Shown here in pieces: positions 1-44,156 of a DNA stretch of 44,156 bases. Both the position numbers and the translations under genes were made by a program. Where the stretch lies: IMG/VR virus record IMGVR_UViG_3300039002_000011, positions 1-44,156 of that record, one strand, 5' to 3'. This DNA comes from a virus. Positions within the stretch are counted from its first letter, which is position 1. Each line of letters begins with the position of its first letter. The notes beneath the pieces were generated by a model. That model was not told where the DNA came from. It was given only the letters and a program-made list of their open reading frames with translations, and did no database searches.

Positions 1-108
1 GATCTTGACACACCTTTCTATGTTGACCCGAGCGGGGGACCGTATGCCGTGGTACAGGCTCCTCCTCTTCATCCTCATTGTTTTTGCGACCTGTTAGAGG
101 TACTCTAA
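1..108 (+). CDS. C-terminal end of a MuF-like minor head protein (partial)
   Basis: Frame 1 is open from the window edge to TAA at 106-108 and encodes 35 residues. The end contains a proline, then HPHCFCDLL. A P-P-L-H-P-x-C-x-C ending is typical of SPP1 gp7 / Mu gpF minor head proteins, which sit near the portal and assist head assembly. The stop overlaps the next start as TAATG, so the two genes are probably translationally coupled. Only the tail is visible, so the family call is an inference from this ending and from the head genes downstream. Confidence 0.55.
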   Translation, partial: DLDTPFYVDPSGGPYAVVQAPPLHPHCFCDLLEVL

Positions 109-719
109 TGACATTGTTCATGGGATCGCCTGTTGCCAGTGAAATTAGTGATATACGGTTTAACCCAAACATCACCCTGGACGGTTGGACCGTAACCTTT
201 AAGGTATCTGGACCGTGGGTAGATAAGAGCTTTTGGAGGGAATTCGAGATGACGATGCCCAACGTGCCTTGGTGGAATAAGGATTGTGAGGATCTTGTCT
301 CGGCATTCCCTTGTGCGATGCCAAACCCAGATCAGTCCTGGCTGGAGTTATGGACGCTCGTTAATGACGATTATCAGGCTCATGGGCAGGCATTCTTGTG
401 GAAGATACCAAATGATGAGGGGATCATAGGAGAGGTTGATCATCTACCATTTAAGTCATGCTGCTTAATGCCGGACGGATCGGTAATGTATGCTGGGATG
501 GTAGGTGGCCACAAAATACCTAAAGAGGAGATCGTTCATCTCAAGCGCCTGGCAATGGCTAAATACCAGGTGTTCGACGGAGAGGGGCGGTTACTGGGCA
601 TGGTAGAAGCCGACAACTCCGAAGAGGCGGAGAGCAAAGCCAAAAAGAACAAGATGAGAACCGATCTGTACGTTCGGGAAGTCCGGTACAGAACAGAGAA
701 CAGGGTACAAGATGATTGA
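108..719 (+). CDS. Short portal-derived protein fused to a small C-terminal domain
   Basis: 203 residues from ATG 108, preceded by AGAGG; an upstream in-frame TTG at 78 has no better signal. Residues about 85-150 resemble the middle of HK97-family portal proteins: an AHGQAFLWK segment (usually GNAYL), a strand-rich stretch, then IPKEEIVHLKR, matching the portal 'ip-eeVlHl' motif. The portal core that should follow is missing. Instead, from residue about 151, AKYQVFDGEGRLLGMV begins a small unrelated domain. A working portal should be about twice this length, so this is probably a remnant or a repurposed paralogue, with the real portal upstream of the window. Confidence 0.6.
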   Translation: MTLFMGSPVASEISDIRFNPNITLDGWTVTFKVSGPWVDKSFWREFEMTMPNVPWWNKDCEDLVSAFPCAMPNPDQSWLELWTLVNDDYQAHGQAFLWKIPNDEGIIGEVDHLPFKSCCLMPDGSVMYAGMVGGHKIPKEEIVHLKRLAMAKYQVFDGEGRLLGMVEADNSEEAESKAKKNKMRTDLYVREVRYRTENRVQDD

Positions 720-957
720 AACAACAATCAGAGCCGTTCAGGAGTTCTACGTTTCTTGTGACTGGTGCGGCGCGCAGGTAGCTACACGTCTAGGATCTAT
801 CCCAGCAGCCCGCAAAGAAGCCGAGAGAGTAGGATTCAAATGCCATACATGGAGAAGCGGTCATCCTCATTATCTGTACCGAGAGTGGTGGTGCTGTAAT
901 GTATGCCAACTAGCTAGTAAGGAACCGCCTACGGAGGAGGCTCCTATCAATGGATAA
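712..957 (+). CDS. Small zinc-ribbon protein
   Basis: 81 residues; the ATG overlaps the end of the previous gene by 8 bases. Two CxxC pairs (CDWC near residue 16, CNVC near residue 62) are spaced as in a zinc ribbon, with a tryptophan- and arginine-rich stretch before the second pair. I do not recognise a specific family. It is the first of three consecutive small cysteine-pair genes leading into the DNA methyltransferase, and could be a nucleic-acid-binding accessory protein. Confidence 0.7.
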   Translation: MIETTIRAVQEFYVSCDWCGAQVATRLGSIPAARKEAERVGFKCHTWRSGHPHYLYREWWCCNVCQLASKEPPTEEAPING

Positions 958-1144
958 CGTCTGTCCTCATTGCAATAAACCGGTGCCTCCCAACGAACTG
1001 CATTCGTTCCACATGCATGAAGATTGTTGGATCAACATGCTGCTCCATCATAGGTGCATAGATGATACCATGAAGGGTAGACCTAGGATAAAAATGGAAA
1101 AATCCATGTCCAAATGGATGCAAATAATGGAGGCTCCTAACTAA
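950..1144 (+). CDS. Small CPHC zinc-finger-like protein
   Basis: 64 residues, overlapping the previous gene by 8 bases. It starts MDNVCPHC and has further His and Cys residues (H, H, C near positions 20-36) that could complete a zinc site. The C-terminal part is basic with KSMSKWMQ. No known family is recognised. Its last base is the first base of the next start codon. Confidence 0.65.
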   Translation: MDNVCPHCNKPVPPNELHSFHMHEDCWINMLLHHRCIDDTMKGRPRIKMEKSMSKWMQIMEAPN

Positions 1145-1392
1145 TGCTCCAGAAGCGACCCAAACCGCCCGACCCGCGTAAGTTCAATGAGATCATGGTA
1201 GGTGTTTGCCAACTATGCGGGACGAAAGTAGAGGTAGAAAAGTGGCAAGCCATGCCGCCTACACAGGACTTCGCAGTCGGTAAGCAGCCAGGAGTTTGGA
1301 ACGATCTGTATTACACCGAATGCCCTACCTGTAAAGCCAACTCACCCAGCGGCTCATCTCCGCGCGTTTTCGTTATGAAAAAGCAGGACTAA
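1144..1392 (+). CDS. Small protein with two CxxC pairs
   Basis: 82 residues with CQLC (about residue 22) and CPTC (about residue 60), a zinc-ribbon arrangement. Start and stop codons share bases with both neighbours (TAATG at each end), so the gene is probably read as part of one coupled string from 108 to 2204. Function unknown. Confidence 0.65.
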   Translation: MLQKRPKPPDPRKFNEIMVGVCQLCGTKVEVEKWQAMPPTQDFAVGKQPGVWNDLYYTECPTCKANSPSGSSPRVFVMKKQD

Positions 1393-2204
1393 TGTCTAAG
1401 GTCTACTATAGCCGCCCTGGAGTTATTCTCTACCAGGGTGATTGCCTATCCGTCTTATCCAGGCTAGCGCCAGATTGTGTGGACGCTGTAGTCACAGACC
1501 CTCCGTATGGACAGACCAACGAAGCCTACGAAACCAAAGATTCCATAAGTTACAACATCGAAGTTTGGAAAGAGTGCTACCGTATCTCTCGCCCTGACTC
1601 TTGTCTAGTATGCTTTGCAGGTTCTCCAACCTATCACCGTATTGCCACAGCCATAGAAGCGGGAGGTTGGAGAGTACGCCAAATGTGGGCGTGGATATAC
1701 AAAGATGGAATGATTACGAGTGCATTCCCCAAAGAAGGATTTGACCGGTTGGCTCCAGCCATGACCCCAATCATATTTGCCACAAAAGGTAAAGTCTTGT
1801 TGAATCTACAGAGAGAGGGGAAACCTTGGGAATCGTGGCAACTCCGTAAAGGATCTAGTATATCCACAAGAGCGACAGGGACGGACCGACAAAAAGCGTC
1901 CGGGCATTGGCCTAAGTCTGTAGCGTGTTCACATGGAATAGAAGGTCTGCAATACTTTGTACTATCGAACACAGCTACAGGCAAACGCGGAGAGAAGACC
2001 GGACACCCTAACCAGAAACCTTTATGTCTTATGGAATGGATAGTAGGAAAATTGCCAGGAAACTCCGTACTAGACCCATTCGCCGGAAGTTCTACCACAG
2101 GGGTAGCTTGCCGTAGATATCACAAATTCTTCACCGGTATTGAAGTAAATCAAACCTACCTAGACTTGTCTGTAACCCGTTTCAAAGAACATCTGATCTT
2201 GTAG
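1392..2204 (+). CDS. Site-specific DNA methyltransferase, beta class (N6-adenine or N4-cytosine)
   Basis: 270 residues. Catalytic motif IV is DPPYGQ near residue 36, and the SAM-binding motif DPFAGSSTTG comes near residue 238. Having the catalytic motif first and the SAM motif last defines the beta class of amino-DNA methyltransferases. It would use S-adenosylmethionine to methylate adenine (N6) or cytosine (N4) in a short target sequence, probably to protect phage DNA from host restriction. No restriction endonuclease gene is adjacent, so it looks like an orphan. Recognition sequence cannot be read from the protein. Confidence 0.92.
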   Translation: MSKVYYSRPGVILYQGDCLSVLSRLAPDCVDAVVTDPPYGQTNEAYETKDSISYNIEVWKECYRISRPDSCLVCFAGSPTYHRIATAIEAGGWRVRQMWAWIYKDGMITSAFPKEGFDRLAPAMTPIIFATKGKVLLNLQREGKPWESWQLRKGSSISTRATGTDRQKASGHWPKSVACSHGIEGLQYFVLSNTATGKRGEKTGHPNQKPLCLMEWIVGKLPGNSVLDPFAGSSTTGVACRRYHKFFTGIEVNQTYLDLSVTRFKEHLIL

Positions 2205-2209
2205 CCCTC

Positions 2210-2237
2210 TTGTCCGTACACTAGGCTGAACTATATT
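2210..2237 (+). promoter_or_regulatory. Probable sigma-70-type promoter before the capsid operon
   Basis: TTGTCC (2210-2215) and TATATT (2232-2237) are separated by 16 bases, matching 4/6 and 5/6 of the -35 and -10 consensus. The pair lies in the only gap (2205-2259) before the prohead protease gene and could start the capsid transcript. Confidence 0.45.
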
Positions 2238-2259
2238 AGAACAGTCTAGAGGTACAGAC

Positions 2260-3783
2260 GTGGCTATTGCTGAAGTCTTCCGTGATATTGCTCAACGCCG
2301 CTCACGGGTGGAGAAAGCCCTGCGAACAGGGACGCTCACTCCGGGCGACGGGGCAGCGCTCATGGAAGGTTTTGCCTACATCTACAAGGATGGTCCTGTA
2401 CCGGTCCTGGGTATAGGGCGCAGCGGCTCAGCCGATGTATCTCACGCCAACGAAGAGCAGTATGCCATACCATTTGTAATCACTACCTTGGAAGAGGACC
2501 GGGACGGTGACATAGTTGTACCTATGGGGTGGCATGGGCAGAACTACGCGCGTAATCCTGTTTGGTTCTTCGGACACCAGCAGTGGGAAATCAGCATCGG
2601 CAAGAGCATAGGACCGGACGGTAAACTTTACGTCTTTCCCGAAGAGAAACTCATCAAGTCGGTTTGCTTCTTTGACCAGCATGATGAAGATGCCATGTAC
2701 ATCTATGGCAAGGTCATGCGGGGATACCTCAACGCTACCTCAATCGCTTTTGTACCGATAGACGCCGCTCGCCGGGATAATGAGTACGGCTACGAAAAAG
2801 CCCGGACACACAGTCAGTCTATGATGCCTCTAGGCTGGCTGTTCAAAGAGTGGGACCATACGGAAACGTCTATTGTCGGGGTAGGCTCCAACGCCGGCGC
2901 AATCCGGGACAGCCTGGACAAGGAGTGGATGTACATAACGCCCAAATGCCGTAAAGCTCTTGGGTCGTATGCCGCTCAAGCCAAGGGGTGCTGGAACGGG
3001 TGGTGTCCTTCTCCTCCATGTCAGCCTTGCCAAAAGACCGTTCGCAAAGAAACCCGACCACGGTTGAAAGCGGATAGGGGAAGCCAGTCCAACGCTCCGA
3101 TAGTCTACGAGCCGGGCTTACAGAATCCGCAAGGGGGAAACAAACCGTCTAACTCTTCTACACACCGGGTAGATACCGCCTACGCTCTGGATAAAGCCGG
3201 GGCAACGCCTACCTTCATGACCGGAGACAAGGTAGTTGCTACTCACTCGGCTACCAGTGATATCCCGCTCGATAGGGTAGGAACGGTGGTTGATACCTGG
3301 TACGGAACCGAGTCTCTCCATGACCCGGAGGATGTTGAGGGGGCTCGTGGCGAGTTAACTCCTCCACCGGCTGAGGGAGCCCAGTGGCAACAGCCCGATT
3401 ACGGTCCTTCCTCTCAGGCGCCCGGTGCCCGGCAAGTTCCTCTTACCCAGAAGCCTGGAATGGCTGGCAGTGACGTTACTACTACACCGGCTCCCGGATC
3501 TGGTGAAGGTATCGCCTCTTCCAGCACTCAATACCTGGTTGACTTCGGTGATCGCAAGGTATGGGTCAGTGAGGAGTCTATCGAACAGGCGCCAGCCAAG
3601 GGCGGAGAGGTAAAGCAGGGTGCTGCCGGTACGACTCTTGGACAGGTCATTCTCCCAGGAGATCCGGCGGCTCAATATGCAATTCCTAACCGGCTCAAGA
3701 GGTACAAGACCTCAGATCGGATAGATATTCTTAGACGGCATCAACAGCGCAAATCTCTTCTTGGACCTATGGCGGGGAGTTAA
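2260..3783 (+). CDS. Prohead maturation protease (HK97 / S78 type) with long C-terminal extension
   Basis: 507 residues from GTG 2260, after GAGG. Residues about 65-215 match the caudoviral prohead serine protease: EEDRDGDIV, then VWFFGHQ with the catalytic histidine near 106, YLNATSIAF with the catalytic serine near 161, and EWDHTETSIVGVGSNAGA, the usual end of the domain. The family cleaves scaffold and the N-terminal delta domain of the capsid protein. Normal length is 180-250 residues; here about 290 more follow. These include a cysteine cluster (CWNGWCPSPPCQPC, about 244-257), proline/glycine-rich linkers and two strand-rich patches (near 321-349 and 422-445) resembling halves of a small beta barrel. 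The extension may serve as scaffold. Confidence 0.9.
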   Translation: MAIAEVFRDIAQRRSRVEKALRTGTLTPGDGAALMEGFAYIYKDGPVPVLGIGRSGSADVSHANEEQYAIPFVITTLEEDRDGDIVVPMGWHGQNYARNPVWFFGHQQWEISIGKSIGPDGKLYVFPEEKLIKSVCFFDQHDEDAMYIYGKVMRGYLNATSIAFVPIDAARRDNEYGYEKARTHSQSMMPLGWLFKEWDHTETSIVGVGSNAGAIRDSLDKEWMYITPKCRKALGSYAAQAKGCWNGWCPSPPCQPCQKTVRKETRPRLKADRGSQSNAPIVYEPGLQNPQGGNKPSNSSTHRVDTAYALDKAGATPTFMTGDKVVATHSATSDIPLDRVGTVVDTWYGTESLHDPEDVEGARGELTPPPAEGAQWQQPDYGPSSQAPGARQVPLTQKPGMAGSDVTTTPAPGSGEGIASSSTQYLVDFGDRKVWVSEESIEQAPAKGGEVKQGAAGTTLGQVILPGDPAAQYAIPNRLKRYKTSDRIDILRRHQQRKSLLGPMAGS

Positions 3784-3785
3784 AC

Positions 3786-6700
3786 ATGGAGCGCTGGAAC
3801 AAATCTTTCGGTTCGGTTTTTGATGTACCTATGGAGGCTGAGCAGCCCGTAGGTGCAGAGATGACCGACCGCATAACTGCCAAATATCTGGAATGCCAGA
3901 TCAAGGATTTGTTTAAGAACAGCACTACCGTCCCCTCTCCGCGCATGGGCTCGTTCCTTACTGGACTCAAGCACGTCCTACGTAACTACCAACTCATAGA
4001 GGTAAGGAATTTTGAAGGGGGCGGATTCGATAAAGGAGTAGAGTCTCCCCCCGTTCATGAGGCAATCCAGCTCAACTCCAAACTCTCTGACGCATTCCTT
4101 GTCCAGGGTATGGCGTTCTACGAAGGTGTCCCACCAATCAAGGCGGCGATTCCCCGCAGAATCCATATTGGCAAAGCCTACAAGGACTCTCAAAAGGGAC
4201 AAGGTGCTCACAATGCTACACGGGGCGCCGGAGAGAAGTTCGTTATCAAGTTCTCCCCAACCTGGAATGGACTCCGGGTAACAGTCCTTACCAAAAACTG
4301 CTGTGCTCCTCTGAACGCTAGAATCCTGGCTGATGCGTGGGAGTGGGCTAAAGCGAATAACTTCCTTAAGGGAGAGGCTTTCGCGCTGAGTGGGGAATTT
4401 CTCACCAGAACGCCCGAAAACTGGGAGGACGTAATTCTTGAAGAGACGAACAAGAAAGCCGTACAAAGGACAATCGACCTCTTCAATACGAAGCAACTCA
4501 ACTTCGCAAATAGAGGCGTCATACTTACAGGTCCGCCGGGCACTGGCAAAACGCTGTCAGGTCGTATCATCCGAAACCAAGCCAAAGGTACATTCATCTG
4601 GGTCAGCTCCAGAGACTTTCATTCCTCCGGGTCTGTTGGCGGCATTAGTATCGCCTTTGACATGGCAAAGGAGTTAGCCCCGAGCGTTATCTTCATGGAG
4701 GACGTAGATAACTGGCTTGGACCGACTACGGTTGACCTTCTGAAGACGGAAATGGATGGGATTGGTAGGTCTAAGGGTGTTCTTACCATCCTTACCACAA
4801 ACTTCCCGGAACAGTTACCGGATGCGTTGATAGACCGTCCGGGTAGGTTCCATGATGTTCTTAATTTCGACCTACCATCCCCAAGCGCCAGAAAAGCCAT
4901 GCTTGAGAAATGGCTTCCTTCGGTGTTAGCGAGTCACATTGAAGGGGCTGTGACTAAGACGGCTGGCTATTCTGGCGCTCATGTCTATGAACTGGCGGAG
5001 TTCGCCAAAACTCTGCACGAGCATGATGGGATGCCCGCTGATCAAGCTCTTAACCAGGCATTAGGCAAGGTTCAGGAGCAAAGGGATCTTATTACCCGTC
5101 TACAGTTAGAGGGATCTAACTATAACCCATTACGGCGGCAGAACAGCAGAGGAGAGCTAGTACCAATGCACAAATCTATCAATAAAAGCTGCTGCAATGA
5201 CTGCCAGAATGGTAAAGCCTGTGGCTGTAGCAAAAAGGCAGTGGAGCGGTTGCAGAAAAACATAGGCTACGGTACTCAGGCGGATATCGAAAGTCCGGCT
5301 GAAGGTCCAAGCCAGCTCACTGGACCGGAAACAAAAGACCAACCATCAAGTGACATTGACCCGGACAAAGCTTGTCAGATACTACATGATGGGACCGTTC
5401 ATGGGAAACCTATAACGGACGACCAGCGTAGGATGTTCGGGGCAGCCTGTTCCCGAGCGAAAAAATCCTGGGGCGGGCTCCGCGAGACATGCAAAGCACT
5501 GGTAGAGAAACAGCAAGTCAATGATCGTGCCCGAGATCCGAAAACGGGCGAACCTGGTAAGGGCGGAACCGGGGCTGGAACAGAGGGACAGGGACCGGGC
5601 GCGATAGAAACAGCCGATAAGGTAAAGAAGCCACAGGTAGGGACGCCAGACGTAGAGGCTCCCGGATGGGCAGCCTGTGCGGCATGCCAAGCTACTGGTA
5701 ACTGTCCAGAGTGTGACGGATTAGGAACTGAAAACAACGGGCACGGACCGGACGCCGATTGCCGTAGGTGCGGCGGTGATGGAAACTGCATCGCGTGCGG
5801 CGGTAAGGGAATGATCAAGAAAGGTGATGACACAGTTCGCGTTGACGTTACTGATGCCAAAGACGCGCTAGGAGATATCCCGGCGCAGGCTAATAAGAAG
5901 AGGAATCAAAAGATGAACACGACCAAAGGTCGAAAAGCAGTAGATGAGGGCACAATCGGTGACGTTGACGCGCAAGAGGAGCCGGTTGTCCAGGGTTCCG
6001 GCAAGCCACAGGTAAAGGCATCTGTGGATATGCCATTTAACCCCAAACCTTCCGCTCAAGTACTTGCCGCGCTCTACAGTCACGCCAAGGCAGAAGCCCA
6101 GTACCTTGAGGGCGAACTCCAGAAGATGGACAACGACGGAGTTCGCACGGACCTTCTGGACTACCAGGACAATTTCCCAGGCGGTCCTCTGAAGAGAATG
6201 GAACATTACTCCTCCATTCTCTCCAAATATCACGCCGATCATGACATGGAGAAGCTGGTCAAGGCGCTGGAGACTGACGGCGCCGGACCGGCGGGTGAGG
6301 GAGAGGCACAGTTAGTCAATCAGGGACAGGTCCCACCGGAAGGTGAATTGCCGGCTCAGAGTGCTGCCCCTATGGAAGGTGAGGGTACTCCTCCAATGGG
6401 TGGGGAAGGCGCTCCATTTGAAGGTCTTGAAACTCCTGGGGAAGAGGCGGCTGAAGCGGCTGCCGGCGGTATGCCTCCCAAAGCATCCGTAGATGAACCA
6501 TTCGCCCCTGACCCACGCGCTAGCCGGGCTCCAAGCCAGCAACCTTCTATGGCTGGTGGTAAAGCCTCTGTCGATGAACCGTACAATCCAGGCGGAGGCT
6601 CCACAGGGGTGCGCCGTCCTAGCCAGCAACCTACCCAATACACAGGAGAGTCTCCCGTGGATAACAGCGGAAAAGCCTCTGTCGATGAGCCGTTTGAGCC

Positions 6701-7418
6701 AGATCCAAGCCGAACCGGGATGAAACAGGATTCCAGCGACCCGGACACGGAAGAGATCCTTGAGCGCTACCGTCATCCCAAGAGTGGAAAGATGATGGTT
6801 CGCAAGATCGGTACGGTACGCCGGGCTGGTGATGGAAACCTGTACTACGTCGCGGAGAAGAAGGAACGTACCCCGATGAGTAATCGTGGTGCCCGCCAAG
6901 CGAATTCTGGACTTGGTGGAGACAGCTTCTCCGGTAGCAAGTTGACTGATAGGGGACATAGCCAACACGATAGCGGCACGTCTGGTGATACTTATGATTC
7001 CGAGACGACTTCTGAAGGAACAGAAGATCAAGCCAATACCGGGGCTAACAGCCCTCACGGTGAGTACATCGTGGGCAGCGGTAACGTGGACTGGGGCAAG
7101 AAAGCAGCCAAGTATCAGAACACCGTTACCAAGGCTGCCAAACACTTGTACCATCTGTCCAAGTCGGACGATATCCCGGAAGTCCACAAGTCCGGGCTCG
7201 AATACCATGCCAAGGAACTTGGTGGGATGGGTAAGGATATCGAGCTGACCCTTGCTCAGGCAACCAACAGACCAGCCGATGTTCCAAACGGTCAAGCTAA
7301 GTCGAATGGTCAGACAAACGGCAAGACAGGTAGTGAGCCAGTGGGATCGTTGGTTGAGCAGAAGTTCAAGGCTCTGCAACGGAAGTTCAAACTGATCACA
7401 GGTAACGACCTCAAGTAA
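3786..7418 (+). CDS. AAA+ ATPase fused to zinc module and long disordered, repeat-bearing tail
   Basis: 1210 residues; the ATG lies 2 bases after the protease stop, with GGGGAG upstream. Residues 215-430 form a classical AAA module: Walker A GPPGTGKT (249-256), Walker B VIFMEDVD (301-308), sensor-1 TILTTN (about 334-339) and DRPGRF with candidate arginine fingers (350-355). Residues 1-210 are not recognised. After 440 come a CNDC/CGC cluster (470-481), a GKPITDDQRRMFGA motif (541-554) that recurs in phage structural proteins, and a DnaJ-like zinc module of CxxC and CxGxG units (631-675). A glycine/proline/glutamate-rich tail with four KASVDxPF repeats follows, and the end is helical. Its place between protease and major capsid protein suggests a role in capsid assembly, perhaps as combined motor and scaffold; this is inference. 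Confidence 0.85.
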   Translation: MERWNKSFGSVFDVPMEAEQPVGAEMTDRITAKYLECQIKDLFKNSTTVPSPRMGSFLTGLKHVLRNYQLIEVRNFEGGGFDKGVESPPVHEAIQLNSKLSDAFLVQGMAFYEGVPPIKAAIPRRIHIGKAYKDSQKGQGAHNATRGAGEKFVIKFSPTWNGLRVTVLTKNCCAPLNARILADAWEWAKANNFLKGEAFALSGEFLTRTPENWEDVILEETNKKAVQRTIDLFNTKQLNFANRGVILTGPPGTGKTLSGRIIRNQAKGTFIWVSSRDFHSSGSVGGISIAFDMAKELAPSVIFMEDVDNWLGPTTVDLLKTEMDGIGRSKGVLTILTTNFPEQLPDALIDRPGRFHDVLNFDLPSPSARKAMLEKWLPSVLASHIEGAVTKTAGYSGAHVYELAEFAKTLHEHDGMPADQALNQALGKVQEQRDLITRLQLEGSNYNPLRRQNSRGELVPMHKSINKSCCNDCQNGKACGCSKKAVERLQKNIGYGTQADIESPAEGPSQLTGPETKDQPSSDIDPDKACQILHDGTVHGKPITDDQRRMFGAACSRAKKSWGGLRETCKALVEKQQVNDRARDPKTGEPGKGGTGAGTEGQGPGAIETADKVKKPQVGTPDVEAPGWAACAACQATGNCPECDGLGTENNGHGPDADCRRCGGDGNCIACGGKGMIKKGDDTVRVDVTDAKDALGDIPAQANKKRNQKMNTTKGRKAVDEGTIGDVDAQEEPVVQGSGKPQVKASVDMPFNPKPSAQVLAALYSHAKAEAQYLEGELQKMDNDGVRTDLLDYQDNFPGGPLKRMEHYSSILSKYHADHDMEKLVKALETDGAGPAGEGEAQLVNQGQVPPEGELPAQSAAPMEGEGTPPMGGEGAPFEGLETPGEEAAEAAAGGMPPKASVDEPFAPDPRASRAPSQQPSMAGGKASVDEPYNPGGGSTGVRRPSQQPTQYTGESPVDNSGKASVDEPFEPDPSRTGMKQDSSDPDTEEILERYRHPKSGKMMVRKIGTVRRAGDGNLYYVAEKKERTPMSNRGARQANSGLGGDSFSGSKLTDRGHSQHDSGTSGDTYDSETTSEGTEDQANTGANSPHGEYIVGSGNVDWGKKAAKYQNTVTKAAKHLYHLSKSDDIPEVHKSGLEYHAKELGGMGKDIELTLAQATNRPADVPNGQAKSNGQTNGKTGSEPVGSLVEQKFKALQRKFKLITGNDLK
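6015..6695 (+). repeat. Region holding four KASVD(E/M)P(F/Y) protein repeats inside the AAA+ gene
   Basis: The eight-residue repeat occurs at residues 744-751, 899-906, 926-933 and 963-970 of the AAA+ protein. The last three are usually followed by proline-rich text with a SQQP copy between them. They read as short linear motifs in a disordered tail: either docking sites or protease sites. Confidence 0.85.
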
Positions 7419-7441
7419 GTCCCTACGGAGTGACTCCTGTT

Positions 7442-7654
7442 ATGACAGTCGCAGAACGTGATAGTCAGCTTGTGGAAGAGTCAGACGTTATCACTATAGT
7501 GCGCCGACTCTTAGCACAAGCCAAAAGGGATAGGATCACAGGGAGGTTGACTATCGAGATAGTTTTACGGCAAGGTGGGGTTGCCAGAACGTTCTCCGAA
7601 AGAGAACATAAAGAAGAGGGATGTTCTGTGAAGCTGTACAACCAGGAGAAGTAG
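7442..7654 (+). CDS. Small protein of unknown function
   Basis: 70 residues from ATG 7442, with GGAG 11 bases upstream; an in-frame GTG at 7430 overlaps that signal and is less likely. The protein has an N-terminal charged helix (RRLLAQAKRDR) followed by strands (GRLTIEIVLRQGG). No family recognised. It lies between the AAA+ gene and the leader of the first capsid gene. Confidence 0.5.
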   Translation: MTVAERDSQLVEESDVITIVRRLLAQAKRDRITGRLTIEIVLRQGGVARTFSEREHKEEGCSVKLYNQEK

Positions 7655-7683
7655 GAACTCATTCAAGCTTAGTTTCCCGTCAC

Positions 7684-7733
7684 GCGGGAGGTTCAACGTC
7701 ATCAGCTTGTGCTGACCTCACGAGAGAACCCGC
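7684..7733 (+). ncRNA. Structured leader RNA, copy A (upstream of the first major capsid gene)
   Basis: First of three leaders with one fold. Read 5' to 3': stem GCGGG (7684-7688), bulge AGG, TTC, AA, CGT (7697-7699), CA, hairpin TCAGC-ttgt-GCTGA (7702-7715), CCTC, ACG (7720-7722), AGA, GAA, then CCCGC (7729-7733). The three helices pair GCGGG with CCCGC, TTC with GAA, and CGT with ACG. Copies B and C keep the unpaired letters and change the paired ones in compensating ways. The 3' arm CCCGC is also the left arm of the terminator that follows, so both cannot form together. Family not recognised. Confidence 0.75.
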
Positions 7734-7766
7734 TCAGGCTCAAACAGCCTAGCGGGTATTTTCTTT
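7728..7766 (+). terminator. Intrinsic terminator (possible attenuator) before the first major capsid gene
   Basis: ACCCGCT (7728-7734), one unpaired C, AGGCT (7736-7740), loop CAAAC, AGCCT (7746-7750) and AGCGGGT (7751-7757) make a 12-pair GC-rich hairpin, followed by ATTTTCTTT. It stands only 15 bases before the capsid start and downstream of a leader RNA whose closing stem uses the same bases 7729-7733. It is therefore likely to be conditional. Confidence 0.85.
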
Positions 7767-7781
7767 AGAGGGAGGCCAAAA

Positions 7782-9230
7782 ATGGCTGAGATGACTCAAC
7801 TCGAAATGGTCCAGAAGATGGACCAAATGATGGCACTGCTCGAAAAGGGCAACAAGCCATCACGGGGTTCTCCCGCTGGCGTGGTGGGAGACATTAACGA
7901 ATCCTGGCGTCAGCGCACCGACAAGGAATGGCCAGCTCACCAGCTCAAGGCGCTGTCTGACGTGTATGGCGGTCCTGAATCCCTGGAGATGTTCGGTAAG
8001 AAAAAGAACGGCAAGTACCGAGTCTCTGGTATTGGACCTCAGCTTGTCAAGATGGCAGCTATGGCGACCAAGGGCACGGAGAACAATGCCTGGCAAGTCG
8101 CCAAGAATCAAGGTCTGTATGAGGAGAATTACGGTCTTGAGCAGTTTGAGCGCGAGTACGGGTTCTACCCGGCTAACGTTCCTCACGTCCAGAAGACCCC
8201 GCACGGTGAAGTTCGCAAGACAGCACTGGCGGAAGGATCTGGGCAAACCGGCGGCTACGTCATTCCTCCTCAGTTCCAAAACGAATTGATGACCATTGCG
8301 GCTGAAGATGGGTTCATCGAACAGCGCGCAAAGGTCATCCCGATGAATACCAGGTCGGTCCAGTGGCCAATGCTGGATATCACGACCAAACAGGCGACGG
8401 GAACCACGCCATACTTCGGCGGTATCCTGGCTCAGTGGCAGCCAGAAGCGGTTTCCATCAACGAAACCGAACCCCAGTTCAAACAGAGCGAATGGGTAGC
8501 CTGGGATTTGGTGCTCTACACCGTTTCCAGCAACCAGCTCTTGGCCGATAACGGCATCGGGCTGGACGCTCTGCTCACTCAGCTCTTCGGTCAAGCCATT
8601 ACCTGGTACAAAGAGTTCGCGTATCTCCAAGGTACGGGAACTGGCAGCACAATGCCTCTGGGCGTGTTGAACGCTCCGGCTACGCTGCTCCAGAAACGCG
8701 CGGTTGCCAACCGATTCCTTATGTCGGACGCGGCTGCGATGATGTCTCACTTGCAGATTCGTAGCTGGGATGACGCTTGCTGGATTATGCACCAGAGCGT
8801 TCTTCCTCAGCTCATCATGATGCAAGATGCGGCTGCGGCTAACCAAACTCAGCTCGCTAACGTTCCGGCTGGAAATCGTCTCTCCTGGTTGACTCCTTAC
8901 GGAGACGGTGAGAAGGGACCGGCGGCTATGAAGCTGCCTAATGCCTTCCTCAACGGTCTTCCAATATTCTTCACAGAAAAGACTGTTCAGCTCGGTACGA
9001 CGGGTGACGTTCTCTTGGTGGATTGGAGCCGGTACATAATCGGTATGCGGCTTGACCTCCAGATTGACGTTTCGCCGCACTTCTTGTTCCGTAACAACCA
9101 ACTCGCCTGGCGCGTTATCGCTCGTTGCGATGGCAAGCCGTGGCTCAACAACTTCATCACTGACCAAACCGGCTTCCAGGTCAGCCCGTTCATTTCGCTG
9201 TCCACCACAGCGACTAGCACGGCCTACTAA
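7782..9230 (+). CDS. Major capsid protein 1 (HK97 fold)
   Basis: 482 residues; strong AGGGAGG before ATG 7782. The first ~150 residues are charged and helical (delta domain). Then KTALAEG (146-152) and TGGYVIPPQF mark the usual start of the mature HK97-fold protein. Family features follow: ETEPQF, a VSSNQLL segment, LQGTGTGSTMPLGVLNA, the WIMHQSVL strand, GLPIFFTEK and a DWSRYIIGMR end region. It should form the icosahedral shell after cleavage by the protease at 2260. A full paralogue with a shorter delta domain lies at 11402. Expression is probably set by the leader and terminator immediately upstream. Confidence 0.93.
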   Translation: MAEMTQLEMVQKMDQMMALLEKGNKPSRGSPAGVVGDINESWRQRTDKEWPAHQLKALSDVYGGPESLEMFGKKKNGKYRVSGIGPQLVKMAAMATKGTENNAWQVAKNQGLYEENYGLEQFEREYGFYPANVPHVQKTPHGEVRKTALAEGSGQTGGYVIPPQFQNELMTIAAEDGFIEQRAKVIPMNTRSVQWPMLDITTKQATGTTPYFGGILAQWQPEAVSINETEPQFKQSEWVAWDLVLYTVSSNQLLADNGIGLDALLTQLFGQAITWYKEFAYLQGTGTGSTMPLGVLNAPATLLQKRAVANRFLMSDAAAMMSHLQIRSWDDACWIMHQSVLPQLIMMQDAAAANQTQLANVPAGNRLSWLTPYGDGEKGPAAMKLPNAFLNGLPIFFTEKTVQLGTTGDVLLVDWSRYIIGMRLDLQIDVSPHFLFRNNQLAWRVIARCDGKPWLNNFITDQTGFQVSPFISLSTTATSTAY

Positions 9231-9239
9231 GGAGGTTTG

Positions 9240-9782
9240 ATGCCGGCTCTGATAAACGAGAAAGGACATCTACTAGAGTACGGGCGCCAGCCCTGGATTG
9301 ATACGGCTCTGGACGAATTCAGGGCTAGAGGTGGTAAGTATGTCCTAGAGATTGGGAGCATACGCAGTCACAGCCTAGAGGGTGACGGTTGGTCCACTAT
9401 CGCATGGGCAAAGAATGCTAAACGGGTGTGGACAGTAGATATCGACCCACGGGCTGGCGCCTTAACCAAGCTCTGGACCGAAAAGTATGGAAACGTAACA
9501 GTGGTCACAGCAGATGCTTTGGAATGGATTCCCAAATTCACGGAGGTAGTAGACCTACTTTATCTGGATGCATGGGACGTAGGCACTGACAATTACCAGG
9601 AGAACCATCTTAAAGCCTTTGAGCTGGCTCTTAAAAATCTGCACGAACGTAGTTTAGTGTTGATAGACGATGCTAAGAACCAGGGCAAAGAGTTCCTAGT
9701 TGTACCGACTGCAAAAAAGATGGGTTTTGAGGTTATTTTCTGGGACTACATGGTCCTTTTAGGGAGGGTCAACTATGCATGA
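9240..9782 (+). CDS. Class I SAM-dependent methyltransferase
   Basis: 180 residues from ATG 9240 with AAGGAGG upstream (an in-frame TTG lies one codon earlier). VLEIGSIRSHSLEG (about 35-48) is the glycine-rich SAM motif, and VWTVDIDP ends the second strand with an acidic residue that would hold the ribose. DLLYLDAWD fits motif IV and VLIDDAKN a later strand. It resembles small methyltransferases found with sugar enzymes. Its place directly after the capsid gene suggests modification of a virion glycan or of a sugar; the substrate is unknown. Confidence 0.75.
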   Translation: MPALINEKGHLLEYGRQPWIDTALDEFRARGGKYVLEIGSIRSHSLEGDGWSTIAWAKNAKRVWTVDIDPRAGALTKLWTEKYGNVTVVTADALEWIPKFTEVVDLLYLDAWDVGTDNYQENHLKAFELALKNLHERSLVLIDDAKNQGKEFLVVPTAKKMGFEVIFWDYMVLLGRVNYA

Positions 9783-10098
9783 CAAGTTCTTCGTGAAACC
9801 TACACAAACTATTAATGTAGGGCAGGTTTCCATAACAGGCGGTTCGGCTGCCAAAATAGTATCTGCAAACACCAGCCGTAGGAAAATAACCATCGCCTCT
9901 GCCGACTTGGGAAACACTTGGTTAGGTACTAGTTCGGGGGTCACTAACAGTAATGGATACCCTATGTACCTGGGTTCCCATCTCACTACAGACTTTGGAG
10001 AGTCTGGAGCCATTACATTGGACTGGCAGTCCGATGTTTGGGTATACGCAGGAGGAAGCAATCTTACCGTCTACTACATCGAAGAACTGTTGTCCTAA
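9775..10098 (+). CDS. Small beta-rich virion protein
   Basis: 107 residues; the ATG overlaps the methyltransferase end by 8 bases. The sequence has alternating strands with SRRKITIASA and a C-terminal ...VYYIEELLS. This pattern (sequence 'aN-sR--itI' then 'YY-EE') is seen in small phage virion proteins that decorate head or tail. No enzyme motif is present. Its position between the two capsid proteins makes capsid decoration the best guess. Confidence 0.55.
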   Translation: MHDKFFVKPTQTINVGQVSITGGSAAKIVSANTSRRKITIASADLGNTWLGTSSGVTNSNGYPMYLGSHLTTDFGESGAITLDWQSDVWVYAGGSNLTVYYIEELLS

Positions 10099-10100
10099 CC

Positions 10101-11246
10101 ATGTACACGTCTCAGCAATATCTTGAGGCAGGGATTTACTGCACTCGGCTAGAAAACTGGCAGATGGCAGTAAATCCCCTTCAAGAAGCCTTGAAGATGG
10201 GTTTGGATACCCCAGAGTTGAGGATGTATTTGGGTCAAGCCTGCATACATCTGAAACTATACCGGGAGGCTCATGAGCACTTAACAAAGTCTCTTGAGTT
10301 AAAGCCGGATTATACGTATTCGGATATTCTCCTGGCACACGTTGAATCAATATTCGGCAAGGATGACGAATCATGGGAACGGGATATGAGACTGATGAGG
10401 AACCATCCCGCCCGTCCCTATCCTAACAGGATATGGGACTGTGAAGGTTCCTTGGTGGGGAAAACCGTTCTGGTGCATATGTTTGATGGACACGGGCTAG
10501 GGGACGTGATCCAGTCCATGAGACATATTGCACCTTTTAAGGAGAAGTTTGGTTGCCAAATTTTGGTTAGTGCGACTCCAGACACCGAATGTCTGTTTAA
10601 GACACTCAATGGAGTTGATCAACTAACGGTTTACGTAGACGAGACAATCAAGTATGACGTATCCGCCAGTTTGGAAGACTGTCGGTTACTGACTAGAGGA
10701 ATGGTCACAGAACACCCATACTTGTATGCCGACCCAGAAGTGGTGTCAAAGTGGGCTCCGCATACTAATAAGGGACTGTTCAGGGTGGGGGTTAGCTGGC
10801 GAGCGAGTCAAGGTAACTTGCACAGAACTAAAAGCGTACCTTTGAGGTTCTTCAAGCCTTTGACAGAGATACCGGGGGTGGAACTGTATAGCCTCCAAGT
10901 TAGGGCAGGAGATGAGTGTTATCAGGAAAAGATTCCTCTAGTCAACATCGGAGGAAAGTTCAACGCTAACAGCTTCTCCGATGCCGCAGCGGCTACAGAG
11001 TGTATGGACCTGGTGATTTCTGTAGATAGTGCGATAGCACACTTGGCGGGGGCGCTAGGCAAACAGGTATGGACACTACTCCCGTATGCTCCGGCGAGTC
11101 GGTGGAAACTTGAGGGAGATACAACAGAGATTTACCCGACCATGAGGTTATTCAGGCAACCATCCTACGGTGATTGGAAAGGTTGCTTCGATAAGGTCAC
11201 GGAAGCCTTGAAAGAGGTGGTCTGTGGCGAATGTGTACCGGCGTAA
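10101..11246 (+). CDS. TPR protein with GT9-like glycosyltransferase domain (copy 1)
   Basis: 381 residues from ATG 10101. Residues 1-85 contain TPR repeats (QYLEAGIYCTRLENWQMAV, LYREAHEHLTKSLELKPD). The remainder is a GT-B-type glycosyltransferase module related to heptosyltransferases: DGHGLGDVIQSM as the N-terminal nucleotide loop, then VGVSWRAS and DLVISVDSAIAHLAGALGK, the donor-binding signature, ending WTLLPYAPASRW...YPTMRLFRQ. Such TPR-glycosyltransferases are common in bacteria. Here it sits between two capsid genes, so virion protein glycosylation is a reasonable guess. A paralogue lies at 33490. Confidence 0.8.
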   Translation: MYTSQQYLEAGIYCTRLENWQMAVNPLQEALKMGLDTPELRMYLGQACIHLKLYREAHEHLTKSLELKPDYTYSDILLAHVESIFGKDDESWERDMRLMRNHPARPYPNRIWDCEGSLVGKTVLVHMFDGHGLGDVIQSMRHIAPFKEKFGCQILVSATPDTECLFKTLNGVDQLTVYVDETIKYDVSASLEDCRLLTRGMVTEHPYLYADPEVVSKWAPHTNKGLFRVGVSWRASQGNLHRTKSVPLRFFKPLTEIPGVELYSLQVRAGDECYQEKIPLVNIGGKFNANSFSDAAAATECMDLVISVDSAIAHLAGALGKQVWTLLPYAPASRWKLEGDTTEIYPTMRLFRQPSYGDWKGCFDKVTEALKEVVCGECVPA

Positions 11247-11409
11247 TGAGTTTGAAGAGCGTAGTAATCGCAAATCTGCTCTGGGCAAGGCTACCGAAGA
11301 GCAGCTACGCCGGGCTCTGGCTCTAAAGACCTTCAGGGAACTAGAACAGTGCAGCGCAGAGGAAATCATGGACGAACTGGAATATCGAAAGAAGGTGAGT
11401 AATGGCTAG
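11224..11409 (+). CDS. Small charged helical protein
   Basis: 61 residues from GTG 11224, overlapping the previous gene by 23 bases and the second capsid gene by 8. Mostly helix-forming charged residues (EEQLRRALALKTFRELEQ, EEIMDELEYRKK). It could be a small scaffold or assembly factor for the neighbouring capsid protein. No family recognised. Confidence 0.5.
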   Translation: MANVYRRNEFEERSNRKSALGKATEEQLRRALALKTFRELEQCSAEEIMDELEYRKKVSNG

Positions 11410-12574
11410 CTGGACTGAAAAGGCTCTGAGAATTGCCAAGGCTGCCTCCACCTTCCGGCTGAACAGCCCGGACGCGAAGCCGGTGCGCCATAAATCCTTC
11501 ACTGACTACTGTGTATCGGTCAAGAATAAAGAGAACAAACGTCTTGAGGAAGTGTACGGCTCCCGATGGGAGGCGGTTGAAGAACGTCCAGGACAGGACT
11601 TCTCCCTAGGATCGGTACAGAAAGCAGCTCTGTCTGAGACTCAGGGACTCACCGGCGGCTATCTGGTGCCGATGGACTACACTCTACGGCTCATGGAGGT
11701 GGTTATAGAGGAGTCCTTCCTGTATCCGCTGGCTACCATCCTCCCGATGCAGTCTCAGACTACGCAGGCTCCCAAGATCGATATTGAAACGGCTCAGGCA
11801 GCCAAAACTGCGCCGTACTTCGGCGGAATGCTGATGCAATGGGGTGCTGAACAAGCGCCGTCTGAGACAGAACCGACCTTCAGGAACGTGCCCCTGTACG
11901 CCTGGGACTTACTTGGGTACTCGAAACTTAGCAACCAGCTTTTCCAGGACATTGGGGACGCCGGGGAAGAGTACCTCATCAATCTGATAGCCAAGGCGGC
12001 TAGCTGGTACACGGAGTTTGCTTTCCTTCAGGGGTTAGGTGCCAGTAACTCCATGCCCCTTGGGGTGATCAATGCTCCAGCGGCCATTCAAGTAACCTCA
12101 AAGGACAATAGCGGAAACACGATAGTCATAGATGACATATCAGCAATGACTTCCGACCTTCTACCTTACTCGTGGAAGAATGCTATATGGGCGTGTCATC
12201 CAACCGTACTCAACACTCTGCAAAAGAATATCACGACATACTTCATCAACATTGAAATCGGTAGAGAGAGACACGGTAGCCAGTGTGGTATGTTGTCTAC
12301 CCGCCCGCTGTTCGTTACAGATAAGCTGCCAGCTATCGGTACAAGCAATGCTGCTAAGGTATCCGGGTGTTTGGTTCTGTTTGACCCAACTCTGTACATC
12401 ATCGGGGATCGTCAACAGATCCTCATTGACATTAGTGAACATAACTTGTTCCAGACGTACCAAACAGTGCTCAGGGCATGGGTGCGTATGGATGGTAAGC
12501 CAATAGTAACCAATAAGGTAACGGCGGCAGACGGTACTTCTCTGGTTTCTCCTTATGTGGTCCTAAAAGCATAA
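11402..12574 (+). CDS. Major capsid protein 2 (HK97 fold), paralogue of the 7782 gene
   Basis: 390 residues. From KAALSET (74-80) on it aligns end to end with the first capsid protein: TGGYLVPMDY versus TGGYVIPPQF; TAPYFGGMLMQW versus TTPYFGGILAQW; ETEPTF versus ETEPQF; LQGLGASNSMPLGVINAPA versus LQGTGTGSTMPLGVLNAPA; YIIGDRQQ versus YIIGMRLD. The N-terminal arm before the predicted cleavage zone is about half as long (73 versus 145 residues). It could form pentamers, a second lattice position, or an alternative shell. The ATG overlaps the previous gene by 8 bases; no strong ribosome binding site is seen. Confidence 0.88.
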   Translation: MASWTEKALRIAKAASTFRLNSPDAKPVRHKSFTDYCVSVKNKENKRLEEVYGSRWEAVEERPGQDFSLGSVQKAALSETQGLTGGYLVPMDYTLRLMEVVIEESFLYPLATILPMQSQTTQAPKIDIETAQAAKTAPYFGGMLMQWGAEQAPSETEPTFRNVPLYAWDLLGYSKLSNQLFQDIGDAGEEYLINLIAKAASWYTEFAFLQGLGASNSMPLGVINAPAAIQVTSKDNSGNTIVIDDISAMTSDLLPYSWKNAIWACHPTVLNTLQKNITTYFINIEIGRERHGSQCGMLSTRPLFVTDKLPAIGTSNAAKVSGCLVLFDPTLYIIGDRQQILIDISEHNLFQTYQTVLRAWVRMDGKPIVTNKVTAADGTSLVSPYVVLKA

Positions 12575-12604
12575 ATTCTGGGTCAATGACCATAGTAACG
12601 GCTG

Positions 12605-12632
12605 GTGGCACTGCCACGGCTTAACTTTCTCT
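12605..12632 (+). terminator. Possible weak terminator after the second capsid gene
   Basis: GTGGC (12605-12609), loop ACT, GCCAC (12613-12617), then a pyrimidine-rich CTTAACTTTCTCTT stretch. The stem is short and the T tract broken. It lies in the 74-base gap before the next gene, whose start has a strong AGGGAGG. Confidence 0.35.
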
Positions 12633-12648
12633 TAGGGAGGTTTTTCCA

Positions 12649-13110
12649 ATGTTTACGGAACAGTTAACGCAAGCCCTGGCAGTACTGGGACAGCTTCCCG
12701 CTGCCAACCAGGCAGCCGCGACGTACAACCTGGGGGCATCCACAGGAAACCTTACCAACGGTATCGATATGCGAGCGATCCGGCGATTGCTTGCCGTGTT
12801 TGATATCGGTGTGTATGGCACCAACGCCAACGTTCAGGGGTACTTCCAGGCTTCTGCCAACTTGAATATGGCAGGCGCCGTGAATGTGGCCGCTGCCATT
12901 CCGTTGGTGGCTAACACTAACAACCGAGTCGAGACGTTGGAGGTGCGGGCAGACCAATTGCCGGCGGGTACACGGTACGTTTCTCTCCAGGTGGTGGTGA
13001 ATACCGCTTCTGTTAACCTGGGTGTGGTCCTTATCGGTGGTGAGTCGGCTTACAAACCGGCTAACCAGTTCAACACAGCCAATGTTCTCGATCAGGCTCT
13101 CGTAACATAA
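12649..13110 (+). CDS. Small structural protein next to the capsid genes (probable decoration protein)
   Basis: 153 residues, strong AGGGAGG before ATG 12649. An N-terminal helical part (QALAVLGQLPAANQAAAT) is followed by a beta-rich domain (AIRRLLAVFDIG, ETLEVRADQL, RYVSLQVVVNTAS, LGVVLIGGES). Proteins with this layout are common immediately downstream of HK97-type capsid genes and are annotated as virion or decoration proteins. No enzyme motif. Confidence 0.6.
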   Translation: MFTEQLTQALAVLGQLPAANQAAATYNLGASTGNLTNGIDMRAIRRLLAVFDIGVYGTNANVQGYFQASANLNMAGAVNVAAAIPLVANTNNRVETLEVRADQLPAGTRYVSLQVVVNTASVNLGVVLIGGESAYKPANQFNTANVLDQALVT

Positions 13111-13127
13111 CCAACATTAGACCAACC

Positions 13128-13156
13128 TTGACAGGTAGGTTTGCATGTTATAGCAT
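13128..13156 (+). promoter_or_regulatory. Sigma-70-type promoter
   Basis: A perfect TTGACA -35 box (13128-13133), a 17-base spacer and TAGCAT (13151-13156; 4/6). It would start transcription just before the hairpin and the HNH remnant, and continue into the sugar block at 13405. Confidence 0.6.
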
Positions 13157-13188
13157 AGCTGTATCATCGACAAGGTGGTACAGCTATG
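13154..13188 (+). promoter_or_regulatory. Hairpin occluding the start of the HNH remnant
   Basis: CATAGCTGTA (13154-13163) and TACAGCTATG (13179-13188) are perfect 10-base inverted repeats. The right arm contains the ATG start (13186-13188), and the AGGTGG ribosome site lies in the 15-base loop. Such start-hiding hairpins are known in front of T4 homing endonuclease genes. Confidence 0.7.
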
Positions 13189-13403
13189 TCTATCAATAGC
13201 GAAGTTTGGGTGGATGTTCTAGGCTGTGTAGGATACCAAATATCCAACTTAGGTAGGATACGTTCATCGAACGGTATTCTAAAACCTTGGCTGATAGTAG
13301 GTTGTGTACCCAACAAGAGCTTGCCGATATGTTCGGTGTCAGCCGTACTACAATAGGACTCATAGTAACTCGCAAAGCTTGGAAGCACGTAAAAGGAGCA
13401 TAG
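13186..13403 (+). pseudogene. HNH homing endonuclease remnant (NUMOD4 start plus DNA-binding end, core deleted)
   Basis: Frame from ATG 13186 gives EVWVDVLGCVGYQISNLGRI, a clear NUMOD4 motif, and then runs out to a stop at 13354-13356. In another frame, from about 13290 to TAG 13401-13403, QELADMFGVSRTTIGLIV and then TRKAWKHV form the helix-turn-helix end typical of the same endonucleases. The HNH catalytic part that should lie between is absent. A deletion joined the two ends out of frame near 13290-13310. The gene is dead as an enzyme but its promoter and start hairpin remain. Confidence 0.85.
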
Positions 13404-13404
13404 A

Positions 13405-14442
13405 TTGAGTAACCGTGTTTGTGTGGTTCCGACATGCCGACCGGAGTCTTTGCAGAGGTTCTTGAAAGAGTGGGAAGGAAAGGGGGGATGGACTTCACTT
13501 ATAGTAGTGGAGGACGCCCCCCATATTTCCCCCCAAATAACAACCGACCTATCCCATTACGAGTCGAACACCGGAGTCAAAACTTACCATGTCTCTTGGG
13601 ATAGCATAGACAGACTCCTGGGAGAGCGATCCTGGATTATCTCGCGCCAGGATAGTGCCATTCGTTGCTTCGGATTCCTACTCGCCTACCGGATGGGAGC
13701 CGATTACGTTCTCACCCTGGACGATGACTGCTACCCAGATATAGCCCATCCAGATATAGTCAATCTCCATCTAAACAATATCCGTCGATTTCCTAAATGG
13801 TCCAGTACCGTGCCCGGATTGAAGGTTAGGGGGCTGCCGTACAAGAACCTGGGTGTCCGGCACGACGTTCAAATATCAATGGGGCTCTGGACTGGAGTCC
13901 CTGACCTGGACGGCAAAACCCAACTAGGGATGGATGAGAACGACTTACGCCTAAAGTTTTTCTTACCTCATATCGGCGTTCGCTTGTTGGCGCAGGGCGA
14001 GTATGCCCCTCTGTGTGGCATGAATCTGTGCTTCACCAGGCGAGCCATACCGCTCTTGTACTATCCACTGATGGGACGGAATCAGCCATACAAACGGTTT
14101 GACGACATATGGGCAGGGGTGGTTGCAGAACGGCTGTGCGATCTTATGGGATGGAAAATCTCTATCGGGACTCCGTTTGTAAGGCACTCCCGCGCCAGCG
14201 ATCCACGAGCGAATGTAGTCAAGGAGGCTCCAGGCATTGAGGCAAATGAGGAGTTCTGGACTATCGTAGATAGGTTTTACGATCCTATAAAAAGTCCTCT
14301 ACTCCTTGTAAGGGACCTGGGGATACACTTCCAGGAGTACTACGATGTACTCGTAGCGGACGTACTCGATAAGGAGTACATCAAGAAGCTGGGCAAAGCA
14401 TACACCATTTGGACAGAACTCTTCAGTGAGGTTATCCTATGA
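13405..14442 (+). CDS. GT75 / reversibly glycosylated polypeptide-like protein (UDP-arabinopyranose mutase family)
   Basis: 345 residues from TTG 13405, after AAAGGAG. LTLDDDCYPD (DDD at 106-108) is the nucleotide-sugar metal site. The sequences SMGLWTGVPDLD, CGMNLCFTRRAI, RFDDIWAGVVAERLCDLMG and FVRHSRASDPRANV, then VKEAPGI, follow the order of conserved blocks of plant reversibly glycosylated polypeptides, which interconvert UDP-arabinopyranose and UDP-arabinofuranose. A cytosolic nucleotide-sugar enzyme is therefore likely, feeding the neighbouring transferases. Whether it is a mutase or a transferase cannot be decided from sequence. Confidence 0.85.
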   Translation: MSNRVCVVPTCRPESLQRFLKEWEGKGGWTSLIVVEDAPHISPQITTDLSHYESNTGVKTYHVSWDSIDRLLGERSWIISRQDSAIRCFGFLLAYRMGADYVLTLDDDCYPDIAHPDIVNLHLNNIRRFPKWSSTVPGLKVRGLPYKNLGVRHDVQISMGLWTGVPDLDGKTQLGMDENDLRLKFFLPHIGVRLLAQGEYAPLCGMNLCFTRRAIPLLYYPLMGRNQPYKRFDDIWAGVVAERLCDLMGWKISIGTPFVRHSRASDPRANVVKEAPGIEANEEFWTIVDRFYDPIKSPLLLVRDLGIHFQEYYDVLVADVLDKEYIKKLGKAYTIWTELFSEVIL

Positions 14443-15068
14443 CGGAACTGGTAGTAGCCCGGTACAACGAAGATCTGTCATGGGTGGGCGTCATGGCACA
14501 TGCCCATCCTATGAAGGTTTCCGTTTACAACAAGGGAACTCCTTTTCCCAAGTGCCACAACCTACCAAATGTGGGTAGAGAGGCTCATACTTACCTACAC
14601 CACATTACAGAACGGTGGGATACCCTGGCTGATTGGACCGTTTTCACTCAAGCCGACCCGGAACCTCATACGACGGCTGAGGAGTTCCTTACGCTTTTTC
14701 CTCCTTCAGTAGCCGGTATAAGAGGTATCAAGCATTTCCGGCTAGATGGCGAGTTAAAAGAGGACGGGCGTATCGCCTGGCAATGCAGCCCGACATGGTT
14801 TTCCAAAGTAGAGAGCGGGGAAATTGGCATATCTGAATGGTCCCTTGTCGAGTTCTTTAACAAGTTCTTGGGACCGGTGGATTTGAGCAAGGTAGTGTAC
14901 TACGGGGGGGCTATATTCGCCGTCTCAAAAGCCAATATCTGCCGTCATCCACGTAGTTTCTACCAGAGTTTACTTGCGACTGTGGACCATCACATTCATC
15001 CCGAAGAGGCTCACTATCTGGAAAGAGCCTGGCACTGCATTTTCACAACAAGGAGCGAGAATGTCTGA
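14439..15068 (+). CDS. DUF3431 family protein (copy 1)
   Basis: 209 residues; ATGA overlap with the previous gene. It starts TELVVARYNEDLSW and has VYNKG, LPNVGREAHTYLHHI and LADWTVFTQADPEPH, the conserved blocks of DUF3431, a family often found beside glycosyltransferases in bacteria and fungi. The biochemical role of the family is not known to me; a glycosyltransferase-like role is suspected. A paralogue is at 42075. Here it sits between the GT75-like gene and a glycosyltransferase-methyltransferase fusion. Confidence 0.8.
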   Translation: MTELVVARYNEDLSWVGVMAHAHPMKVSVYNKGTPFPKCHNLPNVGREAHTYLHHITERWDTLADWTVFTQADPEPHTTAEEFLTLFPPSVAGIRGIKHFRLDGELKEDGRIAWQCSPTWFSKVESGEIGISEWSLVEFFNKFLGPVDLSKVVYYGGAIFAVSKANICRHPRSFYQSLLATVDHHIHPEEAHYLERAWHCIFTTRSENV

Positions 15069-16422
15069 GAAAATTCACTGCACTGATGGAGTGCTCTACG
15101 CTTGCCAACCGAGTTACGGCAATGGGGACAAGGACTCTCACAGGCAGTTCTGGAGTCAGTCAGTAAATCCTTATGGTCCGTATGCTGGCCTTCAGAGCAA
15201 ATTTACGAATTACGGGAGTTCTCTACTCCCAGATGCGTTTAATAACCACTGGAGAACGGCACTTAACCTCCAAATGGAAGGAACCCCAATCACCAGGTTC
15301 GCTATGGTGCATGACGATATCGTCCCGGAGTCCTTCTACATGGATAAACTCCTGGAGATATTGGACAACACGCCAGACGCCGACCTTGTAGCAGCAGCAT
15401 GCCCCATAAAAGACGCTCGGGGGCTAGTCAGTACGGCTATTGACGACCCAAACGATGAGTGGGAAGTGTTTCGGCGGTTCACTTTGCCAGAAATACACGA
15501 ATTGCCGGAGACTTTTTGTGCAAAAGACACTCTTTATCCCGATAAATTTCTGTTAGCCAACACCGGTTGCTGGGTTTGCCGGTTTGATCGACCCTGGCGA
15601 CACAAAATGTTCTTTGAAGTACGAACCAGGATGGTTTTCGTCATGAAAAACGGAGATGTTATCCCAGCGGCGGACTACCGGGAAGGTATGAGGGGGCGAT
15701 TTCAAAACCAGGTCATGCCGGAGGACTGGTTGTTCAGCCGTCTATTAGGGCAACTGGGTGGTAAAGTCTACATTACCCGAACAGTGGACATAAACCACAT
15801 AGGTAGTTACCCATACCCGAGCAAGAATCCTTCATGGGCTCAGTGGAATCGGGACGAGGGATTGACCAAGAAGTATGATATGGAGAACGGTCCGCCCATG
15901 ATTTCGGGGTGGTTGACCGAAGCTGAGGGACGACTGCTGGCGCAACTGGCTGCCGGTAAGTCCGTGCTGGAGATCGGCTCTTGGTGCGGGCTCTCTACCG
16001 TGTGGATGGCTCGAAAAGCCAGTATGGTAATAGCTGTGGACACGTTTGACGGAACAGGAACCGATAACCCAAGAAACACTCTCCGGGAGTTCCGTAACAA
16101 CATAGCCAAATACCAGGTAGAGGATAAGGTTAAGTACTGGGTAGGTCCAAGCCGGACCGCTCTACCCGACCTGGCAGGTTTCTTTGACTTCGCTTTCATC
16201 GACGGTGCGCATGACCCTAAGAGCATCCAGGAAGACTTCGATTTAGTCATCAGGACTATTCAGCATCATCCCGATGCGCTAATCGCGTTCCACGATTACG
16301 ACGCAGACTACCCCGAAGTGGTTGAGTTTGTGGATAACCTCTTGGCGGGGAATTACGACGTACACTCCCAGGCAGAGGCATTGATTGTTTTGAAACCCAA
16401 AATAAGAAAGATCGGAGGTTGA
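15061..16422 (+). CDS. Glycosyltransferase-like / SAM methyltransferase fusion
   Basis: 453 residues from ATG 15061 with AAGGAG; the longer open frame from 14974 has no start signal. Residues 1-285 resemble a GT-A-type transferase: FAMVHDDIVPESFYMDKLLE (an acidic metal-site pattern), AACPIKDARGLVSTA, TGCWVCRFDRPW and PEDWLFSRLLGQLGG, all shared with the protein at 42914. Residues about 310-450 are a class I methyltransferase: VLEIGSWCGLSTVWMA, VIAVDTFDG, FAFIDGAHD and AFHDYD. The fusion could add and methylate a sugar on the same glycan. Confidence 0.8.
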   Translation: MSEKIHCTDGVLYACQPSYGNGDKDSHRQFWSQSVNPYGPYAGLQSKFTNYGSSLLPDAFNNHWRTALNLQMEGTPITRFAMVHDDIVPESFYMDKLLEILDNTPDADLVAAACPIKDARGLVSTAIDDPNDEWEVFRRFTLPEIHELPETFCAKDTLYPDKFLLANTGCWVCRFDRPWRHKMFFEVRTRMVFVMKNGDVIPAADYREGMRGRFQNQVMPEDWLFSRLLGQLGGKVYITRTVDINHIGSYPYPSKNPSWAQWNRDEGLTKKYDMENGPPMISGWLTEAEGRLLAQLAAGKSVLEIGSWCGLSTVWMARKASMVIAVDTFDGTGTDNPRNTLREFRNNIAKYQVEDKVKYWVGPSRTALPDLAGFFDFAFIDGAHDPKSIQEDFDLVIRTIQHHPDALIAFHDYDADYPEVVEFVDNLLAGNYDVHSQAEALIVLKPKIRKIGG

Positions 16423-16424
16423 TC

Positions 16425-17168
16425 ATGGCATCGGAACCAGAAAAAATCGGCAAGCGTGGTCCCCAAGGTGGTGTCGAGATGGCTAAACTGCCGGTCGGAC
16501 GCCAGATACCAGAGGAAGGGCACTACATCAAGGACCCACCGGGGCGCAAAACCAACGTCCCTAACCCGCCCGCTATCGTTCCACCAGCAGCAGCGGCATG
16601 GATGACGGAAGTAGACAGCTACCTTGAGTCCAGGGGATGGGAAAAGGTAGGAGTCAGTGAAACCGGTATGGCTCTGTGGAAGGACCCGGAGGGTAGCACA
16701 CTCAATGCGGAGGAGTACCGGGAGATCATTCTCTCTGTGAACAAGGAAACAGGGCGCCCTGACGTTGTACGGCAAAAGATCCTGCCTCCCATCCCGTGGG
16801 AATACAGCACAATGGATGCCCTACGGCACCAGAAACAACGGGATATGTGGGCAGACTCAGCATCTCTCACTCCCTTGCAACGGCTGGAGAAGCTGGAAGC
16901 CAAGCACAACCGTATGCGCCGGGCATATGACCGGTTCATCGCGCTGACGGAGAAGGTTAAGCAGTCCAAACTGCCTACCATCGACCCGTCCAGCAGCTCC
17001 AACTACATGCAAAGCGTGTCCCAGGCTAACCACTACATCAGCAGCCTGAAGGACAAGCTACTTGTCGCTATCCAGGCGGCGAAGGCGGAGTACGAATCCG
17101 TAAAGCTCTCTGAGGATGAGATCAAACAGGCTCAGGAGTTCTGGAAGGAAAGGAAGGACAGTAAGTGA
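16425..17168 (+). CDS. Probable structural or assembly protein, coiled-coil
   Basis: 247 residues from ATG 16425, preceded by GGAGG. A proline-rich N-terminus is followed by a globular stretch (SYLESRGWEKVGVSETGMAL, a short strand-rich motif) and a long charged helix region (LEKLEAKHNRMRRAYDRFI ... KLSEDEIKQAQEFWKERK). No family recognised. Overlaps the next gene by 4 bases. Confidence 0.55.
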   Translation: MASEPEKIGKRGPQGGVEMAKLPVGRQIPEEGHYIKDPPGRKTNVPNPPAIVPPAAAAWMTEVDSYLESRGWEKVGVSETGMALWKDPEGSTLNAEEYREIILSVNKETGRPDVVRQKILPPIPWEYSTMDALRHQKQRDMWADSASLTPLQRLEKLEAKHNRMRRAYDRFIALTEKVKQSKLPTIDPSSSSNYMQSVSQANHYISSLKDKLLVAIQAAKAEYESVKLSEDEIKQAQEFWKERKDSK

Positions 17169-17386
17169 AAACACCGACCACTAACATAATCATCGAAAAA
17201 TGCGGTCCTCCCCCCTTTGAGCCGGGCGACATAGTTCGGTTCAAGGGGAGTGAGAATAGCATAGTTGTGCTATGGCTGAGCCCTTGCCTGGCAGACGGCT
17301 ATTGGGACGCTAACTGTACGTGGCTGGACGCCGACCTTCACAAGCAGGAGGAAACCATTCCCGTTATGGCCCTAGAAAAGGTCTGA
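17165..17386 (+). CDS. Small beta-barrel protein, DUF2158/YodC-like
   Basis: 73 residues from GTG 17165. PFEPGDIVRFKGSENSIVVL followed by CTWLDADLHKQEETIPVMAL resembles the DUF2158 pattern (F-x-G-D-x-V-x-L-K ... C-x-W ... F/L at the end). Such proteins are small SH3-like barrels of unknown role, common in phages. The match is by eye. Confidence 0.5.
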   Translation: MKTPTTNIIIEKCGPPPFEPGDIVRFKGSENSIVVLWLSPCLADGYWDANCTWLDADLHKQEETIPVMALEKV

Positions 17387-17399
17387 AGCGTGCTTCAGA
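17382..17399 (+). repeat. Perfect inverted repeat at the end of the 17165 gene
   Basis: TCTGAAGC (17382-17389) and GCTTCAGA (17392-17399) flank two bases. The left arm contains the stop codon. No T tract follows, so it is not a clear terminator; it may be an mRNA 3' hairpin or a site linked to the endonuclease remnant downstream. Confidence 0.5.
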
Positions 17400-17454
17400 A
17401 GGTTCCTACGGTGTAGTACCATAGAGGAAAGGGACTTAACGGGAGGATTCAGCC

Positions 17455-17577
17455 GTGCTAACGACCAGCGGAGTTTACCTAATTACCTGTACGCAGACTT
17501 ACAAAGTCTACGTAGGAAGCTCCGTGGATGTTGAGGAGCGCTTCCGATGCCACCGGCAGGAAAGCTGCCGCTGCTAG
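17455..17577 (+). pseudogene. GIY-YIG endonuclease remnant, N-terminal third only
   Basis: A frame of 40 residues starts at GTG 17455 after a strong GGGAGG. It reads SGVYLITCTQTYKVYVGSS, the GIY-YIG core, then DVEERFRCHRQ with the expected arginine and histidine. It stops at TAG 17575-17577, where a complete enzyme should continue for at least 100 residues. The next gene's context begins directly after. It is a decayed homing endonuclease, homologous in layout to the intact gene at 22186. Confidence 0.8.
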
Positions 17578-17598
17578 ATGGAGAAAGGAGTTTTCATC

Positions 17599-18636
17599 GT
17601 GTTAACAAATATCGAGAGTGTGACTAACTTACCGGGCTTGAATAATCCGGTGACGGCTCCTCTTATCTGGTTGAACAAACTAATAGGGGCTGCCGACCGT
17701 GCCATTAAGAAGTACTGCAAACGTGAACTGGAACTGACATTCTACGTAGAATTTCAATCCGGTACATCCGGCGATCTTACCCGTGACATAGCTTGCCGGG
17801 CATTTCCTGTTTGGTGCGGTCTACAGCAAGTCACGGCGCCTAGCATCGGTCAGACTCTTCCTCAGAGCACTATCAACGTCACGAGCACGCTTGGATTTCA
17901 TCCGGGGACCGGTGGTAACACTGGACCCGGATTTACTCCTAGCTTTACCATCCAAACCGCTCCGATTCCCGGACAAACTAACTTCGGTAACTCCAGTTAC
18001 CAACTCATCCAGTACACCGGAACCACGCCAACCTCATTCACCGGTTGTACGGGTGGCACCGGGGTTATCGCCGGCTCTACGATAGGGTCCCAAACATTCC
18101 CCCCTGTAGTATTCACTCCGTCCGTCTTCTTTGACAATGGCGGGTACTTCGGATTCAGCCAGGGGGGATTTGCGCCGGGGACTTTGATGGCGATAGGCAG
18201 CCAGTTTGCTCCTATCCTGGACAATGCCGGGGGTTCTGAAGCCAGCTTCCCCGGACAGTTCGTAAGCCATCGCGGTCTGATCCGTCGCATTGGTGGCGCA
18301 GGGCAGGGGTTCATTGGCTTCTATCCAGAGAACTTCTACTCAGGAAAGCTCAGCGCCTTCCGAATGCCAACGTGGCCAAGAGGTGACGGCAACATCCAGA
18401 TTCAGTATGCAGCCGGCTACCAGCAAGGACGTATTCCCGCTGATCTTGAAGAAGCATGCAACATGCTCGTTGCCTACATGGTGCGTAACCATCCTTCTGG
18501 CTCTTCTCTCTCCAGCGAAAGCCTTGGCGCTTACACTTACAGTGTGCTGGACCGTAAGGGGGATGAACCTCAAGAAATGGGACATATCAAACAACTTCTA
18601 TCCGGCTACCGGGAAATATCCATAGGTTGGCCGTGA
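17599..18636 (+). CDS. Head-tail connector protein (HK97 gp6-like) with a large insertion
   Basis: 345 residues from GTG 17599, with AAGGAG 10 bases upstream; an ATG at 17578 abuts the remnant gene and lacks a ribosome site. The N-terminus (LNKLIGAADRAIKKYCKREL) and C-terminus (GRIPADLEEACNMLVAYMV ... YREISIGWP) match gp6-like connectors that join the portal ring to the tail. Such proteins are usually 100-200 residues. Here a glycine-, threonine- and phenylalanine-rich insert of about 170 residues (GFHPGTGGNTGPGF ...) lies in the middle, perhaps a surface-exposed domain. Confidence 0.75.
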   Translation: MLTNIESVTNLPGLNNPVTAPLIWLNKLIGAADRAIKKYCKRELELTFYVEFQSGTSGDLTRDIACRAFPVWCGLQQVTAPSIGQTLPQSTINVTSTLGFHPGTGGNTGPGFTPSFTIQTAPIPGQTNFGNSSYQLIQYTGTTPTSFTGCTGGTGVIAGSTIGSQTFPPVVFTPSVFFDNGGYFGFSQGGFAPGTLMAIGSQFAPILDNAGGSEASFPGQFVSHRGLIRRIGGAGQGFIGFYPENFYSGKLSAFRMPTWPRGDGNIQIQYAAGYQQGRIPADLEEACNMLVAYMVRNHPSGSSLSSESLGAYTYSVLDRKGDEPQEMGHIKQLLSGYREISIGWP

Positions 18637-18651
18637 GATTCAAGGAGCAAC

Positions 18652-18826
18652 ATGAGCGAAGAAACTAACTACGGCGGAGGCAGACCTTTACAACCGGTTA
18701 GAGGCAATAGGACATAAACTAGAACGTCCGGCACTGCGCCCCACGGAAACAATTACTACTGTGGTGGAGATGGTCAAGGAACCGAAGGTCAAAGAATCTA
18801 TTCCTTATTGGTTGATAACCGAATGA
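18652..18826 (+). pseudogene. Small gene with an apparent frameshift near its start
   Basis: ATG 18652 has AAGGAG but reads only 21 residues before a stop. From 18656 the +1 frame is open and looks coding (LTTAEADLYNRLEAIGHKL), ending at TGA 18824-18826, which overlaps the next start as ATGA. Removing one A from the AAA run at about 18664-18666 would join both parts into a protein of about 56 residues. Either a real mutation, a sequencing or assembly error, or an unusual recoding site. Confidence 0.6.
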
Positions 18827-19203
18827 GCCTTCAGTCTACGATGATGGATGCAACGTGTCTTGGGTATCGCCCCTCTATCGCACAGGACGTAGCGAGAGGC
18901 ACTACCCAGGACCCGTTCCGTCTTATCCTTGGTTCTACTCAACCTGGCGGAGTACTAGCCGGTGTACCTTGCTCCGTCCAGGAAACCGGTGTGGACGTAA
19001 AACTGTTCTGGATGCAAAGGAATGCTGTGGTAGATACTACTATCTACTTCATACAAGACCCTGGTTTGGAGCCAAATGACATTGCGGTAGTCACGGATCG
19101 CACCGGCAATACGACCACATACAAGGTGAAGGGCAGGGCTCAGCCGGTGGGTAGGGGCGTGCTATGGCATCTTCAAGCTGAACATACAAGAGCGCCACGT
19201 TAA
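18823..19203 (+). CDS. Head completion / head-tail adaptor protein
   Basis: 126 residues from ATG 18823, coupled by ATGA to the preceding small frame; an in-frame TTG at 18808 is less likely. DPFRLILG, GVPCSVQETG and DIAVVTDRTGNTTTYKV form a beta-rich layout typical of small head-closure or stopper proteins, and the position between the gp6-like and gp10-like genes agrees. No enzyme motif. Confidence 0.6.
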   Translation: MSLQSTMMDATCLGYRPSIAQDVARGTTQDPFRLILGSTQPGGVLAGVPCSVQETGVDVKLFWMQRNAVVDTTIYFIQDPGLEPNDIAVVTDRTGNTTTYKVKGRAQPVGRGVLWHLQAEHTRAPR

Positions 19204-19217
19204 CGCGGAGGTGCGAC

Positions 19218-19490
19218 ATGGGAAGTACAGAACAAACAGCCAAACAACTCGATAGATGGGTTTGGGCTGTCGTATCCGCTATGGCTCTGATCATCTTCAC
19301 CGGCGGGACAACATTCCTGACCATAATTCATAGCCAGGTTCAAGCGCTGGAAAGTCATGTATCAAGACAGGGTGAGCGTTTAGCATCCCTGGAGACACAG
19401 AACACGATTTCAGAGAAGAGGCTGGAACGTATCGAACAGAAGATTGACCAACTCCTGGAAACCAGGATGAAAGCCAATGGCAACCACTAA
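19218..19490 (+). CDS. Membrane-anchored coiled-coil protein (possible holin or lysis factor)
   Basis: 90 residues with one transmembrane helix (about 14-36, WVWAVVSAMALIIFTGGTTF) followed by a long coiled coil with LESHVSRQGERLASLE and RLERIEQKIDQLLE heptads. GGAGG lies upstream of ATG 19218. Proteins with one membrane helix and a coiled coil are often called XhlA-like or holin-associated. Its position inside the neck operon is unusual for lysis genes. It overlaps the next gene by 14 bases. Confidence 0.6.
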   Translation: MGSTEQTAKQLDRWVWAVVSAMALIIFTGGTTFLTIIHSQVQALESHVSRQGERLASLETQNTISEKRLERIEQKIDQLLETRMKANGNH

Positions 19491-19995
19491 CCAGGAAAAA
19501 GCCCGTAGGCTTGCCGAGAAGATCGCCGGGCAGATAGCCCGTGGAGCCGGTAAAGGGCTCAATGCGGGCAGGGCTTTCCTTGTCTCCAGAATCAAAGAGG
19601 CTCTGAGCGTTCCAGCTCCAAGGAGGGCTATCCGTGGCGCCCCTAGACCTGGCAAGAAACTTGGACCAATTATTCGCTACGTAGCCACTACTCCCGCCCG
19701 TCCTGGCGCCCCTCCAAGGAAACTCAGCGGTCGTCTACGCACTTCAGTAACTAGCGTAATGATCGGTGACAATATCGCAGTCATTGGCACCAACGCCCGA
19801 GCAGACCCTACCCCTAAATACCCTGGCGGTTTCAACTACCCGTTGTATCATGAAATAAAGGGAGTGTACAAGCGTAGTGGTAATCATCCGTTCATGGCTC
19901 CCACAGCCAGGAAGTGGAGGGGGGCTCTGGCGGTGATCATAGGTAGGGCGGCTTACTCATTCATAGTAGCGGGTAGGACGGAGGCAACTCCGTAA
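19477..19995 (+). CDS. HK97 gp10-like neck/tail protein
   Basis: 172 residues. The block PARPGAPPRKLSGRLRTSV, then AVIGTNARADP, YPLYHEIKGVY and NHPFMAPTARKW match the gp10-like family: a basic region, 'LSGRLR-S', a G-T-N strand, an acidic residue before G, and 'HPFM-PT'. These proteins bridge the neck and the tail tube. N-terminal lysine/arginine-rich extension. The start overlaps the coiled-coil gene. Confidence 0.8.
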   Translation: MATTNQEKARRLAEKIAGQIARGAGKGLNAGRAFLVSRIKEALSVPAPRRAIRGAPRPGKKLGPIIRYVATTPARPGAPPRKLSGRLRTSVTSVMIGDNIAVIGTNARADPTPKYPGGFNYPLYHEIKGVYKRSGNHPFMAPTARKWRGALAVIIGRAAYSFIVAGRTEATP

Positions 19996-20001
19996 AAACA
20001 G

Positions 20002-20499
20002 GTGCCAGCTCCTATCATATCCGGGCTGATCAACTTCCTTACCTCCAACCTATCGTTAGTGGTGTGGGACGGAGAAGTACCGAGATATGACCCAGCGAAC
20101 AATCCTATCCAGCCCAACACCAATGTCATTCCCACGGTGTGGCCCGCTGTCCGCGTGATCATGACGGATGAGGGATTTGATCGTGAGTGGACCACGGAAG
20201 ACGCTTACACCGATACTGGTGAAATCGTAATTCAAACGTGGACCACGAACAGGGCGGACCTTGAAACTGCCCTTACAAACATAGAACTCCTCTGTGCTCA
20301 GGCTACTCTATGGGAAACCATAGCCTTAGCAGGAGATCAGCGCAATCCTCAGTACGTTATCCAAATGCTGCTTAACAAATGGACTGCCGTAGCAGACTGG
20401 GGACCGGAGGGACAGGAGAGGACGGATCAGAGCGAGTTGCTCTATCGCGGGGATCTACACTACTACGTACAGATACACGGGGCTGTGAGTACTCTTTAA
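20002..20499 (+). CDS. Tail terminator / tail completion protein
   Basis: 165 residues from GTG 20002 with only a weak ribosome site. A beta/alpha layout (PAVRVIMTDEGFD, GEIVIQTWTTN, a helix LETALTNIELLCAQ) ends in LLYRGDLHYYVQIHGAVSTL, a pattern of tail terminator proteins that cap the tail tube. It directly follows the gp10-like gene, the expected place. Confidence 0.6.
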   Translation: MPAPIISGLINFLTSNLSLVVWDGEVPRYDPANNPIQPNTNVIPTVWPAVRVIMTDEGFDREWTTEDAYTDTGEIVIQTWTTNRADLETALTNIELLCAQATLWETIALAGDQRNPQYVIQMLLNKWTAVADWGPEGQERTDQSELLYRGDLHYYVQIHGAVSTL

Positions 20500-20510
20500 G
20501 AGGAGATGGG

Positions 20511-20612
20511 ATGGTAGGTGATATACAAGTTTGGTGCCCATTGACGGACACGGATATAGTATTCCGCAGAACAGACTTTCTTGGCAAGTCTTGGAAATCC
20601 ATTCCTATGTAG
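20511..20612 (+). CDS. Microprotein, 33 residues
   Basis: ATG 20511 follows AGGAG and gives a 33-residue protein (GDIQVWCPLTDTDIVFRRTD). It fits exactly in the gap between its neighbours. No family recognised. Confidence 0.45.
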   Translation: MVGDIQVWCPLTDTDIVFRRTDFLGKSWKSIPM

Positions 20613-20625
20613 AAAGGATCATACT

Positions 20626-20997
20626 ATGATTCAGGTAGGGGATAGGGTGTTGTACGTGCCGCATGAGTGCCATGCTCTTGAGGCGAATGCGAACGGTGAG
20701 TACCCGTGGGAAATGGAATATACCCATCCAAACGGCAAGAAAGAGATCTTGGTAGGGGAAAGGATACCTCAAGTCATTGCCGCTATCAAGCGATTCCCCG
20801 ATCCTTCTGAGGAGAGGAAGAAACTCAAGTTCTTGTATCCGTGCAAGACCTGGAGTGCCACAGTTACGGCGGTGCATGAAAACGGAACAGTGAGCCTTGA
20901 CGTGCAAAGCAATAACGGCGGTGTGACTCTTCAGTATGACAACATCCCACTGGATGAAGTCCAGAAGAATCCCCACACTTGCCATAAGGAGGGGTAA
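20626..20997 (+). CDS. Small conserved-type phage protein with SH3-like start
   Basis: 123 residues from ATG 20626 with AAAGGA upstream. It starts IQVGDRVLYVPHECHA and ends with SATVTAVHENGTVSLDVQSN, which reads like a small beta-barrel chromo/SH3-type fold with an inserted helix (ERIPQVIAAIKRF). Function unknown; four bases before the next gene. Confidence 0.55.
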   Translation: MIQVGDRVLYVPHECHALEANANGEYPWEMEYTHPNGKKEILVGERIPQVIAAIKRFPDPSEERKKLKFLYPCKTWSATVTAVHENGTVSLDVQSNNGGVTLQYDNIPLDEVQKNPHTCHKEG

Positions 20998-21000
20998 ACG

Positions 21001-21807
21001 ATGGCGGGTATTAGTACTCTGGTAGGGACTATCTCTACCGAAGTCAAATGGCAGGCTAGTAACAACCTGACTGGTATCGTTTACTCTCCTGTCTCTAACC
21101 CAGGAGATATCAGGAAAAATTACAACCTGGGGACTGCTGCCGCTAATGGGGCAAGTGGCGGGGCAGATGAGTTCTTCAGTTTCCAACAGACCATAGCTCC
21201 GGGCGGCTCTGTTACCATTGATCTTACCCAGATGACGAATATTCTCCAGCAAACCACGGTGAATATCGCTCGTATAAAAGGGTATCAGATCCGGCTTTTG
21301 AGCACAACCGATGACTCCACCATCACGGCGCCGGCTGCGGCTAGTGTCACAGTCACCAATACTATCGACGTTCCCAACCAGCTAGACTTCGGCTCTCCTG
21401 GCAGCGGTCTTACCATCACTATTACGACTTCAGCCGGAGCACTAGCTACTGTAGCCATAGCAGCGGCGGGCAGCGGCTATCAGCCCAGCGCTACATTTAC
21501 CGTCACGGTCAACCAGGCTGGCGGCAGCGGTGGTGTTATCGCAGTCACCACAAATGCCTCTGGAGTTCCCCAGTCAGCAGCCATTGCCAACAGCGCGGGT
21601 GGAACTGGTTACGCCAATGCCAGCGGACTACCGACTACCCAGCTTGGCAGCTACACCATCTTGAGCGGTGGCGCTCATATGTACTTTGACCCCTCAGCGT
21701 CGGGTTTCGTTACAGTCAGCGCCACAGCCAAGAAGCTCAAGATTTACAACATGGACGGAGTGAACACGGCTACCCTGGAAATCTCGATATTCGGAGCCAC
21801 AACCTAA
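21001..21807 (+). CDS. Virion beta-rich protein with glycine/serine/threonine-rich insert
   Basis: 268 residues. The outer parts form one beta domain (EVKWQASNNLTGIV ... SGFVTVSATAKKLKIYNMD, then TATLEISIFG). The middle (about 130-210) is a low-complexity Ig- or fibre-like segment, VAIAAAGSGYQPSATFTVTV and GGTGYANASGL, a pattern common in phage tail and decoration proteins. Position after the tail terminator suggests a tail or neck surface protein. The stop overlaps the next ATG (TAATG). Confidence 0.55.
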   Translation: MAGISTLVGTISTEVKWQASNNLTGIVYSPVSNPGDIRKNYNLGTAAANGASGGADEFFSFQQTIAPGGSVTIDLTQMTNILQQTTVNIARIKGYQIRLLSTTDDSTITAPAAASVTVTNTIDVPNQLDFGSPGSGLTITITTSAGALATVAIAAAGSGYQPSATFTVTVNQAGGSGGVIAVTTNASGVPQSAAIANSAGGTGYANASGLPTTQLGSYTILSGGAHMYFDPSASGFVTVSATAKKLKIYNMDGVNTATLEISIFGATT

Positions 21808-21905
21808 TGGGTAAAGATATATGTTTCGCCTTGTCGCTAGCGGGGTGGCTAGCTATTGGTGCCTTGGTAGCGGTTTACATCTGGGTGCTGTATGTACCCA
21901 AGTGA
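21807..21905 (+). CDS. Single-pass membrane microprotein, 32 residues
   Basis: ATG 21807 overlaps the previous stop. Nearly the whole protein is a membrane helix (ALSLAGWLAIGALVAVYIWV), with Lys-Asp before it and Pro-Lys at the end. Possible holin partner of the next gene; inference only. Confidence 0.55.
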   Translation: MGKDICFALSLAGWLAIGALVAVYIWVLYVPK

Positions 21906-21938
21906 GGAGAGCGTGGAAGAGGACCCCGGAGGTAGCCC

Positions 21939-22193
21939 GTGCTTCATGTTGTGGCGTTTGCTCTATCGCTGGCTATCGATTATGCAGCGGTTCAGTACGT
22001 GGTTGCCGCAAACAAACGTAGTTACGGTGGTGCATGTGGTGCCGCCATTTTCTCCGGGCTGCTTTTCGTTCTGGGGTACTACTCCTACAAGGTCTGCTTT
22101 AGGTACGGAGAAGAGTACGTAATCCCAACAGCGATGGGTCATATGATCGGCTCATTTCTGGGAGTCATAAGTGGAATGCGGAAAGATGTGTAA
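21939..22193 (+). CDS. Small multi-pass membrane protein
   Basis: 84 residues from GTG 21939 with CGGAGG upstream. Three hydrophobic segments (VAFALSLAIDYAAVQYVVAA, AAIFSGLLFVLGYYSYKV, AMGHMIGSFLGVISGM) separated by a basic loop. Similar small membrane proteins occur in many phages next to tail genes, with unknown role; a holin is possible. Overlaps the GIY-YIG gene by 8 bases. Confidence 0.6.
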   Translation: MLHVVAFALSLAIDYAAVQYVVAANKRSYGGACGAAIFSGLLFVLGYYSYKVCFRYGEEYVIPTAMGHMIGSFLGVISGMRKDV

Positions 22194-22824
22194 CACGGGT
22201 GTTTACTGCTGGAAGAACAAAGTAAACGGAAAGGTGTACGTGGGTTCAGCCTCACAATGCTTTTCACGGAGAAAGTCCGCGCATCTACGAAACCTAAAAA
22301 ACGGGGTTCATTGGAACGAGCATCTGCAACGAGCATGGAACAAGTATCCTGGCGCATTCGTGTTCCAAGTTCTGGAGCGATGTTCCCCGGATCTAGCTGT
22401 TGTTCGGGAACAGTACTGGATTGACAAACTTAAATCGGCAAACCCGGAATACGGGTACAACTTATCACCCACAGCCGGGAGTAGCCTGGGTACAAAGATG
22501 ACGGATCGGCAGAAGGAGCGATACAGAACGGCAGCAAAAGAAAGGGCAAAGCTTCCCCAAGTAAAGGCGGGAATAGAAGCATTCAAACAGCGTTTGGTGA
22601 CAGACAATCCAAACCGTAGTTCGGAGCCTGAAGTTAGGGCTAAAATTTCTGCATCCCTTCGGGGCAAACGGCAGTCCCCGGAAACCATAGCTAAGCGTGT
22701 AGCATCACTCAAAGGTAAGAAAAGAACTGCTGAGCATCGGGCGAGGATGTCCGCAGTTGCCCTTGCTAATCGGGAAAACCGTCGCAAGGCCGCACTAAAG
22801 CGATGGCATGGAATTACCGCCTAA
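22186..22824 (+). CDS. GIY-YIG homing endonuclease with NUMOD3 repeats
   Basis: 212 residues from ATG 22186. TGVYCWKNKVNGKVYVGSA is the GIY-YIG core; RRKSAHLRNL has the catalytic arginine and WNEHLQRAW follows; REQYWIDKLK carries the acidic metal ligand; GYNLSPTAG ends the nuclease domain. The C-terminal half holds repeated NUMOD3 DNA-binding motifs (VRAKISASLRGKRQSPETI, KRVASLKGKKRTAEHRARM). It appears intact. It overlaps the upstream membrane gene by 8 bases and the downstream gene by 17, so it is seamlessly fitted into the operon. Confidence 0.92.
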   Translation: MCNTGVYCWKNKVNGKVYVGSASQCFSRRKSAHLRNLKNGVHWNEHLQRAWNKYPGAFVFQVLERCSPDLAVVREQYWIDKLKSANPEYGYNLSPTAGSSLGTKMTDRQKERYRTAAKERAKLPQVKAGIEAFKQRLVTDNPNRSSEPEVRAKISASLRGKRQSPETIAKRVASLKGKKRTAEHRARMSAVALANRENRRKAALKRWHGITA

Positions 22825-23275
22825 AAAGGAGGGTATTTATACGCAGTTGTTGGGGACCGGGAAACAGAGGGCAGCCAAAACTAGCCGCGTGCTGGTTGCC
22901 GGCACCGCTCTTACGTTTGCGTCGTGGGAAGTCACTATGGTAGGTGAAGACTTCGTAACGACAAACTTTGAGTCGTACAACGTTCCTGCCGCACAAACCT
23001 ACGATGAAGGTATCTTGGGTGCTGTCGGTTGCGACGTTAGATTCGGTGGGGACTGGGACGCGGGTAATAACCCGCTAGGTACACCAGGTCTGTTTGTGAG
23101 AGATGATCTGGCTAACCTCCAGTTCTACACGAGCCGGCTAGACGTAATTCTGTGGACGTTTACGTACTTCCGCATTCGCTCTTCAGTCAACGGAGGCGAA
23201 ATCAAGGGCAAAGTGACGTTCAATACGTCGGGTAAGAGCCAGGGACCGTTTGTATTTCCTACCGGCTCGGTCTAA
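22808..23275 (+). CDS. Probable major tail tube protein
   Basis: 155 residues if ATG 22808 (inside the endonuclease gene) is used; a strong AGGAGG at 22827-22832 lies within that frame, so a TTG at 22847 is an alternative start about 14 bases further on. The beta-rich body (ALTFASWEVTMVGEDF, NFESYNVPAAQTYDEGI, KGKVTFNTSG) and size fit tail tube subunits, and the position between tail terminator and chaperones agrees. The uncertain start may reflect the endonuclease insertion. Confidence 0.55.
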   Translation: MELPPKKEGIYTQLLGTGKQRAAKTSRVLVAGTALTFASWEVTMVGEDFVTTNFESYNVPAAQTYDEGILGAVGCDVRFGGDWDAGNNPLGTPGLFVRDDLANLQFYTSRLDVILWTFTYFRIRSSVNGGEIKGKVTFNTSGKSQGPFVFPTGSV

Positions 23276-23298
23276 CACAGACCTTAAAAGGAGCAAAT

Positions 23299-23481
23299 GT
23301 GGAAGTAACCATTCGCATGCATGTTCACCGTGGGTGTCTCATTCTGGATGTTGGTGAAATGGGAAGTATGTCCCTAGAGCCAAACCAGGTTGAGCAGCTC
23401 ATTCAGTTCTGGCAGAACCGTCCGCCAGAGGACACTGTGGTCACGGTCCGGGAGATTCTTGAGGAACCGCCAATGAATTAG
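23299..23481 (+). CDS. Small protein of unknown function
   Basis: 60 residues from GTG 23299, after AAAAGGAG. Strand-rich first half (EVTIRMHVHRGCLILDVGEM), then a helix (NQVEQLIQFWQNR). No family recognised. Confidence 0.5.
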   Translation: MEVTIRMHVHRGCLILDVGEMGSMSLEPNQVEQLIQFWQNRPPEDTVVTVREILEEPPMN

Positions 23482-23488
23482 GAGCACT

Positions 23489-24112
23489 ATGATACTTCAT
23501 TCTCAACAGGGTATTCGCGGTGAAGTATTAGACCTAGACACTGGTCTTAAGGTTCCGAAGGTCATTTGGCTTGATACGGAAAAGATGGAACTAGAAGCCT
23601 TCCAGGTAGACGCCAGCGGAAAAGAGATTAAGGATACTAATGGTGACTTACTCACCTATCGTGCCCGTGGTCGATTCAAGTTTGTCCCCCGATTCAAAGA
23701 GGATACCGCTAGCCGTACTCGCATAGTGATGGGTGCCCCTAACTGTGCAAAGTGTGGGAGTCCTCTCACTCTCCAGGGACAAGACCTGTGCGCTATCTGC
23801 AATGCCCGTGATAAATCGTATCCGGGATTCAAGGGCGTGAACAAACTGGTTACGCCAATACTAGACCGCCCCTGCGATGTTAAGGGGTGCGGGCGGCTAG
23901 CCGAATACCAGGTATCAGATGAAGTCCCGGCTACTCCAGCCGTAACTAAACCAGTGAACGTCAACGGTTTCAAGGCATCACTATGGGACCGCGGCGCCAT
24001 GGTGGGTGTCCGTTACTACTGCTCGTGGCACTTCAAACCTCCAAGAATCCTGGACGCCAAAGGCGAAGTAGTCCAGGAGCTTGAGGACGCCGGAGGAGTA
24101 CGTCCAGAGTGA
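23489..24112 (+). CDS. Zinc-binding protein of unknown function
   Basis: 207 residues; AGGAG before ATG 23489. A beta-rich start (RGEVLDLDTGLKVPKVIWLD) is followed by a zinc ribbon CAKC ... CAIC (about 91-109) and a second cluster (CDVKGCG ... CSWHF) that could bind another zinc. Possibly a virion or DNA-handling protein; no known family identified. Overlaps the next start by 4 bases. Confidence 0.55.
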   Translation: MILHSQQGIRGEVLDLDTGLKVPKVIWLDTEKMELEAFQVDASGKEIKDTNGDLLTYRARGRFKFVPRFKEDTASRTRIVMGAPNCAKCGSPLTLQGQDLCAICNARDKSYPGFKGVNKLVTPILDRPCDVKGCGRLAEYQVSDEVPATPAVTKPVNVNGFKASLWDRGAMVGVRYYCSWHFKPPRILDAKGEVVQELEDAGGVRPE

Positions 24113-24513
24113 GAACCTGGACTGTAGATCCTCTGCCTCTGGTTGGAGGACTTATGGGGAGTGACAAGTACGATCTGGACTTAGGACACGAGCACTACCT
24201 TCAATTCACCCACTGGCGCCCTAAAGAAGCTCCAGGAACCATCCTTCCCGAGTATGCTAACGAGCCAGATCAAGACAAGATCGGCGCCATAATCTACCAT
24301 AAGTGTAAGGACGGTAAGACCATGCCGGACGGAAGCCGGGAGTGGTGTTCCTCCGGCATCTGGTTTGACTGTCCTATTGTGCTCAAATTTTTCCCAGGAA
24401 AAACCCCTTGGAAGGTCGAACAGTGGGAACCTCTCACTGTGAGCCCTAGCATCTTGTGCCTCTCATGCGGAGATCATGGACACATTAAAAGCGGAAAATG
24501 GGAACCTTGCTGA
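24109..24513 (+). CDS. Small phage protein with CGDHG ending (DUF6527-like)
   Basis: 134 residues from GTG 24109. The C-terminal SPSILCLSCGDHGHIKSGKW resembles a conserved ending in phage proteins grouped as DUF6527 (cysteine pair, G-x-H-G, basic W). Upstream are WCSSGIWFDCPI and further cysteines that could bind zinc. The domain match is from memory and tentative. Confidence 0.5.
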   Translation: MRTWTVDPLPLVGGLMGSDKYDLDLGHEHYLQFTHWRPKEAPGTILPEYANEPDQDKIGAIIYHKCKDGKTMPDGSREWCSSGIWFDCPIVLKFFPGKTPWKVEQWEPLTVSPSILCLSCGDHGHIKSGKWEPC

Positions 24514-24562
24514 TGATCTTCCCCAGAAATACAAATGGCTCTTGTCATGTGGAGGTTTGAGA

Positions 24563-25036
24563 ATGAACGTGAGTTTCGTAACGGACCGTTTGGCTGTGGG
24601 CAACTCGATAGACACCACAGCGGATCTGGAACTCCTGGCACAGAAAGGTATTACCCATATCATCAACTGCCGGGCGGAGTTCGATGATTCCACTATCCCG
24701 GACTTCAGCAAGTACTTCAGTTTCCCAACCTCTACGGCTCTACGTTATCAGTGGTGTCCTACCAACGATGACGGACAGCCCAAACCAGCGTCATGGTTCA
24801 ATCCAGGAATAGTGTTCGGGCTGGCGGCTCTGTGCGTACCACGAAACAAGCTGTACGTACACTGCCAGGGCGGTATCAACCGTGGTCCAAGTATGACGCT
24901 CGCCATTTTAAGGGCATGGGGTATAGGCAAGTTGGCAGCCAGCACTATGCTCCTTACTGCCCATCCCTCCTCCAATCCTTGGTGTCGGTATTGGGGAGAT
25001 GCAGAAGCGGCGCTCAAGGATCTAGGGTATGACTGA
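24563..25036 (+). CDS. Dual-specificity protein phosphatase
   Basis: 157 residues from ATG 24563, preceded by GGAGG; a longer frame from 24476 would overlap the previous gene and adds nothing to the domain. YVHCQGGINRGPS holds the HCx5R catalytic loop (Cys 101, Arg 107). NDDGQPKP (about 68-75) is where the general-acid aspartate is expected, and DRLAVGNSI / GITHIINCRAE match the start of DSP folds. It hydrolyses phosphoester bonds on proteins or possibly other substrates. The gene is followed, after a membrane microprotein, by a metallophosphoesterase. Confidence 0.88.
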   Translation: MNVSFVTDRLAVGNSIDTTADLELLAQKGITHIINCRAEFDDSTIPDFSKYFSFPTSTALRYQWCPTNDDGQPKPASWFNPGIVFGLAALCVPRNKLYVHCQGGINRGPSMTLAILRAWGIGKLAASTMLLTAHPSSNPWCRYWGDAEAALKDLGYD

Positions 25037-25115
25037 TTTTATTGCCCTATCTCTGTTGACGCTAGGTTTCCTCATCTGCGTTGCCATCTATTTGGCACGG
25101 CGCAACAGCCTGTAA
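25029..25115 (+). CDS. Single-pass membrane microprotein, 28 residues
   Basis: ATG 25029 overlaps the phosphatase end by 8 bases. One hydrophobic helix (FIALSLLTLGFLICVAIYLA) ends in ARRNSL, giving a cytoplasmic basic end by the positive-inside rule. No family recognised. Confidence 0.5.
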   Translation: MTDFIALSLLTLGFLICVAIYLARRNSL

Positions 25116-25125
25116 AGAGGACCCC

Positions 25126-26160
25126 ATGCCACTATCCGAGAGAAATAAGCAGTATAACAAATCTCCCAGAGGGAAAGCCCGGAGCCAACGCTACCGCAAA
25201 TCGTGTAAGGGTGTAAAGTCCAATAGAGTCCGATGTAGTAGGAAGTTGGAAAAAATCCGCGCAGACCCGGAGAGACTAGCCAAACATCAGGAACGCAAAA
25301 GGGAATGGATGAAGGGCAAACAGGCAGCCGATAAGGTCAAGAATGATCCTAGAAATATGACCTGTCATCCGGTCGATAGCGAACACGCCATTATCCTATC
25401 GGATCTACAGATACCGTGGGAGGACCAACAAGCCGTAGAACTCGCTCTGAAGTTCATTGAATGGCGCAAGCCCGATACGGTCATATTCGACGGAGACATA
25501 GTAGACTGCTACGCAATGAGCCAGTTCGACCGTGACCCTACCAAAACGGATTCGACTCTTGATGAGCTATACCGGTCGGAAAAGCTCATGCAAAGGATCA
25601 AGAAGATCAAGAGTGTTAAGAAACGAATTTGGCTCGCGGGCAATCATGAGGACCGCTGGCGCAAGATCCTATGGCGTGAGGCTTCATCCAGTAAGCTTTC
25701 CCCTATGGTTGAGGCACTCATGCACGGACTGGGCATAGAGGGGGTGGACGCCGTAGAGTCTTTCCGCCGTGCGTTCCGTGTAAAGGAAAACGGTTTTGAG
25801 TTCCATCCTTACGGGCATTATGTGGAACTAGCCGAAGGAAACCTCATAGTTACCCACGGATTCATGGTATCCCAGCATGCTGCTTACACAGCCAAACGCC
25901 ATTTCGATAGGCTTGGCAAATGCTGCATAGTGGGACATTCCCACCGGCTAGGCTTCTATCCGGTAACACAGATGGGCGATCCAAAGGGAGCCTGGGAAAA
26001 CGGGTGTCTTGCTCGATTGGACCCCGAATATGTCCAGTTCCCTAACTGGCAGCAAGGGTTTAGCGAAGTGAGGATCAAAGGTAACCTGTTCCATGTTTCA
26101 CAAATCCCTATCCTACCTGGGTACAAGATAGAGTTTGCTGGTCGCACACTGAGAGTGTAA
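25126..26160 (+). CDS. Calcineurin-like metallophosphoesterase
   Basis: 344 residues from ATG 25126, with AGAGGA upstream. The metal-binding motifs are in order: SDLQIPW (D-x-H replaced by D-x-Q), DGDIVD (G-D), GNHEDR (GNHE/D), VTHGF (H) and GHSHR (GHxH). The first block having Gln in place of His is common in phage members. The first 85 residues are very basic and may bind nucleic acid. It would hydrolyse phosphomono- or diesters with two metal ions; substrate unknown. Confidence 0.88.
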   Translation: MPLSERNKQYNKSPRGKARSQRYRKSCKGVKSNRVRCSRKLEKIRADPERLAKHQERKREWMKGKQAADKVKNDPRNMTCHPVDSEHAIILSDLQIPWEDQQAVELALKFIEWRKPDTVIFDGDIVDCYAMSQFDRDPTKTDSTLDELYRSEKLMQRIKKIKSVKKRIWLAGNHEDRWRKILWREASSSKLSPMVEALMHGLGIEGVDAVESFRRAFRVKENGFEFHPYGHYVELAEGNLIVTHGFMVSQHAAYTAKRHFDRLGKCCIVGHSHRLGFYPVTQMGDPKGAWENGCLARLDPEYVQFPNWQQGFSEVRIKGNLFHVSQIPILPGYKIEFAGRTLRV

Positions 26161-26165
26161 AAACT

Positions 26166-26249
26166 GTGAAGACTCGTACCAGAAAGTGCGGAAAGTGTAG
26201 GTTAGCAAAGCCCCTAACCTATCTTGAGAGTTTCAGGGACGTACTCTAA
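26166..26249 (+). CDS. 27-residue CxxC microprotein (possibly a truncated HNH-type end)
   Basis: GTG 26166 gives TRTRKCGKCRLAKPLTYLES and stops at 26249. The 'C-x-K-C-x-x-x-K-P-L' pattern resembles the zinc knuckle that begins many HNH endonucleases, so this may be a remnant. No good ribosome site. Confidence 0.35.
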   Translation: MKTRTRKCGKCRLAKPLTYLESFRDVL

Positions 26250-26263
26250 AAGTCTAAGGGGGT

Positions 26264-26482
26264 GTGTACGTGGGAAGCCGTTCATCCCAGAGCCGGTCAT
26301 GGTGTGCGAGCAAGATAAGGAAGCTCAAACGGCATATCAGACGCAAACAGAAGGAACTCCGCCGGCTACAGGCTTCCCAACAAGCGCCAGCCAGAAGTAA
26401 ACGAGAGAAAGAGGAGTGGTTGAGAAAGTTCGTTAAACAAGGAGCAACTAATGCAGAAGGTATTGGATCGAAGCAAGTCTGA
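26264..26482 (+). CDS. Small highly basic protein
   Basis: 72 residues from GTG 26264 (AAGGGGG upstream; a second GTG at 26270 is possible). Rich in Lys/Arg, with KIRKLKRHIRRKQKELRRLQ forming a basic helix. Probably nucleic-acid-binding. Overlaps the tail chaperone start by 32 bases. Confidence 0.5.
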   Translation: MYVGSRSSQSRSWCASKIRKLKRHIRRKQKELRRLQASQQAPARSKREKEEWLRKFVKQGATNAEGIGSKQV

Positions 26483-27026
26483 GCCGGAGACTCCCAACGT
26501 TGAGGCTCCGCACAATCCAGACGGGGGGTGGTCTGACGCTCTTGGAGCGTTTGCGGATAACCCGGACTCCCTCCGCAAAGGCGGGGAGACTATCTACACC
26601 AGCGACGGCAAAGCCTACACCATCGGGCGAGTCGAGCAGGCTATCAAAGCCCAGTTTGAAGAACTGCTGATGAAACAGGCCAAGTACTGGATTAACAGGA
26701 CTCGCATGTCAGAGGGACCGGAAGCCTACCAGGATGAGCTATCAGCACTGGTTGCCGACCGGGGCATGAGGGCTTACTCCTGGGACGGACGGTTTGGTCG
26801 CAAAGCTCGGGAGGATTTTCCAGGGCTAATCATGCTCCTCTACCTTCTTCTGAGGAGAAGTTATGGAGATCAAGCAACTCTAGAATTAGCCCAACAAATC
26901 ATGGAAGACAGCCCTAAAGAGACGCTCCTGGCGCTCAGGTGGGCACAGGGAAACTTACCCAGCTCGTCCGCCAGTGGTGGTACGGACCGGACGAGCAAAC
27001 CGAGTACGACGACTATGGACGGGTAG
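26451..27026 (+). CDS. Tail assembly chaperone, first product (gpG-like)
   Basis: 191 residues from ATG 26451 with AAGGAG upstream. A helical protein (VEQAIKAQFEELLMKQAKYW, DELSALVADRGMRAYS, FPGLIMLLYLLLRRSYGD) placed just before the tape-measure gene, as tail assembly chaperones are. After the slippery site at 26948 the zero frame runs on for 24 low-complexity residues (SSSASGGTDRTSKPSTTTMD) and stops, as is usual for the unshifted product. These chaperones hold the tape measure during tail building and are absent from the finished virion. Confidence 0.85.
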   Translation: MQKVLDRSKSEPETPNVEAPHNPDGGWSDALGAFADNPDSLRKGGETIYTSDGKAYTIGRVEQAIKAQFEELLMKQAKYWINRTRMSEGPEAYQDELSALVADRGMRAYSWDGRFGRKAREDFPGLIMLLYLLLRRSYGDQATLELAQQIMEDSPKETLLALRWAQGNLPSSSASGGTDRTSKPSTTTMDG

Positions 27027-27388
27027 TAGAGGAACTGGACTTCGCGCCGTTATCTCCTCCAGAGATCGTTTCGGAACTGTGTTTTGCCGGTAAGACTATC
27101 CAGGAAATAGCTCGCTATGACGACTATCAGGTGTTCCATGTCATCCTCCGCCCCAGAGACAAACTGGGTAGGCTTATCCGTAGGATGGCTGGTTTACCAG
27201 ACTGGGTAGAGGTGGATGAGGAGGGTATGCGGGTGGTCAGTAACCCCAAACCGTTCCAGATCATGTTCAAGGAGGTTGGACGCCGGGCAGGGTGGTCTGA
27301 GAAGGATATCGATAAAGGGTGGTCTAGATATCAGGAGATGTATCCCAGGATGGGTAAGATCACGGAGGAACAGGCGGCAGGTTTCTGA
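26939..27388 (+). CDS. Tail assembly chaperone, frameshift extension (gpT-like)
   Basis: Open frame -1 to the gpG-like gene, read as a fusion of about 168 + 145 residues (26451-27388) after slippage at 26948-26954. Its own first codons have no start signal. It contains QWWYGPDEQTEYDDYGRVV, SELCFAGKTIQEIARYDD and a charged helical end (EKDIDKGWSRYQEMYPRMG). No known fold is obvious, as usual for gpT-like extensions. Only a small share of ribosomes should make the fusion, which sets chaperone stoichiometry. Confidence 0.88.
   Translation: MGTGKLTQLVRQWWYGPDEQTEYDDYGRVVEELDFAPLSPPEIVSELCFAGKTIQEIARYDDYQVFHVILRPRDKLGRLIRRMAGLPDWVEVDEEGMRVVSNPKPFQIMFKEVGRRAGWSEKDIDKGWSRYQEMYPRMGKITEEQAAGF
26948..26954 (+). 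other. Programmed -1 frameshift site (GGGAAAC)
   Basis: The heptamer GGGAAAC is in register with the zero frame (GGA at 26949-26951, AAC at 26952-26954), fitting the X XXY YYZ rule. Slippage puts the ribosome into the frame that continues CTT ACC CAG and reads the 26939-27388 frame. Phage lambda uses GGGAAAG at the same place. Confidence 0.92.
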
Positions 27389-27416
27389 GGGATAGTGGTA
27401 ATACTACTACTACCTA

Positions 27417-27469
27417 CTACTAAGCAGACCGCTCCTTAGCCTTGGGTTAAAGGTTAGGCTTAGTAGAAT
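27417..27469 (+). promoter_or_regulatory. Inverted repeat overlapping a candidate promoter
   Basis: CTACTAAGC (27417-27425) and GCTTAGTAG (27458-27466) are a perfect 9-base inverted repeat. The right arm overlaps TAGAAT (27464-27469, 5/6 of a -10 box), with TTGGGT (27442-27447) 16 bases upstream. The arrangement could be an operator over a promoter for the 27505 gene and the tape measure. The rest of the 116-base gap holds CTA repeats and a T-rich tract. Confidence 0.45.
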
Positions 27470-27504
27470 ACATTAATAGGTTTTTCATTGCAAGTAGGAG
27501 GTTA

Positions 27505-27876
27505 ATGGTGTCTGAGTTTAAGAGAAAATGGCGCGTGTATGTGTCGGGACCGTACACGAAAGGCGACGTAGAGCAGAACGTTCGCAACGCTATCAAGACG
27601 GGGAACGATCTGGCGGACATGGGTATCATGCCGTTTGTTCCTCATCTCACGCATTACTGGCATCAACAGCATCACCGGTCCTATGAGTTTTGGCTAGACC
27701 TTGATCTAGCCTTTCTTCCCCGATGCCATGCGGTACTGAGGTTGCCAGGATTCTCCAAAGGCGCCGACATTGAGGAGGATGAGGCTCATCGTTTGAGAAT
27801 CCCGGTATTTACCTCTATTGAGAGGTTGAAAGTCTTCTTAAAGTTCAAGGAAGACGTGGAAGCATGGCTGGCTTGA
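27505..27876 (+). CDS. DUF4406 / nucleoside 2-deoxyribosyltransferase-like protein
   Basis: 123 residues from ATG 27505, strong AGGAGG. VYVSGPYTKGD at the start, then NVRNAIKTGNDLADMGIMPF, VPHLTHYWHQQ, DLAFLPRCHAVLRLPGFSKG and ADIEEDEAHRLRIPVF match DUF4406, a Rossmann-like relative of nucleoside 2-deoxyribosyltransferases. It may act on nucleotides or nucleotide sugars. Its place between tail chaperones and tape measure is not the usual tail gene order. Confidence 0.8.
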   Translation: MVSEFKRKWRVYVSGPYTKGDVEQNVRNAIKTGNDLADMGIMPFVPHLTHYWHQQHHRSYEFWLDLDLAFLPRCHAVLRLPGFSKGADIEEDEAHRLRIPVFTSIERLKVFLKFKEDVEAWLA

Positions 27877-27902
27877 ATAGTGAAGACCTCAAGTTCGTGT
27901 TA
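27864..27902 (+). pseudogene. Orphaned 5' end of the tape-measure gene (copy 1)
   Basis: ATG 27864 reads M-A-G-L-N-S-E-D-L-K-F-V-L then stops, ending in the ATG of the NUMOD3 gene. It matches the true tape-measure start copy at 28027 (M-A-T-L-S-S-D-D-L-K-F), with 13 of 14 bases identical in AGTGANGACCTCAA. It looks like the original gene start cut off by the insertion that follows. Confidence 0.65.
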
Positions 27903-28039
27903 TGAAAGGATTACTAAATCGCGCTGCCGAAGCCAGAAAACTCTTCAAGGGACACTCTGAAGAAACCAAAGCCAGAATTTCCGCAACCATGCGAGAAGTA
28001 AGGCGCAGAGAAAGAGAGGTGGGTCGTGGCAACTCTTAG
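27902..28039 (+). CDS. NUMOD3 peptide, homing endonuclease remnant
   Basis: 45 residues from ATG 27902. KGHSEETKARISATMREV is a NUMOD3 DNA-binding motif, normally found in the tail of GIY-YIG or HNH homing endonucleases, such as the gene at 22186. The nuclease part is absent. It lies between two copies of the tape-measure start, so it is probably what remains of a mobile endonuclease gene that inserted there. It may still bind DNA. Confidence 0.7.
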   Translation: MKGLLNRAAEARKLFKGHSEETKARISATMREVRRREREVGRGNS

Positions 28040-28041
28040 CA

Positions 28042-29472
28042 GTGACGACCTCAAATTTTGTCCTTAAAATCGACCCGGACGTTAGAGCCGTCAATGAGGC
28101 TCTGGCGTCTATGGGGGCGAACATCGATCGCGCTGGCGAGAAAGCAGCTCCGGGCTTCTGGCGATCACTATTCAAGCCTCTCTATCAAGGCAAGAACATA
28201 CCGGCTGAAATGCTCCTGGCGGCTCTCGCCGGGGGACCTGGCATAGCCGGAAAACTGGGAGGGATTGCCGGTGGAGCGATTGCCGGACCTGTCGGCGCCA
28301 TTGCGGGAGGTGGACTTGCGTCAGCGGCGGCTGGCATACCTGGCGCGGTGGGTGGAGCGGTTGCTTTACCCGTCACAGCGGCAACAGGGGCGCTTAACCA
28401 ATTTGCCAATGCCTTACACGCTATCCAGGGTCCTCTTGGACCTATAGGAGCGGGGCTAGGACTGCTCCAGACTGGCCTATCGGGTATCAGTAGTGTCATC
28501 AAGTCTATTCCTCTCCTGGGTAGCGTCCTGGGACCCCTTTCCGATGCTCTGGCCGGCTTACCAGGGCTTATCGGCAACCTGACCAGCTCTCTGCTCAGTA
28601 TGAGCCAGAAAGCGGCTCCTGGCGTGTTTTTCACATGGACGCGGGCACTTGAGGACGCTCAGGCAACTATCGGTGAAAGATTCGTTCCGGTAGTTGAAAT
28701 GATGCGCGATGTTGTCAATCTGTTCAGCGATTCTCTCGGCAAGATCCTCCCGAACATGACGGAAGTACGGGGGGCTCTAGGCGAGTTCAGAACCATGCTT
28801 GCGGAAGCCGGAGCAGAAATCCGGTCCGTACTGAATGAGTTAGGACCAAGCATCCGAGAGGTGTTCATCGACTCTCTTCGCCAGCTCTCACACTGGCTGG
28901 CTGTGGCTACCCGCGCTGTTACCCTACTGGCGGAGAGACTGCGGGCGCACTTTGGAACAACTATTGGTGTAGCCGGTGCGGCTGGACCCGAACCGGAACG
29001 GATGAGGACGTTTGCCGCCCGTCCGGCTCAGTTCACTACCGCTGAGCAGTTTGAGAAGTCATTCCAGGCTAGTGCGTTCTCCATCGGTACAGCCAAGGTA
29101 GATCCTCTCCGCGACATAGCAGACATGACGCTTGATCTTGTCCAGATCGATCAAGAGTCCAGGGACCTTTTGGCGTCTATCGATGCCGGATGGGAAGCAA
29201 TAAGTTCCGGCATGGGACAGGTGGTGAGTGCGACCACTGAAGTCGTTTCCGCAGTACGGACGGCTGCTCAGTGGATAAAAGCGATCTACGATAAACTCCC
29301 CGAACTCAAACCCAACAAGACGGTAGAAAGCATAGGCGACAGGGTACTTGACGCCATGCTCAAGAACACTCCTCTAGGCGGGTTTGAATCGATAAGAGGG
29401 TATGGATTCGACGTGCAGCGAGAGCGGAATAAGATGCAACATCCAGAGTGGTTCTCGACGGGGACTCATTAA
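28042..29472 (+). CDS. Tape measure protein (short)
   Basis: 476 residues from GTG 28042; the likely ancestral start is GTG 28027, which now needs one base less in the TTTT run at 28056-28059 to stay in frame. The protein has a hydrophobic Gly/Ala-rich middle (IAGGAIAGPVGAIAGGGLAS, PVTAATGALNQFANALHAIQ, LGPIGAGLGLLQTGLSG) and helical flanks, and follows the tail chaperones. Tape measures set tail length; 476 residues suggests a short tail of roughly 70 nm at about 1.5 angstroms per residue. No peptidase or lysozyme domain is visible. Confidence 0.82.
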   Translation: MTTSNFVLKIDPDVRAVNEALASMGANIDRAGEKAAPGFWRSLFKPLYQGKNIPAEMLLAALAGGPGIAGKLGGIAGGAIAGPVGAIAGGGLASAAAGIPGAVGGAVALPVTAATGALNQFANALHAIQGPLGPIGAGLGLLQTGLSGISSVIKSIPLLGSVLGPLSDALAGLPGLIGNLTSSLLSMSQKAAPGVFFTWTRALEDAQATIGERFVPVVEMMRDVVNLFSDSLGKILPNMTEVRGALGEFRTMLAEAGAEIRSVLNELGPSIREVFIDSLRQLSHWLAVATRAVTLLAERLRAHFGTTIGVAGAAGPEPERMRTFAARPAQFTTAEQFEKSFQASAFSIGTAKVDPLRDIADMTLDLVQIDQESRDLLASIDAGWEAISSGMGQVVSATTEVVSAVRTAAQWIKAIYDKLPELKPNKTVESIGDRVLDAMLKNTPLGGFESIRGYGFDVQRERNKMQHPEWFSTGTH

Positions 29473-30647
29473 TGGGCGTCTCACCGTTCCCACAAATCCT
29501 GTTTCAGCCGCAGAGCGGTTTACCTTTCCCTTGGGTTGAATTTCACCCTGACAGGGGAATCATGGGCTCTGGAGACTTTGCATTTGGTCCAGACGGTGTA
29601 AACATCGGCATGGTAATGCTGATCAACTGGGGGGACCTGGCTACCGCTCTCCAATCCCTTCTTGGGTATAGCTGGCGTGACACTTCTACCGTCCCGAGCA
29701 CGCTGCGCCGCAAGCTCCCCTGGCAGAACGCCTACTCGCCTCAACTGTGGGTCAAAAACATAACCTCCGTCAAAGGTGTACTTTTAAGAGGAACTCAGTC
29801 CGTTATTATTCCTCTTGCCGGAGTGGGAGCCGGAAACATCACCAACCTGGGACCGGGGACTATCTTTCAGTACGCTCTGCTCACTATCCATTTCTGGCGC
29901 CCACCGTACTTTGTCCGCACAGACCAGGACATACAGAACACGCAAGGTGTTCAACAGGAGTGGCTGCGCTACGTTGATAAGAATTGGGACCTCAATACTC
30001 AGGTTTTGTCCCGCGAAGGTACTACCTACGTCTTCACTTCAGGACCAGCAGCGGGGCAACCTTTTTCCGGTTCGGTGGGACAAAACATCGCGCACCTACG
30101 GGTGAAACGGAAGTGGTACGAAATACCGGAGGCTGCTCTGTTTCAGACAGCGCAGGATTCCACGCCGCAAGGTTTGCCTGTTAACTTCCTGTATACCCAA
30201 ACACAAACTACGAATCCTATTTCGACCTTTGTCTACCCCGTAGGTAGCCCAATCACCAACACGGTGAACAGCCCGATAGGCGGGGGGACCAATGACGCTC
30301 AGGCAGTGAATAGGTTCTTCGGTGCCTTCATGGGCACCCTGTTGTACGTCGGACAGGAGTTCATCCCCCGACCTTTGCAGCTCCCTCCGGCTCTGATGCA
30401 GATTGCCGGATTCACGGGTGCGGAGCCTATCAGCCAGGTACAGTACGATGTGGTACTTCACTGGGATATTTTCGATCCTCCACGAGATAATACGAATCAG
30501 TTCAGGGGGCACAATCTGGCGCCGTATCCGGGTAACAACCTTTGGTATCCCGTGCGGGCTCAACAGGACATAAGCGGCGCCATTGCCGGACCATTCGATA
30601 CTCCATTCCGCTATGCCGATCACACCGACCTGTTCAAGATCTTGTGA
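29472..30647 (+). CDS. Tail protein downstream of the tape measure (distal tail or baseplate)
   Basis: 399 residues; the ATG overlaps the tape-measure stop (TAATG). Beta-rich with FHPDRGIMGSGDFAFGPDG, SVKGVLLRGTQSVIIPLAG, FQYALLTIHFWRPPYF and YDVVLHWDIFDPP. Position suggests a distal tail or hub protein. No family recognised by eye. Confidence 0.6.
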   Translation: MGVSPFPQILFQPQSGLPFPWVEFHPDRGIMGSGDFAFGPDGVNIGMVMLINWGDLATALQSLLGYSWRDTSTVPSTLRRKLPWQNAYSPQLWVKNITSVKGVLLRGTQSVIIPLAGVGAGNITNLGPGTIFQYALLTIHFWRPPYFVRTDQDIQNTQGVQQEWLRYVDKNWDLNTQVLSREGTTYVFTSGPAAGQPFSGSVGQNIAHLRVKRKWYEIPEAALFQTAQDSTPQGLPVNFLYTQTQTTNPISTFVYPVGSPITNTVNSPIGGGTNDAQAVNRFFGAFMGTLLYVGQEFIPRPLQLPPALMQIAGFTGAEPISQVQYDVVLHWDIFDPPRDNTNQFRGHNLAPYPGNNLWYPVRAQQDISGAIAGPFDTPFRYADHTDLFKIL

Positions 30648-30658
30648 GGTGCGCACCC

Positions 30659-31210
30659 ATGTCTTACCTCATCGTCCTATTTTTTCTTATCGTCTGTGAT
30701 GTAACTATTCCTCAGAAATATCGGGTGCCTAACGAAAACCCTGGATACTGTTGCTGGTCATCTCTTGAGACTCTGGGACGCTTTCTGCACATAAGAGAGT
30801 TGTATGGTATAAAAGAGTCTCGCAAGCATGCTCAGCCCTACGCCCACAAAGTAAATGGGCTAGTAGCCTGGTACAGCCCGGCTCATGTCGGTACGGCAGC
30901 GGCAGTAAAGGACCAATTGGATAAACTAGGTGTGAAATATGATCTTCAGTACGAAGGCAACTACGATAAGAGTCTAATCCACAAGTCAGTGGACAACGGG
31001 CTTGGATGTGTAATCGGAGTGCATCATGGCTACCCTACCTGTGACGGTCCACACGCGTTAGTATGTACCGGGCTGGATGATCACAGATTTACCTACGTGG
31101 ATACGAACGCGGTAGAAGTCCATCACTACCAAGGGACTGTAGGATGGTTTGACCAGGAGTGGAGCGGGCTTACAGTGGTGGTTTACCCAACGGTTCGCGT
31201 GAAGCCATGA
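30659..31210 (+). CDS. Exported papain-like cysteine peptidase (C39-like)
   Basis: 183 residues from ATG 30659. A hydrophobic start (SYLIVLFFLIVC) looks like a signal or anchor. PGYCCWSSLETLG holds the candidate nucleophile (Cys 32, with W next as in papain folds), GPHALVCTGLDD holds His 132, and YVDTN holds Asp 148. The order Cys-His-Asp and spacing fit C39/papain-like peptidases. Placed after tail genes, it may cut cell-wall peptides or process a tail protein. The prior cysteine (31) is an alternative nucleophile. Confidence 0.75.
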   Translation: MSYLIVLFFLIVCDVTIPQKYRVPNENPGYCCWSSLETLGRFLHIRELYGIKESRKHAQPYAHKVNGLVAWYSPAHVGTAAAVKDQLDKLGVKYDLQYEGNYDKSLIHKSVDNGLGCVIGVHHGYPTCDGPHALVCTGLDDHRFTYVDTNAVEVHHYQGTVGWFDQEWSGLTVVVYPTVRVKP

Positions 31211-32013
31211 GTTTAGCCAGACAAGAGTATCAGGGTTCTATGTACATAGGGGACAGCGTTCCCCCGACCGCGAACAAGCCCATCCTGGTACAGCTTACGG
31301 CTGTTTCTGGTGGGCTCTACTCGTGGAAGCAAGTGTATGGGTTCCATCCCCCCGGCACGTTTACTATCCTACCCGGAGGTTTGTTTGGCACTGCTGCGGC
31401 CATGCCCGCTATCAACCTGAATGGATTCTCGATAACGACATTCCCCACTATTGCTCTTCTTCAGAAATTGTATCTGGATAGTGCGCTGAACTGGATTTAC
31501 GTGATTATCAGCGTGGGGGGCAATCCGTCTACAGGTGGTGGGGGTGGATTCACACCGACAGCGGGCGGAGCCTACGTCAATGACAACGGCGCCAATACGC
31601 TGAATACGGGAACCCTGATACAGATGCAATGGGCGTTTCCTCCGGTGGATGACAATAGTCCAGGAACCGTGCCCAGCACTTTCTTTAACGGTACGACTTC
31701 GTTCATCGCCAGATCGGCGGGAGATTACATATTTGGCTCTAGCCTTAGTTTCACCCAGAGCGGTCAAGCGCTGAACGGTAATGAAATCGTGACTATGGCT
31801 GTACGTCTCAATTCTACAGCGATAGCCGGAGACTCGGCCTTTCCTGGGTTCATACCAGCGGGTAGCCAGTTCAGCTTGTGCGTCAGCGCCAGACGCAAGC
31901 TTGCGACCAATGACGTGATCGATGTTGAGGCGTTCCAGACGTTCGGTGCTGACCCCGGCAATCCATCTTGGTTTGTCCAGGGAAGCTTCTGGATAGAAAG
32001 GCTGGAAATCTAA
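31207..32013 (+). CDS. Tail tip / receptor-binding protein with C1q-like domain
   Basis: 268 residues from ATG 31207 (ATGA overlap). The N-terminus (to about 110) is a small virion-attachment beta domain, followed by a glycine run GGGGG. The C-terminal 150 residues have the jelly-roll pattern of C1q/TNF-like phage proteins: TLIQMQWAFPPVDDNS, SFIARSAGDYIFGSSLSF, VTMAVRLNSTAIAG, SLCVSARRKLATNDVIDV and a final GSFWIERL. Such trimeric domains bind host surface sugars or proteins. Confidence 0.72.
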   Translation: MSLARQEYQGSMYIGDSVPPTANKPILVQLTAVSGGLYSWKQVYGFHPPGTFTILPGGLFGTAAAMPAINLNGFSITTFPTIALLQKLYLDSALNWIYVIISVGGNPSTGGGGGFTPTAGGAYVNDNGANTLNTGTLIQMQWAFPPVDDNSPGTVPSTFFNGTTSFIARSAGDYIFGSSLSFTQSGQALNGNEIVTMAVRLNSTAIAGDSAFPGFIPAGSQFSLCVSARRKLATNDVIDVEAFQTFGADPGNPSWFVQGSFWIERLEI

Positions 32014-32030
32014 TCTAGCCAGATTATAAT
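32003..32030 (+). promoter_or_regulatory. Promoter before leader RNA copy B
   Basis: A perfect TATAAT (32025-32030) with TGGAAA (32003-32008, 4/6) 16 bases upstream. Predicted start near 32037 places leader RNA B at the very 5' end of the transcript. Confidence 0.6.
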
Positions 32031-32046
32031 AAAGTCAACCGGTTTC

Positions 32047-32094
32047 GCAGGAGGTTCAGCGCCACCTCAAGGGAGGCTATGCGGTAGAACCTGC
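32047..32094 (+). ncRNA. Structured leader RNA, copy B
   Basis: Same fold as copies A and C: GCAGG (32047-32051), AGG, TTC, AG, CGC (32060-32062), CA, hairpin CCTC-aagg-GAGG (32065-32076), CTAT, GCG (32081-32083), GTA, GAA, CCTGC (32090-32094). GCAGG pairs CCTGC, TTC pairs GAA, CGC pairs GCG. Compared with copy A, both sides of the outer stem and of CGY/RCG changed together. It stands between a TATAAT promoter and a small structural gene. Confidence 0.75.
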
Positions 32095-32126
32095 AAGTGT
32101 GTTGCAACGCATTTGTGGAGGTTCTA
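32085..32126 (+). promoter_or_regulatory. Alternative hairpin covering the ribosome binding site
   Basis: TAGAACCT (32085-32092) is perfectly complementary to AGGTTCTA (32119-32126), which covers most of the GGAGG ribosome site (32117-32121) and ends three bases before ATG 32129. An inner stem TGCAA/TTGCA (32092-32096, 32102-32106) could form in the loop, with base 32092 shared. Bases 32090-32092 belong also to the closing stem of leader RNA B, so the two structures exclude each other. Confidence 0.7.
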
Positions 32127-32128
32127 TC

Positions 32129-32599
32129 ATGGCTTTTCTTCAAGCTAAGGTGAACTGGACCACGGTTTCTCTGACTACCTCCACGACTCGTACCGTGGGT
32201 GGTCTGAAAGCGCCGTCGGCCCAGGTCGTCAAGGTGCTTGAGTTCCGTGCGACTCATGACGGGGCTCAGTCGGGTAACGCTCCTGACGTTACGACTCTTG
32301 ATCGTACTTCGTTCGCGTCCAACTCTCCTGGTACTGGCTCGACTACCTACGCCGGCGCTAAGAAGGACCCAGGACGCCAGGAATCCATCCAAACAGCGAT
32401 GGCTACTTCCTGGACGCAGGAACCAACAATCAAGACCTTGCAAGAGCAGTACAACCTGCCTCAGTACAACGGCGCGTATCACTATATCTTCCCGTTCGCC
32501 GGGCCAGAAATCGTTCCCGGTGGTGGCGGATATACTGCCGACCACAACACGCCAAACTCGCCGCTTAACAGCTCTGGCAAGTTTGACTTTGAGGAGTAA
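32129..32599 (+). CDS. Small structural protein under leader RNA B, probably abundant
   Basis: 156 residues from ATG 32129 with GGAGG. Its own promoter, structured leader and strong terminator make it a separate transcription unit, which suits an abundant virion protein. Beta-rich start (KVNWTTVSLTTSTTRTVGG, QVVKVLEFRATHDGAQ) and a proline/glycine-rich end. No family recognised; head decoration or tail fibre subunit possible. Confidence 0.6.
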   Translation: MAFLQAKVNWTTVSLTTSTTRTVGGLKAPSAQVVKVLEFRATHDGAQSGNAPDVTTLDRTSFASNSPGTGSTTYAGAKKDPGRQESIQTAMATSWTQEPTIKTLQEQYNLPQYNGAYHYIFPFAGPEIVPGGGGYTADHNTPNSPLNSSGKFDFEE

Positions 32600-32633
32600 T
32601 CTCACGCCGCGAGCGCCATCGCAGGACGGGAAA

Positions 32634-32661
32634 GGGGAGCCTTCGGGCTCCTCTTTCTTTT
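32634..32661 (+). terminator. Intrinsic terminator with TTCG loop
   Basis: GGAGCC (32636-32641), TTCG, GGCTCC (32646-32651), with a further G-T and G-C pair outside, then TTTCTTTT. A textbook terminator after the 32129 gene. Confidence 0.93.
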
Positions 32662-32668
32662 GCGCCTC

Positions 32669-32697
32669 TTGCATTCCAACCGGAACAGAGGTATACT
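32669..32697 (+). promoter_or_regulatory. Probable promoter after the terminator
   Basis: TTGCAT (32669-32674), 17-base spacer, TATACT (32692-32697, 5/6). It begins the transcript for the secreted protein at 32741. Confidence 0.55.
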
Positions 32698-32740
32698 CAT
32701 CATCGTGATGCCCACAATCATCTCTCAACAGGAGCAACTC

Positions 32741-33487
32741 ATGAAAAGGTTTCTGTCTGGCACTACCGTCATAGTGCTGTCTACTGCTATTGCCGTCGTA
32801 GCGCTGTTTCCTCTTTCGACGCCCACGCAAACTCCTAACCCCTCCCCTCCGGCTCCTCCCGCAGTCGTCACACTGACCATTCCAGACCAAGTTACCGGCA
32901 CTGTTGGCGATTTCATCCAAGTGACGGCTACTACCAACGCGGAGAACATCACTTGGCGGGTGGATAAGACTGCAACGTCCTTGAAACTCATGCCGTGTAG
33001 CAAAATTAAGGACCCTAAGACCGCATGGTTAACGTCCGGTGTCACCGGGACATTCAATCTCTACTGTTGCGCCGGTGGCGCGGCCGGAGTATCAACTATC
33101 CAGGTTTGCAGTGTAACAGTGAATCCTCTTCCCCTTCCCCCGGCTCCTCCAAGTCCCGTGGTAGCAGCCTTGCAAGCTGCTTATGCTTCGGACACGGACC
33201 CAAGGAAAGGTATCTATGCCGCAGACTTTGGGGAGGTTTTCCTAAACGTTCTTAACGATACGACTCTGAATACCTCAGGCGCTATCCTTGCCAGGATTAA
33301 AGACGCCAGACAGAGTTTAGTTGGTAACGGTCTTGCGGCTGAGCGCCAGGTGATAGACACCGACCTTCAAAGCCTATTCCCGACTTCACCGACCGCTGTT
33401 CTGGACGCACCAACGTTAGCAAAGCTCAAAGCAGAATTCACAGTGATTGGTAATGCACTTAAGAGTCTTGGACTGGTAGGGAAGTAA
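32741..33487 (+). CDS. Exported or membrane-anchored protein with Ig-like domain
   Basis: 248 residues from ATG 32741, CAGGAG upstream. N-terminal signal or anchor (MKRFLSGTTVIVLSTAIAVV then ALF), a proline linker (SPPAPPAV), a bacterial Ig-like beta domain (VTLTIPDQVTGTVGDFIQVT ... FNLYCCAGG), another proline linker, and a helical C-terminal domain (LQAAYASDTDPRKGIYAADF). It probably acts in the periplasm or cell envelope. No enzymatic motif. Confidence 0.65.
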   Translation: MKRFLSGTTVIVLSTAIAVVALFPLSTPTQTPNPSPPAPPAVVTLTIPDQVTGTVGDFIQVTATTNAENITWRVDKTATSLKLMPCSKIKDPKTAWLTSGVTGTFNLYCCAGGAAGVSTIQVCSVTVNPLPLPPAPPSPVVAALQAAYASDTDPRKGIYAADFGEVFLNVLNDTTLNTSGAILARIKDARQSLVGNGLAAERQVIDTDLQSLFPTSPTAVLDAPTLAKLKAEFTVIGNALKSLGLVGK

Positions 33488-33489
33488 GT

Positions 33490-34788
33490 ATGGACTCAGG
33501 CTTGAAAGAGATTTACCTTCGCACTAAAGACCTAGCCCTAGAGGGTAAGAACGAAGAGGTTGTGCCTCTTCTCCGTAGTGTGGTAAAGCACATACCAAAC
33601 TTTGGAGAAGCCTGGTACAACCTGGGGCTCGCTCTGTGCAAGCTGGACAGGGATGAAGAATCCATAGAGGTACTCAACAAGGCTATCGAGTTACGCCCAT
33701 ATGATTGGAATGCCTGGAGCGTTAAGGCACGGTGCTATGGAAATATGGGATGGTTCGATGAGGCTGTAGGTTGTCTGAAAGAGGCTCTACGGCTAGACCC
33801 GGAGAACAAACAAACACAGTGGAAACTGTCCTACTACCTTCTCATGCAAGGCAAGTTTAAGGAGGCTGCTCCCTATGAAGAGTGGTGGAGGACTTGTGGT
33901 GCTAGGGCGCGTATTCGGACCTGGTATGGACACAGACCTCCTGGCGAATCAATATTTGTTTACCCTGATGGTGGGATTGGTGACAGTATCAACTACTTCC
34001 GATACTGTCTGTTGCTCGGTAAACATTTCGGAGTAAAGCACACTTACGTAGGTTGCTACAATGAACTGTACAGTATGTTCGCCAGACAAATCCCAAGAGA
34101 GTACCTTGTAAACTTCGGACCTGTGGCGGCGCGGAATAACGGCGCTGAGTGTATCCTCAACTGGGACGTTGACGTTCCCCCAACCGAGAGTCGGACGTAT
34201 CAGTCGGACCTGTTCCCGATTTTCAACTTCCAGCACTTCCCCGAGTCTGTTCCTTACCTGACTCCTGACCCTGCCAAGGTGGAAGAGTGGGCGAAGTTCT
34301 TTACGGGGAACCGCCTGAAGGTAGGTTTAATCTGGCAAGGGCATAAAGGCGGAAACAACGATGATCGCCGGTCCATTCCCTTGTCTTACTTCAAACCTTT
34401 CAATGATCTGGATATTGACCTGTACCTTATGCAAGCTAAGTACGGTCTTGAACAGGTGGCGGAGGCCGGAGTCAAGTTCCGCAGTAACCTGGGATTCATG
34501 TTTGATGTTAACAGCATGGAGGACATGGCTGGCGCTGTTGCTCACATGGATCTGGTGGTTTCCGTCTGTACCGGCGGGGCGCATCTTGTTGCCGCTATGG
34601 GTAAGCCGGTATATTTGCTTCTCAGCAACCTAGCGTGCTGGAGATGGATGAGGGACAGAGAGGATACTCCGTTCTACCCGAGCATGACCCTGTTCCGTCA
34701 AGGGTATGACAAAGACTGGCATAAGGTCATCCATAGTGTCCGTGAATGTATTTTCTTCAAAGCCAAACACAAGGAGTTAACCTCATGA
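33490..34788 (+). CDS. TPR protein with GT9-like glycosyltransferase domain (copy 2)
   Basis: 432 residues from ATG 33490. Three TPR repeats (ALEGKNEEVVPLLRSVVKHI, EAWYNLGLALCKLDRDEESI, AWSVKARCYGNMGWFDEAVG) precede a GT-B domain like that of the 10101 gene: PDGGIGDSINYFRYC, VGLIWQGHKGGN, DLVVSVCTGGAHLVAAMGK and FYPSMTLFRQG. Copy 1 has the usual SVDSA in the donor-site loop; here it is SVCTG, lacking the aspartate. It may be less active or have a different donor. Followed by a papain-like protease gene (ATGA overlap). Confidence 0.8.
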   Translation: MDSGLKEIYLRTKDLALEGKNEEVVPLLRSVVKHIPNFGEAWYNLGLALCKLDRDEESIEVLNKAIELRPYDWNAWSVKARCYGNMGWFDEAVGCLKEALRLDPENKQTQWKLSYYLLMQGKFKEAAPYEEWWRTCGARARIRTWYGHRPPGESIFVYPDGGIGDSINYFRYCLLLGKHFGVKHTYVGCYNELYSMFARQIPREYLVNFGPVAARNNGAECILNWDVDVPPTESRTYQSDLFPIFNFQHFPESVPYLTPDPAKVEEWAKFFTGNRLKVGLIWQGHKGGNNDDRRSIPLSYFKPFNDLDIDLYLMQAKYGLEQVAEAGVKFRSNLGFMFDVNSMEDMAGAVAHMDLVVSVCTGGAHLVAAMGKPVYLLLSNLACWRWMRDREDTPFYPSMTLFRQGYDKDWHKVIHSVRECIFFKAKHKELTS

Positions 34789-35759
34789 CGTTACTCGGAT
34801 TCATTCGTAAGAAAGACCGGACCCAGGCTCACCACGATGCCCACTACAAGGCAGAGATGACCATGTACGCCAGGGCAATCCAAGGGCTTCCTGTGGCTAC
34901 CCTGTCCAAGGGACAGGCTATCCGGCTCTTTGACGCCTGGGGAAATCCAGACGTGGTTAAGGATGTAGGTCTTACCTTCAATCGCATCCACCAGCTTACC
35001 GGAAGCTGTGTGTGGGCGGGTGGGACCAACGCGGTGTTCTCAACCATTGCCGCTCAGCGTTTGGCGGCTACCAATCCGACCAAGGCATTCCTTCCCTTCA
35101 CTCTCCAGAACTACGCCATGAGCCGGCACTACATGGGAGATGATGGACAGGGAGAGGGCTCTCTGGGCTCGACATTTGCCCAGTCTCTTGCTCAGGACGG
35201 GATTACGGAATGGACTCCAGGGACCAACGATATCCCGAGTTTCACCCAACCGGACGGGATTGAGGTAACGTCCAGTGTTGAAATGTCATGGTCAAGCTAC
35301 CGTGACCCGGACGTTGCCAAGGTGGTTGCAGTATCCAAGGCTCATCTGTTTGGTTCAACCGCCGTATGCAAGACTACCCAGGACATTGCGGCTGCGATCA
35401 CTAACGGTTATGGAGTCTCCTTCGCCTGTGATAATTACATCGGGGACGCCTCAATCCAGGGCTCTGGCGATGAAGCTTGCGTTATGGGCTACTGGAACGG
35501 ACGTGGAGGACACCAGCAATCCATCCATGCGGTATGGGAGCATCCATCATTTGGACGGCTCTTCTGGGCGCAGAATAACTGGGATGGAAGTACCTATCCG
35601 AAAGACCCGGCTGGCGGACCAATTTGCGGCTGTTGGGTAACAGAGGCTCATGTGCAATCGGCAATTGACAACCTTGACGCCGAAGTTTATGCTCTAAGCC
35701 ATCTGGCTTGGTTTCCTGCGCAGCCTCTAGTACCTTCGGTTCTCATCTGGGATGTATAA
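34785..35759 (+). CDS. Papain-like cysteine protease (C1 type)
   Basis: 324 residues from ATG 34785, AAGGAG upstream. LTGSCVWAGGTNAVFS has the nucleophile (Cys 75) in a G-S-C-x-W context similar to the papain G-x-C-W-A-F. GRGGHQQSIHAV supplies the histidine (243 or 248) and FWAQNNWDG the asparagine and tryptophan, as in N-S-W of papain. There is no signal peptide. It may be a virion-processing protease or a host-directed enzyme; it follows a TPR glycosyltransferase. Confidence 0.75.
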   Translation: MTLLGFIRKKDRTQAHHDAHYKAEMTMYARAIQGLPVATLSKGQAIRLFDAWGNPDVVKDVGLTFNRIHQLTGSCVWAGGTNAVFSTIAAQRLAATNPTKAFLPFTLQNYAMSRHYMGDDGQGEGSLGSTFAQSLAQDGITEWTPGTNDIPSFTQPDGIEVTSSVEMSWSSYRDPDVAKVVAVSKAHLFGSTAVCKTTQDIAAAITNGYGVSFACDNYIGDASIQGSGDEACVMGYWNGRGGHQQSIHAVWEHPSFGRLFWAQNNWDGSTYPKDPAGGPICGCWVTEAHVQSAIDNLDAEVYALSHLAWFPAQPLVPSVLIWDV

Positions 35760-35771
35760 GGAGGAATTGAC

Positions 35772-35969
35772 ATGAAAACCCTATGTACTCTGGCTATTAT
35801 GTTCCTAGTTCTTACTCTTATCGGCTGTGGAACTCCGGCGCCCAAGCCGGTCCCCAAACCGGTTAAGTGCGGCTGTAGCTGTTGCTGCACTTGTGAGGAG
35901 TGTATTTGTCCAAGGATGGGTAAGTGCAACACCAAGTGTACCTGTTGGGTGCCAGACAAGCCTAAATAG
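35772..35969 (+). CDS. Cysteine-rich lipoprotein
   Basis: 65 residues; AGGAGG before ATG 35772. A signal sequence ending in a lipobox LIGC (Cys 19) marks lipid attachment. The mature part is short: a PAPKPVPKPVK linker then GCSCCCTCEECICPRMGKC, with 11 cysteines in about 28 residues, like metallothioneins. Rz1-type outer-membrane spanins are also small proline-containing lipoproteins, but no inner spanin is visible beside it. Metal binding is the simplest reading. Confidence 0.75.
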   Translation: MKTLCTLAIMFLVLTLIGCGTPAPKPVPKPVKCGCSCCCTCEECICPRMGKCNTKCTCWVPDKPK

Positions 35970-35971
35970 TT

Positions 35972-35998
35972 GTCAGAAGATTGTCCAGTTTTTCTGAC
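35972..35998 (+). repeat. Inverted repeat after the lipoprotein gene
   Basis: GTCAGAA (35972-35978) and TTCTGAC (35992-35998) are perfect 7-base arms around a 13-base loop with T-rich end. It starts three bases after the stop and may be a weak terminator or mRNA end. Confidence 0.45.
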
Positions 35999-36062
35999 GT
36001 AAAACATGACATCAACCGGGCTCTACGATTGGAATAAGATCAATACTCTTAGGAGGTTCCGT

Positions 36063-36356
36063 ATGTCTCAACTTACGCAAGTTCAACAGAGCATGACCGC
36101 AGCCCAGTTCCAGAGTGTGGTACAGCGCGGTCAGCTCGCCGGTCTGACGATTGGACAAATTATCCAGCTCATCTTTACCTGGGGACTTCCGGTTCTGGAA
36201 CAAATTCTCTCGTTAATGAGTTCTAACCCGACCATTGCACTGATCGAAGCTATCCTGACGGTTCTCGGCGGGCTCGTTCCTCAACCGACGCCGACCCCGA
36301 CGCCTACTCCTCCGAACCCAAATCCTCCGGCTCCGATTCCGTTCCCTGGAGTGTAA
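36063..36356 (+). CDS. Small protein with hydrophobic centre and proline-rich end
   Basis: 97 residues from ATG 36063 (GGAGG upstream; the longer frame from 36006 has no signal). A helical N-terminus, then IGQIIQLIFTWGLPVLEQIL and NPTIALIEAILTVLGGLV as two hydrophobic helices, and a PTPTPTPTPPNPNPP tail. Could insert into the membrane, for example as a holin-type protein. No known family. Confidence 0.55.
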   Translation: MSQLTQVQQSMTAAQFQSVVQRGQLAGLTIGQIIQLIFTWGLPVLEQILSLMSSNPTIALIEAILTVLGGLVPQPTPTPTPTPPNPNPPAPIPFPGV

Positions 36357-36361
36357 ACCCT

Positions 36362-36390
36362 TGGACAGTAGCGATTAAGGATGGTAAGAT
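36362..36390 (+). promoter_or_regulatory. Candidate promoter with extended -10
   Basis: TGGACA (36362-36367), 17-base spacer, then TGG-TAAGAT (36382-36390) with the TGn extension. It lies before the secreted protein at 36425. Confidence 0.4.
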
Positions 36391-36424
36391 ACGACCATAG
36401 GATAAACTATAACCGGAGGCACCT

Positions 36425-36757
36425 ATGAAAATCTTGATTGCTACTGTTTTGCTGACGTTCTGCGTTTCTGAAGTTCTAGCCCAGAATGCTGCCGAGTACT
36501 CTCGGCTCGATTCCGGCTCTCGTGCTCGCGCTGTCTTGGCTCTTGCCAAGGCTAAAGAGAAGGAAAAGATTGCCAAGGCTTCCCCCGCACCGGCGCCTGT
36601 TGTGATACCAGCGCAGGGCACCGCTGACGCGCAACCTCCTGTTCCGGGCACTCAGGAGACGGCGCCGGTGCAATTTTACTATCCTCAATATGACCGTCCG
36701 CGTCTGTTCAACGGAGGATTCTTCCGTCAGAGCAGCCAATGTCCCAGCGGACGGTGA
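36425..36757 (+). CDS. Small exported protein
   Basis: 110 residues, GGAGG before ATG 36425. Clean signal peptide (KILIATVLLTFCVSEVLA, probable cut after VLA). The mature part has a basic alanine-rich helix (RARAVLALAKAKEKEKIAKA), a proline linker and an aromatic end. Function unknown; periplasmic location expected. Confidence 0.65.
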   Translation: MKILIATVLLTFCVSEVLAQNAAEYSRLDSGSRARAVLALAKAKEKEKIAKASPAPAPVVIPAQGTADAQPPVPGTQETAPVQFYYPQYDRPRLFNGGFFRQSSQCPSGR

Positions 36758-36764
36758 GGATAGT

Positions 36765-36794
36765 TTTTTCAACTCCCAGTTTGGGAGTTAAAAA
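36765..36794 (+). promoter_or_regulatory. Hairpin touching the groES ribosome site
   Basis: AACTCCC (36771-36777), loop AGTTT, GGGAGTT (36783-36789); the T run before and the A run after can extend the stem (one unpaired C). The A run adjoins AAGGAG (36793-36798), so the fold could limit access to the groES ribosome site. The T run precedes the stem, so it is not a terminator. Confidence 0.5.
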
Positions 36795-36805
36795 GGAGCA
36801 ATAGA

Positions 36806-37099
36806 ATGCGTCTAGAACCAATCGAAGATTTCGTCATCGTCTCTACAGTCAAGGAAGAGGAGCGCATTTCCAAGGGAGGTATCTACATCCCGGAGACGGC
36901 TCAGAAACTCGCCAACCTAGCCGAAGTGATAGCTGTAGGACCGGGACGCATTACAGACGACGGGGCAAGGCTGCCTATGCCGGTCAAGAAGGGCGATATC
37001 ATCGTACACGCCAAATACGCCGGCAACGAGTTTGAGGTTGATGGTACTCACTATCTTGCTTTAAGGTTATCGGATGTCATGTCTAAGATAGTGAGGTAG
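36806..37099 (+). CDS. groES: Phage GroES-like co-chaperonin
   Basis: 97 residues, AAGGAG before ATG 36806. LEPIEDFVIVSTVKEEERIS matches the start of GroES, KGGIYIPETAQKLANLAEVI contains the mobile loop that grips GroEL, and the rest (VGPGRI, VKKGDIIVHAKYAGNEFEVD, YLALRLSDVM) follows the family. It would cap host GroEL, as T4 gp31 does for its capsid protein. No GroEL gene is in the window. Two capsid proteins to fold would explain its value. Confidence 0.92.
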   Translation: MRLEPIEDFVIVSTVKEEERISKGGIYIPETAQKLANLAEVIAVGPGRITDDGARLPMPVKKGDIIVHAKYAGNEFEVDGTHYLALRLSDVMSKIVR

Positions 37100-37102
37100 T
37101 CT

Positions 37103-37576
37103 ATGTACCTTGTAGGTAGGAAATACGGCACTCGCACCGTGCTTAGCCGCAGCCGTTTACATAAGGCTAAGTGGCGAGTTAGGTGCGAGTGCGGTGCTGA
37201 AGCGGAACTTACTCTGGCCAATCTTAAAGTACGCAAGTGTACTAAGTGCGATAGGGTATATGGGGAAGGTAGCCGTAACTGGAAAGGGGGTAGGTACGAA
37301 GATAAAGATGGCTACGTCCAGGTAAGAAATCCATCTCATCCTAGAGCGTGGGGAAGTGGGTATGTGTACGAACACACAATGGTCATGGAAGAACATCTGC
37401 ACAGATACCTGCTACCTGGAGAAACAATCCACCACATTAACGGAGTCAAGAATGACAACCGTCTAGAGAATCTAGAACTTTGGAGTGCGTACCATCCATC
37501 AGGACAAAGAGTAAAGGATTTGGTCAGATGGGCTAAAGATTTACTAGCTCGGTACGAACCAGAGGCACTAAAATGA
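37103..37576 (+). CDS. HNH homing endonuclease
   Basis: 157 residues from ATG 37103. N-terminal zinc-like part (RCECGAEAELTLANLKVRKC and TKC) followed by the HNH_3 type core: NWKGGRYEDKDGYVQV, YVYEHTMVMEEHL, ETIHHINGVKNDNRLENLEL and HPSGQRVKDL. H-H at the first H, N of DNR, and N of ENL are the metal and catalytic residues. It appears intact. ATGA-type overlap with the next gene shows a seamless insertion between groES and the FkbM gene. Confidence 0.9.
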   Translation: MYLVGRKYGTRTVLSRSRLHKAKWRVRCECGAEAELTLANLKVRKCTKCDRVYGEGSRNWKGGRYEDKDGYVQVRNPSHPRAWGSGYVYEHTMVMEEHLHRYLLPGETIHHINGVKNDNRLENLELWSAYHPSGQRVKDLVRWAKDLLARYEPEALK

Positions 37577-38358
37577 CCTATAACCGATATCATTCGGTGT
37601 GTGGAGAGGACCAGAAGATACGGGAAATGGGGATACTTCCGCTAACTGGAGTTTTTGTGGATGTAGGCGCCGGCCCTCCGTTCGATGGCAACAACACGGG
37701 GCACTACGAGCGCAACAATTGGACTGGATTGTGCGTAGACGCCCATCCCCGTGTCATAGAAAACCTGAAGAGAGAGCGGGCTTCATCCACCATCATAGAA
37801 CATTGCGCAGTGGGGACTGAGGAAGGCACAGTCAAGTTCTTCATCAACGGGGACATGAATCTATCCAGCAAGCTGCCAGGACGCCCGTGCATAGGAGAGA
37901 TTGAGGTTCCGGCTGCCAGGCTCGAAACCCTACTTGTGAGACATGGGATAGGTAAAATAGACCTATTATCCATTGATGCCGAAGGGTGTGACCTGGACGT
38001 GTGGAAGTCAATGGACTGGGCTAAGCATCGCCCGACAGCCGTTATCATAGAGCCCGGAGATGACCGTTGGGAAATCCAACGCGAGATGCAGAGTAAGGGA
38101 TACGAACTCGCTCATGTGACCGCCGATAACCTCATCTTCAAGCTCAACCTGGAATGGCAGTTCATAGGAGACAATGGGTGGGTATTTGGTCCAAAAGTTC
38201 GCGGCATAGTGCGGCCTAGATTGGGTAAATTGTACTATGACGACTACCGTGGTACTGGGTATGGTTGGATATGGAGTACCAATAGCGTAGACGGTAATGC
38301 CACAAGCCTGTTAGACGCAGTACAAGAAGTCGAGACAGCGCTGGGGGAAAACCGATGA
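37573..38358 (+). CDS. FkbM-family methyltransferase
   Basis: 261 residues. FVDVGAGPPFDGNNTGHYER is the SAM motif, GLCVDAHP the ribose-holding acid, and IDLLSIDAEGCDLDVWKSMD the FkbM hallmark. These enzymes O-methylate sugars or other glycan groups. The last 80 residues (GWVFGPKVRGIVRPRLGKLY ...) are not part of the standard domain. It begins the second sugar block. Confidence 0.88.
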   Translation: MTYNRYHSVCGEDQKIREMGILPLTGVFVDVGAGPPFDGNNTGHYERNNWTGLCVDAHPRVIENLKRERASSTIIEHCAVGTEEGTVKFFINGDMNLSSKLPGRPCIGEIEVPAARLETLLVRHGIGKIDLLSIDAEGCDLDVWKSMDWAKHRPTAVIIEPGDDRWEIQREMQSKGYELAHVTADNLIFKLNLEWQFIGDNGWVFGPKVRGIVRPRLGKLYYDDYRGTGYGWIWSTNSVDGNATSLLDAVQEVETALGENR

Positions 38359-38480
38359 GTCCTAAAGACCCGGATCTGAGAGAGATAGACAGTTCCCTAG
38401 GCTGTATCTGGTTTACTATCTGTTTCTGGGGGTTTGGCATCTCCTTACTCCTTTATATGATCCTGGAGAAGTTAAAATGA
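38355..38480 (+). CDS. Single-pass membrane microprotein, 41 residues
   Basis: ATG 38355 and TGA 38478 both overlap neighbours (ATGA). A charged start (SPKDPDLREIDSS) is followed by GCIWFTICFWGFGISLLLYM as one membrane helix. No family recognised. Confidence 0.55.
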   Translation: MSPKDPDLREIDSSLGCIWFTICFWGFGISLLLYMILEKLK

Positions 38481-39238
38481 GTGGAGAGATTCCAGGCAAG
38501 GAGTTCATGAGAGGGCAAGAGGGTGACGTGAGACGTGGAACGTGCTACGGACACCGTTCAGCCAAGGAATACAACAAGGTCAAGATTGCCCAAACGGAGA
38601 AGGAAGAAGGTCGCAAGGTTGTGCTCCTCCACTACGCCAAGGTCAAGAATGATCGGCGTATTGAGAGGTTCTATGTCGTTAATGGGCATCTGGACCCGGA
38701 CATGAAGGTAGTGAGCCGGGCAGAGAAGTACGTCATCCATCCACTAACCGTGTCAGGAGATCCATCCAAGGGTACGATCAAGGTTCTTTACCTCAAGGAA
38801 TACTTTGAGGAATGGTTACGGTTTGAGATGGATGGTAAGTACTGTTTTTATCCGCCAGCGTCCTATGATGAAGGACCCATAAGCTGGTTTCACAACAAGG
38901 ATCTGGGGGATGAGAGTTTGGTGTACGAGTCGGACGTGTCCTTCTGGATACCGAACAAGTCCGATGCAGCGCAGGGACTAAAGGACGTAGGACTGACGGA
39001 GGTTCGACAGAAACCGGAACTGGTCACAAAAGCGAGCGGTTTAATCTTGCCGCCAGGAGCAGATTTCCATGCCAATGCAGACACTTCGGGAACGGCTGGA
39101 GAGCGCCCGACAGCAGAGAGCCCAGATAGCGGAGGAAGTGGAGAAGGAACTGGCCTTGGTTCTGGAGAAGGGCAGAGCGGGGCTCCAATCCGGGGAAGTT
39201 CGGAGGATGATATACGACTTGGTACGGAAGTGCCATAG
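38477..39238 (+). CDS. Protein of unknown function with overprinted C-terminus
   Basis: 253 residues. The first ~190 residues look globular (HYAKVKNDRRIERFYVVNGH, EYFEEWLRFEMDGKYCFYP). The last ~60 are low-complexity (GERPTAESPDSGGSGEGTGL) and lie wholly over the start of the next gene in another frame. No family recognised. Confidence 0.6.
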   Translation: MSGEIPGKEFMRGQEGDVRRGTCYGHRSAKEYNKVKIAQTEKEEGRKVVLLHYAKVKNDRRIERFYVVNGHLDPDMKVVSRAEKYVIHPLTVSGDPSKGTIKVLYLKEYFEEWLRFEMDGKYCFYPPASYDEGPISWFHNKDLGDESLVYESDVSFWIPNKSDAAQGLKDVGLTEVRQKPELVTKASGLILPPGADFHANADTSGTAGERPTAESPDSGGSGEGTGLGSGEGQSGAPIRGSSEDDIRLGTEVP

Positions 39239-39662
39239 AGCCGGTATCTCCCCTGTAAAGTGCATGGTTGCACTCATGGAAGAGCAACACAACGAAAACC
39301 GCTATGCTGTCAGCCTGGGGATTAGAGGGACCTCTGGCGTAGACGGTATACCGGCTCCACCCAAAACAAACTACATCACGGTATTCATGAGCGAACATGA
39401 TGCCGTATTCCTTGGACAGGACGCTATCAAGGCTGGTAACGTTCTGCTCGACTACGCAGGTAAACTGTTGGAAGAGGCTTCCTACAGTTCGTTGACTGGA
39501 ACCCAGCGACAGATTATCCTCTTGGCTGAGCAAGGGACTCTGGAAGTAAAAGAGTGGGAAGGTGTGCCCTGCCTACGGCTCGCCCGAACCTACTGGAACG
39601 ACTGGGTGGTTGCATTTTACAGCTCGGGTGTAGGCTTGGACGGATATCACTATGACAGGTGA
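39069..39662 (+). CDS. Helical protein overlapping the previous gene by 170 bases
   Basis: 197 residues from ATG 39069 with CAGGAG about ten bases upstream. The N-terminus (RERLESARQQRAQIAEEVEK, ELALVLEKGRAG) is a plausible coiled coil, unlike the low-complexity text of the overlapping frame, so this is probably the older coding frame here. It continues with a mixed alpha/beta domain (TNYITVFMSEHDAVFLGQDA). No family recognised. Confidence 0.65.
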   Translation: MPMQTLRERLESARQQRAQIAEEVEKELALVLEKGRAGLQSGEVRRMIYDLVRKCHRAGISPVKCMVALMEEQHNENRYAVSLGIRGTSGVDGIPAPPKTNYITVFMSEHDAVFLGQDAIKAGNVLLDYAGKLLEEASYSSLTGTQRQIILLAEQGTLEVKEWEGVPCLRLARTYWNDWVVAFYSSGVGLDGYHYDR

Positions 39663-40218
39663 AGCAATAACACAAGAAACAACAGTTTTTAAGGGTGAGA
39701 GTATCGAGCATACGTACACCAAACCAGAGGGTTACACCGGACCGTTCTTCGTGTTCGCGGACATAAGCGTAAAGGACGGACAAGCTGTATTCACCACTGG
39801 CGGGGGTAACTGTTTGGTAAAGGATCTTACCACTATTGGAGAGGGAGAAAGGGTTTTACTCAGAGTCTCGATAAGCCCTTGCGGGACTAAGGGGGTAGTC
39901 AACTTCCAACGGCGCAAGGCAAACGGTAGCCCATTCATGGACCCGGAAACCGCCCGGAGATACACTATCTTCAGTGCCATTACGGCGGAGAGGGAGTACC
40001 AGAAACAGAAATGGTCTGAGCGGTACAACGATGATGAGTGGCGGGCTATTGACTGGGCTAAGTTCATACTGGAGTACCTGCCCTATGCAGCGAACTTCGG
40101 GTGTGTTGTGCCCCTCCGCCATACCGATTATGATTTCAGAACACAGATGATCAAGGTAGCCGCTCTCGCTGTGGCTGCTCTGGAAGCCCATGACAGGAAA
40201 CAGGAAAAGGAAAAATGA
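39652..40218 (+). CDS. Two-part phage protein with conserved helical C-terminus
   Basis: 188 residues; 11-base overlap upstream and ATGA overlap downstream. The N-terminal 100 residues are beta-rich. The C-terminus (AITAEREYQKQKWSERYNDD ... TQMIKVAALAVAALEAHDR) matches a helical domain common in phage proteins, where 'ER-xQ-x-W ... DD ... W ... R-x-x-x-K-V-A-A-L-A-x-A-A' recurs. Its function is not known to me. Confidence 0.6.
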   Translation: MTGEAITQETTVFKGESIEHTYTKPEGYTGPFFVFADISVKDGQAVFTTGGGNCLVKDLTTIGEGERVLLRVSISPCGTKGVVNFQRRKANGSPFMDPETARRYTIFSAITAEREYQKQKWSERYNDDEWRAIDWAKFILEYLPYAANFGCVVPLRHTDYDFRTQMIKVAALAVAALEAHDRKQEKEK

Positions 40219-41321
40219 GAATTGCCTTTGTCTCTCTTGTGCCCTTTGAGTTCAACCATCATACGCCCTACCAAGAACCACTAGGCGGCTCCGAATCGGC
40301 TCTGTGCTACCTCACTGGAGAGCTAGCCAAGAAGGACCATGACGTATTCGTGTTCAATGGGACTAGGACTTCCAAGTTCTACGTGAACCGGATCGCCTAC
40401 ATTCCCATTGGCATGAAGATGGAGGGTGGAGAACCTCTCGTAACAAACCACAAGTGCGACGTTACCATAGTACAGAGTACAGCCAAATGCTTTGAAGCCG
40501 GTAAGGTGTTCCCGGACTGTCTTCCGCGCCCGCGTATACTATGGACCGGGTTCAACTATGATCAGCCGGCTGTTGCTCCTCTCATCCATAAGGAAGTGGC
40601 AGACCAGTACGATAAGATCGTAGCAGTGAGCCACTGGCACCGAGAGCAGCTCATCTATCGGTTCAAGCTGCCGGAGTCCAAAGTAGTAGTCATCAAGAAC
40701 GGAGTAGCGCCCGAGTTCATCAACCTGTACCCGCCATCGACCGAACCTAGACCGCCGACGCTCGCCTACACGAGCACTCCGTTCAGGGGTTTGGAACTGC
40801 TCGCCAAGGTGTTCCCCAAGATCCGAGCGGAAGTCCCGGATGCCAAGCTGGAAGTGTACTCTTCCATGAAGCCGTACCATCTGCCCACCAATGAGGACAA
40901 ATGGAGTCCGCTTTATGATCAGCTCCGAAAAATGGAAGGGGTATCCTATTTCGGCAGCATTCCCCAACCTTTGCTCGCCAGGAGGCTGAAGAATGTAAGG
41001 GTATTCTCCTATCCGTGTACCTTCCAGGAAACCTCCTGTATCTCGCTCCTGGAAGCCATGATAAGCGGCTGTTTGTGCGTTACGTCGGACCTGGGTGCTC
41101 TCCCGGAGACAGCCAGCGGATTCGCCTATCTGGCACCGACACGCATAACGAACTTTGAAGAGGCATTCATCCGGTACGCGGTGGATGCTCTAAAAGTCGA
41201 TCAAGACTGGGCGAAGGATCGGATACTAGATCAGGCGTACCATGTGTACGAGAACCACAACTGGGACCGACTCTCACGACAATGGCTGACACTGATCAAT
41301 GAGGTAGTCAATGGAAAGTAA
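40215..41321 (+). CDS. Glycosyltransferase family 4 (GT-B)
   Basis: 368 residues. PLGGSESALCYLTGELAK is the acceptor-side loop, VSHWHREQL and VVIKNGVAPEFI follow family order, and CTFQETSCISLLEAMISGC carries the E-x7-E donor motif of retaining GT4 enzymes, followed by VTSDLGALPETASGFAYL. It transfers a sugar from a nucleotide donor in the cytoplasm. It lies in a row with a GT-A enzyme, DUF3431 and another transferase. Confidence 0.9.
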   Translation: MRIAFVSLVPFEFNHHTPYQEPLGGSESALCYLTGELAKKDHDVFVFNGTRTSKFYVNRIAYIPIGMKMEGGEPLVTNHKCDVTIVQSTAKCFEAGKVFPDCLPRPRILWTGFNYDQPAVAPLIHKEVADQYDKIVAVSHWHREQLIYRFKLPESKVVVIKNGVAPEFINLYPPSTEPRPPTLAYTSTPFRGLELLAKVFPKIRAEVPDAKLEVYSSMKPYHLPTNEDKWSPLYDQLRKMEGVSYFGSIPQPLLARRLKNVRVFSYPCTFQETSCISLLEAMISGCLCVTSDLGALPETASGFAYLAPTRITNFEEAFIRYAVDALKVDQDWAKDRILDQAYHVYENHNWDRLSRQWLTLINEVVNGK

Positions 41322-42078
41322 AGTCAGGGTGCCCGTACTGATCGCCTCTAACCGGAAGTTCGAGCCCGAAACGGTCATGTCGCTTGTGCAAGGACTGTTT
41401 GAGTCTGCCAAACACATATGCGACATAAAGGTGATGCCGTGGGCGTTTATCGACAAGTCCAGAAACGAACTCACTCGCCAGTGCATACAACTGTGGGGGA
41501 ATCATCCACCGGGCGTGAAGGTTAAAACCATGTGGTTGGATGATGATATGCTCTGGCCTCCCCATATCATCAAGGAACTCATAGCCCATGATAAGCCGGT
41601 AGCCGGAGGACTTTACTTCTCAAGGACCAAACCTTACAACTGTACCGCGTTCAATTTCGTGGGAGAGGGGCTTAAGAAAAACTCCGGTTTGGTTAGTACA
41701 GTCTCTAATAGAGATCACTTGGTTAGCCCTATCACCAAGTGGCCTCACAACGGGACAATGGAGGTTGACGGGCTTGGACTCGGCGCCACCATGATTGATC
41801 TGGACCTGTTCAAGAAAATGAGAGACTTCTACGGCGATGAGAAGTGGTTCAGGTGTGAGGAGGGCGGTGAAGATGTTCATTTCTTCGCCCGGCTCAACAC
41901 GATGGGCTATCGGGCTCTGCTCGATACGTCCGTTAAGTGCGGACACATGACAACAGATGTTGTGGATGAGGAGACGTGGGCTCTCTATCACCCAGAAGAA
42001 GCGGCGGCTATGGGTTTCTTCACCAAGGATCAGGTTGAGGAAGTCGGTAAGGAACTACAGGGGTATGTGCCCAAATGA
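41311..42078 (+). CDS. GT-A glycosyltransferase
   Basis: 255 residues, overlapping the GT4 gene by 11 bases. RNELTRQCIQLW precedes VKTMWLDDDMLW, with the DDD metal site (about 76-78), and DKPVAGGLYFSRTKPYNCTA, MEVDGLGLGATMIDLDLF and CEEGGEDVHFFARLNTMGY, the last with the GEDxxF acid typical of phage and bacterial GT-A enzymes. Sugar and acceptor unknown. Confidence 0.85.
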   Translation: MESKVRVPVLIASNRKFEPETVMSLVQGLFESAKHICDIKVMPWAFIDKSRNELTRQCIQLWGNHPPGVKVKTMWLDDDMLWPPHIIKELIAHDKPVAGGLYFSRTKPYNCTAFNFVGEGLKKNSGLVSTVSNRDHLVSPITKWPHNGTMEVDGLGLGATMIDLDLFKKMRDFYGDEKWFRCEEGGEDVHFFARLNTMGYRALLDTSVKCGHMTTDVVDEETWALYHPEEAAAMGFFTKDQVEEVGKELQGYVPK

Positions 42079-42632
42079 CCGATCTTGTCATAGCCCGGTA
42101 CGATGAGAGCTTGTTGTGGACGAAAGAGTACTCGTGTAGGAAGATAATTTACAACAAGGGTGATCTGCTTACATGGGAAGGTGACAACGCCCCAACAATC
42201 TCCATACTTCCAAACGTAGGCAGAGAAGCCCATACGTTCCTGTTCCATATCGTAACTAACTGGGATAATCTGGCGGATTGGACCGTGTTTAGCCAGGGAT
42301 GGTACAGAGATCACATGACAAGGATTGAGTTTGAGAGTATGTTTATCCCTAGAGAGGGCGCCGTGGGGGGAATCCCATGTTGGGTGACTAGGGGCGTTCA
42401 TGCTCAGAAGGGTTTGGGGGTGTGGGCTAAGGAAAATCTTGGTGTGGACGTTCTCCCGTCCAAGGACTACCTGGTTTGGATAGGAGCATTCTTTGGAGCC
42501 AGCCGGAACACCATAAGGAAAGTAAGCCTGAACACTTGGAGAAAACTTTTACTCTCGATTCCTAACACAGTGATGCCGGATGAGGCTTTCTTCATGGAAT
42601 GGGCGTGGTCGCAATTACTGGGGAACCCATGA
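42075..42632 (+). CDS. DUF3431 family protein (copy 2)
   Basis: 185 residues; ATGA overlap. TDLVIARYDESLLW, IIYNKGD, LPNVGREAHTFLFHIVTN and LADWTVFSQGWYRDHM match the 14439 protein block by block, so the two are paralogues. Again it sits directly in front of a glycosyltransferase of the 15061/42914 type. It may act with that enzyme. Confidence 0.8.
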   Translation: MTDLVIARYDESLLWTKEYSCRKIIYNKGDLLTWEGDNAPTISILPNVGREAHTFLFHIVTNWDNLADWTVFSQGWYRDHMTRIEFESMFIPREGAVGGIPCWVTRGVHAQKGLGVWAKENLGVDVLPSKDYLVWIGAFFGASRNTIRKVSLNTWRKLLLSIPNTVMPDEAFFMEWAWSQLLGNP

Positions 42633-42913
42633 TAGATGCAATGTGGATCATCCTGGGTCTGTACGTCATGACTATGGTCATAGGTGTATGGTGGGGGCTA
42701 ACCCGCTATAACAAACCCAAGCCGGTAAGAGGTAGGTGGGTCTGCAATCCATCCAAACCTTACGGTCATCCTGGACACGATTTTGTGTTCCTGGGGACGT
42801 TTGAAGAGGGATTCACGAAGATACCAGGAGCCTGGGTAGAGAGATGTATTCATTGTCATAAAGAACAAGTCCATTTGCCCGACGAACCAGATTCCTACGA
42901 TGAGGAGCGCTAA
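42629..42913 (+). CDS. Small membrane protein with CxxC tail
   Basis: 94 residues from ATG 42629 (ATGA overlap). One membrane helix near the start (AMWIILGLYVMTMVIGVWWG), then a soluble part with CIHCHKEQVH, a possible zinc or metal site, and an acidic end. It lies between DUF3431 and a glycosyltransferase and could anchor them to the membrane. Inference only. Confidence 0.55.
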   Translation: MIDAMWIILGLYVMTMVIGVWWGLTRYNKPKPVRGRWVCNPSKPYGHPGHDFVFLGTFEEGFTKIPGAWVERCIHCHKEQVHLPDEPDSYDEER

Positions 42914-43786
42914 ATGAGTAAGTCTAAGACATTCCTGGCTATGCCCTACTGTGGTACAGCTCGCCCCGATGCTACTATGGCAGGTATCCTGACCCCGAGT
43001 AGCGACAGGGAGAGCTATCGGTTTTATCCTCTTGATAGTCCTCAAGGGGTGCACTGTTACAACTTCAATCGTGCTTGGTGCATGGCTCTGAACAGCCGCA
43101 AGAGAGAAAAGTGGACCCATTTTGCTATGATCCATTCGGACGTAGAGCCGGTGGATCATGGTTGGCTCGACAAGATGATTGAGTACCTGGACATGACCGG
43201 CGCCGATCTACTCTCCGTGGTGCTCAGAATCAAGGACAAGAGAGGGCTCACCAGTACGTGCGTCATGGATACGGAAACCAAAGAAGTCCGGCGGCTCACC
43301 ATGCACGAACTTGCGAGCATGCCGGTCAATTTCAATTACTACATGGCTTCAGCCCGGCTCAAGGACTGGAAGGCTGACGCCCACAATACCCAACTTCTCA
43401 TCTCTAGCGGTCTGTGGGTCTGTAGGTTTACCGAGCCGTGGGTAGAACAGGTTTGGTTTGAGATGAGGGATAGGATTTCCCGGCTGCCGCCCAGTGATGA
43501 ATGCCCGGAAGGCAAGTTCTTCCCTGTCAACTGGTCGGAGGACTGGAACTTTTCTCGGCAGTGTTACGAGCAAGGACTGCGGGTATTCGCAACCAGGGGC
43601 ATCCGAGCGGATCACATGGGAGGCTATCGGTACTCAAACCAGGACGTGGAAGGAACGTGGAAAAAGGACAATGAGGTATCGAAAGCGGACTATCTCGATT
43701 ATCTTCCAGGGCTGTCCAGCCTGGAGACTTACCAGGAAGATCATCCAAACAATAAGAAGCCTCCCGCCAGTGGCATCGTGGTATAA
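42914..43786 (+). CDS. Glycosyltransferase-like protein, paralogue of the 15061 N-terminal half
   Basis: 290 residues. FAMIHSDVEPVDHGWLDKMI, ADLLSVVLRIKDKRGLTSTC, ISSGLWVCRFTEPW, NWSEDWNFSRQCYEQGLRVF and IRADHMGGYRYSN match the 15061 protein in order (FAMVHDDIVPES ..., GCWVCRFDRPW, PEDWLFSRLLGQLGG, INHIGSYPYPS). No methyltransferase domain is attached here. Expected to be a GT-A-type enzyme with S-D-V as the metal motif. Confidence 0.75.
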   Translation: MSKSKTFLAMPYCGTARPDATMAGILTPSSDRESYRFYPLDSPQGVHCYNFNRAWCMALNSRKREKWTHFAMIHSDVEPVDHGWLDKMIEYLDMTGADLLSVVLRIKDKRGLTSTCVMDTETKEVRRLTMHELASMPVNFNYYMASARLKDWKADAHNTQLLISSGLWVCRFTEPWVEQVWFEMRDRISRLPPSDECPEGKFFPVNWSEDWNFSRQCYEQGLRVFATRGIRADHMGGYRYSNQDVEGTWKKDNEVSKADYLDYLPGLSSLETYQEDHPNNKKPPASGIVV

Positions 43787-43787
43787 T
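43779..43787 (+). promoter_or_regulatory. Extended -10 promoter before leader RNA copy C
   Basis: TGG-TATAAT: a perfect -10 box (43782-43787) with the TGn extension and no clear -35 box. It overlaps the stop codon of the 42914 gene and predicts a start near 43794, three bases before the leader RNA. Confidence 0.65.
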
Positions 43788-43796
43788 GGAAGAATA

Positions 43797-43850
43797 AGGG
43801 AGAGGTTCAACGCCTCTGCTACTGTGGCAGCTACGCGATAAGAACTCCCT
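43797..43850 (+). ncRNA. Structured leader RNA, copy C
   Basis: Same fold: AGGGAG (43797-43802), AGG, TTC, AA, CGC (43811-43813), CT, hairpin CTGC-tactgtg-GCAG (43816-43830), CTAC, GCG (43835-43837), ATAA, GAA, CTCCCT (43845-43850). The outer stem differs in sequence from A and B on both sides yet pairs fully, which is strong support for a selected fold. Confidence 0.75.
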
Positions 43851-43873
43851 AGGGTATCCACGAACCCTGGGGA
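43846..43873 (+). promoter_or_regulatory. Alternative hairpin over the ribosome site of the fibre gene
   Basis: TCCCTAGGGT (43846-43855) pairs with ACCCTGGGGA (43864-43873) over ten positions, one a G-T wobble, with an eight-base loop. It uses five of the six bases of the leader's closing 3' arm and hides GGGGA (43869-43873), the only ribosome-site-like sequence before ATG 43884. Confidence 0.65.
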
Positions 43874-43883
43874 TTCTACCGTC

Positions 43884-44156
43884 ATGGCCATAGCCGCAAC
43901 CGCCATTTGGGAATGCCGAACGACTGGAAATGATGCAAACGGCGGCGCATTTGACCCAAGAGTAGCAGCTCCGGGCACTGACTTCTCCCAGCAAAATGCC
44001 GCTCAGATAGCCTTTACCGATCTGGTTATAGGCAACCCTACAACAACGCAACTCACGTCGGCTGCACATCCGTTTGGTTCTACATCTCCTGGCAACTTCA
44101 TTCACATAACCGGTGGCACAGGATTTGTGCCAGGGTGGTATGAAATACTGTCTGTA
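43884..44156 (+). CDS. Tail-fibre-like protein, N-terminal part (partial)
   Basis: 91 residues to the window edge, still open. WECRTTGNDANGGAFDP, then GTDFSQQNAAQIAFTDLVI and FIHITGGTGFVPGWYEILSV are a recurring N-terminal block of phage virion proteins that lead into right-handed beta-helix fibres or appendages. It is under its own promoter and leader RNA C. Confidence 0.65.
   Translation, partial: MAIAATAIWECRTTGNDANGGAFDPRVAAPGTDFSQQNAAQIAFTDLVIGNPTTTQLTSAAHPFGSTSPGNFIHITGGTGFVPGWYEILSV

Follow-up and report, generated by a model that had tools for sequence, protein, structure and literature searches.

The timing of late structural genes in tailed phages is generally ascribed to promoters, sigma factors and processive antiterminators. 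Among leader RNAs that have been described, the RAT hairpin has a stem broken by asymmetric internal loops; its 3' part overlaps the left arm of an intrinsic terminator, and a protein stabilises its ON form (PMC3369936, PMC9981650). The put RNA of HK022 is about 70 nt long and consists of two stem-loops; it binds RNA polymerase, and the terminators on which it acts are distant (PMC9378689).

The 44,156-nt stretch of viral DNA analysed here (the window) contains three leaders, A (7684-7733), B (32047-32094) and C (43797-43850), all of which are intergenic and lie on the + strand. As in the RAT system (LicT, SacY and BglG, with their CAT domain), the leader stem is interrupted by asymmetric internal loops, and one strand is common to the antiterminator and an intrinsic terminator in leader A and in the related contigs L130, L124, L125 and L164. 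The leaders differ from RAT in having three asymmetric loops (3/0, 2/3-4 and 2/4 along the stem) where RAT has two, in being about 50 nt long, and in that leaders B and C use hairpins in the SD region, a translational version, in the setting of phage late genes. ANTAR target leaders likewise have an antiterminator hairpin that overlaps a terminator arm, but they consist of two hairpins with A1/G4 loops, which are absent here, since copies A, B and L130 carry one apical hairpin with a 4-nt loop.

A preliminary description of this DNA had given the coordinates of the three leaders, a common plan and a set of compensating pairs, and we found all three to be correct. The motif AGGTTCARCG has three occurrences on the + strand of the window, at the three leaders, and none on the - strand, while the reversed motif, used as a control, has no occurrence in the window. 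In the three window leaders, every copy has 15-16 drawn pairs, all of them standard. A fourth copy (L130:9884-9935) has an identical sequence in L128/L130 and L127, which represent a related phage with a capsid protein about 65% identical to that of the window. When A, B, C and L130 were compared, 9 of 15 pairs had changed on both sides with pairing kept, although these four distinct strict-motif sequences, three of them from one genome, represent few independent events. In the same set, paired cells amounted to 96.6%, versus 28-49% when the partner was slid by 1-3 columns. The third helix, which is CGT/ACG or CGC/GCG in the window leaders, is CAC/GTG in L130 and so adds new compensating pairs, whereas all four copies agree in the unpaired AGG, in having two purines after TTC and in the loop plan.

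Two checks of a kind proposed with the preliminary description, a covariance model and a covariation test, bore it out. A covariance model built from A, B and L130 with C left out (R1) recovered copy C with an E-value of 1.7e-6 to 7e-6, and none of 500 column shuffles reached the covariation score observed by pair counting over the four sequences. P1 reached at least 5 pairs in all four lineage copies (A, B, C and L130), compared with 1 of 88 other database sites that have the leader loop letters and spacing and served as a control. The drawing is not unique in every detail: the 3-nt bulge may be placed at GGA, GAG or AGG, and pairing GGUUC with GAACC, which shortens P1, gives a fold of about the same quality. 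The class had gone unrecognised in the preliminary description, and Rfam 15 was equally silent, a cmscan of the window with E-values up to 5 giving no match at any of the three leaders. We conclude that the leaders are a real, lineage-restricted structured RNA.

In isolation, the window leaders are of modest stability (z about -1 to -2), and this, together with the dispersal of the three copies, is what one would expect of a repeat at the DNA level, such as inverted-repeat operators or mobile repeats, or of chance, with no role for RNA. However, the compensating changes preserve RNA pairs to an extent that no column shuffle matched, and the copies lie on the same strand, at the same place before genes, and are conserved in another phage, so that we regard a DNA-level explanation as extremely improbable.

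Leader A (P1 GCGGG/CCCGC, AGG bulge, TTC/GAA, AA, CGT/ACG, hairpin, CCTC) lies upstream of the major capsid gene (7782..9230, + strand), whose product has the HK97 fold (Pfam Phage_capsid PF05065, 4e-31; PHROG 10, major head protein). The claim that its CCCGC arm also belongs to a terminator proved to be real: the intrinsic terminator at 7729..7766 (+ strand) shares CCCGC with the leader, pairs 7729-7734 with 7751-7756 and an inner AGGCT with AGCCT, ends in the tail TATTTTCTTT, and has a hairpin with z = -6.9. On the other side, an upstream arm, a1 (TTTCCCGT, 7673..7680, + strand), can pair with 7684-7691 in the predicted fold of 7655-7781. Control of the trp type through a translated leader peptide was considered and rejected, as no open frame lies consistently on arm a1. 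Even when the downstream sequence was removed, leader A was predicted to adopt another fold, with a P1 probability of 0, and locking the leader in the model did not open A's SD at all. At 11402-12574 the window encodes a second HK97-type capsid paralogue; it shares 37% identity with the first across 340 aa, has no leader and is kept in L124, L125, L129, L132 and L126.

Directly upstream of leader B (32047..32094, + strand) is a promoter-like TGGAAA-16-TATAAT (32003..32030, + strand; 10/12 matches), and the gene that follows the leader (32129..32599, + strand) has an orthologue (71%) between leader and capsid gene in L130. At this locus, the OFF hairpin (32083..32128, + strand) brings together the leader 3' strand GGTAGAACCTGC and the SD GGAGG (32117-32121) in 20 pairs with a two-base bulge, ending at the AUG; its z is -6.2, and 0 of 200 shuffles were as stable. 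The SD segment at 32117-32124, GGAGGTTC, repeats part of the 5' strand of leader B (32050-32057) letter for letter in direct orientation. Without downstream sequence, leader B was predicted to take a different fold, with a P1 probability of about 0.05, and locking it in the model increased SD opening modestly, from 0.35 to 0.48.

Leader C, on the + strand like the others, is preceded by an extended -10 read from the sequence (TGGTATAAT, 43779..43787, + strand) and followed by a gene that runs off the window (43884..44156, + strand) and for which we found no family match and no phage relative. Its OFF hairpin (43846..43873, + strand) consists of 10 pairs (TCCCTAGGGT/ACCCTGGGGA) without a U-run; it starts with the P1 arm TCCC and joins the P1 3' arm of the leader to GGGGA, 10 nt before the AUG. 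The z is -3.9, with 1 of 500 shuffles giving an equal helix. In the predicted ensemble, the P1 probability of copy C is 0.8-0.96 until ~20 nt beyond the leader and is then lost. Mimicry of a tRNA T-arm, for which GAGGTTCAACGCCTC in copy C was considered, was rejected, being impossible in copy A. The preliminary description captured the terminator of copy A but missed the OFF hairpins of B and C, which use the same strand and would act, clearly in B and probably in C, on the ribosome-binding site.

Several other features of the window were recorded. A two-gene cassette is present twice (14439-15870 and 42075-43786), with proteins about 31-35% identical, and its second copy ends just before leader C. 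Paralogous C-terminal domains are encoded at 10716-11210 and 34252-34752 (37%; both match PHROG 36377), a GIY-YIG homing endonuclease-like gene is found among the late genes (22171-22824), and a cluster of FkbM methyltransferase and glycosyltransferases spans 37573-42078, perhaps for modifying the surface of the virion or of the host.

In A, B, C, L130, L124 and L125, a downstream hairpin makes renewed use of the P1 3' strand, and when the downstream sequence was shuffled, a helix as good over this strand arose in 8, 6, 1, 0, 2 and 0 of 500 shuffles, respectively. Once the downstream strand was included, the predicted ensembles gave a P1 probability of 0 in A, B and C. There is thus strong evidence that the folds are mutually exclusive. 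The preliminary description had read copy A as a switch in which the leader fold permits capsid transcription, operated by a metabolite, ion or protein. This reading is supported in part: mutual exclusion of leader and terminator fits copy A, and relatives in which the shared arm is kept strengthen the case.

The explanation we favour, and consider somewhat more probable than its competitors together, is a lineage-specific strand-exchange attenuator that gates late genes, including the capsid gene, with a logic like that of LicT and RAT, and that is held by a putative factor. In the ON state, P1, the asymmetric 3-nt bulge and TTC/GAA would be followed along the ~50-nt leader by an asymmetric internal loop, a stem of 3 pairs, a 2/4-nt loop and the hairpin, a fold that would occupy the P1 3' strand. 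In the OFF state, this strand would instead pair with a downstream sequence that imitates the 5' strand of the leader itself, producing an intrinsic terminator before the capsid gene (in A and four relatives) and a hairpin over the ribosome-binding site at B, clearly, and at C, probably. Since the OFF fold is the default in the predicted ensembles, we infer that ON needs the leader to be held, a direction of switching that is well argued from these models; the ON form would need strong help, because leaders A and B are predicted to fold otherwise even without downstream sequence. The OFF state would be the thermodynamic default, and the ON factor would bind the shared bulge and loop letters on the emerging RNA, as suggested by the conservation of these unpaired letters while the stems vary. 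Such a factor would most likely be a phage-encoded RNA-binding protein that acts as LicT does on the RAT hairpin. Weighing against this explanation, there are only four strict-motif sequences, and the capsid leaders of L124, L125 and L164 have the arms in common with them but differ in their inner loops.

Searches with the capsid protein identified nine contigs from related viruses (about 60-75% identity), L128/L130 and L127 with the fourth leader copy among them, and no capsid relatives in prokaryote genomes. In L130, the leader is followed by the orthologue of the gene after copy B and then by the capsid gene, so that both genes lie behind one leader, whereas the window has one leader for each. 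Before the capsid gene of L124 and L125, we found RCGGG-(2 nt)-TTC ... GAA-CCCGY with different inner loops and a terminator that reuses CCCGY; in L164 this position holds a triple arm linked to a terminator, with yet another interior. The sharing of a strand with the terminator is therefore conserved in the capsid operons of four relatives, while the interiors differ in three of them (L124, L125 and L164). All the terminator-type leaders (A, L130, L124, L125 and L164) are preceded by an arm that could pair with the 5' arm of P1; leaders B and C have no such arm, and TATAAT boxes lie about 10-17 bases upstream of them instead. These promoter-like matches fit a scheme in which transcription would come to A by reading through from upstream, while B and C would be transcribed from promoters of their own. 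No recognisable version of the leader precedes the capsid gene in L132, L126 or L131, and the phages Dagobah and TMCBR2 (about 32% capsid identity) have neither a leader-sized gap nor a model match at this place. Just upstream of its capsid gene, L131 has a tRNA-Cys gene (3011-3091; anticodon ACA by ARAGORN), and the same gap in L126 holds a tRNA T-arm-like sequence.

Strand exchange might also operate without a dedicated ligand, the leaders serving as kinetic timers, RNase-processing sites or 5' stabilisers, or with read-through set by RNA polymerase speed or by general antitermination late in infection. The arms are kept in more relatives than the loops are, and B and C start near likely transcription starts, a suitable place for a stabilising hairpin. 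However, a bare stem would need neither the AGG, nor the two purines after TTC, nor the loop plan, all of which the four copies preserve. We consider these ligand-free variants, taken jointly, a possible but doubtful explanation.

Scans for exact patterns covered about 85,000 prokaryote genomes and 2.9 million viral contigs and revealed no copy outside this lineage, although divergent copies could be missed by such patterns. A P1-specific scan of the viral contigs returned only the related phage and sites judged to be chance, and further loop patterns (two in viral contigs and one in the about 85,000 prokaryote genomes) gave no more true copies. In a loose loop-pattern scan of viral contigs, none of 120 stretches had a P1 of at least 5 pairs, and all were attributed to chance. 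The same judgement was made of L239 (E 4e-4) and of L213, whose P1 has at least 5 pairs but lies inside a 568-codon open frame, because both had been pre-selected by pattern.

This distribution bears on whether the leaders are true riboswitches, that is, aptamers that bind a metabolite or ion in the infected cell and are coupled to a transcriptional platform in A and translational platforms in B and C. Their anatomy resembles that of ON riboswitches with mixed platforms, in which loops are conserved and stems variable and a terminator in one copy corresponds to an SD-sequestering hairpin in another; here, too, the loop letters are invariant, two platform types occur in one genome, and the predicted folds provide a mutually exclusive expression platform. 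Riboswitches are known in phages, as in the case of the glutamine riboswitch (PMC9004378). Nevertheless, the leaders differ in being confined to one phage lineage and in having no Rfam class match. Rather than being conserved in distant genomes, the candidate aptamer was found by exact-pattern scans in this lineage alone, with no true copy of the exact loop pattern in the about 85,000 prokaryote species genomes. In addition, the inner part varies among the relatives' capsid leaders, which is unlike metabolite aptamers, and the capsid gene is structural, not metabolic. A true riboswitch is thus unlikely in our estimation. We also regard as rather unlikely a broader proposal, a new phage-born class of ligand-sensing RNA in which one aptamer fold would control the capsid gene and other late genes through interchangeable transcriptional and translational platforms, sensing as a signal of the infection a metabolite, an ion or a structural protein. 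Given that the scans placed the motif in one lineage only and that close relatives have different interiors, we favour a co-evolving phage protein over a metabolite as the operator.

Another RNA-based explanation is processive antitermination of the HK022 put type, in which the leader RNA would bind RNA polymerase and carry it past downstream terminators. Like put, the leaders are multi-copy phage RNAs near promoters: they precede late genes, B and C lie just downstream of promoter-like sites, and there is more than one copy per genome, as with putL and putR. In place of the two stem-loops of put, though, the window leaders have a single interrupted stem, one arm of which also serves in the OFF hairpin, and neither B nor C has a terminator with a U-run. 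We consider a put-like mechanism very unlikely.

For the attenuator held by a phage protein, we sought candidate factors in the window and five relatives, and neither of the domains sought, CAT and ANTAR, yielded a regulator. The CAT domain (PF03123) was absent from the window and from the five relatives, which may be fragments, although a protein of this kind could be supplied by the host, and the ANTAR domain (PF03861) had no match in these six possibly incomplete records, with control genomes also giving none over the cut-off. We do not file the leaders under LicT/RAT or under riboswitches, as no CAT-domain protein, ligand or Rfam match was found. A small protein gene directly upstream of leader A (7442..7654, + strand) has homologues that precede the capsid gene in six relatives, between it and an AAA gene, and is absent from L132, which is also leader-less. 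The protein is fast-evolving, is predicted with modest confidence to contain a helix and beta strands (AlphaFold pLDDT 70), and has no Pfam, PHROG or PDB relative (best PDB match E 0.68). We set it aside as a regulator: its position is kept in seven genomes but it has no recognisable fold, and it is a weak candidate in that two of the seven (L126 and L131) do not have this leader.

If the proposed attenuator is correct, a single cis-acting RNA fold would gate the capsid gene through termination and further genes through access for the ribosome, which would constitute an extra layer in the timing of late gene expression. It would also point to a new phage RNA-binding factor and provide a compact ON switch.
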